Virus record (IMG/VR): IMGVR_UViG_3300042691_020057
Location: 1 to 40,609 of that record
DNA from: a virus
Strand: one strand, 5' to 3'
DNA length: 40,609 nt
Under the pieces are notes generated by a model, which was not told the origin of the DNA, did no database searches, and saw only the letters and a program-made list of their open reading frames with translations. The position numbers were made by a program, and so were the translations under genes. How positions within the stretch are numbered: the first letter of the stretch is position 1; every line of letters begins with the position of its first letter. Positions 1 to 40,609 of this stretch are shown in pieces.

Positions 1-69
1 AAAAAAAAAATAACGCTGAAAGCCGCATTAATAAAGAGGTTCTGTATAAGGCCTCTTTTTTTTTATATT
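1..69. repeat. Direct terminal repeat, copy 1 (circular junction)
   Basis: These 69 bases are identical to 40541-40609. An exact repeat at both ends of a contig is the usual sign of a circular or circularly permuted genome with one overlap left in the assembly. The repeat holds an A-run and the terminator of the gene ending at 40541, so it is continuous with the end of the map. It could be a real short terminal repeat, but the coincidence with the contig ends favours an assembly overlap. Confidence 0.9.
33..68 (+). terminator. Rho-independent terminator of the last early unit
   Basis: AAAGAGG (33-39) pairs with CCTCTTT (52-58) and is followed by a run of T. On the circular map it lies about 30 nt downstream of the gene ending at 40541, and the next promoter starts at 85, so it separates two transcription units. 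The same terminator is present at 40573-40608. Confidence 0.85.
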
Positions 70-84
70 TTTTTTATGAAAAAG

Positions 85-115
85 TTTGCGAATTCAAAAA
101 GTCTTTTTACATTTG
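85..115 (+). promoter_or_regulatory. Bacteroidota-type promoter
   Basis: TTTG at 85-88, 19 bp, then TACATTTG at 108-115. This matches the -33 TTTG and -7 TAnnTTTG elements used by the primary sigma factor of Bacteroidota. It leaves a leader of about 25-30 nt before the ATG at 148. Confidence 0.85.
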
Positions 116-147
116 TCAAACGAAACAACTAAAAAACTCTAAGCCCT

Positions 148-369
148 ATGGAAACTCTAAACAACCAATTCGAGAACCTAAGAAAAGCAAACTTTAACCT
201 TAACTATTTTTATAACGTAACTCTAACGGAGTACAAAATAAAACTGCAAGGTGCGTTAACGAGCGACACGCGTAAATACTGCGAAAGCCTTGGTTTTAAA
301 TTCGAACTCTGTGAAGCCGATTGGTTAAAGGCTGCTAAAGATAACGTAGAAATAATTTTAACTTTCTAA
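148..369 (+). CDS. Hypothetical early protein (73 aa)
   Basis: I do not recognise the family. The gene follows a clear promoter and starts METLNN, the same ATGGAAAC opening seen in other promoter-proximal genes of this phage (1216, 34385, 39966). The protein is soluble and mixed in charge, with no signal peptide or membrane segment. A GC-rich hairpin follows directly. Its place in a promoter-led unit of tiny genes suggests an early host-takeover or counter-defence protein, which is inference. Confidence 0.7.
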   Translation: METLNNQFENLRKANFNLNYFYNVTLTEYKIKLQGALTSDTRKYCESLGFKFELCEADWLKAAKDNVEIILTF

Positions 370-376
370 CTAAACC

Positions 377-396
377 GGGGGCTTAACCGCCCCCTT
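377..396 (+). terminator. GC-rich hairpin after first early gene
   Basis: GGGGGC (377-382), loop TTAACC, GCCCCC (389-394), then TT CCCC TTATTTT. The T-run is weak, so it may be a partial terminator or attenuator that lets some transcription reach the next two genes. Confidence 0.6.
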
Positions 397-427
397 CCCC
401 TTATTTTAAAACCTGTAAAACTTCAAT

Positions 428-733
428 ATGAAAACGACAGAAGCAACAAAGTACATAAACGAGTATATAGGAGCTACTATATACTGTAAAGGTGGAGTAG
501 CACTACTACACGGCTGCATAGTAAACGAAACCGCTAAAGCGGTTAAGATAGACTACTCTATAGAGCCTGTATTCGCCTCCGGCTGCGCGGCCAATATTAA
601 CTACGACCGTACAGCGTGGATACCGAAAAGCCAAGTTAAAGCCGTGTTAATAGACGGTACTACAAGTGCCACTCTCGAAATAACAGCGTGGTTCGCTAAT
701 AACGCTATGAAGTCATACAGAAAGAGCATATGA
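428..733 (+). CDS. Hypothetical early protein (101 aa)
   Basis: No family recognised. It starts at the ATG at 428, after an A-rich leader and the GC-rich hairpin. Its stop region overlaps the next start by 4 nt (ATGA), so the two are translationally coupled. The sequence is mostly short hydrophobic strands (IYCKGGVALLHG, VKAVLIDG), giving a small mainly-beta fold, with no membrane segment. Function unknown. Confidence 0.65.
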   Translation: MKTTEATKYINEYIGATIYCKGGVALLHGCIVNETAKAVKIDYSIEPVFASGCAANINYDRTAWIPKSQVKAVLIDGTTSATLEITAWFANNAMKSYRKSI

Positions 734-1020
734 GCCTGTTTACCTACTTAACTCCTATAGAACGGCAGGCCGTTTTAAGAGAGTACATTAAAACGTATAA
801 GCCGTTTTTTTACCGGGTGGACTGCTTAACAGGTACGTTCTATATATACGAGGAAATACTTATAACGTTAGAGCAGGACTACCCCGGAGTGTCTACGCTT
901 ATTACCACGGTATACGTTCTAAACGGGGAGCACTACGTACCTAACCAATTATTAAAAAGGCTACTTAGTCCGGAGCAGTACAGAGGCGTAACAGGTATGT
1001 GCATAGCTACCGTTTTTTAA
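730..1020 (+). CDS. Hypothetical early protein (96 aa)
   Basis: Coupled to the preceding gene through an ATGA overlap. It is rich in aromatic residues (YLTPIERQ, YKPFFYRVD). No domain or membrane helix is recognised. It ends a two-gene unit that is followed by tandem hairpins at 1037-1107. Function unknown. Confidence 0.6.
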   Translation: MSLFTYLTPIERQAVLREYIKTYKPFFYRVDCLTGTFYIYEEILITLEQDYPGVSTLITTVYVLNGEHYVPNQLLKRLLSPEQYRGVTGMCIATVF

Positions 1021-1036
1021 TAGGCGAACTATAAAG

Positions 1037-1107
1037 GTCGGAAACTATAAATAAGTAATAAAACTCCGACTTTCTATAATAAGGGGGAAATTATAAACCC
1101 CCTTATT
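1037..1107 (+). terminator. Tandem hairpins ending the first early block
   Basis: Two hairpins lie in the 195-nt gap between genes. The first pairs GTCGGA (1037-1042) with TCCGAC (1065-1070) and is followed by TTTCT. The second is a perfect 10-bp stem, AATAAGGGGG (1078-1087) with CCCCCTTATT (1098-1107). A new promoter follows at 1163, so this is a transcription boundary. Confidence 0.75.
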
Positions 1108-1162
1108 ATTCCCCTTATTATTTGGCCCTCCAAAAAAAAAATAAAAAAAAGCTTAGAAAAAG

Positions 1163-1193
1163 TTTGCGAATTCAAAAAGTGTTTCTATATTTG
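1163..1193 (+). promoter_or_regulatory. Bacteroidota-type promoter
   Basis: TTTG 1163-1166, 19 bp, TATATTTG 1186-1193. The block from AAAAAGTTTGCGAATTC onward nearly repeats the promoter at 85-115, so the two early promoters look like duplicated cassettes. The leader before the ATG at 1216 is about 20 nt. Confidence 0.88.
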
Positions 1194-1215
1194 CTGAACA
1201 ATAAACGAAAGCACT

Positions 1216-1509
1216 ATGGAAACCGCAACACAAATTCTACAGCAATTAGGAGGTAATAAATTTACCGCTATGACAGGTTCGTATAACTACGTAGCCACTA
1301 ATAACGGCCTACGAATGAGCCTACGCAGAAACAAAGTACAGGCTAAACAGTTAAGCATAGAGCTTAACAGCTTAGACTTATACGACGTACATTTTTATAC
1401 GTTCGACAGCGCGTTTAATATTAAGACTAAAGCTAAGTACGAAAATGTATACTCCGATATGCTACAGGATATATTCACAAAAGTAACCGGGCTCTATACG
1501 AGCTTATAA
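1216..1509 (+). CDS. Hypothetical early protein (97 aa)
   Basis: First gene of the second early unit, opening METATQ after a strong promoter and an A-rich leader. No domain recognised. It is soluble and fairly basic in the middle, without cysteines. It has the look of small host-takeover proteins encoded by early phage genes, but that rests only on position. Confidence 0.65.
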   Translation: METATQILQQLGGNKFTAMTGSYNYVATNNGLRMSLRRNKVQAKQLSIELNSLDLYDVHFYTFDSAFNIKTKAKYENVYSDMLQDIFTKVTGLYTSL

Positions 1510-1534
1510 TAAAAACCCTTAAACACAAAGCAAA

Positions 1535-1699
1535 ATGGAAACTACACTAAACACCGGAGAACAAAATATTTATAATGGAGTATTCGAGGACGCTATAGAG
1601 CGCGGCTGCACAGAGGCGCAAGCTAAAGCACAGGCAGAGAGGCGCATTAAGGAAATACGGGAATTTCAGTTAGAAATGATTAAAGCTTGGACTAAGTAA
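1535..1699 (+). CDS. Small hypothetical helical protein (54 aa)
   Basis: A short gene between two larger ones, with ATG at 1535 (METTLNTGEQ) and TAA at 1697-1699. The leader AAACACAAAGCAAA resembles those of other early genes, and the first codons repeat the MET(T) opening. The second half is one charged amphipathic helix (AQAKAQAERRIKEIREFQ). Function unknown. Tight packing with its neighbours supports it as a real gene. Confidence 0.55.
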   Translation: METTLNTGEQNIYNGVFEDAIERGCTEAQAKAQAERRIKEIREFQLEMIKAWTK

Positions 1700-1711
1700 T
1701 AAAGTATAGAT

Positions 1712-1951
1712 ATGGCACGTGACTACACCACTATAATAGAACTCGAGGACGCAAAGCTCCGGGTAGAGTACAGCTACGAACCTTTCGACAGCTACGAATA
1801 CAGCCAAACGGGGCACGGTGGCGGTATAGAGATATACAAAATTACAGCGGCAGACAAAGAGCAGGACTTATCCTGTCTGTTAATGCTTAATTCAGCATAT
1901 ACGACTATAGAAGAGCGAATATTAGAAATGCACGAAAACGAGTATGAATAA
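1712..1951 (+). CDS. Hypothetical acidic protein (79 aa)
   Basis: Strongly acidic and tyrosine-rich (RVEYSYEPFDSYEYSQTG), ending with EERILEMHENEYE. Such highly acidic small early proteins are sometimes DNA mimics that block host DNA-binding enzymes; here this is only a possibility from composition. It overlaps the next start by 8 nt. No family recognised. Confidence 0.6.
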   Translation: MARDYTTIIELEDAKLRVEYSYEPFDSYEYSQTGHGGGIEIYKITAADKEQDLSCLLMLNSAYTTIEERILEMHENEYE

Positions 1952-2141
1952 GCCGGAAAAAAGATACGTTGTCACTCTACAGCTATACGTGTGGAGTGAC
2001 AGCCCTAAGGGGGCTATATTAGAGGGGCAGCGAATAGCTATGGAGCTCGATACTAAATTCGATAATAACGCAGGCATTATAGAGGTACACGAACAGGAAT
2101 TCGGTAGACTATGCAGCACGAAGATATACCCGGAAAGCTAA
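1944..2141 (+). CDS. Hypothetical protein (65 aa)
   Basis: Overlaps the previous gene by 8 nt and the next by 31 nt, typical of tightly packed phage genes. A YVVTLQLYVWSDSPKGA strand pair is followed by a helix (GQRIAMELDTKF), a beta-beta-alpha arrangement. No family recognised and no membrane segment. Confidence 0.55.
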   Translation: MNKPEKRYVVTLQLYVWSDSPKGAILEGQRIAMELDTKFDNNAGIIEVHEQEFGRLCSTKIYPES

Positions 2142-2371
2142 TAGAGTTTCTGCGTGAACATTCTATAGAAATAGACGGGCCTATAAAAGTAGGCTGTAAA
2201 ACGTATTACGAGCCAAATAAGAGCCGTATTACTATATATGGCATACTAACTACCTTAAACAGTAATTCGAGCGCATACAGAGCCTATGTCGCTTTGGGCC
2301 TCGAATTACTTAGAGACTGCAAAAGGAACGGAGCGCGGTTTATTAAGGGCGAACCCTTGGACGGCATATAA
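2111..2371 (+). CDS. Hypothetical protein (86 aa)
   Basis: Starts inside the previous gene (31-nt overlap). The C-terminal half has a helix (AYRAYVALGLELLRDCKRNG) that could mediate dimerisation. No domain recognised. It is the last gene before a separate, possibly leaderless promoter at 2411. Confidence 0.55.
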   Translation: MQHEDIPGKLIEFLREHSIEIDGPIKVGCKTYYEPNKSRITIYGILTTLNSNSSAYRAYVALGLELLRDCKRNGARFIKGEPLDGI

Positions 2372-2386
2372 TATTTTGCCGAATAG

Positions 2387-2418
2387 CTGCAAACTATTTC
2401 AAAAACTTACTATATTTG
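2387..2418 (+). promoter_or_regulatory. Promoter ending 4 nt before a start codon
   Basis: TATATTTG at 2411-2418 is a perfect -7 element. The -33 position holds only CTGC (2387-2390). The G of the -7 element is 4 nt before the ATG at 2423, so the transcript would begin at or within a few bases of the start codon. The same spacing recurs at 3002 and 22937. Confidence 0.65.
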
Positions 2419-2422
2419 CCAA

Positions 2423-2662
2423 ATGAAAAGCACAGAACAAAGAGACCGTAAGCCGGGTAGCGGAGGCAAGCGTAGTAATTCGGGCCGTACACCAAAGTAC
2501 AGCGAAAAAACGGGTACTATAGCCTTTCGAGTGCCTATTAGTCATATACCCCAAATACAGGAACTCGTAGCCAAATACCTTTCGAAGGTTAAACTTAAAG
2601 CGAAAAAAAGTGGAAAACGTACTAATAGTGCCCTGCTCGATAGAGAGCATATCGACTCGTAG
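2423..2662 (+). CDS. Small basic DNA-binding-like protein (79 aa)
   Basis: The N-terminal region is a glycine/arginine tail (RKPGSGGKRSNSGRTPKYSE, residues 9-28) followed by TGTIAFRVPISHIPQIQELV. An AGAGRP-like linker plus a strand-helix pair beginning with RVP is common in small phage and bacterial DNA-binding proteins of ribbon-helix-helix type. The likely role is a small regulator. The assignment rests on motif resemblance alone. The gene appears to be transcribed almost leaderless from 2411-2418. Confidence 0.6.
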   Translation: MKSTEQRDRKPGSGGKRSNSGRTPKYSEKTGTIAFRVPISHIPQIQELVAKYLSKVKLKAKKSGKRTNSALLDREHIDS

Positions 2663-2990
2663 AGATAAGACTCTTAAGGTTGTAATAGGGACACAGGAAC
2701 TAAGCCCTAATAAGGTAACTGAGTTAATGACGCAATGGAGCAACGGGTACGGAGTTATGTCCTTTAAGGGTAGCACGTTTACCGGAGCAGAAGTAGAGGT
2801 ATTAAAAGATATAAAGCTCGATGCAGAAGAGTTAGGCTCTAAAACACCCTCGCAGCGTTTGCGCTCGACTCTGTACGTCCTTTATGAGCGAAACCCGGAG
2901 GGGTATAAGGACTTTACCTCTTATTATATTTCGGCTATGGAGCGCATTATATCTATGGTAAGAAAAAAAATAGAGGCTTACGACATTTGA
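2610..2990 (+). CDS. Hypothetical protein (126 aa)
   Basis: Starts with GTG at 2610 after GCGAAAAAAA, overlapping the previous gene by 53 nt. The C-terminal half is helical (QRLRSTLYVLYERNPEGYKD and AMERIISMVRKKIEAYD). Its position after a small DNA-binding-like protein suggests a cotranscribed accessory factor. No family recognised. A later start is possible, but the next in-frame ATG would remove a third of the protein. Confidence 0.55.
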   Translation: MENVLIVPCSIESISTRRDKTLKVVIGTQELSPNKVTELMTQWSNGYGVMSFKGSTFTGAEVEVLKDIKLDAEELGSKTPSQRLRSTLYVLYERNPEGYKDFTSYYISAMERIISMVRKKIEAYDI

Positions 2991-3009
2991 AAAAGTTTAC
3001 GTATATTTG
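2979..3009 (+). promoter_or_regulatory. Promoter ending 4 nt before a start codon
   Basis: TATATTTG at 3002-3009, with ATG at 3014, exactly 4 nt after the final G as at 2411/2423. The -33 region is degenerate; a TTTG occurs nearer at 2986-2989. This geometry argues that translation starts at 3014 and not at the in-frame TTG at 2987, which lies inside the promoter. Confidence 0.6.
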
Positions 3010-3013
3010 CCAT

Positions 3014-3406
3014 ATGGAAAATTTTAGAAAATACTACAGCCGTTTAAAGGCAGGCATATGCTTTGAGCAGCAAACAAACACGGACGTTTTAGAAATGTGG
3101 GTATGCAACGAATTAGAGCCGTACGAATACCTAATAAAGCTTAATAAAGCGGAATTAGAGGTATATTCACAAAGGGCTTTAGCTATAGAGAATTGGAGTC
3201 CGGCTGAATTAGGCATAGTTCGGGTATACGAGGGGTATACGAATAAAAAAGAGGAAGCAAGCTATTTATTAGACGTAGCGCATAATAGCAAGTATTACGG
3301 CCTTTGGATATACGAAAGTGAATTAAACAGCGCAAAAGTCCCAAAGGGGGACGAAAGCCTCTTAATAGAGGCTATAAACCTAAGTAACGAAAAAGTAACC
3401 GAATGA
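3014..3406 (+). CDS. Hypothetical protein (130 aa)
   Basis: Begins MENFRKYYSRL. I chose ATG 3014 over TTG 2987 because the promoter core lies between them. It contains two sulfur residues near the N-terminus (AGICFEQQ) and an acidic C-terminus. No domain recognised. It overlaps the following ParB-like gene by 4 nt, so it may be the first gene of the 3014-7895 operon and could belong to that system. Confidence 0.6.
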   Translation: MENFRKYYSRLKAGICFEQQTNTDVLEMWVCNELEPYEYLIKLNKAELEVYSQRALAIENWSPAELGIVRVYEGYTNKKEEASYLLDVAHNSKYYGLWIYESELNSAKVPKGDESLLIEAINLSNEKVTE

Positions 3407-4023
3407 AAATAGAAACCTTAAAAATATCGGATATAAAGCCGAACGAAAACAACCCACGTACAATTCGAGACGAAAAGTATAATAAGCTTTTGCAGTCTAT
3501 AAAGGACTTCCCCGAAATGCTTAAGCTTCGGCCTATAGTCCTTAATTCGGACTATGTCGTTATAGGTGGAAATATGCGCTATAAAGCCTGCAAAGAGGCA
3601 GGGCTTAAGGAAGTGCCTGTTATTATAGCTAAACAGTTAACTCCGGAGCAAGAAAGGGAGTTCGCTATTAAGGATAATATTTCTAACGGGGATTGGAATT
3701 GGAGCGCATTATTAGAGGGGTGGGATAGCACAGAGCTTGTAGGTTGGGGTTTCGATAGCTATTCATTCTCTACCGTAGAAACTGTTTTTGGTGGCTTTAA
3801 GGACGAAGAGGAGGAGGGGACAGATACACCGTTAGCGGAAATAAGCTACTCCGACGAACCTAAGATTACAGATAACGGGTATGTCCGCTACGAAATAGTA
3901 CTTAAAGAGGAAGATAAAAAGCTTTTAAACTCAGTCGTTAACAGCGTTAAGAAAACAATGCAGTATACTAACGCGGAGGCCTTAATGCATATAATAAGAG
4001 CTTATAAAGCACAGGGTAAATGA
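3403..4023 (+). CDS. ParB/Srx-fold nuclease-like domain protein (206 aa)
   Basis: Residues 1-90 form a ParB N-terminal (ParB/sulfiredoxin fold) domain: ISDIKPNENNPRTI, then PIVLNSDYVVIGGNMRYKAC with the GGxxRxxA-type nucleotide-binding box, then EVPVIIAKQLTPEQEREF. In many phages this domain is fused to a DNA methyltransferase. Here it is followed only by a short WNWSALLEGWDSTELVGWGF segment, an acidic linker (DEEEEGTD) and a C-terminal helical region, with no SAM motif or DPPY. It opens the six-gene cassette ended by a second ParB-like protein at 7374. It may bind CTP/ATP or guide the cassette to a substrate, which is inference. Confidence 0.85.
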   Translation: MKIETLKISDIKPNENNPRTIRDEKYNKLLQSIKDFPEMLKLRPIVLNSDYVVIGGNMRYKACKEAGLKEVPVIIAKQLTPEQEREFAIKDNISNGDWNWSALLEGWDSTELVGWGFDSYSFSTVETVFGGFKDEEEEGTDTPLAEISYSDEPKITDNGYVRYEIVLKEEDKKLLNSVVNSVKKTMQYTNAEALMHIIRAYKAQGK

Positions 4024-4829
4024 AAAACGAGAATAACTCTTTCCTCGTTTTCGATAAGTCGGAAACGGGTTTATTATATAACGACGAAAGTAACCCGTTA
4101 TACCCTATCCGGTATTACAACGTAGTTAATTCGGAGGGCTCGTATGGGCTTTATAAGAGCGGTTGCAGCTACTTTGGCTACGTCTATAATGGTAGCGTGG
4201 TACTTAGCACAGAAAAAAGGCCTGTGCAGGGGCTTTCTAAAGGTATGTACTTTTCCCTTTCAGAACCTTTCGAGATTTTAAACTATACCGCATATGGCTC
4301 TTTAATAGTCGTAGAGGTGTTAAATACAGCCGGGGCATACCAAAGTACCACCTATAGCTCTATGTACGCTGTAGGAGGCCCTATAGAAAAAATAGGACGG
4401 TTAAAATATATAGACGGCTGTACAGACAGTTTATTAATACCTCCGGTAAAGAAAGGAAACCCCTGTTTAAACCACTTGCATTTCCCTCCCGGAATAGACC
4501 AAACGCAGCACACCCACCCCTCTCATAGAATTGGTATAGTGGCAGGGGGTAATGGGGAATGTATTACCCCGTTCGGCAGTATGCCGCTAACGGAGGGAAC
4601 TATTTTTATTATTAAAGCGTGGGACGGTAGCACGTACTCCACAGGCGAAAGCGGCAGAGAATACCCTATAGGCCAACACGCCTTTAGGACCTTTGAAAAC
4701 ACTATGGACGTAATAGCCTTTCACCCGGACAGCGACTTTGGACCTACAGACGAAGCCCACCCTATGATAAACAGAACTATAGTAGAGGGTATTTCCGCTT
4801 CATTAATAGACTCTATTAGGACGAAATAA
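4020..4829 (+). CDS. Cupin-fold protein (269 aa)
   Basis: The C-terminal half is cupin-like: HLHFPPGIDQTQHTHPSHRI (residues 152-171) provides the HxH metal motif, followed by GIVAGGNGECITPFG, an EGTIFIIKA strand, and later histidines H220 and H235. The N-terminal half (residues 45-105) reads like a second beta-barrel without the histidines, so this may be a bicupin with one metal site. It overlaps the ParB gene by 4 nt and the PP-loop gene by 1 nt, so it is coupled to both. Cupins include dioxygenases, isomerases and sugar-modifying enzymes; the substrate cannot be told from sequence. Confidence 0.75.
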   Translation: MKNENNSFLVFDKSETGLLYNDESNPLYPIRYYNVVNSEGSYGLYKSGCSYFGYVYNGSVVLSTEKRPVQGLSKGMYFSLSEPFEILNYTAYGSLIVVEVLNTAGAYQSTTYSSMYAVGGPIEKIGRLKYIDGCTDSLLIPPVKKGNPCLNHLHFPPGIDQTQHTHPSHRIGIVAGGNGECITPFGSMPLTEGTIFIIKAWDGSTYSTGESGREYPIGQHAFRTFENTMDVIAFHPDSDFGPTDEAHPMINRTIVEGISASLIDSIRTK

Positions 4830-5608
4830 TGCTACGCGTTAAACAGGGAGAAAATAACGAGAGGTTTCTACGCACAGAGGCTGAGATACGCAGTATAATA
4901 AGCTTTGGTAGTATAAACAACCTAATAGATGCTACGGTAGAGGACATTAAAAAAAACCTTAAGGGCCGCTATGGCCTTGCGTGGAGTGGAGGTAAGGACA
5001 GCGTAGTATTAGATTTCGTATGTAAGAAAGTCGGAAATTACCCGTCCTGTATAGGTATGACAGACGAACTCGAATACCCGGAATTTTTAAGGTTTGTTAC
5101 TGAAAATATGCCCTCCGATTTAGTGGTGTATAATTCGGGGCATACTTTAAAATGGCTCTCAGAGAACGAAAGTTGGCTATTTCCCAAAACCGGGGAACAG
5201 GCGGCTAAATGGTTTAAGGCCGTTCAGCATAACGCACAGAATAAGTTTTACTCAGATAAGCGTTTAGACCTAATATTAACCGGGAGACGCATATTAGATA
5301 AAAACTTTTGCGGTACTAACGGGAAGTACTTAAACAAGTCTACCGGAGTAGTTCGGTATTCGCCCCTATACAAGTGGACGCACGAAGAGATTTTAGCCTG
5401 TATGTCGTATTACAACCTGCCCCGTGCACCTTTCTATAGTTGGCCTAATGGGTTTATAGTAGGTAGCGGAAGTTGGGCCGCGAGGCAATGGACCGGAAGC
5501 GTAGAGGCTGCGTGGTCGGAAGTTTATTCTATAGACTCTACCGTAGTATTAAAGGCCTCAGAATACATTAAAAGCGCGAAAGACTATGTGCGGACTTTGG
5601 GGGTTTGA
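4829..5608 (+). CDS. PP-loop ATPase, PAPS reductase-like (259 aa)
   Basis: GLAWSGGKDSVVLDFV carries the PP-loop SGGKDS at residues 53-58, which binds ATP and adenylates substrates in N-type ATP pyrophosphatases. The later segments LILTGRRILDKNFC and VVRYSPLYKWTHEEILACM, followed by NLPRAPFY, match the PAPS reductase/DndC arrangement. It starts at the TAATG junction with the cupin gene and overlaps the class II amidotransferase gene by 23 nt. A PP-loop ATPase coupled to a glutaminase recalls asparagine synthetase B and Gat-QueC, where ammonia from glutamine amidates an adenylated carboxylate. The substrate here is unknown; sulfur transfer is an alternative. Confidence 0.85.
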   Translation: MLRVKQGENNERFLRTEAEIRSIISFGSINNLIDATVEDIKKNLKGRYGLAWSGGKDSVVLDFVCKKVGNYPSCIGMTDELEYPEFLRFVTENMPSDLVVYNSGHTLKWLSENESWLFPKTGEQAAKWFKAVQHNAQNKFYSDKRLDLILTGRRILDKNFCGTNGKYLNKSTGVVRYSPLYKWTHEEILACMSYYNLPRAPFYSWPNGFIVGSGSWAARQWTGSVEAAWSEVYSIDSTVVLKASEYIKSAKDYVRTLGV

Positions 5609-6125
5609 GACGGTAGGAGGTAAGCCCTCTGAGTCTATTATACACGAAATAATACAAAGAGCGGACGAAAGAGGTGGACATTCGTACGGGCTGTACGCTT
5701 TAGACGGTAAGAGGAAAGCCCACGTAATAAAGGGGGAAGGTAGGGTAAATAGCTCGTATGTAATAGACCTGCTTAAAAACTGCGTTTTAGCTGTTGGCCA
5801 CAGTAGATTAGCGACCTATGGAGAACGCTCTATTAATAATACGCAGCCTTTAATATTAAAAGACTTCGTTATAGCGCATAATGGCAATATAGCGAACTAT
5901 AAAGAGATAATGTACGCTCACGGGTATATACCCACTACGGACGTAGATAGTGAAGCTATAGCGTGTTTAATGCACGAAAAAGAGCCTGTTATAAAAGGGG
6001 CGTACTTAGCGGTGGACCTTAAGAGGTTCGACGGCATTAAGTATTACTCCAACGGCTACCCGTTATACAAAACAAATATAAACGGGGTTAACTACTTTTG
6101 TTCTAAACTATGGGAAACGACTTAA
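5586..6125 (+). CDS. Class II glutamine amidotransferase domain protein (179 aa)
   Basis: Begins MCGLWGFE; removal of Met exposes Cys2 as the N-terminal nucleophile of Ntn-type glutaminases. Other conserved features are GHSRLATYG (R74), FVIAHNGNIANY (N99, G100) and TTDVDSEAIA (D121/E123), as in GlmS, PurF and AsnB. At 179 residues it is only the glutaminase domain, without the SIS or synthetase half. It overlaps PP-loop genes on both sides (23 and 16 nt), so the ammonia acceptor is probably one of those ATPases. The start is fixed by the required Met-Cys. Confidence 0.9.
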   Translation: MCGLWGFETVGGKPSESIIHEIIQRADERGGHSYGLYALDGKRKAHVIKGEGRVNSSYVIDLLKNCVLAVGHSRLATYGERSINNTQPLILKDFVIAHNGNIANYKEIMYAHGYIPTTDVDSEAIACLMHEKEPVIKGAYLAVDLKRFDGIKYYSNGYPLYKTNINGVNYFCSKLWETT

Positions 6126-7402
6126 AGAAAAAAAAGTACTTAGACTCCGACGTATACGTAGAGGCGAAAGAACGCATTAAAACGCTCTACGAAAACTACG
6201 ACAGAGTTATAGTGGACTTTTCCGGGGGGAAAGATAGCACGGCCGTATTATACCTCTGTATAGAAGTAGCTACAGAGCTTAATAAGCTACCTGTAGAAGC
6301 AGTATACATAGACCACGAAATAGAGGGGCTGCATACGATAGAGCTAATAGAGGCCGTACGTAATATGCCGGAGGTAGATTTAAAGTGGTATTTTTTACCG
6401 TTTAGCCTACGTAATGCAGCCTCGTTTAATGCTCCTTATTGGTATCCGTGGCATCCGGACGAAAGAGAGCTGTGGTGCAGAGAAATACCGGACTATGGTA
6501 TTACTGAATTAGAGGGGCACGTTTTTAAATACGACAAAAACTACGCCCACCCGGACGGGGAAAAGTATAAAGCGTTAGGAGTGAAAGAGTGTATGTCGTT
6601 TCAAACTATGGTTAACCTACACGCGCATAACTACGAAAAGCAGGGTTTAACAGTAATAAGCCTTGCAGGCATACGCGCACAGGAAAGTATGGTTAGAAGG
6701 GCCATTATGTCACGCAAGCGGAATGAATGCTATATGTCCTCCCGTGAAGCGGTAGCGTACCCCATTTATGATTGGTTAGCAAAAGACGTTTGGAAGTATA
6801 TAAAGCAGACAGGCAGGCCGTATAATAAGGAGTACGACGAAATGAATAAGACGGAGCAGTACAACCAATTAGAGAAACAGCGCGTAGGCTCTGTATTTGC
6901 GGAAGAGTCTCTGAGAATACTTGACCAATGGCAGGTACGTTATACCGACTTTTGGCATAAAATCTTAGACAGGGCCGAAGGTATTAAAACAGCGTGGAGA
7001 TATTGTAACGACGGAATATATACCGGGACTAAAGTCGAGAAAGAAACGGATATTAAGTGGAGCGAATACATAACTAAGATATTAAGCTCTATGAGTCCTA
7101 AGACGCGTAAGATAGGCATTAAAGCTATGGAGCTTATTATAGTTTGGCACAAAAACAGGACCGACTACCCTATATCTGAAAGGGAAGCGGAAGCCTGTCC
7201 ATTAACGGGTATTAGTTGGGAGTTCTTAGCAAAGGTCGTAATACGTGGAGACACTAAGCAGCGACAGTTACAAAGAGTTACTATATTAGCAGCGAAAGCC
7301 CAACAGAGAGCCGGAATAAGTATGGAAGAGGCCGTTATGCTATACGGAAATGAAAAACTAAAAAAACGACTATATGAAAAAGCGAAGTCTCCCCGACGGT
7401 AG
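6110..7402 (+). CDS. IbrA-like PAPS reductase/PP-loop ATPase (430 aa)
   Basis: RVIVDFSGGKDSTAVLYLCI holds SGGKDS at residues 38-43. Further family features are AVYIDHEIEGLHTIELIEAV, a WYPWHPDERELWC segment, SLAGIRAQESMVRRAIMS and AVAYPIYDWLAKDVWKYI. The C-terminal ~150 residues resemble the extension of the IbrA/DUF3440 branch. IbrA/IbrB pairs were named for an influence on immunoglobulin-binding protein expression in E. coli prophages, but their chemistry is not settled. It overlaps the glutaminase by 16 nt and the IbrB-like gene by 29 nt. It probably adenylates a substrate; genuine PAPS reduction is unlikely without the C-terminal ECGLH-type cysteine motif, which I do not see. Confidence 0.85.
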   Translation: MGNDLKKKKYLDSDVYVEAKERIKTLYENYDRVIVDFSGGKDSTAVLYLCIEVATELNKLPVEAVYIDHEIEGLHTIELIEAVRNMPEVDLKWYFLPFSLRNAASFNAPYWYPWHPDERELWCREIPDYGITELEGHVFKYDKNYAHPDGEKYKALGVKECMSFQTMVNLHAHNYEKQGLTVISLAGIRAQESMVRRAIMSRKRNECYMSSREAVAYPIYDWLAKDVWKYIKQTGRPYNKEYDEMNKTEQYNQLEKQRVGSVFAEESLRILDQWQVRYTDFWHKILDRAEGIKTAWRYCNDGIYTGTKVEKETDIKWSEYITKILSSMSPKTRKIGIKAMELIIVWHKNRTDYPISEREAEACPLTGISWEFLAKVVIRGDTKQRQLQRVTILAAKAQQRAGISMEEAVMLYGNEKLKKRLYEKAKSPRR

Positions 7403-7895
7403 GGTAATGCCTCTCGAGCGCGTACAATGGATTGAAAGAGAGAAACTTAACCCTAACTCGTATAACCCTAACTCCGTAGCCCCTCCGGAGCTAACGCTAC
7501 TTAAAACCTCTATATTAGAGGACGGGTGGACGCAGCCTATAGTAATAAACCCGGATATGACTATAGTGGACGGCTTCCATAGGTGGACCGTTTCCGGACA
7601 TAAAGAGATATACGAACTAACGCAGGGGTACGTGCCTGTAGTGGTATTAGAGCCGAAAGATAACGAGCACCAAAAAATGAGCACTATACGGCATAATAGG
7701 GCGCGTGGCAGACACGGTGTATTACAAATGGGCCGCATAGTACAGTCTATGATTGACTCCGGCTTACCTGTGGAGGAAGTGATGAAACGGCTTTCTATGG
7801 AAAGGGAAGAGGTTATACGCTTAACTAATACGCAGGGTGTATTAGGCCACCCGGACGTAGACCTGCCTTACTCTAAGGCGTGGACTCCGGAATAA
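7374..7895 (+). CDS. IbrB-like ParB domain protein (173 aa)
   Basis: WIEREKLNPNSYNPNSVAPP, then SILEDGWTQPIVINPDMTIV and DGFHRWTVSG form the ParB N-terminal domain (residues 13-80) with the DGFHRW nucleotide box. The following NRARGRHGVLQMGRIVQSMI and VEEVMKRLSMEREEV form a small helical region. Gene order PP-loop then ParB, with a 29-nt overlap, is that of ibrA-ibrB. It ends the cassette that begins with another ParB-like protein. Proposed role: ATP/CTP-binding partner of the PP-loop ATPase. Confidence 0.85.
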   Translation: MKKRSLPDGRVMPLERVQWIEREKLNPNSYNPNSVAPPELTLLKTSILEDGWTQPIVINPDMTIVDGFHRWTVSGHKEIYELTQGYVPVVVLEPKDNEHQKMSTIRHNRARGRHGVLQMGRIVQSMIDSGLPVEEVMKRLSMEREEVIRLTNTQGVLGHPDVDLPYSKAWTPE

Positions 7896-7926
7896 TATCT
7901 GAGAACAGACAAAAAACAGACGCATT

Positions 7927-8244
7927 ATGGCTTTCCCACACGACGGTAAAAAATTTAAAAAAGGACAGTCCGGAAACCCCGGAGGCAGGCCTAAAGCACT
8001 TCCCGACATAAAGGACGTATTAATAGACGCTTTAGGGGAAGAGCAGAATGGTGTTAGTGCGCTTAAGGCTATAGTACTTAGCCTACGTAATAAGGCCCTT
8101 AAAGGGGACGTAAAGAGCTGTCTTTCGCTTATCGAAATGTACTACGGTAAGCCAAAGCAAACGGTAGAGCAGCGGTTCGACTCTAACGAGCCGTTAGTGA
8201 TTGTATTGAGCGACGAAGCTCCTAATGAAAATTCGGCCGAATGA
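7927..8244 (+). CDS. Probable terminase small subunit (DUF5681-like, 105 aa)
   Basis: The N-terminus KFKKGQSGNPGGRPKALPDI is the DUF5681 signature (KGQSGNPGGRP) found in small proteins just upstream of phage large terminases. Helices follow (IKDVLIDALG, ALKAIVLSLRNKALKGD, VKSCLSLIEMYYGKPKQ). It would recognise the packaging site and load the large subunit. A non-coding array of dyad repeats lies between it and terL, suggesting it binds there. Small terminases are poorly conserved, so this rests on motif and position. Confidence 0.7.
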   Translation: MAFPHDGKKFKKGQSGNPGGRPKALPDIKDVLIDALGEEQNGVSALKAIVLSLRNKALKGDVKSCLSLIEMYYGKPKQTVEQRFDSNEPLVIVLSDEAPNENSAE

Positions 8245-8252
8245 GTAATACA

Positions 8253-8546
8253 GCGAATTGTATTAGAAACGGAATAGAATTCGTGGCCGTAACCGTTGCA
8301 ACGAATTGTATTAATACGCTCCCTTCCGCTAATAGAATTTCTTATTACAACCGTTGGAACGAATTGTATTAGAGGGAAGGGGCTCTCTAATAGAATTTCT
8401 TATTACAACCGTTCTAACGAATTCTATTAATGACAGGCATATGTCTAATAGGAATTGTAGAGAAAAGCGTTCTAACGAATTCTATTAGCGTAAATACCCG
8501 GTCTAATAGAATTGCTTACTATAACCGTTGTAACGAATTGTATTAA
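8253..8546. repeat. 58-bp-period array of 44-bp dyad repeats between terS and terL
   Basis: This fills the 328-nt gene-free gap. Each unit opens CTAATAGAATT, has CGTTnnAACG at its centre-right, and ends CGAATTSTATTAR. Units lie at 8271-8314, 8329-8372, 8387-8430, 8445-8488 and 8503-8546, starting exactly 58 bp apart. A further right arm ends at 8266, 48 bp before the end of the first full unit. The 8329 and 8387 units share 27 identical leading bases. Unit 8329-8372 is also flanked by CCCTTCC and GGGAAGG, extending its dyad. Candidate roles: packaging (pac) site, or operator of the terL/tail operon. Confidence 0.9.
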
Positions 8547-8572
8547 TTTAGAAACAAATTACACGCAGGCGA

Positions 8573-9850
8573 ATGAGAGTAAACCTCACTAATAGACAGT
8601 CTTTAGCATATAAGGACGCTGTATACAATAATAAGCGCGTCGTAGTATTCGGTGGGGCTATTAGAGGGGGGAAAACGTGGTGGCTACTTATTACACTCAG
8701 TAGCCTCGCATTAATGTATGACAGGTCTCGGTGGGTTATTATAAGAAAGACTCTTCCCGACCTAAAGCGTACGACCTTCCCCTCATTTCAATCTATATTA
8801 CTTTCCGGGCTACAGGGAAAGGTTAAATCGTGGAATAAGGACACTAACGTTATAACGTTTAATAACGACAGCGAACTGCTTTTTATGACAGAGAACTACT
8901 CGGAAGATAAGGACCTAAACCGCTTTAGAGGGCTCGAGGTAAACGGAGCAGGGCTTGACGAAGTAAACGAATTACAGGAAGCGACGTTCTACAAGGTGCA
9001 GGAACGTATAGGTTCGTGGAATTCAGCAAAGGGAAACCCTCCTATAGTCTGTTTAGCTACCTGTAACCCGGCTAATAATTGGGTTAAGGAAATTATATAT
9101 AAGCGTTATAAGGAGGGGACTCTACCGGAGAAATGGAGTTATATACCCTCTAAAATAACAGACAACCCCTATATACCCAAAGAATACTTAGAGTCATTAA
9201 AAGAGCTCCCACCTATACAGTATGCGCGGTTCGTGGAGGGGGATTGGGAGGTAATGGATGACAGCGTTAACCCTTTCCTATATGAATTCGACGAACGTAA
9301 GCATATAGATGACAGCATAACTCTTAACCGGAATATTCCGGTATATTTCTCTGTAGACTTTAACGTTAACCCTCTATGCGGCCTCGTAATACAACAGGTC
9401 GGAAAGTCTATGTATGTAGTGGACGAAATACGAGCAGACAGAGGAAGCATAGACGCGTTATGCGACAGGATAGAGGCCTATAATATACCCACCGGGTTAA
9501 TACGAATTACCGGGGACGCTATGGGTGCAGGGCGGTCCGTTTTCCTCCGGGACAATTCGAGCGCGTATATGATTATTAAAAAGCGTCTACACCTTTCGGA
9601 CGGACAGTTTATTATACCACAGAACCCGACTCATAAAAATAGCCGTATTGACTGTAACGCTGTATTAAAGCGGCTCGAGGTTAAGATAAACAGCGTAAGC
9701 TGTAAGGGCTTCCTTTATGACTGCAAACGGGTAGAGTGCGACTCCGAAGGTGGCATAATAAAACAAAACAGAAATAAACTACAGGAACGTGCAGACTATT
9801 TAGATTGTTTTCGTTATTTTGTAAACGCAAAAATGAAACCGCTTTTATGA
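8573..9850 (+). CDS. terL: Terminase large subunit (425 aa)
   Basis: ATP-driven DNA packaging motor. Walker A is GGAIRGGKT (residues 27-35), Walker B with catalytic acid is GAGLDE (125-130), and the coupling motif is LATCNPAN (161-168). The C-terminal RNase H-like nuclease begins with VYFSVDFNVNP (D262), has a second acid in RITGDAMG (D315) and ends with ERADYLDCFRYFVN. Length is normal for the family. Its ATG is 26 nt after the repeat array, and I see no consensus promoter in between. It overlaps the next gene by 4 nt. Confidence 0.95.
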   Translation: MRVNLTNRQSLAYKDAVYNNKRVVVFGGAIRGGKTWWLLITLSSLALMYDRSRWVIIRKTLPDLKRTTFPSFQSILLSGLQGKVKSWNKDTNVITFNNDSELLFMTENYSEDKDLNRFRGLEVNGAGLDEVNELQEATFYKVQERIGSWNSAKGNPPIVCLATCNPANNWVKEIIYKRYKEGTLPEKWSYIPSKITDNPYIPKEYLESLKELPPIQYARFVEGDWEVMDDSVNPFLYEFDERKHIDDSITLNRNIPVYFSVDFNVNPLCGLVIQQVGKSMYVVDEIRADRGSIDALCDRIEAYNIPTGLIRITGDAMGAGRSVFLRDNSSAYMIIKKRLHLSDGQFIIPQNPTHKNSRIDCNAVLKRLEVKINSVSCKGFLYDCKRVECDSEGGIIKQNRNKLQERADYLDCFRYFVNAKMKPLL

Positions 9851-10200
9851 GTGTATGTAATAAATGCTTAGACGCTCCACTCGTAGACTTTTGCTCCGGC
9901 AGTCTCGTTATAGGTGGAGTTCCATTGGAGGCCACTTTCACGGTATATATTCAGCATAATGCTACGGGTTTATTACAGGCTATTACGGTACAGTCTAACG
10001 CCTCCGGATATACCACTATACCCTTAGGGCCTAACGACATAATATTAGACGCGTTACAGGGGTATACTCTATGGCTAACGTACGGGGAAGCAAACTCTAC
10101 TCAGCTATCTATAACGGTAGGGGAAGAGTTCTATTACTGCATAAACATACAAACTGTAAAGAGCGTTAACCCCCCGGAAATAACTTGGATAAACCCTTAG
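9847..10200 (+). CDS. Hypothetical virion-region protein (117 aa)
   Basis: Starts at the ATGA overlap with terL. The opening CNKCLDAPLVDFC is followed by a mostly beta sequence (ATFTVYIQHNATG, TLWLTYGEANSTQLSIT) like a small immunoglobulin-type or beta-sandwich domain. A minor structural or decoration role is possible. No family recognised. Confidence 0.6.
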   Translation: MSVCNKCLDAPLVDFCSGSLVIGGVPLEATFTVYIQHNATGLLQAITVQSNASGYTTIPLGPNDIILDALQGYTLWLTYGEANSTQLSITVGEEFYYCINIQTVKSVNPPEITWINP

Positions 10201-10205
10201 TATAT

Positions 10206-10430
10206 ATGAAACGACTTAACCCCTTTCCTAAACTATTTAGCATAGTTAAAGGTTGGTACTTACTTATTACAGATAATAGGGCCTCACGCGTTATGTACGA
10301 CAGCCGTATGCCTGTATGTAATACCTGCCAAAACCGGAATAAAGCTCTTAACACCTGCAACCTGTGCGGCTGTTTTCTGCCTGCTAAAACGCGTGTAATA
10401 GAGGAAGAGTGCCCTGCTAAATTTTGGTAA
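10206..10430 (+). CDS. Small zinc-ribbon-like protein (74 aa)
   Basis: MPVCNTCQNRNKALNTCNLC and GCFLPAKTR plus CPAKFW give a CxxC...CxxCGC...C pattern ending CPxxxW, typical of small metal-binding proteins in Bacteroidota phages and prophages. I take ATG 10206 (MKRLNPFPK) since it clears the previous stop; an upstream ATG at 10185 is possible. Role unknown; its site near the tail chaperone position suggests an assembly factor. Confidence 0.65.
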   Translation: MKRLNPFPKLFSIVKGWYLLITDNRASRVMYDSRMPVCNTCQNRNKALNTCNLCGCFLPAKTRVIEEECPAKFW

Positions 10431-10681
10431 TGAATATTACTTTAACAGCTATAGAGTACGAAAGCCCGGAGGGTGTAACGTGCCCGGAGTTAAGAAACCA
10501 ACTTAGGAAAAGGGTAGGCTATTTACCCGTATGCGTTATGGTTAATGCCATAGACTATATGACTACCAACCGGGAAGGCACGGAGGTTAATATGCGGTCC
10601 GGGGACAGTTTTATAGTTATAGAGTCTATAGAGGAAATAAACGAGAAACTATATGCTTCGACACTTTACCCGTTTAATTAA
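10430..10681 (+). CDS. Hypothetical protein (83 aa)
   Basis: Coupled by a TAATG stop-start overlap. Begins MNITLTAIEYESPEGV; mixed alpha/beta (VGYLPVCVMVNAIDYMT), with no membrane segment. The following gene starts 29 nt before its end. No family recognised; its position suggests a small tail-assembly component. Confidence 0.55.
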   Translation: MNITLTAIEYESPEGVTCPELRNQLRKRVGYLPVCVMVNAIDYMTTNREGTEVNMRSGDSFIVIESIEEINEKLYASTLYPFN

Positions 10682-11279
10682 GAAACATAGGTGGGTTAAA
10701 AAAAACCTCCCTAAACACAGCTTAATACATATATTCACAAAAGACGGTATTCGTTATTACAAATATCCTAAAGAGTCCAACCTCCCATTAGAGCGGTTCG
10801 CTATGGTAATGGCCCTCTTAGAGCGGTTGGGTAGCGGCCTATCCGGTAAAGAAATGGAGTCGATATTAACCGAAATGGAAAAGGATATAGCATTAGGCCT
10901 CTCGAACCCCAAAAACGCGGCCCGTGTAGCTATGTACGTGCATATTATAAGAGAGCGACAGGATACCGTTATACATAAGGATATACTGCTAAACCTTGCT
11001 GCAACTTTTATTATAAGGGAGGGGGAAGAGCCTACAGTTATTAACCCGGACATACACCGTGAAAAGCTTACTACTTTCGAGGCAATGTGCGACGGAGGGG
11101 CACACGATTTTTTTATGAGTGCGGATATAGAGCCGCTAAGACCGTTAATGAGTATGTCTCCAAGCGATATGCAGACATTATGGGAGCACAATATATTACT
11201 CCAACGGCAGCTACACGACTCGTTAACCCTGTTGAATATTCACCGGGCTACAGGGCGAAAAGAGCAAAAGACACAATAA
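10653..11279 (+). CDS. Hypothetical protein in tail-chaperone position (208 aa)
   Basis: Helix-rich protein (FAMVMALLERLGSGLSGKEM, LTEMEKDIALGLSNPKNAAR) lying two genes before the tape measure, where many siphophages encode the first tail assembly chaperone. Its stop overlaps the start of the next small gene (TAATG at 11277-11281), which is in the -1 frame. No sequence match to a chaperone family is claimed. Confidence 0.6.
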   Translation: MLRHFTRLIKKHRWVKKNLPKHSLIHIFTKDGIRYYKYPKESNLPLERFAMVMALLERLGSGLSGKEMESILTEMEKDIALGLSNPKNAARVAMYVHIIRERQDTVIHKDILLNLAATFIIREGEEPTVINPDIHREKLTTFEAMCDGGAHDFFMSADIEPLRPLMSMSPSDMQTLWEHNILLQRQLHDSLTLLNIHRATGRKEQKTQ

Positions 11280-11455
11280 TGGAGCAGGCGTTAGCCATAT
11301 GCGAAGGAAGCGTAGTGGACTACAAAGAATTAATAAACGGGGATATAGAGCTATTTATTATTAAATTAGCGTCGTACTTAAAAGCTAATAATAGTGGCAG
11401 CGAACGTCCTAATAACCTTCGAAGCGGAAACCTCCAACCTCGAGCAGGGAATTAA
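11279..11455 (+). CDS. Small protein before the tape measure (58 aa)
   Basis: Starts MEQALAICEGS at the TAATG overlap and extends 62 nt into the tape-measure gene. Helical (VVDYKELINGDIELFIIKLA), it is a candidate second tail chaperone, made either from its own start or by -1 frameshifting from the preceding gene. I see no convincing slippery heptamer near the overlap, so independent initiation is favoured. Confidence 0.5.
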   Translation: MEQALAICEGSVVDYKELINGDIELFIIKLASYLKANNSGSERPNNLRSGNLQPRAGN

Positions 11456-14400
11456 CAATATAAAGGCCTCTACCGACTCAGCGGTTAAAATAGCGAAAGA
11501 CGGAGCAGGCAAAATAAAAGAGGGCTTTAATGAAGCCGGAAAGGCCTTAGGGGCTGCATTCGGTTCGCAGCAGGTTAACGCTGCATTAAAAAACCTCACT
11601 ACAGAGTCCGATAAACTAACGGCCTCGTTAGATAAACTGCAAAAGGAAGAGGTACAGCTAATAGCCACGGGCCAACTTGCCTCCAAGTCATACAAGGAGA
11701 ACCAAGTCGAACAGGCACGGTTAAAAAGCAGGCTATTAGAAACGCAGAAAGCACAGAAAAAACTTAACGACGAATTCGGAACGGGCACGGGTAAAGCGGC
11801 CTCCTTAAAGCAACAGCTTAAAGCGGCTACAGTAGAGCTACAGAAATTAGAGGACGCAGGCTTAGAGGGGACGGAAGCTTTTAACCAACTATTACTAAAG
11901 ACAGCGAACCTAAGAGACCGGGTAGGAGACCTAAACGAGCGTGTAACGGTATTAGCTTCGGACACTTTTAAATTCGATGCAGCGGTTGACGCTGTGCAGC
12001 AATTAGCCGGGGCTTTTGCAGTAGTACAGGGGGCGGCTGCATTATTCGGAACTGAGAACGAAGAGCTGCAAAAAACAATAGCTAAAACACAGGGGGCTAT
12101 AGCTTTATTACAGGGAGTGCAGCAATTAGCGACCTTTGTAAGGGGGCAGTCCGCTGCAAAAATAGCCATAGAGAACTTCCTTTTAAAGGTTAATGAAGCC
12201 TCCGTTAGACAGTCCGCTACAACCTACACTATATTCGGGCGTACTATCCAATTCACCTCTGTACAGCTAAATATATTTAAGGCCGCGTTAGCCACTACCG
12301 GAATAGGCCTCCTAATATTAGGAGTGTCCTTATTAATCGAACGTATGCAGGGGGCTGTAAGCGCGACAGAGCGTTACAACCAAACTTTAAAAAATTCTAA
12401 AGAGGCTATAGCTACCGTAGGGGAAAGCATTAAAACTCTACGGGAAATACAGAAAGATGCGGACACGGACTTTAGAGTAGCCTCCGGGGAAATTAGTCAA
12501 GCGCAAGCGGACAGGGAAGCGGCAGTTAAGAAGGTTGCAGACGAAACAAAGAAAGGAAACCTCGAGGCCACTAAAGGCATATTAGCTACGCAAAAATCAT
12601 ACGAACAACTTACGGCCACAATAGAAAATAATAGAGCAGCGGCAGAGGCCGCGAGCAGGTCTACGAGGGAGTCCGCTCCACTTACCGCGGCAAGGCTAAC
12701 CAAAGAAAACGAAGAGCTAAAAAAGCAGGCCGCTAATGTTAAAAAGGAATTAGAAAAGCAGACTAAGCAACGGGCCGACTTATTAAGTGCAGGCCGTGAC
12801 GCGGAAGCTTCTATAAATAAAAAGTTCGACAAAATAGAAGCGGATAACGCCAAAGCTAAAGCTAAAGAAATAAACGATAACGCAAAGAAATTAGCGGAAG
12901 AGCGGATACGCATACAGCTAAACGTACTTAAAACGGCCCAAATAAACGACGGCATTAACTTAGAGAACCAAATAAAAATAGCTGAAAAAGAGGCCGAACT
13001 AAATAAAAAAAGCGCACAAAACGCCACCGAAAACAGGGCTTTAGCAAACTCACAAATAGCCTTAATAGAGGCAGAGCTGCAACAGAAAATAGAAGAGCTG
13101 CGAAAAGGGGAAGTAGTAAAGCAGGCGAATATTGAATTACAGAGGGTTAAAAATGCCGAAACCGCTAATAACGCAATACTCGAGAATAGTCTATCTGTGC
13201 TCCAAAAAGAGGAAGAGATAGCTAATGCAAAAGCCGCGTTAATAAAAGACACGGCAGAAAGAGAGGTAGAGTTAGAGCGTATACGTTTGGAGTTCGCACA
13301 GAAAAGAAAAGATATATCTAATAAAGCAGAAGCGGAGGGCCTTCGTCTAATAGAGAAACGTATAGAATTGGAGCAGGTTGTAAACGGAGCTACCCTTAAA
13401 AATGATACGGAGCTATTACAGGCCCGGGCCGACCTCCGGAAGTTAGATATACAGAACAGTACATTAAGCGAAAAGGAGAAAGCCGCACAGATACTCCTAA
13501 TAAACGCACAGCTTCAGAAAGATATTACACAGCTTACGATAGACGAACAAATAAAGCGAAACAATATCGAACTGCAAAAAATAGCTACCTTAAAAGCACA
13601 GGGTAAGGACACGGTAAAGGACCGAATAAGTGAGGCCACCTTAGTTAGTGAAAACGAGAAAAAGGAACTACTTAAGAGGTTAGGAGATACGGAAGAGTAC
13701 AGAGCCAACGTAGAGCGCATTAACGCAGAACTCGAGGCTAATATTAAAGAGATACGAGTAGAGAATATTAAAAATACTATAGACCAAATAGTAGACTATT
13801 CGCAACAGGTAGTAAGTACTCTTAACGCACTAAACGACGTACAGAAGCAATTAACGGAAAACTATATATTAAAGCTACAGGAACAAAATGCAGCTGAAAT
13901 AGAGGGTATTAATAACTCCGGCAAAACATATGTCGAAAAGCAGCGGTTAATTGACGCGGCAAACTTTCGGACAGCCCGACTCGTAGCACAGGAAAAAACC
14001 CGGCAGGCGAAAGCGGATAAAGCTTTGGCTCTATTCCAAGCTATAGTTAATACGGCTTCCGGTATAGCTAAAGCAATTCCTAACCCGGCATTAATAGCCA
14101 TAGCAGGCATAACAGGAGCTGCACAAATAGCCGCTATAGCGGCCCAACCTATACCGAAATTTAAGAAAGGGGGTTGGGTAAAGGGAGCTTCCCACGAAGG
14201 GGGTGGAGTCGCAGCCGAATTAGAGGGAGGGGAATACGTAATAAAAAAGAGCGCAGCCTCCAAATATGCTAAAGAAATAGAAGCTATTAACACCTCCGGC
14301 TTAAGCTATAAAAATCTTATAACTGAAAAGTATATTAAGCCGTCTATAGTTAGCTATGCATTAAACGCGAAAAGAGAGCGTGACATAAAAGTTAATGCTA

Positions 14401-14513
14401 CTCTGAATAGTCGAGGTATGGAGAAGCAAATTAAGGGCCTTAGAAGCGACCTAAATAACTTTGTGCAGCGGAAGGTAACCGTAATAAAAGACAGTCGAAA
14501 CCAATGGCAGTAA
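11394..14513 (+). CDS. Tail tape measure protein (1039 aa)
   Basis: Starts with GTG at 11394 (MAANVLITFEAETSNL). Long alpha-helical coiled coil rich in Ala, Lys, Glu and Gln across residues 60-850, with two hydrophobic stretches: near residues 285-315 (ALATTGIGLLILGVSLLIE) and near 880-925 (NPALIAIAGITGAAQIAAIA). The C-terminal GGWVKGASHEGGGVAAELEG then GEYVIKKSAA is a typical tape-measure tail motif. The protein sets tail length; at about 1.5 angstrom per residue this predicts roughly 150 nm (inference). It overlaps the next gene by 10 nt. Confidence 0.92.
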   Translation: MAANVLITFEAETSNLEQGINNIKASTDSAVKIAKDGAGKIKEGFNEAGKALGAAFGSQQVNAALKNLTTESDKLTASLDKLQKEEVQLIATGQLASKSYKENQVEQARLKSRLLETQKAQKKLNDEFGTGTGKAASLKQQLKAATVELQKLEDAGLEGTEAFNQLLLKTANLRDRVGDLNERVTVLASDTFKFDAAVDAVQQLAGAFAVVQGAAALFGTENEELQKTIAKTQGAIALLQGVQQLATFVRGQSAAKIAIENFLLKVNEASVRQSATTYTIFGRTIQFTSVQLNIFKAALATTGIGLLILGVSLLIERMQGAVSATERYNQTLKNSKEAIATVGESIKTLREIQKDADTDFRVASGEISQAQADREAAVKKVADETKKGNLEATKGILATQKSYEQLTATIENNRAAAEAASRSTRESAPLTAARLTKENEELKKQAANVKKELEKQTKQRADLLSAGRDAEASINKKFDKIEADNAKAKAKEINDNAKKLAEERIRIQLNVLKTAQINDGINLENQIKIAEKEAELNKKSAQNATENRALANSQIALIEAELQQKIEELRKGEVVKQANIELQRVKNAETANNAILENSLSVLQKEEEIANAKAALIKDTAEREVELERIRLEFAQKRKDISNKAEAEGLRLIEKRIELEQVVNGATLKNDTELLQARADLRKLDIQNSTLSEKEKAAQILLINAQLQKDITQLTIDEQIKRNNIELQKIATLKAQGKDTVKDRISEATLVSENEKKELLKRLGDTEEYRANVERINAELEANIKEIRVENIKNTIDQIVDYSQQVVSTLNALNDVQKQLTENYILKLQEQNAAEIEGINNSGKTYVEKQRLIDAANFRTARLVAQEKTRQAKADKALALFQAIVNTASGIAKAIPNPALIAIAGITGAAQIAAIAAQPIPKFKKGGWVKGASHEGGGVAAELEGGEYVIKKSAASKYAKEIEAINTSGLSYKNLITEKYIKPSIVSYALNAKRERDIKVNATLNSRGMEKQIKGLRSDLNNFVQRKVTVIKDSRNQWQ

Positions 14514-16534
14514 GTATTAAGTTTTTATTAAACGACGTAGATAGGGGACAGCCCTTAAACCCGGAGGACTTTGGCGTTAATATTACGGAGGAGGCTTCGA
14601 TTAATACCCGGGTAATAAGCTTCGAGAATGAGCTTGTTTTCGGAGGGGACGTTTTCGACTATCTATACGCGAAAATTCAACAGGGGGACTTTTGCGAACT
14701 TGTAAGGACCACGGTTTTATACGAGTGTAAAGAGGGGTGGAAAAAACTCGTAGACGGGTATATTATTATTACAGAATGCAAGTTCGATTTAGATAAGTGT
14801 ATAGTGCGGACCAACCTGTACGATGATACGTTTTCTACTAAGATAAATAATAATAAAACTATACCCTTCTATAACGACAGTAATATAACAAAAAACCTGT
14901 TCCCGGTAACGCCTCCTACAACTATAGGAACTGCTTTATTTGTTCCCTCTACGGGAAGTTACGAGGCCCTGCGTTCAGCTATTACTGTATACGACGCGTT
15001 TAAGCATTTAGTCGCTTGTATGTCGGATAACTTAGTAGACTTCGAAAGCGACTATTTTAAAATAATAAGGCCGTGGGGTGGAGGAAACTTCCAATGTCCG
15101 GACGAACGAAAAACCTTAGTTATAACGTCCGGGAATACCGTTAGGACTAATGCCGCGTTACACGTAAACCTAACTTTCGAGTCCCTGTTTACGGCATTAA
15201 ACCGTAAGCTAAGACTCGGTATGGGCTTCTATAAGCAGTCTAACGGCAGGCCACTATTACGAATAGAGCAGGCAGACTATTTCTTTCAACAGAATAGAAG
15301 CGCGGAGCTTTACGACCAAAGCGGTGTAGAGATGCTATATGACAGGGAGCAGCTTATAGCTTCTATGAAATTCGGCTCGAGTCCAATGTTAGAGAAATTC
15401 GAATGTAACGACGGTAATACCCCCTGCACGTTTCTACAGACACCTTTCCGGGGCTTTAGAACGGAGTCGTTCGGTCTATTAGGTACGTGTAATACAGAGA
15501 GGCAATTAGACCTCGAAACTACAGAGATAATATTCGACTCGAATACTATAGAGGATATATTAGTACACGGCAACGAGTCGCACGATACGGCCGCTATAAT
15601 TATTTCGGCCTGTATTAATGCAGGGGCAGCCATTACCTCTGCTAAAGCTCTTAAGTATGACCCTTTGGGAGACGGGAGTAACGTGTATAACGGCAACCTA
15701 ATAAATGCACAGGTGGCAGCGAATTGGATAGGGGGCTACCCTAACTCTTTGTTTCAGTACTTACAGGGCTTTAACCCGGCAGATACCCCGTTTAACGCAA
15801 GGTACGACGGCTTCCCTGCACAGACATTCGATATAATATTAGCTTCCTTTACTTCCTACCTGCAATATACCGGGACGTTTTTAAGGTTCGACCAAATACT
15901 CGTAAACGTAAACGGTAACTATAACAACGTAGATACGTACGTAGTTCCCTACGCAGGCGTATACACCTTTCAGTATGGAGTTACTTTGGACGGTATAAAT
16001 GAGGCCGTAGGCCGTCGGTCTATTTTGCGGTTAAAGCACTACGACTCTAACGAGAACTTATTAGCCGACTATGATACGGGTATAATAAACGACGTGGGTT
16101 TTAATACCGTAATAAACATAAACGACTCCGTTACATTTAGCTGCAACCAAGGAGACTTAATAAGAGTAGATATACTCGTTAAAACTCAGAATGCAGGCCT
16201 ATATACCGCGTACCAACAGGATATAATACCGTCTGTAACGGTAGGCGTAAATACCGACTATACTGAGTTTATAGGTTCGGGAGTGCCATATGCGGACGTA
16301 GAGCTACAGCCCGTTAATCCGAACGATATATTAAACGTATTATACCGCTTTAAACGGCCTTTAAAAATGTCTGAGATAGAAAGTATACTTTCGAATACAA
16401 GTGCTCCTATAGGTCTCGGAAATAAGCCTAACGCTATAGCTAATATAGACACCTATATAAAACAGATACAAATAGAGTCTATTGTGCGCCAAAACGCTAC
16501 CTTTGAATTACGTTCTAAAAAACTAATAGTATGA
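14504..16534 (+). CDS. Distal tail/baseplate protein (676 aa)
   Basis: Follows the tape measure with a 10-nt overlap, the position of distal tail or tail-associated proteins. Beta-rich throughout, with NVDTYVVPYAGVYTFQYGVT and YDTGIINDVGFNTVININDS reading like a C1q/TNF-type jelly-roll (residues 470-590) that could form a trimeric tip. The N-terminus (FLLNDVDRGQPLNPEDFGVN) resembles tail proteins of other Bacteroidota siphophages. No enzymatic motif seen. It overlaps the next gene by ATGA. Confidence 0.7.
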   Translation: MAVSIKFLLNDVDRGQPLNPEDFGVNITEEASINTRVISFENELVFGGDVFDYLYAKIQQGDFCELVRTTVLYECKEGWKKLVDGYIIITECKFDLDKCIVRTNLYDDTFSTKINNNKTIPFYNDSNITKNLFPVTPPTTIGTALFVPSTGSYEALRSAITVYDAFKHLVACMSDNLVDFESDYFKIIRPWGGGNFQCPDERKTLVITSGNTVRTNAALHVNLTFESLFTALNRKLRLGMGFYKQSNGRPLLRIEQADYFFQQNRSAELYDQSGVEMLYDREQLIASMKFGSSPMLEKFECNDGNTPCTFLQTPFRGFRTESFGLLGTCNTERQLDLETTEIIFDSNTIEDILVHGNESHDTAAIIISACINAGAAITSAKALKYDPLGDGSNVYNGNLINAQVAANWIGGYPNSLFQYLQGFNPADTPFNARYDGFPAQTFDIILASFTSYLQYTGTFLRFDQILVNVNGNYNNVDTYVVPYAGVYTFQYGVTLDGINEAVGRRSILRLKHYDSNENLLADYDTGIINDVGFNTVININDSVTFSCNQGDLIRVDILVKTQNAGLYTAYQQDIIPSVTVGVNTDYTEFIGSGVPYADVELQPVNPNDILNVLYRFKRPLKMSEIESILSNTSAPIGLGNKPNAIANIDTYIKQIQIESIVRQNATFELRSKKLIV

Positions 16535-18204
16535 GCCGGGGCTATTTATCTATACCCAACCAACCCATAATATACCGTCCGGAAGCGGAATTAAGCGTAG
16601 ACTGTTCCTGTACTAACGGGGGCTATAGTCAGCTCGTAGACTTTGATGACGAAATATTTATGCAGTTTAAGGCCCTCCCTTGCGGTAGGCCGCTTTACGG
16701 AGGGGAAGAGCCTATATTCTCTAACGACGTAATTTACAACGGCTTTACCGTCGATAAGTACAATATCTCTAATTCGTGGGGTATATTATGGAGCTTTGCT
16801 GCGTTTATGCAATACGACGTAATAAAGATAACTGTAACGGTAAGCGACATACAACAGGGTACTCTACCTATCATAGACGGCTATTCTGTATATAATATTA
16901 CCGCTGTAGGCGTTTATGAAATATACTTCCCTAACTACTATTTTAATACCGGAACTTATTTAATAGGAGCAGGTGGAAACCCCAACAACTTTAGAGGCTC
17001 TTTCACTATTACAGCGGTAGAGGGTATACCTATCGGAGGCCTGTTTATAGGTCTCGTAGATGCGACAACTCTCGAAACTATAGAAACTATTTACCCGACT
17101 ATAACGAGGACGGATAATATTATGACCGTTGGCTTTAATGTCTCTGAGTTAACAATAGAGGCAGGCTGCTATAGGTTAGGAATAGCGGACTACTGTACGA
17201 ATACCTGTGGACAGTACTTTATACCGAACCCGTTTTTTAATTGCGACAGAGGTGGAGTTCCATTTTGGACCGACATAACGACCGACGAATTCGCAAGCGT
17301 TACAATAGACTGCAACCTCGTAACGCTTTGCTCTTCTAACGAAGAGAGCGGTATGGCTATATTACAGTCCGCAATAGACGTTTGTGAGGGCGTTACATAT
17401 AGCTATACAATAGAGGTAGAATACCAATTCGGAGAGGGTAACGGGGACTTAATATTTAGAGTGAATGACTTTCCCTGTATATATAGCAGTTCGCCTATAA
17501 CAGGGACAGGTACATTAACGGGAACTTTCACCCCAACTTGTAGCGGCACGTTAACAATAGCATTTGTTAGTACGTTAGGGCCTGCCTGCGTAGAAATATC
17601 ATACGTTCAGATAAGGGCTACACAGGAAACGGCTACTTATGACCACTTTAGCGACGTTTTAAATATTGGAGACTTCGATAACGAATGCGAATTTTTTAAG
17701 ATAGAGGGCTGTAATGCGGAGGACCAATTAGGAATGTATTTTAATAACACGTCCTTTTTGCCGGGTATACGTTTGGCAGGTAGACGCTTCCACCCTCAAT
17801 ACGACGTGGACTTAGATATATTTCGTTATGCGTCCGGTCGTTATCAAACTACATATGCGGACCGGAAAAAGAGGTGGAGGTTTAATTTCGGACGGCTTCC
17901 GGAGTATGTATTAGATTTCCTTAGTGTAGTTTTTTACTTCGATAAAACGTATGTAAACGGTGTAATATACGTGCCTGCCTCCGATAAATTTCCGGAAGTA
18001 CAGTACGACGATGCGGACGATTACGGGGCGTTAGATATAGACCTGTATAAACAGGACGATAAAATACGAAAGACAGTATGCGCGGCCTCCGATGCGTCCT
18101 GTTTACCGTCTATCTTAAGCAATGTAGACGAACCCTTTTTATTAACACAAAGTTCGGAGCGCATTATAACCGAAGGGGGTAATAATATTTATTACCAAAA
18201 TTGA
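16531..18204 (+). CDS. Tail protein, probable host-binding component (557 aa)
   Basis: Cysteine-rich for a phage protein (SVDCSCTNGGY, PFFNCDRGGVPF) and mainly beta. Residues 235-365 look like a carbohydrate-binding or beta-sandwich module (VTYSYTIEVEYQFGEGNGDL, then GTLTGTFTPTCSGTLTIAFV). The C-terminal 140 residues have a compact RRFHPQYDVDLDIFRYASG region. It lies at the end of the tail operon and may be part of the tip or receptor-binding complex. Exact role is inference from position and composition. Confidence 0.65.
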   Translation: MSRGYLSIPNQPIIYRPEAELSVDCSCTNGGYSQLVDFDDEIFMQFKALPCGRPLYGGEEPIFSNDVIYNGFTVDKYNISNSWGILWSFAAFMQYDVIKITVTVSDIQQGTLPIIDGYSVYNITAVGVYEIYFPNYYFNTGTYLIGAGGNPNNFRGSFTITAVEGIPIGGLFIGLVDATTLETIETIYPTITRTDNIMTVGFNVSELTIEAGCYRLGIADYCTNTCGQYFIPNPFFNCDRGGVPFWTDITTDEFASVTIDCNLVTLCSSNEESGMAILQSAIDVCEGVTYSYTIEVEYQFGEGNGDLIFRVNDFPCIYSSSPITGTGTLTGTFTPTCSGTLTIAFVSTLGPACVEISYVQIRATQETATYDHFSDVLNIGDFDNECEFFKIEGCNAEDQLGMYFNNTSFLPGIRLAGRRFHPQYDVDLDIFRYASGRYQTTYADRKKRWRFNFGRLPEYVLDFLSVVFYFDKTYVNGVIYVPASDKFPEVQYDDADDYGALDIDLYKQDDKIRKTVCAASDASCLPSILSNVDEPFLLTQSSERIITEGGNNIYYQN

Positions 18205-18295
18205 AAAAAAGTTTTTACTTTTAACGTCGCAAAGAGTAGGTAGGTGTATCCGTAACGGCCTTTACGCGACGGTAATTCAATTTTAATTTAATAAA
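18205..18295 (+). promoter_or_regulatory. Leader of the tail tube gene with stem-loop
   Basis: A 91-nt gap. TACTTTTA at 18216-18223 resembles a -7 element with A in place of the last G; no TTTG lies at the right distance. Right behind it CGTCGC (18225-18230) pairs with GCGACG (18266-18271), and inside this GTAA (18252-18255) pairs with TTAC (18262-18265). A 5' stem-loop starting near the likely transcript end would stabilise the mRNA of an abundant virion protein. Promoter call is weak. Confidence 0.45.
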
Positions 18296-18835
18296 ATGGC
18301 TTGTACATCTTATTGCGAAAGCTCCCTGCTCGACCACGTATTAGTAACGTGCGACGAATATAAGCTCGGAGGTAGCCCTGCGGTTATAGTAGGGCAATGC
18401 GGTTCGACCTTAGTTAACCCGGAAGATGAAGAAGAGATAGCAGCGTTATTATTAGCCGGACAGGCTAAGTTAATCGAAAACGTGCGCTTTTCTATTCCGG
18501 CAGGTTCGCCCGTAACTGTAGACAGCCCGGTAGGCTGTGGTACTTCTATCCGTATTAACGAAGATAGGACAGCAACTCTGTTTGATGCTAACGTTACAGG
18601 TGGAACGAACTTATTTTGGAACGACCTTAATAAAAAGAAAATTGCGTGGGTTTTAGCGTATCTATGCGACTCCAACACAACTCTTTATATTAATCCGAAC
18701 CAAGGTATTACGGTTAGTGCGAACTTCATATTACCGGAGCAGAACAACGAATTGCAACGGTATGAGGTAACGCTTTCGTGGCGTGACAAAGAAATACCGT
18801 ACCAATACGCAGCCCCGGCAGGTATTTTTAACTAA
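18296..18835 (+). CDS. Probable major tail tube protein (179 aa)
   Basis: Begins MACTSYCESSLLDHVLVTCD. Size, mixed alpha/beta composition and an own leader suggest an abundant virion protein. The sequence includes SPVTVDSPVGCGTSIRINED, NLFWNDLNKKKIAWVLAYLC and a C-terminal LQRYEVTLSWRDKEIPYQYA strand-rich end, as in tube proteins of Bacteroidota siphophages. It is separated from the tape measure by two tail genes and coupled (TAATG) to a glycosyltransferase. A head decoration role is an alternative. Confidence 0.6.
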   Translation: MACTSYCESSLLDHVLVTCDEYKLGGSPAVIVGQCGSTLVNPEDEEEIAALLLAGQAKLIENVRFSIPAGSPVTVDSPVGCGTSIRINEDRTATLFDANVTGGTNLFWNDLNKKKIAWVLAYLCDSNTTLYINPNQGITVSANFILPEQNNELQRYEVTLSWRDKEIPYQYAAPAGIFN

Positions 18836-19770
18836 TGGAACTCGAACAGACACCTAAACAAAAGGAGGCCTCACAAAGTAGTGGGGTGCTCCTTTTTGCC
18901 TATGGCAAACAGGCATACATAGAGGCCGCATATAATTTAATATATACGCTTCGTAAGTATGGGTATTCCGGTAGTATAACTATATACACGGATAACGTGG
19001 AGCTATGCAACCGCTTTATAAACGAAGTAGCCACGGGAGTAAAGACTAAAGCTCTAAGCGAAAAGTACTTTAAGGTAGACGGAAAGATAGAGCCCTGCCT
19101 ACTAAAGCTCTCTATGTATGATTTGCTGCCATATGAGAACACTTTGTACTTAGACGTAGACACAATAGCCCTAAACGATATAAGCGGCCTTATAGAGTCT
19201 CTAATGGGCCTTAAACACGATTTTTACACCTTAATGGCAGGCACGTACCAACCCGGAAGTGGTAAGGTGTGGAATGAAATGGTATGGGCCAACCCTAACG
19301 ATGTTTATGAACAGTTCGGAATTTCCGAACGGCTGCCTCTTTACGCTATAAATAGCAGTCTTATTTTTATTAAAAAGGGTGCTATAGCAAAAGATATTTT
19401 TAAGACGGCTAAAAAATTGTTTTTAAAAAAGCCCCTTCCGATTAATAAACTTAAATTTAAGTGGGGTGGAGGACAGCCCGACGAACTTTATTTTAATGCG
19501 GCATTAAGCCTACTCGAGTATAACCCGGAAATAGATTTAACGCAGCTACAGAGAGAGCCTATGTTTTTTAGCGTAAAGGCAGGGTATACCTACGACCAAA
19601 TAATAAAACAGTATTACCTATTTACGTATTACGGGGGGCAGGGCCATACGCATAACTTTTATGTAGATTGGGCCGACAGGCTATTAAAAAAACTGAAAGA
19701 GTCGGAGGGCGGTAGGCATATTACGTTTATCCGTCGAATTATAATGCACAAACACGCTAATAAACGGTAA
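18835..19770 (+). CDS. GT-A type glycosyltransferase (311 aa)
   Basis: N-terminal GVLLFAYGKQAYIEAAYNLI and GSITIYTDN form the nucleotide-sugar binding part of a Rossmann-like GT-A fold. The metal-binding DxD motif is in NTLYLDVDTIAL (D107, D109). GGGQPDELYFNAAL further on resembles the acidic acceptor-side motif of GT8-like enzymes. It is wedged by 1-nt TAATG overlaps between the tail tube candidate and the portal, so it is made with virion proteins. The likely substrate is a virion protein, although host surface glycans or DNA are possible. Confidence 0.8.
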   Translation: MELEQTPKQKEASQSSGVLLFAYGKQAYIEAAYNLIYTLRKYGYSGSITIYTDNVELCNRFINEVATGVKTKALSEKYFKVDGKIEPCLLKLSMYDLLPYENTLYLDVDTIALNDISGLIESLMGLKHDFYTLMAGTYQPGSGKVWNEMVWANPNDVYEQFGISERLPLYAINSSLIFIKKGAIAKDIFKTAKKLFLKKPLPINKLKFKWGGGQPDELYFNAALSLLEYNPEIDLTQLQREPMFFSVKAGYTYDQIIKQYYLFTYYGGQGHTHNFYVDWADRLLKKLKESEGGRHITFIRRIIMHKHANKR

Positions 19771-21695
19771 TGGAACTAACTCCGGATAAAATACAGCAAA
19801 TAGTAGCTCAGTTTAAGAATAGCCTTACGGGGTGGAAAATGCAAAACGACAGAGCTGTTATTAACCCTATTTCCAAAAAAAAAGATAACGTAGAGCAGTA
19901 CCCGGAATATTGGACAGGGTACAATTTTTCGGCTAAGAGCTACGATGCAATAGTGCCTCATACGCGGCCCGACATATACCCGGAGCGACTTTTTGCAGTA
20001 CGCAGCCCGAACCAAGACGAAAGGCAGGCAGAATATATTAAAGCGAATTATAGGCCTACTACCCTGCCTGTATTCGAGGAAGCTAAAGCAACTATAACAA
20101 GAAGCTTTGCGGACCAAAATTGGAGCATAAACTATAAACAGGAACTCGATGCGGAACGTTATGCTAAAGAGCCATTCGAGAGGTATGTAAACTACGAAAT
20201 TCCTGTATATGGAAGTATAGAGCATTTTATGAAGTCAATAGTGCCCTCTATTAAGCTACAGGACGCGGCAGGCATTATAGCTATAGAGCCTTACGACTTA
20301 GAGTTTTTGGAAGAGACAGAAGAGGGGGAAATAGTAGAAGGTAACGCTATGGTTAAACCGTACCCGGTTTACTACCAATGTAAAGACATAGTAGGACAGG
20401 AATTAGACGAATACTATCTCGTTATAACCCCGGAGAAAAGTATAGTAAATACAGGCCTTAAACAGGAACGCTCCGGCATAGTGTTAAAGCTGTACGACTC
20501 GAAATATATTTATAAGATTTCTCAGTATGGCAAAAAAACGGATATGCTTTTTTCCGCTCCGGAGGTTTACTATGAGCACGATTTAGGCTACGTTCCTTGC
20601 CAAAAGCTTAAGGGGACTCCGATATTAATAAAAGACAGTTTAAACTATCAGAGCCCGTATATAACGGCAGTTCCCCTGTTGGACCAAGTTCTACTCGACG
20701 AAAGCTATTTAAAAATATCAAAAGCTACGAGCGCATTTCCCTATATGATAGCGTTAGGGGAAGTATGCACGTTTACTTCGAAAGAGGGACAGAGCTGCGA
20801 TAATGGACAGCTATTTGACCTTAATACAGGGCTTTATAATACGTGCCCTTCCTGTAGCGGTTTAGGCGTAAAGGAGCGAATTTCCCCCTCGGGAAAGCTG
20901 TTGGTACGACCTAAAACAATGACTTCGGAAGGGGACTCCGGGTTAAGTGGAGAATATATGAAGTTCGTTAGTCCGTCTATGGAAACCTTAAATTTTTTAA
21001 GACAGGAAATAGACCGGAACTATTCACGGGCCAAAGACATATTACACCTGCCTAATTCCGACACTACAGTAACTTTCGAGGAGTCGGGTACTGCCACAGG
21101 TAGTATGAATAAATTAAGAGCGTTACACGCGTTCTTAAAGCCTATTTCGGACGAACTTTTCGGACTATACGAATTTATACTTCAAACTATAGGCTTAATA
21201 CGCTATAAAGAGTACTTCGGTGGCTTTACGCTTGTTTACCCTACTACATTCGACGTTAATACCCCTACGGACTACCTCGAAATGGTAAGTTTAGGCATTA
21301 AGGCCGGAGTGCCTCCAAGCGTTACATATGGTAATCTATACAACTATATGAAGTCTGTTTATTACACAGACAGGGAGACCACTCGTATATACGACTTAAT
21401 TCTGTCGGCAGACGAACTCCTATTAATGTCAGCGGCAGACATAGCTTTACGCGTAGCTAATGGCACAGTAGAGAAATGGCAGGACGTGCTCCACTTTAGT
21501 GCTCCACAGCTAATAATGGAGCTTATACGTACATTCGAGCCAACAGAGGCGGCCTCTGAATTTTTGGAGCTTCCAATAGAGGAACAGGTAGTTTTATTAA
21601 GGGAGAAAGCAGCGGAAAAAGTACGGGTTAAGCTTGACCCTATACAGGAAGCCCAACAGGCCTTAATAAGCGGTATGACTAATGGCCTCGTTTGA
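19770..21695 (+). CDS. Portal protein (641 aa)
   Basis: Dodecameric ring at the capsid vertex through which DNA is packaged. Position (directly before a Mu F-like head protein) and content fit: an N-terminal domain, the ATITRSFADQNWSINY helix region, and a C-terminal stretch FLRQEIDRNYSRAKDILHLP and SGTATGSMNKLRALHAFLKP typical of portals. Unusual is an internal cysteine cluster: C333, C343, C359, C362 (EVCTFTSKEGQSCDNG ... NTCPSCSGLG), which looks like a zinc ribbon. It overlaps the next gene by 14 nt. Confidence 0.82.
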   Translation: MELTPDKIQQIVAQFKNSLTGWKMQNDRAVINPISKKKDNVEQYPEYWTGYNFSAKSYDAIVPHTRPDIYPERLFAVRSPNQDERQAEYIKANYRPTTLPVFEEAKATITRSFADQNWSINYKQELDAERYAKEPFERYVNYEIPVYGSIEHFMKSIVPSIKLQDAAGIIAIEPYDLEFLEETEEGEIVEGNAMVKPYPVYYQCKDIVGQELDEYYLVITPEKSIVNTGLKQERSGIVLKLYDSKYIYKISQYGKKTDMLFSAPEVYYEHDLGYVPCQKLKGTPILIKDSLNYQSPYITAVPLLDQVLLDESYLKISKATSAFPYMIALGEVCTFTSKEGQSCDNGQLFDLNTGLYNTCPSCSGLGVKERISPSGKLLVRPKTMTSEGDSGLSGEYMKFVSPSMETLNFLRQEIDRNYSRAKDILHLPNSDTTVTFEESGTATGSMNKLRALHAFLKPISDELFGLYEFILQTIGLIRYKEYFGGFTLVYPTTFDVNTPTDYLEMVSLGIKAGVPPSVTYGNLYNYMKSVYYTDRETTRIYDLILSADELLLMSAADIALRVANGTVEKWQDVLHFSAPQLIMELIRTFEPTEAASEFLELPIEEQVVLLREKAAEKVRVKLDPIQEAQQALISGMTNGLV

Positions 21696-22590
21696 CGAAC
21701 TCGTACGCAAAAAAGTAGAGCTATTCGAGAAAGTTCCCGAAAAAATGGCTACAGCGGCAGAAAAGGCGCAAGCTTCCGCGTGGCGTAGCATAGAGCCCCT
21801 CCTTTTAGAAATGGAGACGGACTCCGAAGGGAATATAATACAGTCCGATAATAACGTAAGGCGTATATCGCAAATAGCCGAAGAGCTTAATAAGTCCCTT
21901 GCGACCGGAGAATATTATAAGGCCGTAGAGTCTTTCCTTAAAAGTATGGACGAAGGGGTAAACCTAACCACAGAAATAGCCCAAAAAATACAGGCAGGTT
22001 TCGAACCGTCTAACGCACAAAAGCAGCTTTTCGAGTTATCGAAACAGAATGCGCTTTCGTCGTTTTTCGGCAGCGGTTTAAGGCAAAGGGTTTCGCTACC
22101 TTTCTTAGAGCAGTTAACAGCTAACGTTTCGGCCCGTGCTCCTTTAAGAGAGGCAATAAATTCGCTAAGAGCCACTATTACAGGGACAGACACTACAGAG
22201 GGGCGGCTATTAGCTAATATAAAAACTACTGCATTAACAGCGCAAGCTATAGCGGATAGAAGCTTTAGCGCGGCAGTAAACGACGAAATAGGTATAGAGT
22301 GGTATAGGTATTTAGGAGGGGAAATACCAACTACGCGTGAATTCTGCCAACACAGGGAAGGTAAGTACTTCCATAAAAAAGAAATAGAAATGTGGGGACA
22401 GGGCAAAAATAGTGCAGGTATAGATGACATAAAAGACGGTACGTGGAATGGGCGAATTCCGGAAACGGATATTAAAACTATATTCACTTTTGTAGGGGGG
22501 TATAATTGCCGTCACTACCTAATGCCTGTTAACGAAAGTAGAGTGCCTCCGGAGGTAAAGCAACGGGCGAAATCGGAGGGCTACACCTAA
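21682..22590 (+). CDS. Mu F/SPP1 gp7-like head morphogenesis protein (302 aa)
   Basis: Helical N-terminal two thirds, then the conserved C-terminal module of minor head proteins: EFCQHREGKYFHKKEIEMWG (C222), WNGRIPETDI and GGYNCRHYLMPV (C276, H278). Such proteins bind the portal and enter the procapsid in small numbers. The overlap with the portal gene supports the call. It is followed by a gene-free stretch of 358 nt. Confidence 0.85.
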   Translation: MASFDELVRKKVELFEKVPEKMATAAEKAQASAWRSIEPLLLEMETDSEGNIIQSDNNVRRISQIAEELNKSLATGEYYKAVESFLKSMDEGVNLTTEIAQKIQAGFEPSNAQKQLFELSKQNALSSFFGSGLRQRVSLPFLEQLTANVSARAPLREAINSLRATITGTDTTEGRLLANIKTTALTAQAIADRSFSAAVNDEIGIEWYRYLGGEIPTTREFCQHREGKYFHKKEIEMWGQGKNSAGIDDIKDGTWNGRIPETDIKTIFTFVGGYNCRHYLMPVNESRVPPEVKQRAKSEGYT

Positions 22591-22597
22591 TAGACGG

Positions 22598-22624
22598 AAA
22601 TTACGACCGCGTTTGACGTAATTT
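22598..22624. other. Perfect 8-bp inverted repeat after the head gene
   Basis: AAATTACG (22598-22605) and CGTAATTT (22617-22624) with an 11-nt loop. It starts 7 nt after the stop of the head gene and is not followed by a T-run, so it is either an mRNA 3' stem or an operator and not a classical terminator. Confidence 0.55.
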
Positions 22625-22710
22625 ATGGCAAAGCTTTATAAGGCTATTACAGCCCTTTAGACGAACTTTGGTGTATGTCGCAAGTGTATATATGGAAGAG
22701 GTCGTGATGT

Positions 22711-22744
22711 GCGTTTCCCGCTATTAGCAAGGGTTTCAGAGGAC
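22711..22744. repeat. Element A, matching 39856-39890
   Basis: GCGTTTCCCGCTATTAGCAA followed by GGGTTTCAGAGGAC is nearly identical to the element after the dnaB gene (GCGTTTTCCGCTGTGAGCAA then GGCTTTCAGAAGGAC): about 30 of 34 positions by eye. Both copies are intergenic. Function unknown. Confidence 0.75.
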
Positions 22745-22806
22745 GTTATTTCTGTCCGATTTTTGCCGCTATTCATTTGAAAAACAGTTACGACGAAAAC
22801 TCCGAC

Positions 22807-22912
22807 ATTCTATTAGAGCATTAATAGAATTCGTTTAGACGTTTGTTACAACGAATTTCTGTCCGGAGCTAATACAATTCGTACTAACGACCGTGGTTAA
22901 AGATTGTATTAA
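22807..22912. repeat. Second dyad array (48-bp period) before the scaffold operon
   Basis: Same repeat family as 8253-8546. A right arm ATTCTATTAG is at 22807-22816. Unit 22821-22864 has TTAATAGAATTCGTT and AACGAATT at the family spacing but a decayed last arm. Unit 22869-22912 is CTAATACAATTCG ... ATTGTATTAA, 44 bp. The right ends lie at 22816, 22864 and 22912, so the period is 48 bp, ten less than in the first array. The array directly abuts the -33 element of the next promoter. Confidence 0.85.
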
Positions 22913-22944
22913 TTTGGTTTCGTAAACTAATAGTATTATATTTG
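22913..22944 (+). promoter_or_regulatory. Promoter of the scaffold/head unit, next to the dyad array
   Basis: TTTG 22913-22916, 20 bp, TATATTTG 22937-22944, with ATG at 22949 only 4 nt after the final G. The transcript should be leaderless or nearly so. The -33 element touches the last dyad unit, so a protein bound to the array could contact RNA polymerase or block it. Confidence 0.75.
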
Positions 22945-22948
22945 CATT

Positions 22949-23140
22949 ATGGTTTATGTTTTGCCCGACGGGCGCATAGTGCGCCTTAATAAAAGCTTAG
23001 AAGCTGTAGCCCTTAAAAAGGGCGGTAAACCTTTAATACTGCAACCAATTAAATTCGAATATGGCAATAACACCGGAACAGGCAATGGACTTAGTGAAGT
23101 TCATAAACCTGCACGAAGAAGAGGACGTAGAAAAAGCTAA
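22949..23140 (+). CDS. Small basic protein before scaffold (63 aa)
   Basis: MVYVLPDGRIVRLNKSLEAV, ending with a very basic tail (KPARRRGRRKS). The promoter is positioned for this start. The last 80 nt overlap the scaffold gene in another frame, so the basic tail may partly reflect the scaffold's reading frame. No family recognised. It could be a head-assembly peptide. Confidence 0.55.
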   Translation: MVYVLPDGRIVRLNKSLEAVALKKGGKPLILQPIKFEYGNNTGTGNGLSEVHKPARRRGRRKS

Positions 23141-23894
23141 AGAGAAATTTGAACAGCTTTACGTAGAGTCTAAAGAGCTTTCCCGGCAGGTAGGTAAGAT
23201 AACCGGAACTGTTTTAAACGTAGCCAAAAAAGGCTATGAGTCGTTAGGCGTACCTATTACAGAGGACGAGCTTAAGGACAAAAAAGTAGAGGACATATTA
23301 CGTATGGGCTTCGACAGGGTACGTGGGGAATATGATAAGCAGAAAGAGGAATGGGAAAAGAAAAGTTCACAGGAGGGCACTTCCGAGTTAATAAAGGATT
23401 GGGAGAAAAAGGTTAAGTCTTTAGAGCGGAAGCTTACGGATACAGAAAGCTCCCGACAGGAAGCATTAAGCCAATTCGAAGCCTACAAAACAGAGGTAAA
23501 AGAAAGCTCTAAACGCTCTAAGATAGAGTCTATATTCGAAAAGGAGCTACAGGCGGTAAGACTTGACCCCTCTGTTAACGCATTAACCCTAAAAGGCTTT
23601 AAGTCTGAATTAACCGAAAAATATGTTTTCGACTTAGAGGATGACGGTACGCCTGTAGTAAAGGAACGAAGCTCTTTACAGCCTATTAAATCAAAGGAAA
23701 AGGCGAACCTGTATATGACTATAGGGGAAATTATAGCGGCAGAAGCGGCTAAACAGGACCTATTGCAGAAAAACCCGGGAGCAGGCAGAAAGTATACGCA
23801 TAGTACTCCCGGAGGTATTAACGCCCCTTTAGATAATGCGGAAGAGCAAAAAAGAAAGGGTATTAACCCTGCGTTTTTTGGACATATCAAATAG
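23061..23894 (+). CDS. Probable head scaffolding protein (277 aa)
   Basis: Highly charged and almost entirely helical: EEEDVEKAKEKFEQLYVESK, EYDKQKEEWEKKSSQEGTSE and DWEKKVKSLERKLTDTESSR predict coiled coil over residues 15-155. A small C-terminal domain (GRKYTHSTPGGINAPLDNAE and KRKGINPAFFGHI) could bind coat protein. Placement after portal and Mu F-like genes and before the capsid gene (with an accessory block between) fits a scaffold. No protease gene is seen nearby. Confidence 0.75.
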   Translation: MAITPEQAMDLVKFINLHEEEDVEKAKEKFEQLYVESKELSRQVGKITGTVLNVAKKGYESLGVPITEDELKDKKVEDILRMGFDRVRGEYDKQKEEWEKKSSQEGTSELIKDWEKKVKSLERKLTDTESSRQEALSQFEAYKTEVKESSKRSKIESIFEKELQAVRLDPSVNALTLKGFKSELTEKYVFDLEDDGTPVVKERSSLQPIKSKEKANLYMTIGEIIAAEAAKQDLLQKNPGAGRKYTHSTPGGINAPLDNAEEQKRKGINPAFFGHIK

Positions 23895-23908
23895 GTTTTT
23901 TATCTTTG
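23877..23908 (+). promoter_or_regulatory. Promoter at the end of the scaffold gene
   Basis: TTTG 23877-23880 (inside the last codons of the scaffold gene), 20 bp, TATCTTTG 23901-23908. A terminator follows only 30 nt later, so this promoter would yield a very short RNA unless readthrough occurs into the mini-gene at 23981. Confidence 0.7.
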
Positions 23909-23937
23909 CTTCGCTTTGAGTTTAATCTATATATAAG

Positions 23938-23965
23938 GGCCGTAGTTCCATAGCTACGGCCTTTT
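23938..23965 (+). terminator. Rho-independent terminator
   Basis: GGCCGTAG (23938-23945), loop TTCCATAG, CTACGGCC (23954-23961), then TTTT. It closes the scaffold unit and also the short transcript from the promoter at 23877-23908. Confidence 0.85.
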
Positions 23966-23980
23966 CCTAAAAAGCTCGAT

Positions 23981-24046
23981 ATGAAAAACGTAGTAAGTTT
24001 CGGGGGTTGTAATTGCGGAGGCAAGGGCAAAGGCGGTACTAAATAA
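23981..24046 (+). CDS. Cys/Gly-rich mini-protein (21 aa)
   Basis: ATG at 23981, TAA at 24044-24046: MKNVVSFGGCNCGGKGKGGT then K. CNCGGKGKGG looks like a metal- or nucleotide-binding loop. Very short hydrophilic CxC-glycine peptides of this kind are plausible but hard to prove. The next gene starts immediately at 24047, which supports coupled translation. Confidence 0.4.
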   Translation: MKNVVSFGGCNCGGKGKGGTK

Positions 24047-24637
24047 GTGGGTTTCGTTAAAAATACTTCCTATTATAGGGGTATAGTATACGAATGGAAC
24101 TTACCCACGGGCTCTACCTGTCCCTTTGCTAAAGAGTGTAAAGTATCCGTAGACAGGCATACGGGTAAGTTTAGCGTACAGGACGGTATATATAGATGCT
24201 ATGCCGCGAACCCGGAACGCTTCCCCGGAGTAAGAGAGCACAGGTGGAAAAACTTTGAATTAGTACGAAATAATAAAATTTCGAGAATACCTCCCGACTG
24301 TAAAGCCATACGCATACACGCGGCAGGGGACTTTTTTAACCAAGCGTATTTCGACCTTTGGCTTAATGTGGCTTTACGAAACCCTCATATAGAAATATGG
24401 GCCTATACTAAGAGCTTAACTTATTGGGTAGCACGTTTAGGAGCTATACCGCCAAACTTAACGCTTACCGCCTCCTATGGAGGTCGCACAGATTACCTAA
24501 TAGAGCAGTATAATCTAAAAAACGTTGTAGTATATCCTAACCGGGCCGCTGTTCCACCGGAAAGGCCTATAGATACGAACGACGATTACGCACGGCTAAA
24601 GGCTGTAAACTTTGCTTTATTGGACAACTTCAAATAA
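24047..24637 (+). CDS. GP88-family protein (196 aa)
   Basis: GTG start directly after the preceding stop. GSTCPFAKECKVSVDRHTGK, then KAIRIHAAGDFFNQAYFDLW and HIEIWAYTKSLTYW match the phage gene product 88 family, which has an N-terminal cysteine cluster and a conserved R-H-x-x-GDFF ... YTKS core. The biochemical role of the family is not established. It lies in the accessory block between scaffold and capsid genes. Confidence 0.75.
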   Translation: MGFVKNTSYYRGIVYEWNLPTGSTCPFAKECKVSVDRHTGKFSVQDGIYRCYAANPERFPGVREHRWKNFELVRNNKISRIPPDCKAIRIHAAGDFFNQAYFDLWLNVALRNPHIEIWAYTKSLTYWVARLGAIPPNLTLTASYGGRTDYLIEQYNLKNVVVYPNRAAVPPERPIDTNDDYARLKAVNFALLDNFK

Positions 24638-24691
24638 TGCGCCTGTAAATCAGAGCGTTATAAGTTTTTTTTCATTTTTTTTTTGAAAAAG

Positions 24692-24722
24692 TTTGCAAAA
24701 CCAAAAAAGAGGTGTACATTTG
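24692..24722 (+). promoter_or_regulatory. Bacteroidota-type promoter
   Basis: TTTG 24692-24695, 19 bp, TACATTTG 24715-24722, preceded by TTTTGAAAAAG. An A-rich 31-nt leader leads to ATG 24754. It overlaps an in-frame upstream ATG at 24712, which is therefore rejected as a start. Confidence 0.87.
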
Positions 24723-24753
24723 CATATCTCAAAACACAAAAAAAAAACTCAAA

Positions 24754-25173
24754 ATGAAAGCAACAGTAAAACAACTCACAGCGCAACAGGTAAGAGACCA
24801 CAGAATGAACGGGTATAACAACAGCCTTTGGCAAAAAAACGTAGACAGAATGCTACAGTATTCAGAGGTAGAATTCTACGTATCTGAAAAGGGTATGAGC
24901 GGAGCATATGACTACGACAGAATGTATGTAGTGTATACTCTACCTTCCGGCATTCGCTTCCTAAAATCATTCGGGTATAGTTCGATGTTAAGCAACGGAG
25001 GCGTAGGACAGGCTTCTATTGAACCTTTGCAAAACGACCTATTAGAAATAAGTACATACGGAGTATACTTTTCAAACGGGGAACGTCACTACATAGACGG
25101 AAGTACTCCGGACGCAAAAAACTATATGCGTACACGCTCTAAAACCTTTGGCAGCATATTTACAAAACTATAA
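24754..25173 (+). CDS. Hypothetical accessory protein (139 aa)
   Basis: MKATVKQLTAQQVRDHRMNG; soluble, tyrosine- and glycine-rich, no membrane segment. It is transcribed alone between its own promoter and a strong terminator. Start chosen because the promoter core lies between the two possible ATGs. No family recognised. A monocistronic unit inside the structural region is typical of a later-acquired accessory gene. Confidence 0.65.
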   Translation: MKATVKQLTAQQVRDHRMNGYNNSLWQKNVDRMLQYSEVEFYVSEKGMSGAYDYDRMYVVYTLPSGIRFLKSFGYSSMLSNGGVGQASIEPLQNDLLEISTYGVYFSNGERHYIDGSTPDAKNYMRTRSKTFGSIFTKL

Positions 25174-25187
25174 TAAACCGTTTTTAA

Positions 25188-25221
25188 GGGGGGCGAACCT
25201 ACCCCCCCCCTTTCTTTTCTC
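25188..25221 (+). terminator. Rho-independent terminator
   Basis: GGGGGG (25188-25193), loop CGAACCTA, a C-run (25202-25210), then TTTCTTTTC. It closes the unit started at 24692. Confidence 0.75.
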
Positions 25222-25248
25222 TCTTTTAAACTTCTAATACACTTAAAT

Positions 25249-25500
25249 ATGAAAACAACTTACTTAACATTTTTGGAGCTTTTAATGCTACAGCGCATAG
25301 TGTCGGAATACGACGAAAATAACAACCTATGCTATACCTCCGAACTAACCCCAACGGAAAAAGGGTTAATAGGCTCTCTTATAAAAAAGGGCTTAGTCTA
25401 CGACGGTTTCGATGACGAGTACTTAAAGGAAATAGATAGCTCATACGACCGAAACAATTTCTTTCCAACAGAAGAGGCCTTAAGCCTAATAAGCAGGTAA
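25249..25500 (+). CDS. Winged-helix-like small protein (83 aa)
   Basis: LTFLELLMLQRIVSEYDE, then TPTEKGLIGSLIKKGLVYDG and FFPTEEALSLI. The pattern helix, then a GLIxSLIKKGLV recognition helix and wing, then TEEAL resembles small winged-helix proteins common in phages. It would be a DNA-binding regulator. There is a terminator on each side, and no consensus promoter in the 28 nt after the first, so readthrough probably supplies it. Confidence 0.55.
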   Translation: MKTTYLTFLELLMLQRIVSEYDENNNLCYTSELTPTEKGLIGSLIKKGLVYDGFDDEYLKEIDSSYDRNNFFPTEEALSLISR

Positions 25501-25523
25501 GTGAGTAATAAACCAATAAACCG

Positions 25524-25545
25524 GGGGGCTTTCGCCCCCTTTTTG
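25524..25545 (+). terminator. Rho-independent terminator
   Basis: GGGGGC (25524-25529), loop TTTC, GCCCCC (25534-25539), followed by TTTTT. A compact strong terminator after the winged-helix-like gene. Confidence 0.85.
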
Positions 25546-25573
25546 CATTAAACCTGTTTTATTATATTAGCAT

Positions 25574-25669
25574 ATGATACAGACATACTTATTACTAATA
25601 TTAATAACGACCACTATAGCGTTATTATGGGCTTATATTATAGACGAACACCACAGAGGGCAAAAATAA
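25574..25669 (+). CDS. Single-span membrane mini-protein (31 aa)
   Basis: ATG 25574 to TAA 25669: a hydrophobic helix (TYLLLILITTTIALLWAYII, residues 4-23) followed by DEHHRGQK. TATATTAG lies shortly upstream, a poor -7 match. Small membrane peptides like this may act as superinfection-exclusion or lysis-regulating factors; the function is not inferable. Confidence 0.45.
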   Translation: MIQTYLLLILITTTIALLWAYIIDEHHRGQK

Positions 25670-25733
25670 AATGCTCATAATAAAGCACTTAGAAAATAAT
25701 TTATAAAAAAAACGTGTTTTTCTTTTGAAAGAG

Positions 25734-25764
25734 TTTGCAAAATCAAAAACTCTTTCTATATTTG
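25734..25764 (+). promoter_or_regulatory. Bacteroidota-type promoter
   Basis: TTTG 25734-25737, 19 bp, TATATTTG 25757-25764, within the shared block GAGTTTGCAAAATCAAAAAC. The leader to ATG 25806 is about 40 nt and ends AAGCACTATGGAAAC, the same string as at other early genes. Confidence 0.88.
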
Positions 25765-25805
25765 CATATCAAAACAAACGAAAAAACACAAAAACTCTAA
25801 GCACT

Positions 25806-26408
25806 ATGGAAACTCAAGCAATCAAAACAATTCAGTTCGGTAAATTTATCGCAACTATTCACGAACGCTCTAACGCTATCGACGCAAAGAGCTACCCGTA
25901 CTCAGTTAAATTCGTACAGGAAACCCCTAAAGCACGATATATGCCATATAAGGTTATATACCACTACAAATTCACCACGTTAGAACGTGCAGAGCAGCAA
26001 GCTAACGCGTATATTAACAATGCTAAATCTGTAGCTGAATACAGAGAGATAAAACGCGCTGCTAAAGCGGAGGCCAACAAAGGCGTTAACGCGGCAGATT
26101 TCTACCAAATAGGGGACGTAATAGTTAATACGTGGGGGTATGAGCAGACAAATGTAAACTACTACAAAGTAGTGAAAGTAACTGCTAAAACTATCTCTAT
26201 AGTGGAAATAGGCTTAACTACTGTAAAAGGTAGCGAATACTCTCACGGTATGGCCTGCAATGTAACGGCCGACTTAAGCAACGTGCTTCCGAATGGGGAC
26301 AGCTTCACCCTACGGGTATATGAAAAGGGCCGTTTATCTAACCCGGAGTCTTTCTACTATATGAGAAAATGGAGCGGAGAAGCTCAGTATAATTCGTGGT
26401 ACTATTAA
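25806..26408 (+). CDS. Conserved phage protein of unknown function (200 aa)
   Basis: METQAIKTIQFGKFIATIHE. The middle (DFYQIGDVIVNTWGYEQTNV then NYYKVVKVT) matches a widespread small domain in Bacteroidota and their phages in which a WGYxQTNVxFY motif is conserved. Its function is unknown to me. It has its own promoter and terminator. I chose ATG 25806 over 25725 because the promoter lies downstream of the latter. Confidence 0.65.
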   Translation: METQAIKTIQFGKFIATIHERSNAIDAKSYPYSVKFVQETPKARYMPYKVIYHYKFTTLERAEQQANAYINNAKSVAEYREIKRAAKAEANKGVNAADFYQIGDVIVNTWGYEQTNVNYYKVVKVTAKTISIVEIGLTTVKGSEYSHGMACNVTADLSNVLPNGDSFTLRVYEKGRLSNPESFYYMRKWSGEAQYNSWYY

Positions 26409-26434
26409 TAAACCGCCCTATATAAAGCTTAATA

Positions 26435-26466
26435 AATGCCGGATAATACCCGGCATTTTTTTTTTG
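26435..26466 (+). terminator. Rho-independent terminator
   Basis: AATGCCGG (26435-26442), loop ATAATAC, CCGGCATT (26450-26457), then a run of nine T. It isolates the accessory block from the capsid gene. Confidence 0.92.
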
Positions 26467-26584
26467 TCAATATTATTTTCGATATTAGCGGCCTCTTTGC
26501 ATAGTAGCGGCCCGGAAGCTTATTCCGGTGGTAGGTTGAAAGAAGTGGCCTTAAAACACCTCTAAACTCACAATTTTAACGACT
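26467..26584 (+). promoter_or_regulatory. Leader region of the major capsid gene
   Basis: A 118-nt gene-free leader between a strong terminator and the capsid ATG. The capsid gene therefore needs its own promoter, yet no TAnnTTTG element is present; TATTTTCG (26474-26481) is the nearest. GCGGCC occurs twice (26488 and 26507). A late, phage-directed promoter form is possible. Confidence 0.4.
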
Positions 26585-27631
26585 ATGTCAATTTCACGTA
26601 TACTATCGGAATGCCCGAATATTCAAGCTCCGCTTTCAGAGGCCTTTATTGCCACAGGACAGCGTGAGCAGCTACCTTTTTTAGAGTTCTTATTAAGTGC
26701 TCAAAACCGTCGACCTGTTACGACATATGTAAGCCCCGGACGCGGCAAATTGCAGCGTATGGAAGCCCGTTGGGCACAGCGTTTACCGGAGTCAGAAGTA
26801 ACGGCAGGCGCGGACATTTTAACCTGTAGTTCAGAAAACACCTACGGAGACGTAGTGACCACGTATGACCTAACGACGGAGGACACTTACCAAGCTTCGC
26901 AGAAAATTTCCGCTACAGATATTGCGCGTCACTGCCAAGATAATAGCGTATATGTATTAGAGCGCGTAATGTATCTAATGGACGTTGTAGAACGTGCAGT
27001 CGCAAGCGCAGCCGCGTCACAGGCCGTCCTTTCTATTGGTTCGTGGGGTACAGAAGTAAGCTCCTTTTATGACGTAACGGCAAACTGCCTCGAAATTGCT
27101 ACCCGTCAAACAGGTGGACAGGCTCTTAATGAGTTTGCTATGGCAGACGTGTTACAGGCTACCCGTATGGCAAACTACCCGGGCGCACCTATTGCATTCG
27201 GAGGGGCTGAAATGCAGCGTTATGTTAATGCGGTACAGGCAGGCTGTTGTACTCAGTACGGGCTCGACCTTGCGGCTATTAGCGCACAGAACGGCTTTGC
27301 TTTCGCATACGACTACCGTATAGCACAGGCTTTTGAGTCACAAAATAACGTATTAGTTTCTACTCCGGGAGCTATGCAATGGCTATCATATAACCTTGCA
27401 GATTGGAACTCCGGGTTTAACTTCAATACGGGTAACGGCTACTCACGCACTATTGCTTTCACCCCGTCGGGCCTACCTGTAGACCTCACTATGAAAGATG
27501 ACTGCGGTAACCTTTCCATTATTGTAACGGCTACGGGCTTATTTGCAGCTCTACCTACCGACCTATACGAGGCTTCCGACCGTTTCGCAGGTATTAACTA
27601 CGTTAACTGCGTTTCTATCGTAAACCCGTAA
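26585..27631 (+). CDS. Major capsid protein (348 aa)
   Basis: Monocistronic, flanked by terminators, with an evident shift to high-expression codons (CGT, GCT, ATT/ATC) compared with its ATA-rich neighbours. Size and composition suit an HK97-fold coat protein: an N-terminal arm, YVSPGRGKLQRMEARWAQRL, a long helix (VYVLERVMYLMDVVERAVAS), a central RMANYPGAPIAFGGAEMQRY and a beta-rich C-terminus. The call rests on position, expression signals and size. Confidence 0.75.
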   Translation: MSISRILSECPNIQAPLSEAFIATGQREQLPFLEFLLSAQNRRPVTTYVSPGRGKLQRMEARWAQRLPESEVTAGADILTCSSENTYGDVVTTYDLTTEDTYQASQKISATDIARHCQDNSVYVLERVMYLMDVVERAVASAAASQAVLSIGSWGTEVSSFYDVTANCLEIATRQTGGQALNEFAMADVLQATRMANYPGAPIAFGGAEMQRYVNAVQAGCCTQYGLDLAAISAQNGFAFAYDYRIAQAFESQNNVLVSTPGAMQWLSYNLADWNSGFNFNTGNGYSRTIAFTPSGLPVDLTMKDDCGNLSIIVTATGLFAALPTDLYEASDRFAGINYVNCVSIVNP

Positions 27632-27633
27632 CG

Positions 27634-27679
27634 GGCTCAATTCCTATCCTACAGGAAAACGGGGAAAGGATATTGAGCC
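27634..27679 (+). other. Structured element in the capsid mRNA 3' region
   Basis: GGCTCAA (27634-27640) pairs with TTGAGCC (27673-27679) and TATCC (27645-27649) with GGATA (27668-27672), giving a long two-part stem directly after the stop codon. No T-run follows. It probably protects the capsid mRNA from 3' decay. Confidence 0.6.
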
Positions 27680-27705
27680 AAGGGGGTATAGAAATTACCA
27701 CGGAG

Positions 27706-27732
27706 GGGGGCTAAGTTTAGCCCCCTTTTTTT
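27706..27732 (+). terminator. Rho-independent terminator of the capsid gene
   Basis: GGGGGCTAA (27706-27714) pairs with TTAGCCCCC (27717-27725), then seven T. The 2-nt loop implies the inner base pairs open, leaving a normal hairpin. Confidence 0.9.
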
Positions 27733-27753
27733 ATACCTTTACGAAAAAAAGCT

Positions 27754-28791
27754 ATGTGCTCAGAAAAACTAATAGGGCTAAAGGACTGTTTATTAGAAGA
27801 GCCTATTACAGGGCTTTATATCGACGAACTCGGTATTAGTAATACCTTTTTGGCAAATCTTATTACGGACCAATACGTAAGCGGAAAGGACCTTTTCGCG
27901 GAAAGGAGAAACCTTGCGTGGCGCAAAGTATCTACAGACGTATTAAAAAGCCTTTCGGGTAATATGAAGTCGGACACTCTTATAGAGGGTAGACGTATAG
28001 GACAGCGGTCCACGAACCAAACGAGTTACCCGGCTTTAGGTGCAGGTAACTACACAGGAATAAAGCTGAGAATAACCCCGAATGAAACCTCTTTTATTAA
28101 AATATTCGTTTCAGAGCTTTTAATAGAGTCTGACAGCCCCTCCGATATCCTAATATACTTTTTCAATTTAAACACGGGAGAACTGCTCCAAACGCTAAAT
28201 TATAGCGAATTAAACACGGACCAATATATAGCATTCAGCTACTCCGGCAAACGCAGGGACGTAGATATAGCTATAGTATATGAGTCTCTTTATACCGTTC
28301 CAAAGTACACGGTAACGGGTAATTCGAGCTGCTCGAGCTGTGGAGGTGGAGTTAAAGAGGCTTTCTCGAGTCCTTATGCAAGGGCCTCCGGCATTAAACT
28401 TACGCTAAACCCTTTAACGGGAAAAGTGGCCTCCGTATCTAATGCCACTCATACGTACGGTATGTCTATTTCATATAACGTTTCCTGTGACAGAGAGCAA
28501 TGGCTATGCTCTATAGGCGGTTTAATGGCTTTACCGTTGGCTTACGCTACAGCTATAGAAATATACGACTATGCGCTAACTTTCAGCCCTAACCAAAGAG
28601 TAAACACTACAGTAGGCATTAATAACGGCCTAAATAACGAGTCTAATTCGGGAATTTTAAGGGCACGGGAAATAGCAGTAAGCCGTTACACGGACGAAAT
28701 GAACTCCTTATTAGGTAATATTAGGCTTCCGAACGATGCTAAATGTTGGGACTGTCGTAGGAATTTAATCTATGCAACGGTATTACCTTAA
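27754..28791 (+). CDS. Virion structural protein after capsid (345 aa)
   Basis: First gene of the connector block. Mixed alpha/beta, with a cysteine cluster in the middle (GNSSCSSCGGGVKEAFSSPY) and further cysteines near the end (AKCWDCRRN), possibly a metal-stabilised fold. TACCTTTA at 27734-27741 upstream is a near -7 element. Likely a head-tail connector or head completion protein; no family recognised. TAATG coupling to the next gene. Confidence 0.6.
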   Translation: MCSEKLIGLKDCLLEEPITGLYIDELGISNTFLANLITDQYVSGKDLFAERRNLAWRKVSTDVLKSLSGNMKSDTLIEGRRIGQRSTNQTSYPALGAGNYTGIKLRITPNETSFIKIFVSELLIESDSPSDILIYFFNLNTGELLQTLNYSELNTDQYIAFSYSGKRRDVDIAIVYESLYTVPKYTVTGNSSCSSCGGGVKEAFSSPYARASGIKLTLNPLTGKVASVSNATHTYGMSISYNVSCDREQWLCSIGGLMALPLAYATAIEIYDYALTFSPNQRVNTTVGINNGLNNESNSGILRAREIAVSRYTDEMNSLLGNIRLPNDAKCWDCRRNLIYATVLP

Positions 28792-29348
28792 TGGCTACCC
28801 CCTCAGAGCTAAATAATAACCTAAGAGAGCTTTACGAAAGTTGGCAGAGCTCTTTTATACCGTTTTATACCGGAGTAAGGGAGCTAAAAACAGAAATGTT
28901 TGCGCGAATTTTCGGGGTTGGGACAAAAGGAGGTAAAAATACGGCAGGCTCTAAGCTCCCTACTAAGCCATATTCTACAGAAGAGCTTTACATTTCCCCG
29001 AAAGAGCTGCGTAACGCCCCGTCTAAGTTTAAAATAGGCAAAAAAGACACAGAAATACAGTCGTTATATTTTTCCGGGGGCTATGCACAGCTAAAAAAAG
29101 AAACGAGCGCAAAGCTTCCGCTCGAGTTAACAGGACGTTTAAAAGGTAGCTTTGTGAGTGAAGAGGTCCTAACCGACGGGAATAAGGCCTCTATACTAAT
29201 AAACCAAACGGAAGCGGAAAAAATAATGGGCTTAGAAGCTAAGTACGGACCTATTTTCTACCCCACTAAGGAGGAAATAGACTACCTTATTAGCATAGTT
29301 ACGGAGGAAATAGCAGAACAGATAAAAAACGCAATACAAAGGGAATGA
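28791..29348 (+). CDS. Probable head-tail joining protein (185 aa)
   Basis: Helical N-terminus (SELNNNLRELYESWQSSF), a basic central region, then LELTGRLKGSFVSEEVLTDG and a C-terminal helix (SIVTEEIAEQIKNAIQ). The sequence L(T)GxLxxS followed by strands and a terminal helix is typical of HK97 gp10-like or Mu gpG-like neck proteins. Placement between connector and tail completion genes agrees. Overlaps the next gene by 4 nt. Confidence 0.6.
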   Translation: MATPSELNNNLRELYESWQSSFIPFYTGVRELKTEMFARIFGVGTKGGKNTAGSKLPTKPYSTEELYISPKELRNAPSKFKIGKKDTEIQSLYFSGGYAQLKKETSAKLPLELTGRLKGSFVSEEVLTDGNKASILINQTEAEKIMGLEAKYGPIFYPTKEEIDYLISIVTEEIAEQIKNAIQRE

Positions 29349-29887
29349 CACTACTTACAAAAATAATAAACAGACTTAACGAACGTATTTCCGGCTTAAA
29401 CCTGTTTACGCGTTATTTCGGCCTTTCTCAGATAGCCCTTAACGAAACCTCTACAGCGTGGGTTACTTATAGCAGTAACGGACAGCTTATGCGTGTAACG
29501 GACTACGATACGACTGACGCTACCCTATTTTGGAGCAGAACGTTTAAGGTAGATATTTCTAAGACGGAGACTTTAAGCGGAACGGGCTGCAAATATGCGT
29601 ATAAAACGACCTTTCCGCTTACGGCTCACGCGGTAGTAAAGCGGAATAAAGCTCTATGCGACGCAGGTGATACGGTAGATTACATAGCAAATAAGCTAAC
29701 TTTTATTATATCCGGCATAGATACTGAGTTTAAACACGAAGCTAAATTAATGTCCTACGAAGTAGTACCTACAGGGTATTCGGAGGACGTTAAAACCCTA
29801 CCCGGGAACTACGAGTACGCCTGCGTTAGCGTGTTTTTTAATGTCGAGGTAGTAACAAATTCCTTAGACTGTTTCGATAACTGTTAA
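29345..29887 (+). CDS. Probable tail completion/terminator protein (180 aa)
   Basis: TLLTKIINRLNERISGLN opens as a helix like tail terminator proteins, followed by a beta-rich domain (VTYSSNGQLMRVTDYDTTDA, YKTTFPLTAHAVVKRNKALC). Position directly after the joining protein and before a fibre gene fits. No sequence-level family match is claimed. Confidence 0.5.
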   Translation: MTLLTKIINRLNERISGLNLFTRYFGLSQIALNETSTAWVTYSSNGQLMRVTDYDTTDATLFWSRTFKVDISKTETLSGTGCKYAYKTTFPLTAHAVVKRNKALCDAGDTVDYIANKLTFIISGIDTEFKHEAKLMSYEVVPTGYSEDVKTLPGNYEYACVSVFFNVEVVTNSLDCFDNC

Positions 29888-29900
29888 ATGCTTATATTTA
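29872..29900 (+). promoter_or_regulatory. Possible degenerate promoter of the fibre gene
   Basis: TTTC 29872-29875, 17 bp, TATATTTA 29893-29900. The last base of the -7 element is A, as at 18216-18223 and 27734-27741. These three late-gene positions could represent a weaker or differently controlled promoter class. Confidence 0.4.
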
Positions 29901-29922
29901 CCCTACAAAAAAAACAATTAAT

Positions 29923-30876
29923 ATGGCAGGCGAACCGATTACTAATTTCCCGTTTTTAGGAAGTCCCGAACCGTCCGACAAGTTCTACGTAGTAGACGTT
30001 TCCGACACTACTCAGAGCCCCGACGGAAGCTCTAAACAGACAGACCTTTCAGAAATAGTTACGTCCTTAACTACCTTATTGCCTTATATTCACTTAAGGG
30101 GAACAGCGTTCGGTGGACAGGGACAAGTTACAGGTGACATCGAAGTAGACCAAGGTGCAGGGGGTGTTATAACGCTTCGCTTCGGAAATGGAGATATTAT
30201 CGGTCTCGGGGTAGAATATGGAGGCTATAGTGCAATTTCGTTTTATGATGCGACATCGAACCAAACTGTTTACCTTTATTTACGGGGTGGAGATTTGTAT
30301 ATTCAAAACGTAGACACAGGGCAAGGTACAGGCAATTTAATAGGTACAATACTTGGGTTAAATGCAACAAGGGTAGGTTATGCCCAACTTTCCGTAGATA
30401 ACCAAGGTCACGATGGTTTGATTGGAACAATTAACGCTCCATTATTAAACCCAAACAATTTTTACGGAACAGACGTTACAGGCAGAAAAGGTTGGTTACG
30501 CTTACCCGGTTATTGGGCAAGGCACTGCGCTTTTATTACTCAATCCGGAACAAATGCGCCTACCGAAGTGGTTGTAGAAACAGATTTAGACGGTGTAGCG
30601 ATAGGCGGTACTCAGAATTATAATTGGACTCGAACGGCAGCAGGGACTTACCTGCTAACTATAAATGCAGGTTTAGGCGGTTGGGACTTTACAGGAACTA
30701 ACCCCGTAGTAAAAATAACAAATGGCAATGTAGACCACGTTGTATATTCGACTACGTTAGGAACTACAAACGCAACTACTATGTTATTACAGATTAAGTC
30801 GTTTAATTCAACAAACGGAAGCCTTACAGACGGGTTAATGACACGGACTTTAATCGAAGTCGAACTATACGGGTAA
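29923..30876 (+). CDS. Tail fibre-like protein (317 aa)
   Basis: The N-terminus MAGEPITNFPFLGSPEPSDK then FYVVDVSDTTQSPDGSSKQ resembles fibre attachment regions, followed by glycine-rich beta repeats (LRGTAFGGQGQVTGDIEVDQ, GVITLRFGNGDII). The C-terminal ~120 residues (GTYLLTINAGLGGWDFTGTN onward) look like a globular receptor-binding head. Codons across about 30196-30620 switch to ATT, ACA, CAA and GGT compared with the ATA/ACG/CAG habit of neighbours, hinting at a swapped middle domain. It is coupled to the lysozyme gene by TAATG. Confidence 0.7.
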   Translation: MAGEPITNFPFLGSPEPSDKFYVVDVSDTTQSPDGSSKQTDLSEIVTSLTTLLPYIHLRGTAFGGQGQVTGDIEVDQGAGGVITLRFGNGDIIGLGVEYGGYSAISFYDATSNQTVYLYLRGGDLYIQNVDTGQGTGNLIGTILGLNATRVGYAQLSVDNQGHDGLIGTINAPLLNPNNFYGTDVTGRKGWLRLPGYWARHCAFITQSGTNAPTEVVVETDLDGVAIGGTQNYNWTRTAAGTYLLTINAGLGGWDFTGTNPVVKITNGNVDHVVYSTTLGTTNATTMLLQIKSFNSTNGSLTDGLMTRTLIEVELYG

Positions 30877-31343
30877 TGTATTCCACGTCTGAGAAAGGCC
30901 TTGCCTTACTTAAAAAATTCGAGGGCTTTAGCCCTAAAGCCTACCTCTGTGCGGCAGGTGTGCCTACTATTGGCTTCGGAAACACGACCTATTTAGACGG
31001 CAGAAAAGTTAAGTTAGGAGACCGTTTAGGCACGGATAACGTAAGTGCTATGCAAGAGGCTACAGCCCTGCTATTAGCTATACTTCCAAAGTACGAAAAG
31101 GCTGTAAACGGGGCTTTATCCGGTTTAATAAGCCAAAACCAATTCGATGCGTTAGTTAGCTTTACCTACAACGTGGGCGTAGGAGCTTTTCAAAAATCTA
31201 CGCTATTAAAGCTTATTAAGGCTAACCCTAACGACCTTAATATACGAGCTCAATTCCTAAGGTGGAATAAGGCCGGAGGAAAGGAATTAAGAGGCCTTAC
31301 GCTACGGAGAACGGAAGAGGCTAACCTATATTTTTCTAAATAA
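30876..31343 (+). CDS. GH24 lysozyme, endolysin (155 aa)
   Basis: Peptidoglycan muramidase of the T4 lysozyme family. KGLALLKKFEGFSPKAYLCA gives the catalytic glutamate (E16), and GVPTIGFGNTTYLDG the conserved TIGxG turn. At the position of T4 Asp20 this protein has Cys25, a known natural variant; the D20C form of T4 lysozyme is reported to stay active. FDALVSFTYNVGVGAFQKST and RGLTLRRTEEANLYF complete the domain. No signal peptide or SAR helix, so it needs a holin. Confidence 0.92.
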   Translation: MYSTSEKGLALLKKFEGFSPKAYLCAAGVPTIGFGNTTYLDGRKVKLGDRLGTDNVSAMQEATALLLAILPKYEKAVNGALSGLISQNQFDALVSFTYNVGVGAFQKSTLLKLIKANPNDLNIRAQFLRWNKAGGKELRGLTLRRTEEANLYFSK

Positions 31344-31366
31344 AAAAAGCCGCTTGTTATGCGGCT
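31341..31366 (-). terminator. Minus-strand terminator, convergent with lysozyme
   Basis: AGCCGC (31348-31353) and GCGGCT (31361-31366) with a 7-nt loop; on the minus strand the stem is followed by a T-run (the A-run at 31342-31348). It ends the minus-strand gene at 31374-31544 and may also stop plus-strand traffic leaving the lysozyme gene. Confidence 0.85.
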
Positions 31367-31373
31367 CGATTGG

Positions 31374-31544
31374 TTAGATTGGAAAGCTATGAAGCACCTC
31401 CATTAGTTCGTCGAGCTTATCTGATAATTCAATAAACTTAGGCGTTTGTTCGTGGTTTCCGTATTGGTCGCAAGGGAGGTTTAAATTTAAAATACCTTTT
31501 TCGATTGCTTCGATTTCTGCGATTATTGAATTTCTTGTTTTCAT
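31374..31544 (-). CDS. Small hypothetical minus-strand protein (56 aa)
   Basis: MKTRNSIIAEIEAIEKGILN, then CDQYGNHEQTPKFIELSDKL and DELMEVLHSFP; two helices separated by a loop. Start chosen at 31544 because the promoter core at 31566-31596 sits just upstream; a longer start at 31595 would lie inside the promoter. The start codon overlaps the only CATG noticed in the genome. Unknown function. Confidence 0.6.
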   Translation of the reverse strand: MKTRNSIIAEIEAIEKGILNLNLPCDQYGNHEQTPKFIELSDKLDELMEVLHSFPI

Positions 31545-31565
31545 GGCTGCTTTTGTTTTGTTTGA

Positions 31566-31596
31566 CAAATATACAACCATTATTTGATTTTGCAAA
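31566..31596 (-). promoter_or_regulatory. Bacteroidota-type promoter, minus strand
   Basis: On the minus strand TTTG (complement of 31593-31596), 19 bp, TATATTTG (complement of 31566-31573), with AAAGTTTGCAAAATCAAAT around the -33 as in plus-strand early promoters. The leader AAACAAAACAAAAGCAGCC leads to ATG at 31544. Confidence 0.88.
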
Positions 31597-31625
31597 CTTT
31601 ATCAAAAAATAATTCAAAATATTTT

Positions 31626-31651
31626 TATTTGAGCATATAACTCGCTCAAAA
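31626..31651. other. Inverted repeat upstream of the minus-strand promoter
   Basis: ATTTGAGC and GCTCAAAAT flank a 9-nt loop, 30 bp upstream of the -33 element of the minus-strand promoter. There is no T-run on either side. It could be an operator or the end of the neighbouring minus-strand transcript. Confidence 0.45.
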
Positions 31652-31664
31652 TAAAGCATAAATA

Positions 31665-31691
31665 AAAAACGCAGCCCGTATAGAGCTGCGT
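31665..31691 (-). terminator. Minus-strand terminator of the DUF5754-like gene
   Basis: ACGCAGC (31669-31675) pairs with GCTGCGT (31685-31691); on the minus strand the stem is followed by TTTTTTATTT. It separates the two minus-strand genes. Confidence 0.85.
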
Positions 31692-31733
31692 CCGGTTTGC
31701 CTAAACCCTTATATATGAGAACGGGCAAATATA

Positions 31734-32006
31734 CTAAGGCAGGTCGATTAAACCAAAAAAAGGTTTTTCAGAAACCGACTTATTACCTTCACAGCTCCAT
31801 AACTGTCGAGCCCACCAATTAGGGCTACCTTTGGAAGAGTCTATACCTGCACTACGAGCGCAGTAAGAGTCCCCGGCAGGCGTACCCGGTTTAATGCGAT
31901 ATCCGGAAGCCCCGAAATGCGTTTCGTTTCCGTTTTCGTCTACGGCTTTATATTTCTTACCTTCCCTTTCGGAGGAAGTTACTGTATAGCCTTTGTATTT
32001 AGGCAT
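31734..32006 (-). CDS. DUF5754-like small protein (90 aa)
   Basis: EREGKKYKAVDENGNETHFG and ASGYRIKPGT, then GSPNWWARQLWSCEG. GKKYxAxxxxxxxxHFGAxGY followed by a charged region and a W-x-R-x-LW motif is shared with DUF5754-type proteins found in phages and giant viruses; the function is unknown. TATTTTTG on the minus strand (complement of about 32026-32033) is a possible -7 element. Minus-strand coding, alone with its neighbour, suggests a moron-like insertion. Confidence 0.7.
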   Translation of the reverse strand: MPKYKGYTVTSSEREGKKYKAVDENGNETHFGASGYRIKPGTPAGDSYCARSAGIDSSKGSPNWWARQLWSCEGNKSVSEKPFFGLIDLP

Positions 32007-32047
32007 ATTTTAAAAACATATAAAACAAAAATACGTATATTGAATAT

Positions 32048-32260
32048 ATGAAACGGAAGAGAAACCCTAATAAATATAAAGCCGTAATAGACGTAATCTT
32101 AAAACATTGGAGGACCACGTTTGGAGCGGTTATAGTCCTTATTTCGACGTTTTCCTTAATATTTAAGTTTGTTTCTATAGAAGTGTATGCAGCAATTATT
32201 TCCGCTATGGTAGCGGCAGGGTACTTACCAAAACAAAAAGACGATGAGGCCACCGGATAA
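32048..32260 (+). CDS. Holin candidate (70 aa)
   Basis: A basic N-terminus (MKRKRNPNKYKAV) followed by two hydrophobic helices: WRTTFGAVIVLISTFSLIFK (21-40) and VYAAIISAMVAAGYL (46-60), ending in a charged tail (PKQKDDEATG). Two-span small size next to the endolysin suits a class II holin that would release the lysozyme through the membrane. It overlaps the next gene by 17 nt. Confidence 0.65.
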   Translation: MKRKRNPNKYKAVIDVILKHWRTTFGAVIVLISTFSLIFKFVSIEVYAAIISAMVAAGYLPKQKDDEATG

Positions 32261-32705
32261 CGACACTAATATAACGGTACAATGTATGTACCACTTACAG
32301 GGCTTAGACTGTAGAAACCACGGTAAGCTTATAGCGTATAAACCCGTTACAGAGGAAATAGATACAGCTTTGTGTATACAACCGGACACAGTAAAGGCAG
32401 AAAATATTACGTACGAAAGTACTATAGCTATACCGTCTATGAAGCACGAAAAACCGGAAATAAAAGAAAGGGAGTCTGTCTCTGTTTCGATACCCGAACC
32501 CGTCTATTTGCCTGTTAAACCAACAGAAAAAATACAATTCAATACTGAAAAAATAAGTACCTTTAGGCCTATGGAACAAAGCTACCTTTTTAACGACTAC
32601 GGAATAGTGTTTAGTTTGGTTTTAACCTCTTATGTAGCATACAGATATACACTAAACAGCGTTAACTATTGGAGCTCTTTAATAAGGGACTTAAGGAACG
32701 TTTAG
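32244..32705 (+). CDS. Membrane-anchored hypothetical protein (153 aa)
   Basis: An N-terminal soluble region with four cysteines (QCMYHLQGLDCRNHG, ALCIQ) and a Pro/Glu-rich linker (PEIKERESVSVSIPEPVYLP), then one membrane helix (YGIVFSLVLTSYVAYRY, 119-134) and a short tail. Overlap with the holin candidate places it in the lysis unit. It may be a holin partner or antiholin. No family recognised. Confidence 0.55.
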   Translation: MRPPDNDTNITVQCMYHLQGLDCRNHGKLIAYKPVTEEIDTALCIQPDTVKAENITYESTIAIPSMKHEKPEIKERESVSVSIPEPVYLPVKPTEKIQFNTEKISTFRPMEQSYLFNDYGIVFSLVLTSYVAYRYTLNSVNYWSSLIRDLRNV

Positions 32706-32706
32706 A

Positions 32707-33273
32707 ATGTCTGTCTACTATATACTCGATAACTCTTTAGATATATTATACGCAGTTACAGAACCCTCCGGGGAACTCGTAGAGTCGAACGAGCTTTTTA
32801 AGGGCTTTACGTCGCATATAAAGCCACGAAAGTTTAAAGACGTGTTAGAAGATGGTTCGGACGTAGATGCGTTATTACAGGCCGTTAAAAGAGCTAACGA
32901 GCACGAACCCGAATGCGTACGCTTCTACGCTAAGACAAAACAGAAAAGCGGTGCGGCCCGGTGGATAATGTGGAATGTATACTGCATTAACGGGGCTTTA
33001 CACTTTATAGGGGTAAATTTATATGACGTAACTTCCATAACGAACCACGAATACGAGCGGCAACAGATACTATTAGAAGAGTTTAGGTTTATGCTTTCGC
33101 ACGAACTTAGACAGCCCTTAACCTCTGTTTCGAGTTTAATATCTTTGCTGCTTAATAAAGCGAATATGGACGAAAAAGAGAGAAATAAAATGCTTAAGAT
33201 GATAGCGGAAAGCGTAGAGAAATTGGACGAAAGCATTAAGGCCTTAGTCCGAAAAGCTGCACGGGAATTGTAA
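32707..33273 (+). CDS. PAS plus HisKA domain protein without kinase domain (188 aa)
   Basis: Residues 1-112 fit a PAS-like sensor (YYILDNSLDILYAVTEPSGE, ending HFIGVNLYDVTSITN). Residues 122-185 form a histidine kinase dimerisation/phosphoacceptor hairpin: FRFMLSHELRQPLTSVSSLI holds the H-box with H132, and KMLKMIAESVEKLDESIKAL is the second helix. The ATP-binding domain (N, G1, F, G2 boxes) is absent and the stop is clean. It could be a phospho-acceptor or decoy that captures host two-component signals. It is encoded in the lysis cluster, so it may influence lysis timing; both ideas are inference. Confidence 0.85.
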   Translation: MSVYYILDNSLDILYAVTEPSGELVESNELFKGFTSHIKPRKFKDVLEDGSDVDALLQAVKRANEHEPECVRFYAKTKQKSGAARWIMWNVYCINGALHFIGVNLYDVTSITNHEYERQQILLEEFRFMLSHELRQPLTSVSSLISLLLNKANMDEKERNKMLKMIAESVEKLDESIKALVRKAAREL

Positions 33274-33291
33274 ATTAATTATAATTGCATT

Positions 33292-33468
33292 ATGAAACGG
33301 CTACCGGATACAAAGGAGGAATGCAACGTAAGAATAATAAAAATTGTATCCGAATGGGTTAAGGACGGTAAAATAGACGTAAATAGCGCAAAAAGAATAT
33401 TAAAAAGCGTTTTTCCGGAGCAGTCTAATAAACTAATCGAAACACAAATAAAAGAGCTATGCCACTAA
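33292..33468 (+). CDS. Small hypothetical helical protein (58 aa)
   Basis: ATG 33292 (MKRLPDTKEECNVRIIKIVS) to TAA 33468. Three short helices, basic, no membrane segment. A TATAATTG motif precedes it at about 33279, a poor promoter match. It overlaps the next gene by 10 nt. Unknown function. Confidence 0.5.
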   Translation: MKRLPDTKEECNVRIIKIVSEWVKDGKIDVNSAKRILKSVFPEQSNKLIETQIKELCH

Positions 33469-33611
33469 GAGAGAGCAGTACAAATACCGCTGTAGCGGAA
33501 AATATAAAAACCTTAATCGAAGAGGGGAAGCCTCTGCAACAGGCTATAGCTATAGCGTTAGAAGTTCAAAAAAGGGCAAAGGAAAAAGAAAAGTCAGAAC
33601 GCAAAAAGTGA
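33459..33611 (+). CDS. Small charged protein (50 aa)
   Basis: MPLRESSTNTAVAENIKTLI, then EEGKPLQQAIAIALEVQKRA and a lysine-rich tail. GKPxxQAIAIAL resembles a short conserved segment in many phage small proteins that links a loop to a helix. It overlaps both neighbours, with the GTG of the next gene inside its stop region. Function unknown. Confidence 0.5.
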   Translation: MPLRESSTNTAVAENIKTLIEEGKPLQQAIAIALEVQKRAKEKEKSERKK

Positions 33612-34276
33612 AACACGTAAGCAATATAGTTACGGCCCTTAGTATTACGGTGTGTTTTATACTTATAACGCTGCTCTCTAAGAGCTGTAATTCGGAGCGA
33701 AACTCCTTAACAGAAATAGACAGGTTAAATACGGTTTTAACCGGGTATAAGCAGCAAAGGGACTCAGATAATAAGCTTATAATTTCTCAGTCGTTAAACC
33801 TGTCTGCTTTTAAAAGGACTATAGACAGCCTACAGGTAGTTAACGCGACGTTAGGAGGTAGCGTAAAGTCCGAGACTATAATAAAAACAGAAATACAATT
33901 AAGCCCCCCGGAGACGGTATTAGTGGATAAGGTTGTATTAACCCTACCCCAACCCTTTTTTAAACAGGATAAACATTTTACCATAGGAGGTATTATTACT
34001 AAAGAGGCTTTATTAAGGTTCGACTCTATACGAATAAATACCGGGTTTAGCTTTGCGGTAGGGGATACTCTTAGAGCAGGTTTTTTTAATAGGATATTAA
34101 AGCGGAAAGACTCCGTTTTTCGTGTAAAGTTCGATAACCCGTATATTAAAGTATATTCAGCCTCTAACTTCGTTTACCGTAGGAAGCGGCATTGGACAGA
34201 GCACCCATTAACCACATTAGGAATAGGCCTTGCTTCGGGGTATATTATAGGCACTTTATACCAACCTAAATATTAG
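33608..34276 (+). CDS. Spanin-like membrane protein (222 aa)
   Basis: GTG start. One N-terminal membrane helix (IVTALSITVCFILITLLSKS, 7-26) ending in C27, then a coiled-coil segment (LTEIDRLNTVLTGYKQQRDS) and a periplasmic-type beta region. This topology matches inner-membrane Rz-like spanins and similar proteins of Bacteroidota phages. A second hydrophobic segment (TLGIGLASGYIIGTLY) lies at the C-terminus. SKSC is a poor lipobox because of the lysine. Confidence 0.55.
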   Translation: MKHVSNIVTALSITVCFILITLLSKSCNSERNSLTEIDRLNTVLTGYKQQRDSDNKLIISQSLNLSAFKRTIDSLQVVNATLGGSVKSETIIKTEIQLSPPETVLVDKVVLTLPQPFFKQDKHFTIGGIITKEALLRFDSIRINTGFSFAVGDTLRAGFFNRILKRKDSVFRVKFDNPYIKVYSASNFVYRRKRHWTEHPLTTLGIGLASGYIIGTLYQPKY

Positions 34277-34330
34277 CAGGTTCATTAACAGGCGTTAGTA
34301 TTTAGATACTTAAAAAAAAGTTTGAAAAGG

Positions 34331-34361
34331 TTTGCATAATAAAAAAGGTTGTTTACCTTTG
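34331..34361 (+). promoter_or_regulatory. Bacteroidota-type promoter of the replication region
   Basis: TTTG 34331-34334, 19 bp, TACCTTTG 34354-34361, preceded by AAAAAAAAGTTTGAAAAGG. The leader of about 20 nt leads to ATG 34385 (METTQ). It probably starts the operon running to the RNA/terminator at 37537-37640. Confidence 0.87.
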
Positions 34362-34384
34362 CCCGTAAATAACTTAATAACTAT

Positions 34385-34696
34385 ATGGAAACAACTCAAG
34401 CAAATGGCGTTATAACTGCGAAAACGCGGTTTAGAACGTCGGACGGTTCGTACTTTTGCTACGACCACATCGAAGGGGTACTCGTAACGGTAATAGCCGA
34501 CGGGGCTCGAAAAGGAATTTTTACTCGAACGGATAGCACAGCGTCTATGTTAGCGCGACAGTTCCACTTAGAGGAAATGCACAACGTACCCGACGAAAGC
34601 AGGCTTTACTTCCCACTAACGGAAAGACAGTTTAAGCAAAAGCTTTGGACTATTTTAAACGACGTAGATAATACATTACACTATACTGCACTATGA
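34385..34696 (+). CDS. Hypothetical early protein (103 aa)
   Basis: METTQANGVITAKTRFRTSD; basic at the N-terminus, beta-rich, no membrane segment. It leads the replication operon and overlaps the HTH regulator by 4 nt. No family recognised; a DNA-binding or recombination accessory role is possible from position only. Confidence 0.6.
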   Translation: METTQANGVITAKTRFRTSDGSYFCYDHIEGVLVTVIADGARKGIFTRTDSTASMLARQFHLEEMHNVPDESRLYFPLTERQFKQKLWTILNDVDNTLHYTAL

Positions 34697-35193
34697 AACA
34701 GCCACGTTACACGCATATAAAAAACGTCGATTTTAAAAAATTAACGTGGATACTTTCGCAAAGAAAAAACGACCTTAAACTTTCTGAATACGATATTTCG
34801 AAAGAGACAGGGTTAAGCGCAAGCGGTATAAATAACATACTCCGTAATAGATTTAACCCTTCGTGGAGGTCTATGAAAGCTATATGTAGCGCATTAAAAA
34901 TAGACTACAAAGCAGCTATAGAGGTATGCAAAATACAGCCGGACATTAGCACGGGAGAACCTAAGACTAAAATAGAATTAGTTACTATGCCGGAAGTAGA
35001 AACTACTGAAACAGTAGCGGTAGGTCCTGTGCAGGGCACGTTAGAACTCGAAATAGAAACGAGCCCAACCCGGTCGCAAAGACTAAGCAACATAATAAAA
35101 AACAGTTTTGAAAGGCAGGCGGTAGAATACCTACTAAACTTAGGTTATAAAATCGAAAAGCCTGTAACTGTAACCACATACGTAACCCTTTAA
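34693..35193 (+). CDS. XRE-type HTH regulator (166 aa)
   Basis: LTWILSQRKNDLKLSEYDIS then KETGLSASGINNILRNRFNP, SWRSMKAICSALKID is a lambda-repressor-like helix-turn-helix (residues 17-72). The rest is a Glu/Thr-rich linker and a C-terminal helix (LSNIIKNSFERQAVEYLLNL) that may oligomerise. No protease or integrase partner accompanies it, so it is more likely a regulator of early genes than a lysogeny repressor. Confidence 0.8.
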   Translation: MKQPRYTHIKNVDFKKLTWILSQRKNDLKLSEYDISKETGLSASGINNILRNRFNPSWRSMKAICSALKIDYKAAIEVCKIQPDISTGEPKTKIELVTMPEVETTETVAVGPVQGTLELEIETSPTRSQRLSNIIKNSFERQAVEYLLNLGYKIEKPVTVTTYVTL

Positions 35194-35203
35194 ATTTTAA
35201 TAT

Positions 35204-35851
35204 ATGATAGAGTTAACAGCCCCCGTGGGGGGTAATTCGCAGTCGAAATTAGCCCCGGAGGGGACGCACGTAGCTATTTGCTACCAAATTATCGACTTAG
35301 GCACGTCTGAGCAGGGAGGACAGTTTCCCGGCAAAAAAAGAAAAGTGCAGTTTCTTTTCGAGCTCCCAAACGAAAAAACAGTTTTTTCGGAGGAAAAAGG
35401 AGAACAGCCGTTCTACTGTAGAAACGTCTACACTTTAAGTATGCACGAAAAAAGCACTCTTAGAAAGGACGTACAAGGTTGGATAGGAAAAACCTTAACA
35501 GACGCAGAAGCTAAAAAATTTAATATTTTTAAGCTATTAGGACAGCCGTGTATGGTTTCGATTGTACACGTAGAAAAGGCCGGAAGTACTTACGCTAATA
35601 TAAACTCCATTGTAAAGCTTCCAAAGGGAATGCCTATACCGGAGGCATATAATACAGCGTTAGCGTTTACCCCTGCACAGCCGGATATGGAAGTATTTAG
35701 TAAGCTTCCGCAATTTATACAGGACAAAATTAGACAGAGCGACGAATGGCAGTCTAATAATGCTCCGGCTGTATCTCTACCTAAAACCCAACCTGTAGAG
35801 GAATATAGCGCGTCTTTTTTTGGAGATACTAACGACCTACCTTGGGACTAA
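35204..35851 (+). CDS. Phage single-stranded DNA-binding-like protein (215 aa)
   Basis: APEGTHVAICYQIIDLGTSE, KKRKVQFLFELPNEKTVF, LRKDVQGWIGKTLTDAEAKK and FKLLGQPCMVSIVHVEKAGS follow the pattern of OB-fold SSB-like recombination proteins encoded next to phage exonucleases. The protein ends FFGDTNDLPWD, an acidic tip close to the DDDIPF tail by which SSBs recruit partners. It would coat ssDNA during replication and recombination. Confidence 0.7.
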   Translation: MIELTAPVGGNSQSKLAPEGTHVAICYQIIDLGTSEQGGQFPGKKRKVQFLFELPNEKTVFSEEKGEQPFYCRNVYTLSMHEKSTLRKDVQGWIGKTLTDAEAKKFNIFKLLGQPCMVSIVHVEKAGSTYANINSIVKLPKGMPIPEAYNTALAFTPAQPDMEVFSKLPQFIQDKIRQSDEWQSNNAPAVSLPKTQPVEEYSASFFGDTNDLPWD

Positions 35852-35858
35852 CTAACCG

Positions 35859-35885
35859 GGGGCTGTATCCTAACCGTACAGCCCC
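35859..35885 (+). other. Perfect 9-bp hairpin between replication genes
   Basis: GGGGCTGTA (35859-35867) and TACAGCCCC (35877-35885), loop TCCTAACCG, then CTCCTAAAC without a T-run. It could be an mRNA processing or stability element or an attenuator that lowers expression of downstream genes relative to the abundant SSB-like protein. Confidence 0.6.
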
Positions 35886-35902
35886 TCCTAAACTCTAAAG
35901 CA

Positions 35903-36538
35903 ATGCAGAACAAATCTATTACAGAGCTAATAAAAAGCGGCTCTATTATAGCTCCGGCTATAGAAAAAATACCGACAGAGTTCGAAATAGAAACGGAAGC
36001 GGTATATAAAAAATACTACGAGCAGGCCTCCACTATAAGCCTTTTTTTAAAAGCGGTAGAAAGCGAAAGAAAAAAACTAACGCGACCGTTAGACGAACTT
36101 AAGAAAAGCATAATAAAAGAAGAGTCCGAATGGACCGAACCGTATAAAGAGGCATTAGAAGCCATTAAACAGCGTTTATTAAAATACGACCTCTATGTAT
36201 ACGAAAAAGAAAAGGAGGCGAATAATAAGCTTAAACAGGCCGCTAAAGAGCAAATATCAAACGGCACTCCTATACAGGACGTATTAGAGAGTATTGTACA
36301 GGCGAACGTAGTACTCGAAAAGCCTAAGAATATACGAACTTCTATTAAGGCACGAATAATACAGGGCCGCAAAAAGTCGGAGGTAGATTGGATAGCTGTT
36401 TTAAAATGCCTATTTTCTACAGGCAACTTAGAGCCGGAGGAACTGCTTAAAAACCTGCCTAAGGCTATGAAAGAGCTGAATGTAGAGCAAATATCCGGAA
36501 TAGAACTGTACGAAGTTAAAACGCAGGTAATACGATGA
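35903..36538 (+). CDS. Coiled-coil recombination-associated protein (211 aa)
   Basis: YYEQASTISLFLKAVESERK then KLTRPLDELKKSIIKEESEW and AIKQRLLKYDLYVYEKEKEA: a long coiled coil (residues 35-125) with the pattern exRKxLTxPLxxxxxxI seen in phage proteins (DUF1351/Gp157-like) next to RecE or RecT genes. Probably assists the exonuclease or annealing step. It overlaps the nuclease gene by ATGA. Confidence 0.6.
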   Translation: MQNKSITELIKSGSIIAPAIEKIPTEFEIETEAVYKKYYEQASTISLFLKAVESERKKLTRPLDELKKSIIKEESEWTEPYKEALEAIKQRLLKYDLYVYEKEKEANNKLKQAAKEQISNGTPIQDVLESIVQANVVLEKPKNIRTSIKARIIQGRKKSEVDWIAVLKCLFSTGNLEPEELLKNLPKAMKELNVEQISGIELYEVKTQVIR

Positions 36539-37188
36539 AACGGGAAGAGTATATAAACTACCCTGCTTTAAGCGCAAGCGGCATAAAGCGGCATTATACC
36601 GGAGACCTTAAGCATATCCGTAAAGCTCTCGATGCAGGCGCAAGCTTACACCAAAGGCTCTTAGAGGTACAGGTAGAGCACTACGACTCAGAAGCGGCAA
36701 ACGTATACCGGGCAATAAATGACAACCCTATAGCGGCTATTATATTTAATAATGCGCGGTACGAAGTCCCTGCCGTAACTGAGTTAGTTATAAACTCTAC
36801 GATTATACCTGCCAAAGCTATGTATGATATAATAAATAAGGAGGCAGGCGTTATAGCGGACGTTAAGACTACAAAGGCAAAAACCTTAAAAGCTTTTCAG
36901 TCCGATATGATACGGCATTATAATCATATACAGGCTGTATGGTATTGTATGGTAGCGAATATAGAACCGGATAAATTCTACTATATAGGCGTTACAGAGA
37001 GGTCTCGAACGGACTCCGGAAGTGGTTTGGATATATTTATACACAGGCATAGCCAACAGGAAATAGAGCAGGCGTATGAACTAATAAACGGTTTTATACT
37101 CAGCAATAAGGACAAAATAGTAGATATACGCACACGGTATGAACTCAATAGAAAAAAAAATCTATCCAATAATAGCCCGTTATATTAG
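36535..37188 (+). CDS. PD-(D/E)XK exonuclease, RecE-like (217 aa)
   Basis: YINYPALSASGIKRHYTGDL resembles the RecE/PDDEXK opening, and AGASLHQRLLEVQ the GxxLHxxLLE motif. Catalytic residues are E83 (AVTELV), D98 and the core VIADVKTTK (D109, K111); Q133 and Y137 form the QxxxY motif. It would resect double-stranded ends for recombination together with the SSB-like protein. Overlaps the next gene by 50 nt. Confidence 0.8.
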   Translation: MKREEYINYPALSASGIKRHYTGDLKHIRKALDAGASLHQRLLEVQVEHYDSEAANVYRAINDNPIAAIIFNNARYEVPAVTELVINSTIIPAKAMYDIINKEAGVIADVKTTKAKTLKAFQSDMIRHYNHIQAVWYCMVANIEPDKFYYIGVTERSRTDSGSGLDIFIHRHSQQEIEQAYELINGFILSNKDKIVDIRTRYELNRKKNLSNNSPLY

Positions 37189-37522
37189 CTATTTATACCC
37201 GGGAACAATATTCCGGTTCGACCACGCGGCAGGGCTTTACTTACCGAAGCAGGCCGCACTCCGTCACAAAGCTGTAAACCCTTTACGTGGGTATCCGGAC
37301 CTGTTTATAGCTAAACCTAATAAAGGGTATGCAGGTATGTATCTCGAAATTAAGACAGAGACGGAAAGCCCCTATAAAAAGGACGGTACATTAAAAAAAG
37401 ACGTACACCTCGAGGAACAGTACAAAGTACTCGAGGCCTTATCTAAAGAGGGGTATTTCGCTACATTCGGAGTAGGTATAGAGGACTGTATAAAGAAAAT
37501 AGATTGGTATTTAAAAACTTAG
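37139..37522 (+). CDS. VRR-NUC domain nuclease (127 aa)
   Basis: VNPLRGYPDLFIAKPNKGYA and GMYLEIKTE give the GxPDL and ExK catalytic set (D54, E70, K72). EEQYKVLEALSKEGYFATFG contains the Q residue of the family. VRR-NUC proteins act on branched DNA, such as Holliday junctions, in phage replication. Starts within the previous gene; the 50-nt overlap is long but the start context (GGTATGAACTC) is the only good one. Confidence 0.85.
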   Translation: MNSIEKKIYPIIARYISYLYPGTIFRFDHAAGLYLPKQAALRHKAVNPLRGYPDLFIAKPNKGYAGMYLEIKTETESPYKKDGTLKKDVHLEEQYKVLEALSKEGYFATFGVGIEDCIKKIDWYLKT

Positions 37523-37532
37523 TGTATATTCG
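37503..37532 (+). promoter_or_regulatory. Promoter at the end of the VRR-NUC gene
   Basis: ATTG 37503-37506, 18 bp, TATATTCG 37525-37532. Close to the consensus with one change in each element. It would start a short RNA at about 37537, ending at the terminator 37580-37640. Confidence 0.55.
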
Positions 37533-37536
37533 TGGT

Positions 37537-37640
37537 AATAGGGTATAAGTGGGACTATACTCTAAACAGGAACTTAACAGGTCTACGAACTAAGGGGCTA
37601 TAACGGCCCGTCCCAACTTAGTCCCCGTAGGCCTTTTTTT
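37537..37640 (+). ncRNA. Structured RNA with intrinsic terminator before the initiator gene
   Basis: Gene-free 122 nt. GGTCTACG (37580-37587) pairs with CGTAGGCC (37626-37633), ACTAAG (37589-37594) with CTTAGT (37617-37622) and GGGC (37595-37598) with GCCC (37606-37609), followed by eight T. A competing stem pairs AAGTGGGAC (37547-37555) with GTCCC-A-ACTT (37610-37619), which would break the terminator stem. It is either a small RNA or an attenuator controlling the initiator-helicase genes. Confidence 0.6.
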
Positions 37641-37644
37641 TGCA

Positions 37645-38355
37645 ATGAATAGAAAATCTTTTATAATGTACGTCGATTGGTTCGACACTATAAAGCACCT
37701 GCCTAACGAGCAGTTAGGAGACCTAATAAGGCACGTATACGACTACGTAATAGACGGGACATTAGTAGACGTATCTAACCCTCTCTTTTTCGTTTTTAAC
37801 CCTATTAGGCTGCAAATAGACAGAGACAGCAACGCATACGATAAGATACGCGAACAGCGGTCTATAGCAGGCAAAATATCTGCTAATAAACGAAAGGAGT
37901 TAAACCCGGTTAACGAAGGTGCAACAAATGCAACAAGTGTTAACAGCGTTCAACAGAGTTCAACCGCGTTAACTGTTAATGTAAATGATAATGTAAATGA
38001 TACTGTTATTAAAAGAAAGAGGCAGTCCAAAGAGCCTCCTTTCGATTTTAGGAGTGTATCTTATTTTAAGGACAGTTCTATAAACGAACTCTTTTATGAG
38101 TACTTAGATAGCAGGGTTAAGAATAAGCAACCCGTAACGGAATTGGTTATAGAAAGGATAGTTAAAAAGTGTAAGTCTACCTTTCCTACAGCGTCGATGT
38201 TTAAACAGGCTTTAGAGGACACAATAGAGCACGGGTGGAAGGGAATATACTTAAAAGAGACTCCTAATATTACAGGCGAAAAGTCCCCTAAAAATACCCA
38301 ACTAAACGACACAGAGCCGCGTTCGTGGAAAGCCGGAAACCTAAACTCTAAGTAA
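37645..38355 (+). CDS. DUF6291-like replication initiator (236 aa)
   Basis: MNRKSFIMYVDWFDTIKHLP then LIRHVYDYVIDGTLVDV and PLFFVFNPIRLQID match the N-terminal helical domain of DUF6291 proteins of Bacteroidota phages and prophages. A Ser/Thr/Asn/Val linker (ATNATSVNSVQQSSTALTVN) follows, whose DNA is made of tandem repeats (37920-38004), then a C-terminal helical domain. Position before dnaB parallels lambda O before P; a role in origin recognition and helicase loading is likely. Confidence 0.65.
   Translation: MNRKSFIMYVDWFDTIKHLPNEQLGDLIRHVYDYVIDGTLVDVSNPLFFVFNPIRLQIDRDSNAYDKIREQRSIAGKISANKRKELNPVNEGATNATSVNSVQQSSTALTVNVNDNVNDTVIKRKRQSKEPPFDFRSVSYFKDSSINELFYEYLDSRVKNKQPVTELVIERIVKKCKSTFPTASMFKQALEDTIEHGWKGIYLKETPNITGEKSPKNTQLNDTEPRSWKAGNLNSK
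37920..38004. repeat. Iteron-like tandem repeats inside the initiator gene
   Basis: Two 9-bp units TGCAACAAA/TGCAACAAG (37920-37937), then four 10-bp units AGTGTTAACA, GCGTTCAACA, GAGTTCAACC, GCGTTAACTG (37936-37975; consensus GTTNAAC), then two exact 12-bp units TAATGTAAATGA (37977-37988 and 37989-38000). The 10-bp period is out of phase with codons, so it is probably kept for DNA function. A lambda-like origin within the initiator gene is the natural reading. Confidence 0.7.
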
Positions 38356-38356
38356 T

Positions 38357-39763
38357 ATGAAAACAGAAACCAAAGCACTCGAGACCTCCATAATTGGAGC
38401 TATACTCCTAAACCCGGAAACCTCTTACGAAATTATTACACGGCTTTCGGAGGGGTATTTTTCAGAAGGTCCTTTTAAGGATACTTTTAAAATAATATCC
38501 GGACTGCATAGTGAAGGTAGGACGGTAAACCTCTTAACCGTTACACAGGAAAGCCGAAAGCACTTAGACGAACAAAGAGCCGTAGAAGTTCGCTCGTTAG
38601 TTTTAAAGGCCTCTAACGCGGTAAGTATACACGAACCTATACTCGAATATATTTCTGAGTTAAAAGAGGCCTATATAGCACGTTCTGTAACGAATATAAT
38701 AACAGATAGAATACTATCTACCAACAGCTCCGGTACGAACCTTGCAACGGAAATAATAAAGAGCCTAACCGACTTAATAGACAGCAATACTACCGACGAA
38801 GGCGTTATAACTCCGGCAGAACTTGTAGACTTCGAGAGGAAGCTATACTATGAGCAGGCCGAAATTGTACGAAGCGGAAAGCTTATAGGAGTAGATACGG
38901 GCTTAAAATGCTTAAACGACTTTACCGGAGGTTGGCAGCCGGAGTTAATAGTACTTGCAGGGAGGCCCGGAATGGGTAAAACGGCCTGTGCTCTTTTCCA
39001 CGGGCTAAGTACGGGGGACGAAGGAATATACATTAACTGCGAAATGAGTAAGAGCCAACTTGCACAGCGTTTAATATTAAACAGGGCCAAAGGCAGCATA
39101 GACGGTAGGGCGTTAAAAAAACGTACATTGGACCAAGACAGTATATTAAACTACGAAAGGGCTATAGGCCTCGTAGAAAAGACAAAACTAAATACATACT
39201 ATAAGCCTGCCTGTGGAGTATTCGAGGCTATTAGAGTAATAAAGAGAGCTCACAGGAAAGGGCAATGCAAGTGGGCTATTATAGACTACTTGCAGCTATT
39301 GCAGTATGAAGGGCCACGCGCACAGAGTCGGGAACAGGAAGTATCTAATATTATTAAACTACTAAAACGACTACAGCTCGAGCTTAATATACCTATAATA
39401 GTCTTAGCACAAATAAGCAGGGCCGTAGAGCAAAGGCAAAGCAGAAAGCCTATATTAAGCGACCTAAGAGAGTCGGGAGAAATAGAGCAGACGGCCGACA
39501 CGGTAGTATTTATATGGAGGCCCGGGTATTACGGTATAGCGGACGAAAGCGGAAAGGAGTATACTAACGAAATGTTTTACCTATTCGAAAAACATAGACA
39601 GGGCTCTGTGGGGTATGTAGAGTTTCGGCATAACGAGACTTTAACAGATTTTTACGATATAGACTACTCGATCAGTACTCCGGTATTAACCCCTCCGGCT
39701 ACCTCCACTCCTATGAGACATTGGACGGATACAGAAAAGTGGGACATCGAAACAGACTTTTAG
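38357..39763 (+). CDS. dnaB: Replicative DNA helicase, DnaB family (468 aa)
   Basis: The N-terminal helical domain (ALETSIIGAILLNPETSYEI) is followed by the RecA-fold motor: Walker A GRPGMGKTA (202-210), INCEMSKSQLAQRL (226-239), Walker B WAIIDYLQLL (306-315), IIVLAQISRAVEQR (347-360) and LSDLRESGEIEQTADTVVFI (368-387) with the arginine-finger region. It unwinds DNA at the phage fork. The single GATC found in the genome is in this gene at 39670-39673. No phage DNA polymerase was found, so host polymerase is needed. Confidence 0.95.
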   Translation: MKTETKALETSIIGAILLNPETSYEIITRLSEGYFSEGPFKDTFKIISGLHSEGRTVNLLTVTQESRKHLDEQRAVEVRSLVLKASNAVSIHEPILEYISELKEAYIARSVTNIITDRILSTNSSGTNLATEIIKSLTDLIDSNTTDEGVITPAELVDFERKLYYEQAEIVRSGKLIGVDTGLKCLNDFTGGWQPELIVLAGRPGMGKTACALFHGLSTGDEGIYINCEMSKSQLAQRLILNRAKGSIDGRALKKRTLDQDSILNYERAIGLVEKTKLNTYYKPACGVFEAIRVIKRAHRKGQCKWAIIDYLQLLQYEGPRAQSREQEVSNIIKLLKRLQLELNIPIIVLAQISRAVEQRQSRKPILSDLRESGEIEQTADTVVFIWRPGYYGIADESGKEYTNEMFYLFEKHRQGSVGYVEFRHNETLTDFYDIDYSISTPVLTPPATSTPMRHWTDTEKWDIETDF

Positions 39764-39784
39764 CCATAAAGCTAAAATCGCATT

Positions 39785-39862
39785 AAAACGCATTAGGGCG
39801 TATGTCACGAACTTTGCCCCTTTAGTGGTATCTATATACCTTTTTTAAAAGTAATGCGTTTT
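39785..39862. other. 11-bp inverted repeat after dnaB
   Basis: AAAACGCATTA (39785-39795) and TAATGCGTTTT (39852-39862) are perfect complements 56 bp apart; CGCATTA also occurs just before at 39779-39785. The right arm overlaps element B (39856-39890). It may be a replication or recombination site. Confidence 0.6.
39827..39846 (+). terminator. Terminator of the initiator-helicase operon
   Basis: GGTAT (39827-39831), loop CTAT, ATACC (39836-39840), then TTTTTT. Small AT-rich stem but with a proper T-run, located before the next promoter at 39911. Confidence 0.65.
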
Positions 39863-39890
39863 CCGCTGTGAGCAAGGCTTTCAGAAGGAC
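39856..39890. repeat. Element B, matching 22711-22744
   Basis: GCGTTTTCCGCTGTGAGCAA followed by GGCTTTCAGAAGGAC; about 30 of 34 positions match element A. The two copies lie 17 kb apart, each in a gene-free gap. Unknown function. Confidence 0.75.
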
Positions 39891-39910
39891 TAAAAAAAGT
39901 TTAGAAAAAG

Positions 39911-39941
39911 TTTGCAAAACCAAATACTCTTTCTATATTTG
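39911..39941 (+). promoter_or_regulatory. Bacteroidota-type promoter
   Basis: TTTG 39911-39914, 19 bp, TATATTTG 39934-39941, in the shared block AAAAAGTTTGCAAAACCAAA. The leader TCAAACGAAAAACAAAAAAG leads to CACTATGGAAAC at 39963-39974. Confidence 0.88.
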
Positions 39942-39965
39942 TCAAACGAAAAACAAAAAAGCACT

Positions 39966-40205
39966 ATGGAAACAAAAGCACTAAGAATTGAAGTAGACGC
40001 TAACGAAGCGGAAAAGGCCTCATTAATCATAAAAAAAAGCGACTTAGAAAACAGGTTTATATGCCTTGTAAGCCGAATAACTAAAACCCTTTGGAGCATA
40101 TCTGTAGACTTTACAGATAATACAGAGAATGAAAGGGAGCGAGTTTGGGACGCTGTAGAATTCCAATTAACTACCGGGGGCGTAGAAAATTTTAAAATTT
40201 CTTAA
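39966..40205 (+). CDS. Hypothetical early protein (79 aa)
   Basis: METKALRIEVDANEAEKASL; ATG 39966 chosen since an upstream in-frame start at 39912 lies in the promoter. Helix-strand mixture, charged, soluble. It opens with the same MET-K/T codons as other promoter-proximal genes. No family recognised. Confidence 0.6.
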   Translation: METKALRIEVDANEAEKASLIIKKSDLENRFICLVSRITKTLWSISVDFTDNTENERERVWDAVEFQLTTGGVENFKIS

Positions 40206-40208
40206 TTT

Positions 40209-40541
40209 ATGAAAACGAATAAACGTATAATAAACATAGGCCCAAAGCAGGCTACTAAGTTAAGGGGTATTATAAGCAACTACCCGTATAACGAAATAGA
40301 GGTTGAGAGGTGCAGAGATTTAGGGGACGGTAGATACTTCCGGCTAAACGTTCACAGGCACGGAGACCTCGACGAAATAGAAAATATATTTACCCCTAAT
40401 AGACGCTATGAAGCATTAATAAAAAGGTGCAAAGAGCTTATTAAAGAGGAAGCCGTAAGTATGTTAGAGGTCCAATACGGAAATATAATAACTACGGAGG
40501 TAGATTGGTTTATTCTGTATGAAACAGAGTATACAAAATAA
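40209..40541 (+). CDS. Hypothetical early protein (110 aa)
   Basis: MKTNKRIINIGPKQATKLRG, basic at both ends (RRYEALIKRCKELIKEEAVS), with no membrane segment or cysteine pair. It is second gene of the last early unit; its stop codon ends on the first base of the terminal repeat and the terminator at 40573 (same as 33) follows. Confidence 0.6.
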   Translation: MKTNKRIINIGPKQATKLRGIISNYPYNEIEVERCRDLGDGRYFRLNVHRHGDLDEIENIFTPNRRYEALIKRCKELIKEEAVSMLEVQYGNIITTEVDWFILYETEYTK

Positions 40542-40609
40542 AAAAAAAAATAACGCTGAAAGCCGCATTAATAAAGAGGTTCTGTATAAGGCCTCTTTTT
40601 TTTTATATT
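40541..40609. repeat. Direct terminal repeat, copy 2
   Basis: Exact copy of 1-69. It includes the stop base of the last gene and the terminator stem (40573-40579 with 40592-40598). When the map is joined, only one copy should be kept. Confidence 0.9.

What the first reader, a model, noticed from the sequence alone, without database searches (positions are those of the whole stretch)
3403..7895. ParB-bracketed six-gene cassette: ParB, cupin, PP-loop, glutaminase, PP-loop, ParB
Seen: six genes in one direction, each overlapping the next by 1-29 nt, with an SGGKDS PP-loop in two, an N-terminal Cys glutaminase, an HxH cupin and two ParB N-terminal domains at the ends. Known: IbrA/IbrB (PP-loop plus ParB) is a recurrent phage pair of unsettled chemistry; glutaminase plus PP-loop ATPase is the AsnB and Gat-QueC logic. 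Inference: the set makes an amide or other nitrogen/sulfur modification on DNA, nucleotide or protein, for defence evasion or counter-defence. I know of no described system with this exact composition.
Basis: partly seen in the sequence, partly recalled or inferred. Interest (0 to 1): 0.85.

Follow-up and report, generated by a model that had tools for sequence, protein, structure and literature searches.

The report
Modular phage ParB/PP-loop modification cassette
Six overlapping phage genes next to the DNA-packaging genes form a widespread but, as far as I could find, undescribed enzyme cassette, most likely for chemically modifying DNA, in which one PP-loop enzyme is almost always paired with either a glutaminase or a solute transporter that could feed it.

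Summary
In detail: six same-strand genes (3403-7895), overlapping by 1-29 nt, lie directly upstream of terminase. The cassette is real and widespread. All 80 examined cupin relatives (415 found in IMG/VR) sit with the cassette, usually as ParB1-cupin-IbrA-IbrB, and at least 10 further contigs carry the six-gene set (5 complete). The minimal core is ParB1-IbrA-IbrB, also found in cultured phages (mycobacteriophage Kamiyu, Faecalibacterium phage Taranis). "ParB-bracketed" is incidental: order varies.

First, the glutaminase always directly follows the short PP-loop gene (19 loci, several gene orders), and the pair is missing as a unit from a 73%-identical sister phage: it looks like a split, AsnB-like glutamine-dependent ligase. 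Second, in relatives without the glutaminase that PP-loop gene is coupled to a Na+/solute symporter (nearest solved relatives: DUR3 urea symporters) or a related permease; 101 of 104 loci have some supplier. Neither PP-loop protein keeps sulfur-chemistry cysteines, so nitrogen chemistry is favoured over PAPS reduction.

Best reading: a modular phage nucleic-acid (probably DNA-base) modification pathway. The product is unknown; DNA as target is inferred, not shown. No description was found in the paper library.

The parts
3403..4023 (+). ParB1: ParB/Srx-fold N-terminal domain protein, core gene; the same domain type is fused to phage DNA methyltransferases
   Evidence: PF02195; phrog_498 DNA methyltransferase 6e-30, phrog_620; PADLOC MTase_II 4e-14
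4020..4829 (+). bicupin, conserved H164-x-H166, R170, H220; essentially specific to this cassette
   Evidence: AlphaFold2 pLDDT 93.6; best PDB folds (S)-ureidoglycine aminohydrolase/DUF861 bicupins, TM about 0.6
4829..5608 (+). PPs: short PAPS-reductase-like PP-loop protein (AWSGGKDS), no conserved catalytic Cys; proposed N-ligase synthetase subunit
5586..6125 (+). GAT: free-standing class-II glutaminase (Cys2 nucleophile), proposed ammonia subunit for PPs
6110..7402 (+). IbrA-like PP-loop protein with DUF3440; window clade carries an altered motif (DHE, no C95, L100)
7374..7895 (+). IbrB-like ParB/Srx protein
4830..6122 (+). PPs-GAT block, present or absent as a unit between sister phages
   Evidence: (window vs L125)
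7927..8244 (+). DUF5681 gene, probable small terminase or packaging protein (neighbour, not part of the cassette)
8573..9850 (+). terminase large subunit (neighbour)

Best explanation
A phage-encoded nucleic-acid modification cassette, most likely acting on the phage's own DNA. Core: ParB1 and IbrB (ParB/Srx-fold, probably NTP-dependent proteins) with IbrA (a PP-loop enzyme that would adenylate its target). Add-on modules set or extend the chemistry: the bicupin tailors an intermediate, and PPs plus GAT act as a split, AsnB-like glutamine-dependent ligase in which GAT releases ammonia from glutamine and PPs, using ATP, installs it as an amide or amine. In gut Firmicute and Bacteroidales phages the same PP-loop enzyme is supplied instead by a DUR3-like Na+/solute symporter or a related permease. 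Shown: gene content, conservation, intact catalytic motifs, PPs-GAT adjacency and joint presence or absence, PPs-supplier coupling. Inferred: that PPs and GAT interact, N rather than S chemistry, DNA as target, and protection from host restriction as the benefit.
For: Cassette recurrence. GAT directly follows PPs in all 19 loci that have it, whatever comes next (IbrA, ParB1 or cupin) (spacing). Sister phage L125 is collinear at about 73% DNA identity except for the missing PPs-GAT pair. 101 of 104 PPs loci with enough upstream sequence carry a symporter, permease or GAT, and the supplier changes about 8 times on the PPs tree. Symporter nearest to DUR3. No conserved sulfur-transfer Cys in PPs; the nearly conserved IbrA Cys95 is Phe in the window. 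DNA link: ParB1-type domain fused to DNA methyltransferases; among IbrA's nearest named enzymes is DndC; IbrAB next to SNF2-type helicases in cultured phages; fixed place beside terminase.
Against: No nucleoside or biochemical data. No methyltransferase or hydroxymethylase was recognised in the window genes scanned to create a handle. Most cupin cassettes lack PPs and GAT, so that step is optional. Transporter specificity cannot be read from distant similarity. ParB/Srx proteins can act on small molecules or proteins.
Confidence: 0.55

Rival explanations
1. The cassette makes a modified free nucleotide, small molecule, RNA or protein modification (for example to disarm host nucleotide-based immunity) rather than modifying DNA.
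For: ParB/Srx-fold proteins include small-molecule kinases (SerK gives a trace hit); solute importers and a putative outer-membrane barrel in relatives suggest an imported small-molecule substrate; the cupin resembles small-molecule bicupins.
Against: ParB1-methyltransferase fusions and IbrAB-SNF2 helicase neighbourhoods point to DNA; position beside terminase.
Confidence: 0.27
2. Auxiliary metabolism: the PAPS-reductase-like genes boost host sulfate (cysteine) assimilation, as phage 'cysH' genes are usually annotated.
For: Pfam PAPS_reduct hits; prophage genes of this type have been listed as 'host metabolism' (PMC11318856).
Against: Scores far below the curated cysH cut-offs (18.8 vs 154 bits); no conserved C-terminal catalytic Cys; two ParB proteins and a glutaminase have no role in that pathway.
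Confidence: 0.03
3. A modification-based or exclusion defence carried by phages and prophages against other phages.
For: Common in prophages; IbrA is distantly related to DndC and BrxP.
Against: No nuclease or toxin partner in the window cassette; PADLOC finds only MTase_II, DndC and BrxP resemblance. Some relatives do hold a PD-(D/E)XK gene between IbrA and IbrB.
Confidence: 0.1
4. Transcriptional co-activators of prophage genes (the deposited annotation of IbrA/IbrB), the other genes being passengers.
For: Name used in phage records and in a subsystem category.
Against: Conserved enzyme active sites and tight PPs-supplier coupling.
Confidence: 0.05

Closest known systems
IbrA/IbrB pair of phages (phrog_2302, phrog_2159)
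   Same: The last two genes are members; same order and overlap in Streptococcus and mycobacteriophages
   Different: The pairs viewed in cultured phages lack the bicupin, short PP-loop and glutaminase; the window's IbrA has altered conserved residues
CmoX/CmoY phage carboxymethylcytosine amide-ligase pathway (PMC12783734)
   Same: Phage ATP-dependent, AsnB-like ligase, some with a glutaminase domain; ParB domain proteins nearby
   Different: CmoY is AsnB-type; here the PP-loop is PAPS-reductase-like, the glutaminase is a separate gene, and no CmoX or CmoA was recognised in the window
AsnB and Gat-QueC (class-II glutaminase plus PP-loop)
   Same: Same division of labour between glutaminase and PP-loop ATPase
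   Different: Split genes; no Asn_synthase domain; QueC match below the cut-off and on IbrA, not PPs
Dnd/BREX-4 phosphorothioation (DndC, BrxP, DndB)
   Same: PAPS-reductase-like PP-loop plus ParB-superfamily partner
   Different: Below the DndC cut-off; no Fe-S Cys set; no DndA, DndD or DndE seen
(S)-ureidoglycine aminohydrolase / DUF861 bicupins
   Same: Nearest solved folds of the cupin
   Different: 10-15% identity; substrate unknown

Membership tests
IbrA/IbrB | Adjacent IbrA (PAPS_reduct + DUF3440) and IbrB (ParB) genes | tested here: met
   phrog_2302 2e-66, phrog_2159 5e-64, DUF3440 1.4e-7
PAPS reductase (CysH) | C-terminal catalytic cysteine; curated model score | tested here: not met
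   no C-terminal Cys conserved in PPs; one search scores 18.8 vs 154 bits
Asparagine synthetase B | Class-II glutaminase fused to an Asn_synthase domain | tested here: not met
   free-standing GATase; the neighbour is a PAPS_reduct type PP-loop protein, no Asn_synthase hit
Class-II glutaminase (Ntn) domain | N-terminal Cys nucleophile plus Arg, Asn-Gly and Asp residues | tested here: met
   C2, R74, N99, G100 100%, D121 93% of 15 sequences
QueC / Gat-QueC | QueC domain above cut-off | tested here: not met
   QueC 11.9 bits vs cut-off 22, on IbrA only
Dnd phosphorothioation | DndC above cut-off, Fe-S cysteines, DndA/D/E partners | tested here: not met
   41.6 vs 290 bits; no conserved Cys set; partners absent among scanned genes
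CmoX/CmoY pathway | Cytosine carboxymethyltransferase and Cx-SAM synthase present | tested here: inconclusive
   No methyltransferase recognised in most of the larger window ORFs, but not every ORF was scanned with Pfam
Phage DNA modification system | Modified nucleoside in virion DNA dependent on the genes | not testable with these tools
   needs LC-MS

The most novel reading that the evidence does not exclude
A new class of phage DNA hypermodification in which a PAPS-reductase-like PP-loop ligase attaches nitrogen taken either from glutamine or from an imported urea-like solute, the import being done by a transporter encoded by the phage itself.
Probability: 0.25. Interest if true: 0.92.

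Novelty: new variant of a known kind. Interest (0 to 1): 0.74.

Why it matters
IbrA-like genes occur in hundreds of sequenced phages and have no settled chemistry; phage 'PAPS reductase' genes are often listed as metabolism. The modular variants give strong hints about the chemistry (nitrogen supply to one PP-loop enzyme), show that many such genes need not be sulfur metabolism, and supply tractable test phages: a core-only version in M. smegmatis phages and a permease version in Faecalibacterium phages. If true, it would add a new phage modification pathway with, unusually, phage-encoded solute import as part of it.

Tried and rejected
A single-sequence search with PPs in IMG/VR found nothing; a two-row alignment then worked. 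The cupin has no relative in 50,697 deposited phages. Sulfur assimilation rejected. A broad GAT alignment was too diverse for the locus search, so a narrower one was used. The idea that the altered IbrA motif tracks the presence of GAT was rejected: it marks one clade, includes GAT-less L125 and L150, and is absent from other GAT cassettes. Strict exclusion of GAT and symporter was rejected: three Lachnospiraceae loci have both. The c50 permease has no Pfam hit but aligns to the symporter profile. Literature searches found no description; the library lacks most subscription papers and all preprints.

Full report
Observation. The window is a 40,609-base virus record. The six genes are present as described, on one strand, overlapping by 4, 1, 23, 16 and 29 nt, directly followed by DUF5681 and terminase large subunit genes. 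Domain identities hold up: ParB1; bicupin; a short PAPS-reductase-like PP-loop protein (PPs here); a free-standing class-II glutaminase (GAT); IbrA with DUF3440; IbrB. Against a sister phage (L125) third codon positions differ far more than first and second, so the shared genes are under purifying selection. No Shine-Dalgarno-like motif precedes the starts, which fits a Bacteroidota host but does not prove it.

Co-location. Searching with a two-row PPs alignment gave 46 viral and 73 genome loci. Among 104 PPs loci with more than 2.5 kb of upstream sequence, 101 have ParB1, 97 IbrA and 101 IbrB nearby, mostly just upstream of terminase genes. Searching with the cupin gave 415 relatives in IMG/VR; of the 80 kept, all lie beside ParB1 and/or IbrA. 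The commonest form is ParB1-cupin-IbrA-IbrB (47 loci). The full six-gene set is complete in L009, L133, L141, L185 and L211, and is cut by contig ends in L006, L007, L008, L189, L194 and L195. L211 is very divergent yet has the same order. The cupin has no hit among 50,697 deposited phages.

Core and modules. The constant part is ParB1-IbrA-IbrB. It occurs without the other genes in mycobacteriophage Kamiyu (gp1, gp4, gp5, then terminase) and in phage vB_RanS_PJN03, and with only a permease added in Faecalibacterium phage Taranis. Added modules are: cupin; PPs with GAT; PPs with a sodium/solute symporter (Firmicutes; in Bacteroidales also a roughly 200-residue protein that looks like an outer-membrane barrel); PPs with a second permease type; and in some cupin cassettes a different short PP-loop protein. 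The cupin was never seen with the symporter.

PPs and GAT belong together. In all 19 loci with GAT it follows PPs directly, while the next gene may be IbrA, ParB1 or cupin (spacing). L125 is collinear with the window at about 73% DNA identity from 1906 to 14428 except that the PPs-GAT pair is missing and cupin runs straight into IbrA; neither gene was found elsewhere in that 38-kb record, with the caveat that the search had no positive control in that record. L150 also lacks the pair. Hence GAT's partner is PPs rather than IbrA: a split glutamine-dependent ligase, by analogy with AsnB and the CmoY ligases (PMC12783734). That the proteins interact is inference.

Suppliers. 101 of 104 PPs loci have a symporter, permease or GAT. 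On a PPs tree the supplier type changes about 8 times against 19 for shuffled labels, and GAT status 5 times; some deep branches are weak, so these are estimates. The symporter is closest, among solved structures, to DUR3 urea symporters (3e-27, next a choline-transporter relative at 2e-20). The second permease aligns with it by profile comparison (94%). The cupin model (pLDDT 93.6) is nearest to (S)-ureidoglycine aminohydrolase and DUF861 bicupins (TM about 0.6). These point to small nitrogen-rich solutes but do not fix a substrate.

Nitrogen or sulfur. PPs keeps S-x-G-K-D-S, G152, R154, E186 and Y203 but no Cys column above 75% and no CysH C-terminal motif; IbrA's most conserved Cys (C95, 92%) is Phe in the window. 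GAT keeps all catalytic residues. The PPs model (pLDDT 96.3) is only a distant match to solved PAPS reductases (TM about 0.5). This favours nitrogen chemistry; sulfur brought by a carrier protein is not excluded. The window-type IbrA clade (100/100 support, long stem) has replaced DEE/C95/H100 by DHE/other/L100, perhaps a changed substrate.

Target. Evidence for DNA is circumstantial: ParB1's best PHROG is a ParB-DNA methyltransferase fusion (PADLOC MTase_II); DndC is among IbrA's nearest named enzymes; IbrA-IbrB adjoins SNF2-type helicases in Streptococcus, Flavobacterium and Fusobacterium phages; and the cassette sits beside terminase. No methyltransferase or hydroxymethylase was recognised in the window genes scanned.

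Known or new. Paper searches found only annotations of IbrA/IbrB and phage 'PAPS reductase' genes, for example as host metabolism (PMC11318856) or as a gene whose role in phage metabolism had not been studied (PMC5463345). The individual families are known; the composition, the PPs-GAT unit and the glutaminase/transporter exchange appear undescribed, within the limits of an open-licence library. I therefore file it as a new variant built on the known IbrA/IbrB pair.

Limits. Loci are related to each other, so counts are not independent events; E-values from locus searches are relative; contigs may be fragments; one PPs label (L049-L051) covers a divergent relative; no chemistry has been measured.

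Noticed in passing
window 52-132, 1140-1223, 31537-31619 (-), 34321-34403, 39889-39973: Dispersed 70-90 bp repeats shared with several copies in the sister phage L125; possible regulatory or replication elements.
   Followed up: no
L171:3455-4021: PD-(D/E)XK (Cas4-like) gene inserted between IbrA and IbrB in many cupin cassettes.
   Followed up: partly
L143:4866-5348: About 160-residue protein of unknown family between IbrA and IbrB in 12 loci.
   Followed up: no
L103:9375-9974: Putative outer-membrane barrel protein between symporter and PPs in Bacteroidales prophages, suggesting a two-membrane import route.
   Followed up: no
L216:2273-5262, L215:1700-4610, L217:3998-7349: IbrA-IbrB pairs next to SNF2-type helicases in cultured Streptococcus, Flavobacterium and Fusobacterium phages.
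   Followed up: partly
L221:73-4474: Mycobacteriophage Kamiyu gp1, gp4, gp5 are ParB1, IbrA, IbrB next to terminase: a laboratory-ready version of the core.
   Followed up: yes
window 32707-33273: Phage gene with a C-terminal HisKA-like domain match.
   Followed up: no

Follow-up and report, generated by a model that had tools for sequence, protein, structure and literature searches.

What is the short array of inverted repeats that leads up to the scaffold promoter of this phage, and does it belong to a wider system of control? We examined this in a 40.6-kb viral record (G000; hereafter the window, meaning the whole stretch of DNA analysed), in which nearly all long ORFs are on one strand and the ends overlap by approximately 70 bp. 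The virus is one of Bacteroidota-type bacteria and uses promoters of that type, TTTG-N-TAnnTTTG, of which 10 were found in the window against 1.2 expected; TAnnTTTG is the Bacteroides -7 consensus (PMC4747536). The closest available relative was IMGVR_UViG_3300042471_000537 (G001; TerL, 89%; portal, 92%), and a portal search yielded no further close relatives. Comparison extended to about 80 further loci with TerL approximately 70% alike and to 47 further loci matching in the scaffold gene at 44-52%. The window and G001 also have in common dispersed promoter cassettes of about 80 bp, TTTGCAAAAYCAAA...TAnnTTTG (48-138, 1140-1223, 24632-24753, 25714-25794, 31537-31619 and 39889-39966), and each encodes a HisKA (histidine-kinase dimerisation) domain protein, located at 32707-33273 in this phage genome. 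PAPS-reductase-like and glutamine-amidotransferase-like genes at 4829-6125 are missing from G001, and the occurrence of ParB-like and PAPS-reductase-like genes near that position suggests a DNA-modification module.

The scaffold promoter, which is without the TTTGCAAAAYCAAA-type element present at most other promoters of the window, and the repeats around it comprise the following features.

22806..22815, minus strand: lone right half-site R0, CATTCTATTA (minus-strand reading TAATAGAATG); 8 of 10 positions kept in G001.
22822..22863, no strand: dyad 1, 42 bp; left arm (22822-22831) perfect (PWM score 21.1), right arm badly degraded.
22870..22911, no strand: dyad 2, 42 bp; left arm (22870-22879) and right arm R2 (22902-22911, GATTGTATTA) both good; R2 identical at 10 of 10 positions in G001.
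22912..22927, no strand: 16-bp linker containing the -33 TTTG (22913-22916).
22913..22944, plus strand: Bacteroidota-type promoter TTTG-N20-TATATTTG, driving a 63-aa gene and the scaffold operon; ATG at 22949.
22928..22937, plus strand: extra left arm L3, TAATAGTATT, matching at 9 of 10 positions, inside the promoter spacer; G001 has TAATACAATT at the same place, matching at 10 of 10.

The 22.8-kb array consists of one good dyad, one half-degraded dyad and the lone half-site R0, together with the promoter-embedded L3. The original prediction placed right arms ending at 22816, 22864 and 22912; those at 22806-22815 and 22902-22911 were confirmed, whereas the middle one (22854-22863; AATTTCTGTC) proved to be badly degraded. 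It also had the last unit touching the -33 TTTG, and the array does reach the promoter, but L3 had been overlooked and carries the array past that box. L3 is in register (22870 + 58), the chance of a 9/10 match at a fixed position being about 2e-4, and because it lies inside the promoter spacer the array runs through the -33 box, which R2 and L3 flank; sites are thus found both at and within the promoter. In most relatives an ATG comes 4-5 nt after TAnnTTTG (window 22937-22951), and throughout the phage group the mRNA of the scaffold operon probably has little or no leader.

The same half-site, TAATASAATT(CGTT), giving the dyad form TAATASAATT...AATTSTATTA, is common to this array and to a second one at 8.3 kb. 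All seven dyads measure 42 bp from arm to arm (about four helical turns), and the linkers are 6, 16, 16, 16 and 16 bp in the 8.3-kb array and 6 and 6 bp in the 22.8-kb array; since 6- and 16-bp linkers differ by one helical turn, helical phasing is kept. The 22.8-kb array does have the 10-bp shorter period reported earlier, its left arms starting 48 bp apart (22822 and 22870); the linkers account for the difference (6 versus 16 bp), and a 48-bp step also opens the 8.3-kb array. A scoring matrix (PWM) built from the 8.3-kb array alone and run over the whole window recovered the 22.8-kb array, with 21.1 bits for the left arm at 22822 and 17.7 bits for that at 22870, scores at which about 0 and about 0.01 matches, respectively, would be expected in the whole window. 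The highest score outside both arrays was 12.7, so that the scan upheld the claim of two sites only and found no scattered copies. The repeated dyads with their common consensus thus exceed chance, as expected of an operator array, and confinement of the shared motif to two places in the window fits a two-site regulon. From its sequence, we consider it rather likely that the 22.8-kb feature is an array of operators through which a sequence-specific DNA-binding protein, encoded by the phage, governs the scaffold promoter. Outside the window, the exact arm-pair pattern matched 106 stretches of viral contigs, none with the unit interior; the half-site pattern CGTTNNAACGAATTSTATTA gave one single match in viral and seven in bacterial genomes, with no array in those examined; BLASTN with the array against phages and plasmids gave nothing convincing; Rfam gave no match at gathering thresholds; and no description of such an element was found in the literature.

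The 8.3-kb array lies between terS and terL and has the following parts.

8238..8245, plus strand: left copy of an 8-bp flanking duplication, CGAATGAG, at the end of terS.
8246..8569, no strand: inserted array, 324 bp, with a lone right half-site (8256-8265) and five 42-bp dyads (starting at 8272, 8330, 8388, 8446 and 8504).
8570..8577, plus strand: right copy of the duplication, CGAATGAG, at the start of terL.

Where the junction can be read in relatives, terS mostly overlaps terL in what appears to be the ancestral form, ...GAATGAG...; G001 has a variant form with an 11-bp overlap and no array, and some other relatives have a short gap or another gene at this position. TTTG is absent from 8246-8572 and TAnnTTTG from 8201-8700 on both strands, leaving no recognisable promoter in the array region. 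Because the genes mostly overlap in relatives, CGAATGAG flanks the insert and these promoter elements are absent, the 8.3-kb array is, on sequence comparison, a derived insertion within an operon, not an operon start. The proposal that the two arrays mark the starts of two late operons, and hence a regulon, therefore holds for the shared motif, its restriction to two sites and the position of the 22.8-kb array in a promoter of conserved place, but not for the 8.3-kb array, which is a promoterless insertion.

Such an insertion could be a mobile element of MITE or BIME type that originated from the scaffold-promoter sites, duplicated 8 bp of its target and has no regulatory role at terL, and its absence where the junction of relatives is readable and the presence of CGAATGAG on both flanks agree with this. 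We nevertheless regard this explanation as unlikely: of the hallmarks of REPIN, BIME and MITE elements the duplication is present, but no terminal inverted repeat was seen, no transposase was found among the proteins scanned and no other copy turned up in public viral or bacterial genomes, and the retention in G001 of arms within the promoter is left unaccounted for. In addition, between units of the 8.3-kb array the arms are 88-94% identical, whereas the 16-bp linkers are 29% identical on average; alike arms with unrelated linkers argue for constraint on the 42-bp sites, fitting selection rather than fresh tandem duplication, and so for a function.

A role at the RNA level, with transcribed hairpins acting as attenuators or RNA-stability elements, was suggested by the folding of the 328-nt terS/terL spacer, which is better than that of shuffled sequences (z -4.45). 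Good folding, however, follows from any DNA dyad and is to be expected of a palindromic array. Base-pair covariation reached the observed score in 163 of 500 shuffles, pairing counts were not above those of shuffles, so that compensatory stem changes did not exceed chance, and at arm position 6 a G commonly stands opposite a G. Since, moreover, the scaffold array is upstream of the expected start and would be outside that transcript, an RNA element is highly improbable, and these observations support a symmetry that acts at the DNA level, with a protein binding DNA.

It is very doubtful that the small terminase binds the arrays as packaging (pac/cos-like) sites, for which the terS/terL position would be a necessity and the second copy a secondary site. 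The position between terS and terL suits this idea, and pac sites are often near terS, but G001, whose TerS is 94% identical over 94 residues, has neither a terS/terL array nor a strong motif match anywhere, and relatives with terS and terL directly joined likewise lack the array; the site is thus not common to phages with near-identical TerS. A replication origin or a partition (centromere-like) array, which tandem palindromes may bring to mind through their resemblance to iterons or sopC, and to which the iteron-like arrays of relatives approximately 2 kb before terL would lend some colour, is also very improbable, since the window has genes for DnaB and for an O-like initiator, the latter gene containing short tandem repeats (37942-38006), and G001 has the same replication genes without arrays. 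Those repeats (AACAGCGTTC, 2.9 copies, and TAATGTAAATGA, 2.5 copies), within the initiator gene at 37645-38355 and beside DnaB, are a possible lambda-like origin of the window phage. The iteron-like arrays of relatives are phage-specific (GGACAGCTT, AGTGGTCCA, GGACAGGCA and others; L144:7877-8152, L187:6903-7191 and about 20 other relatives) and are set in CA/TA-rich DNA that follows a large ORF (707 aa in L144); they have the look of replication origins, with iterons that vary from phage to phage.

Returning to the operator array, we found that its promoter-proximal part is shared with one relative. The 360-bp intergenic leader of G001 is only 62% identical to that of the window, with R2 identical, L3 perfect in the same register and the upstream dyad eroded; G001 has no strong PWM match anywhere, so that conservation of the arm pair is seen in two genomes. 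TAnnTTTG was present at the promoter place in 41 of the 49 scaffold leaders examined (G001 and 48 others). An arm pair, with each arm matching at 8 or more of 10 positions in the register of a 42-bp dyad or a 6- or 16-bp linker, was found in G001 alone, and in none of the 48 others. On this comparison, arms close to the promoter characterise the window/G001 lineage, and the window was the only place where we found multi-unit arrays. Because G001 keeps only the promoter-proximal arms, without the 8.3-kb array, we interpret the element as a means of control restricted to this lineage rather than as a late regulon general to the group.

A candidate for the protein that binds the array shows a similar distribution.

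34693..35193, plus strand: candidate cognate regulator, 166 aa, with an XRE/HTH_3 domain; found only in the window and G001.

The G001 homologue is 66% identical, with a nearly identical recognition region. Of 15 further records, 14 had no homologue and the one match (G011) was weak (26% over 77 residues); none of the 128 relative loci gave a match at E 1e-4, and in 22 of these loci the two neighbours of the gene are directly adjacent, with the gene missing between them. In the AlphaFold model only the HTH domain is confident (mean pLDDT 64), and the match to 3fya is weak and non-significant (E 0.052). The gene has no array upstream and is approximately 11.8 kb from the nearer array. By co-occurrence alone, this product is likely to be the array-binding protein; a single lineage acquired the HTH_3 gene, the promoter arms and other genes that share the pattern, so that their co-occurrence represents a single evolutionary contrast.

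If the array is an operator, protein units would bind each dyad and contact one another along the phased array, resulting in cooperative occupancy. Occupied promoter-proximal arms, with L3 between -33 and -7, would block RNA polymerase, while an activator could occupy the dyad whose centre is approximately 57 bp before the expected start. We favour repression of the scaffold operon, released late in infection, because the innermost arms sit on the core promoter, with activation as the main alternative. Simple promoter control does not explain the role of the promoterless 8.3-kb array, which might be a tightly bound partner of the other array, in a loop or as a sink, or might hinder transcription into terL. 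Phage CI proteins alone are reported to be weak roadblocks but better ones when looped (PMC10310618), so that a looping role for the arrays is possible.

Three known systems offer partial parallels. P2 Ogr and P4 delta are activators of phage late promoters that use a dyad near -55, similar to the dyad centred at about -57 upstream of this structural-gene promoter; however, the window has arms within the core promoter as well, and no Ogr/delta homologue was found among the proteins scanned. Restriction-modification controller (C) proteins have tandem dimer sites, one for activation and a promoter-overlapping one for repression, and resemble the present system in the tandem sites and the XRE-type HTH candidate, but the operators differ in sequence and length and the 3fya match of the candidate is not significant. 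Phage CI-type operator clusters (lambda OR/OL, phage 186 CI) likewise combine several spaced dyads, some over a promoter and others kilobases away, with an XRE-type HTH protein, and phage 186 CI uses distal sites with DNA wrapping or looping (PMC8053113). In contrast to these clusters, the dyads of the window are 42 bp with 10-bp arms and 6- or 16-bp linkers, and the arrays are at the scaffold promoter and terS/terL, not in an immunity region; we recognised no lysogeny genes in the window, no integrase among the proteins scanned, and no repressor gene beside the operators with divergent early promoters.

A bolder scenario, which we put forward tentatively and think on balance improbable, is that a newly acquired XRE regulator rewired a promoter position used group-wide, with the scaffold promoter losing the common TTTGC..TCAAA-type element and gaining phased operators through -33, and that a second array without a promoter was later seeded between terS and terL in one lineage, coupling the supply of scaffold and packaging motor by protein contact over 14 kb. 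Transcription control in phages of Bacteroidota-type hosts has been little described. Here, a promoter position is common to a large uncultured phage group and one lineage seems to have replaced its control with a new operator system and, apparently, a new regulator; G001 represents an intermediate in public data. If true, this would provide a compact case of the evolution of structural-gene control in phages, together with a testable regulator/operator pair.
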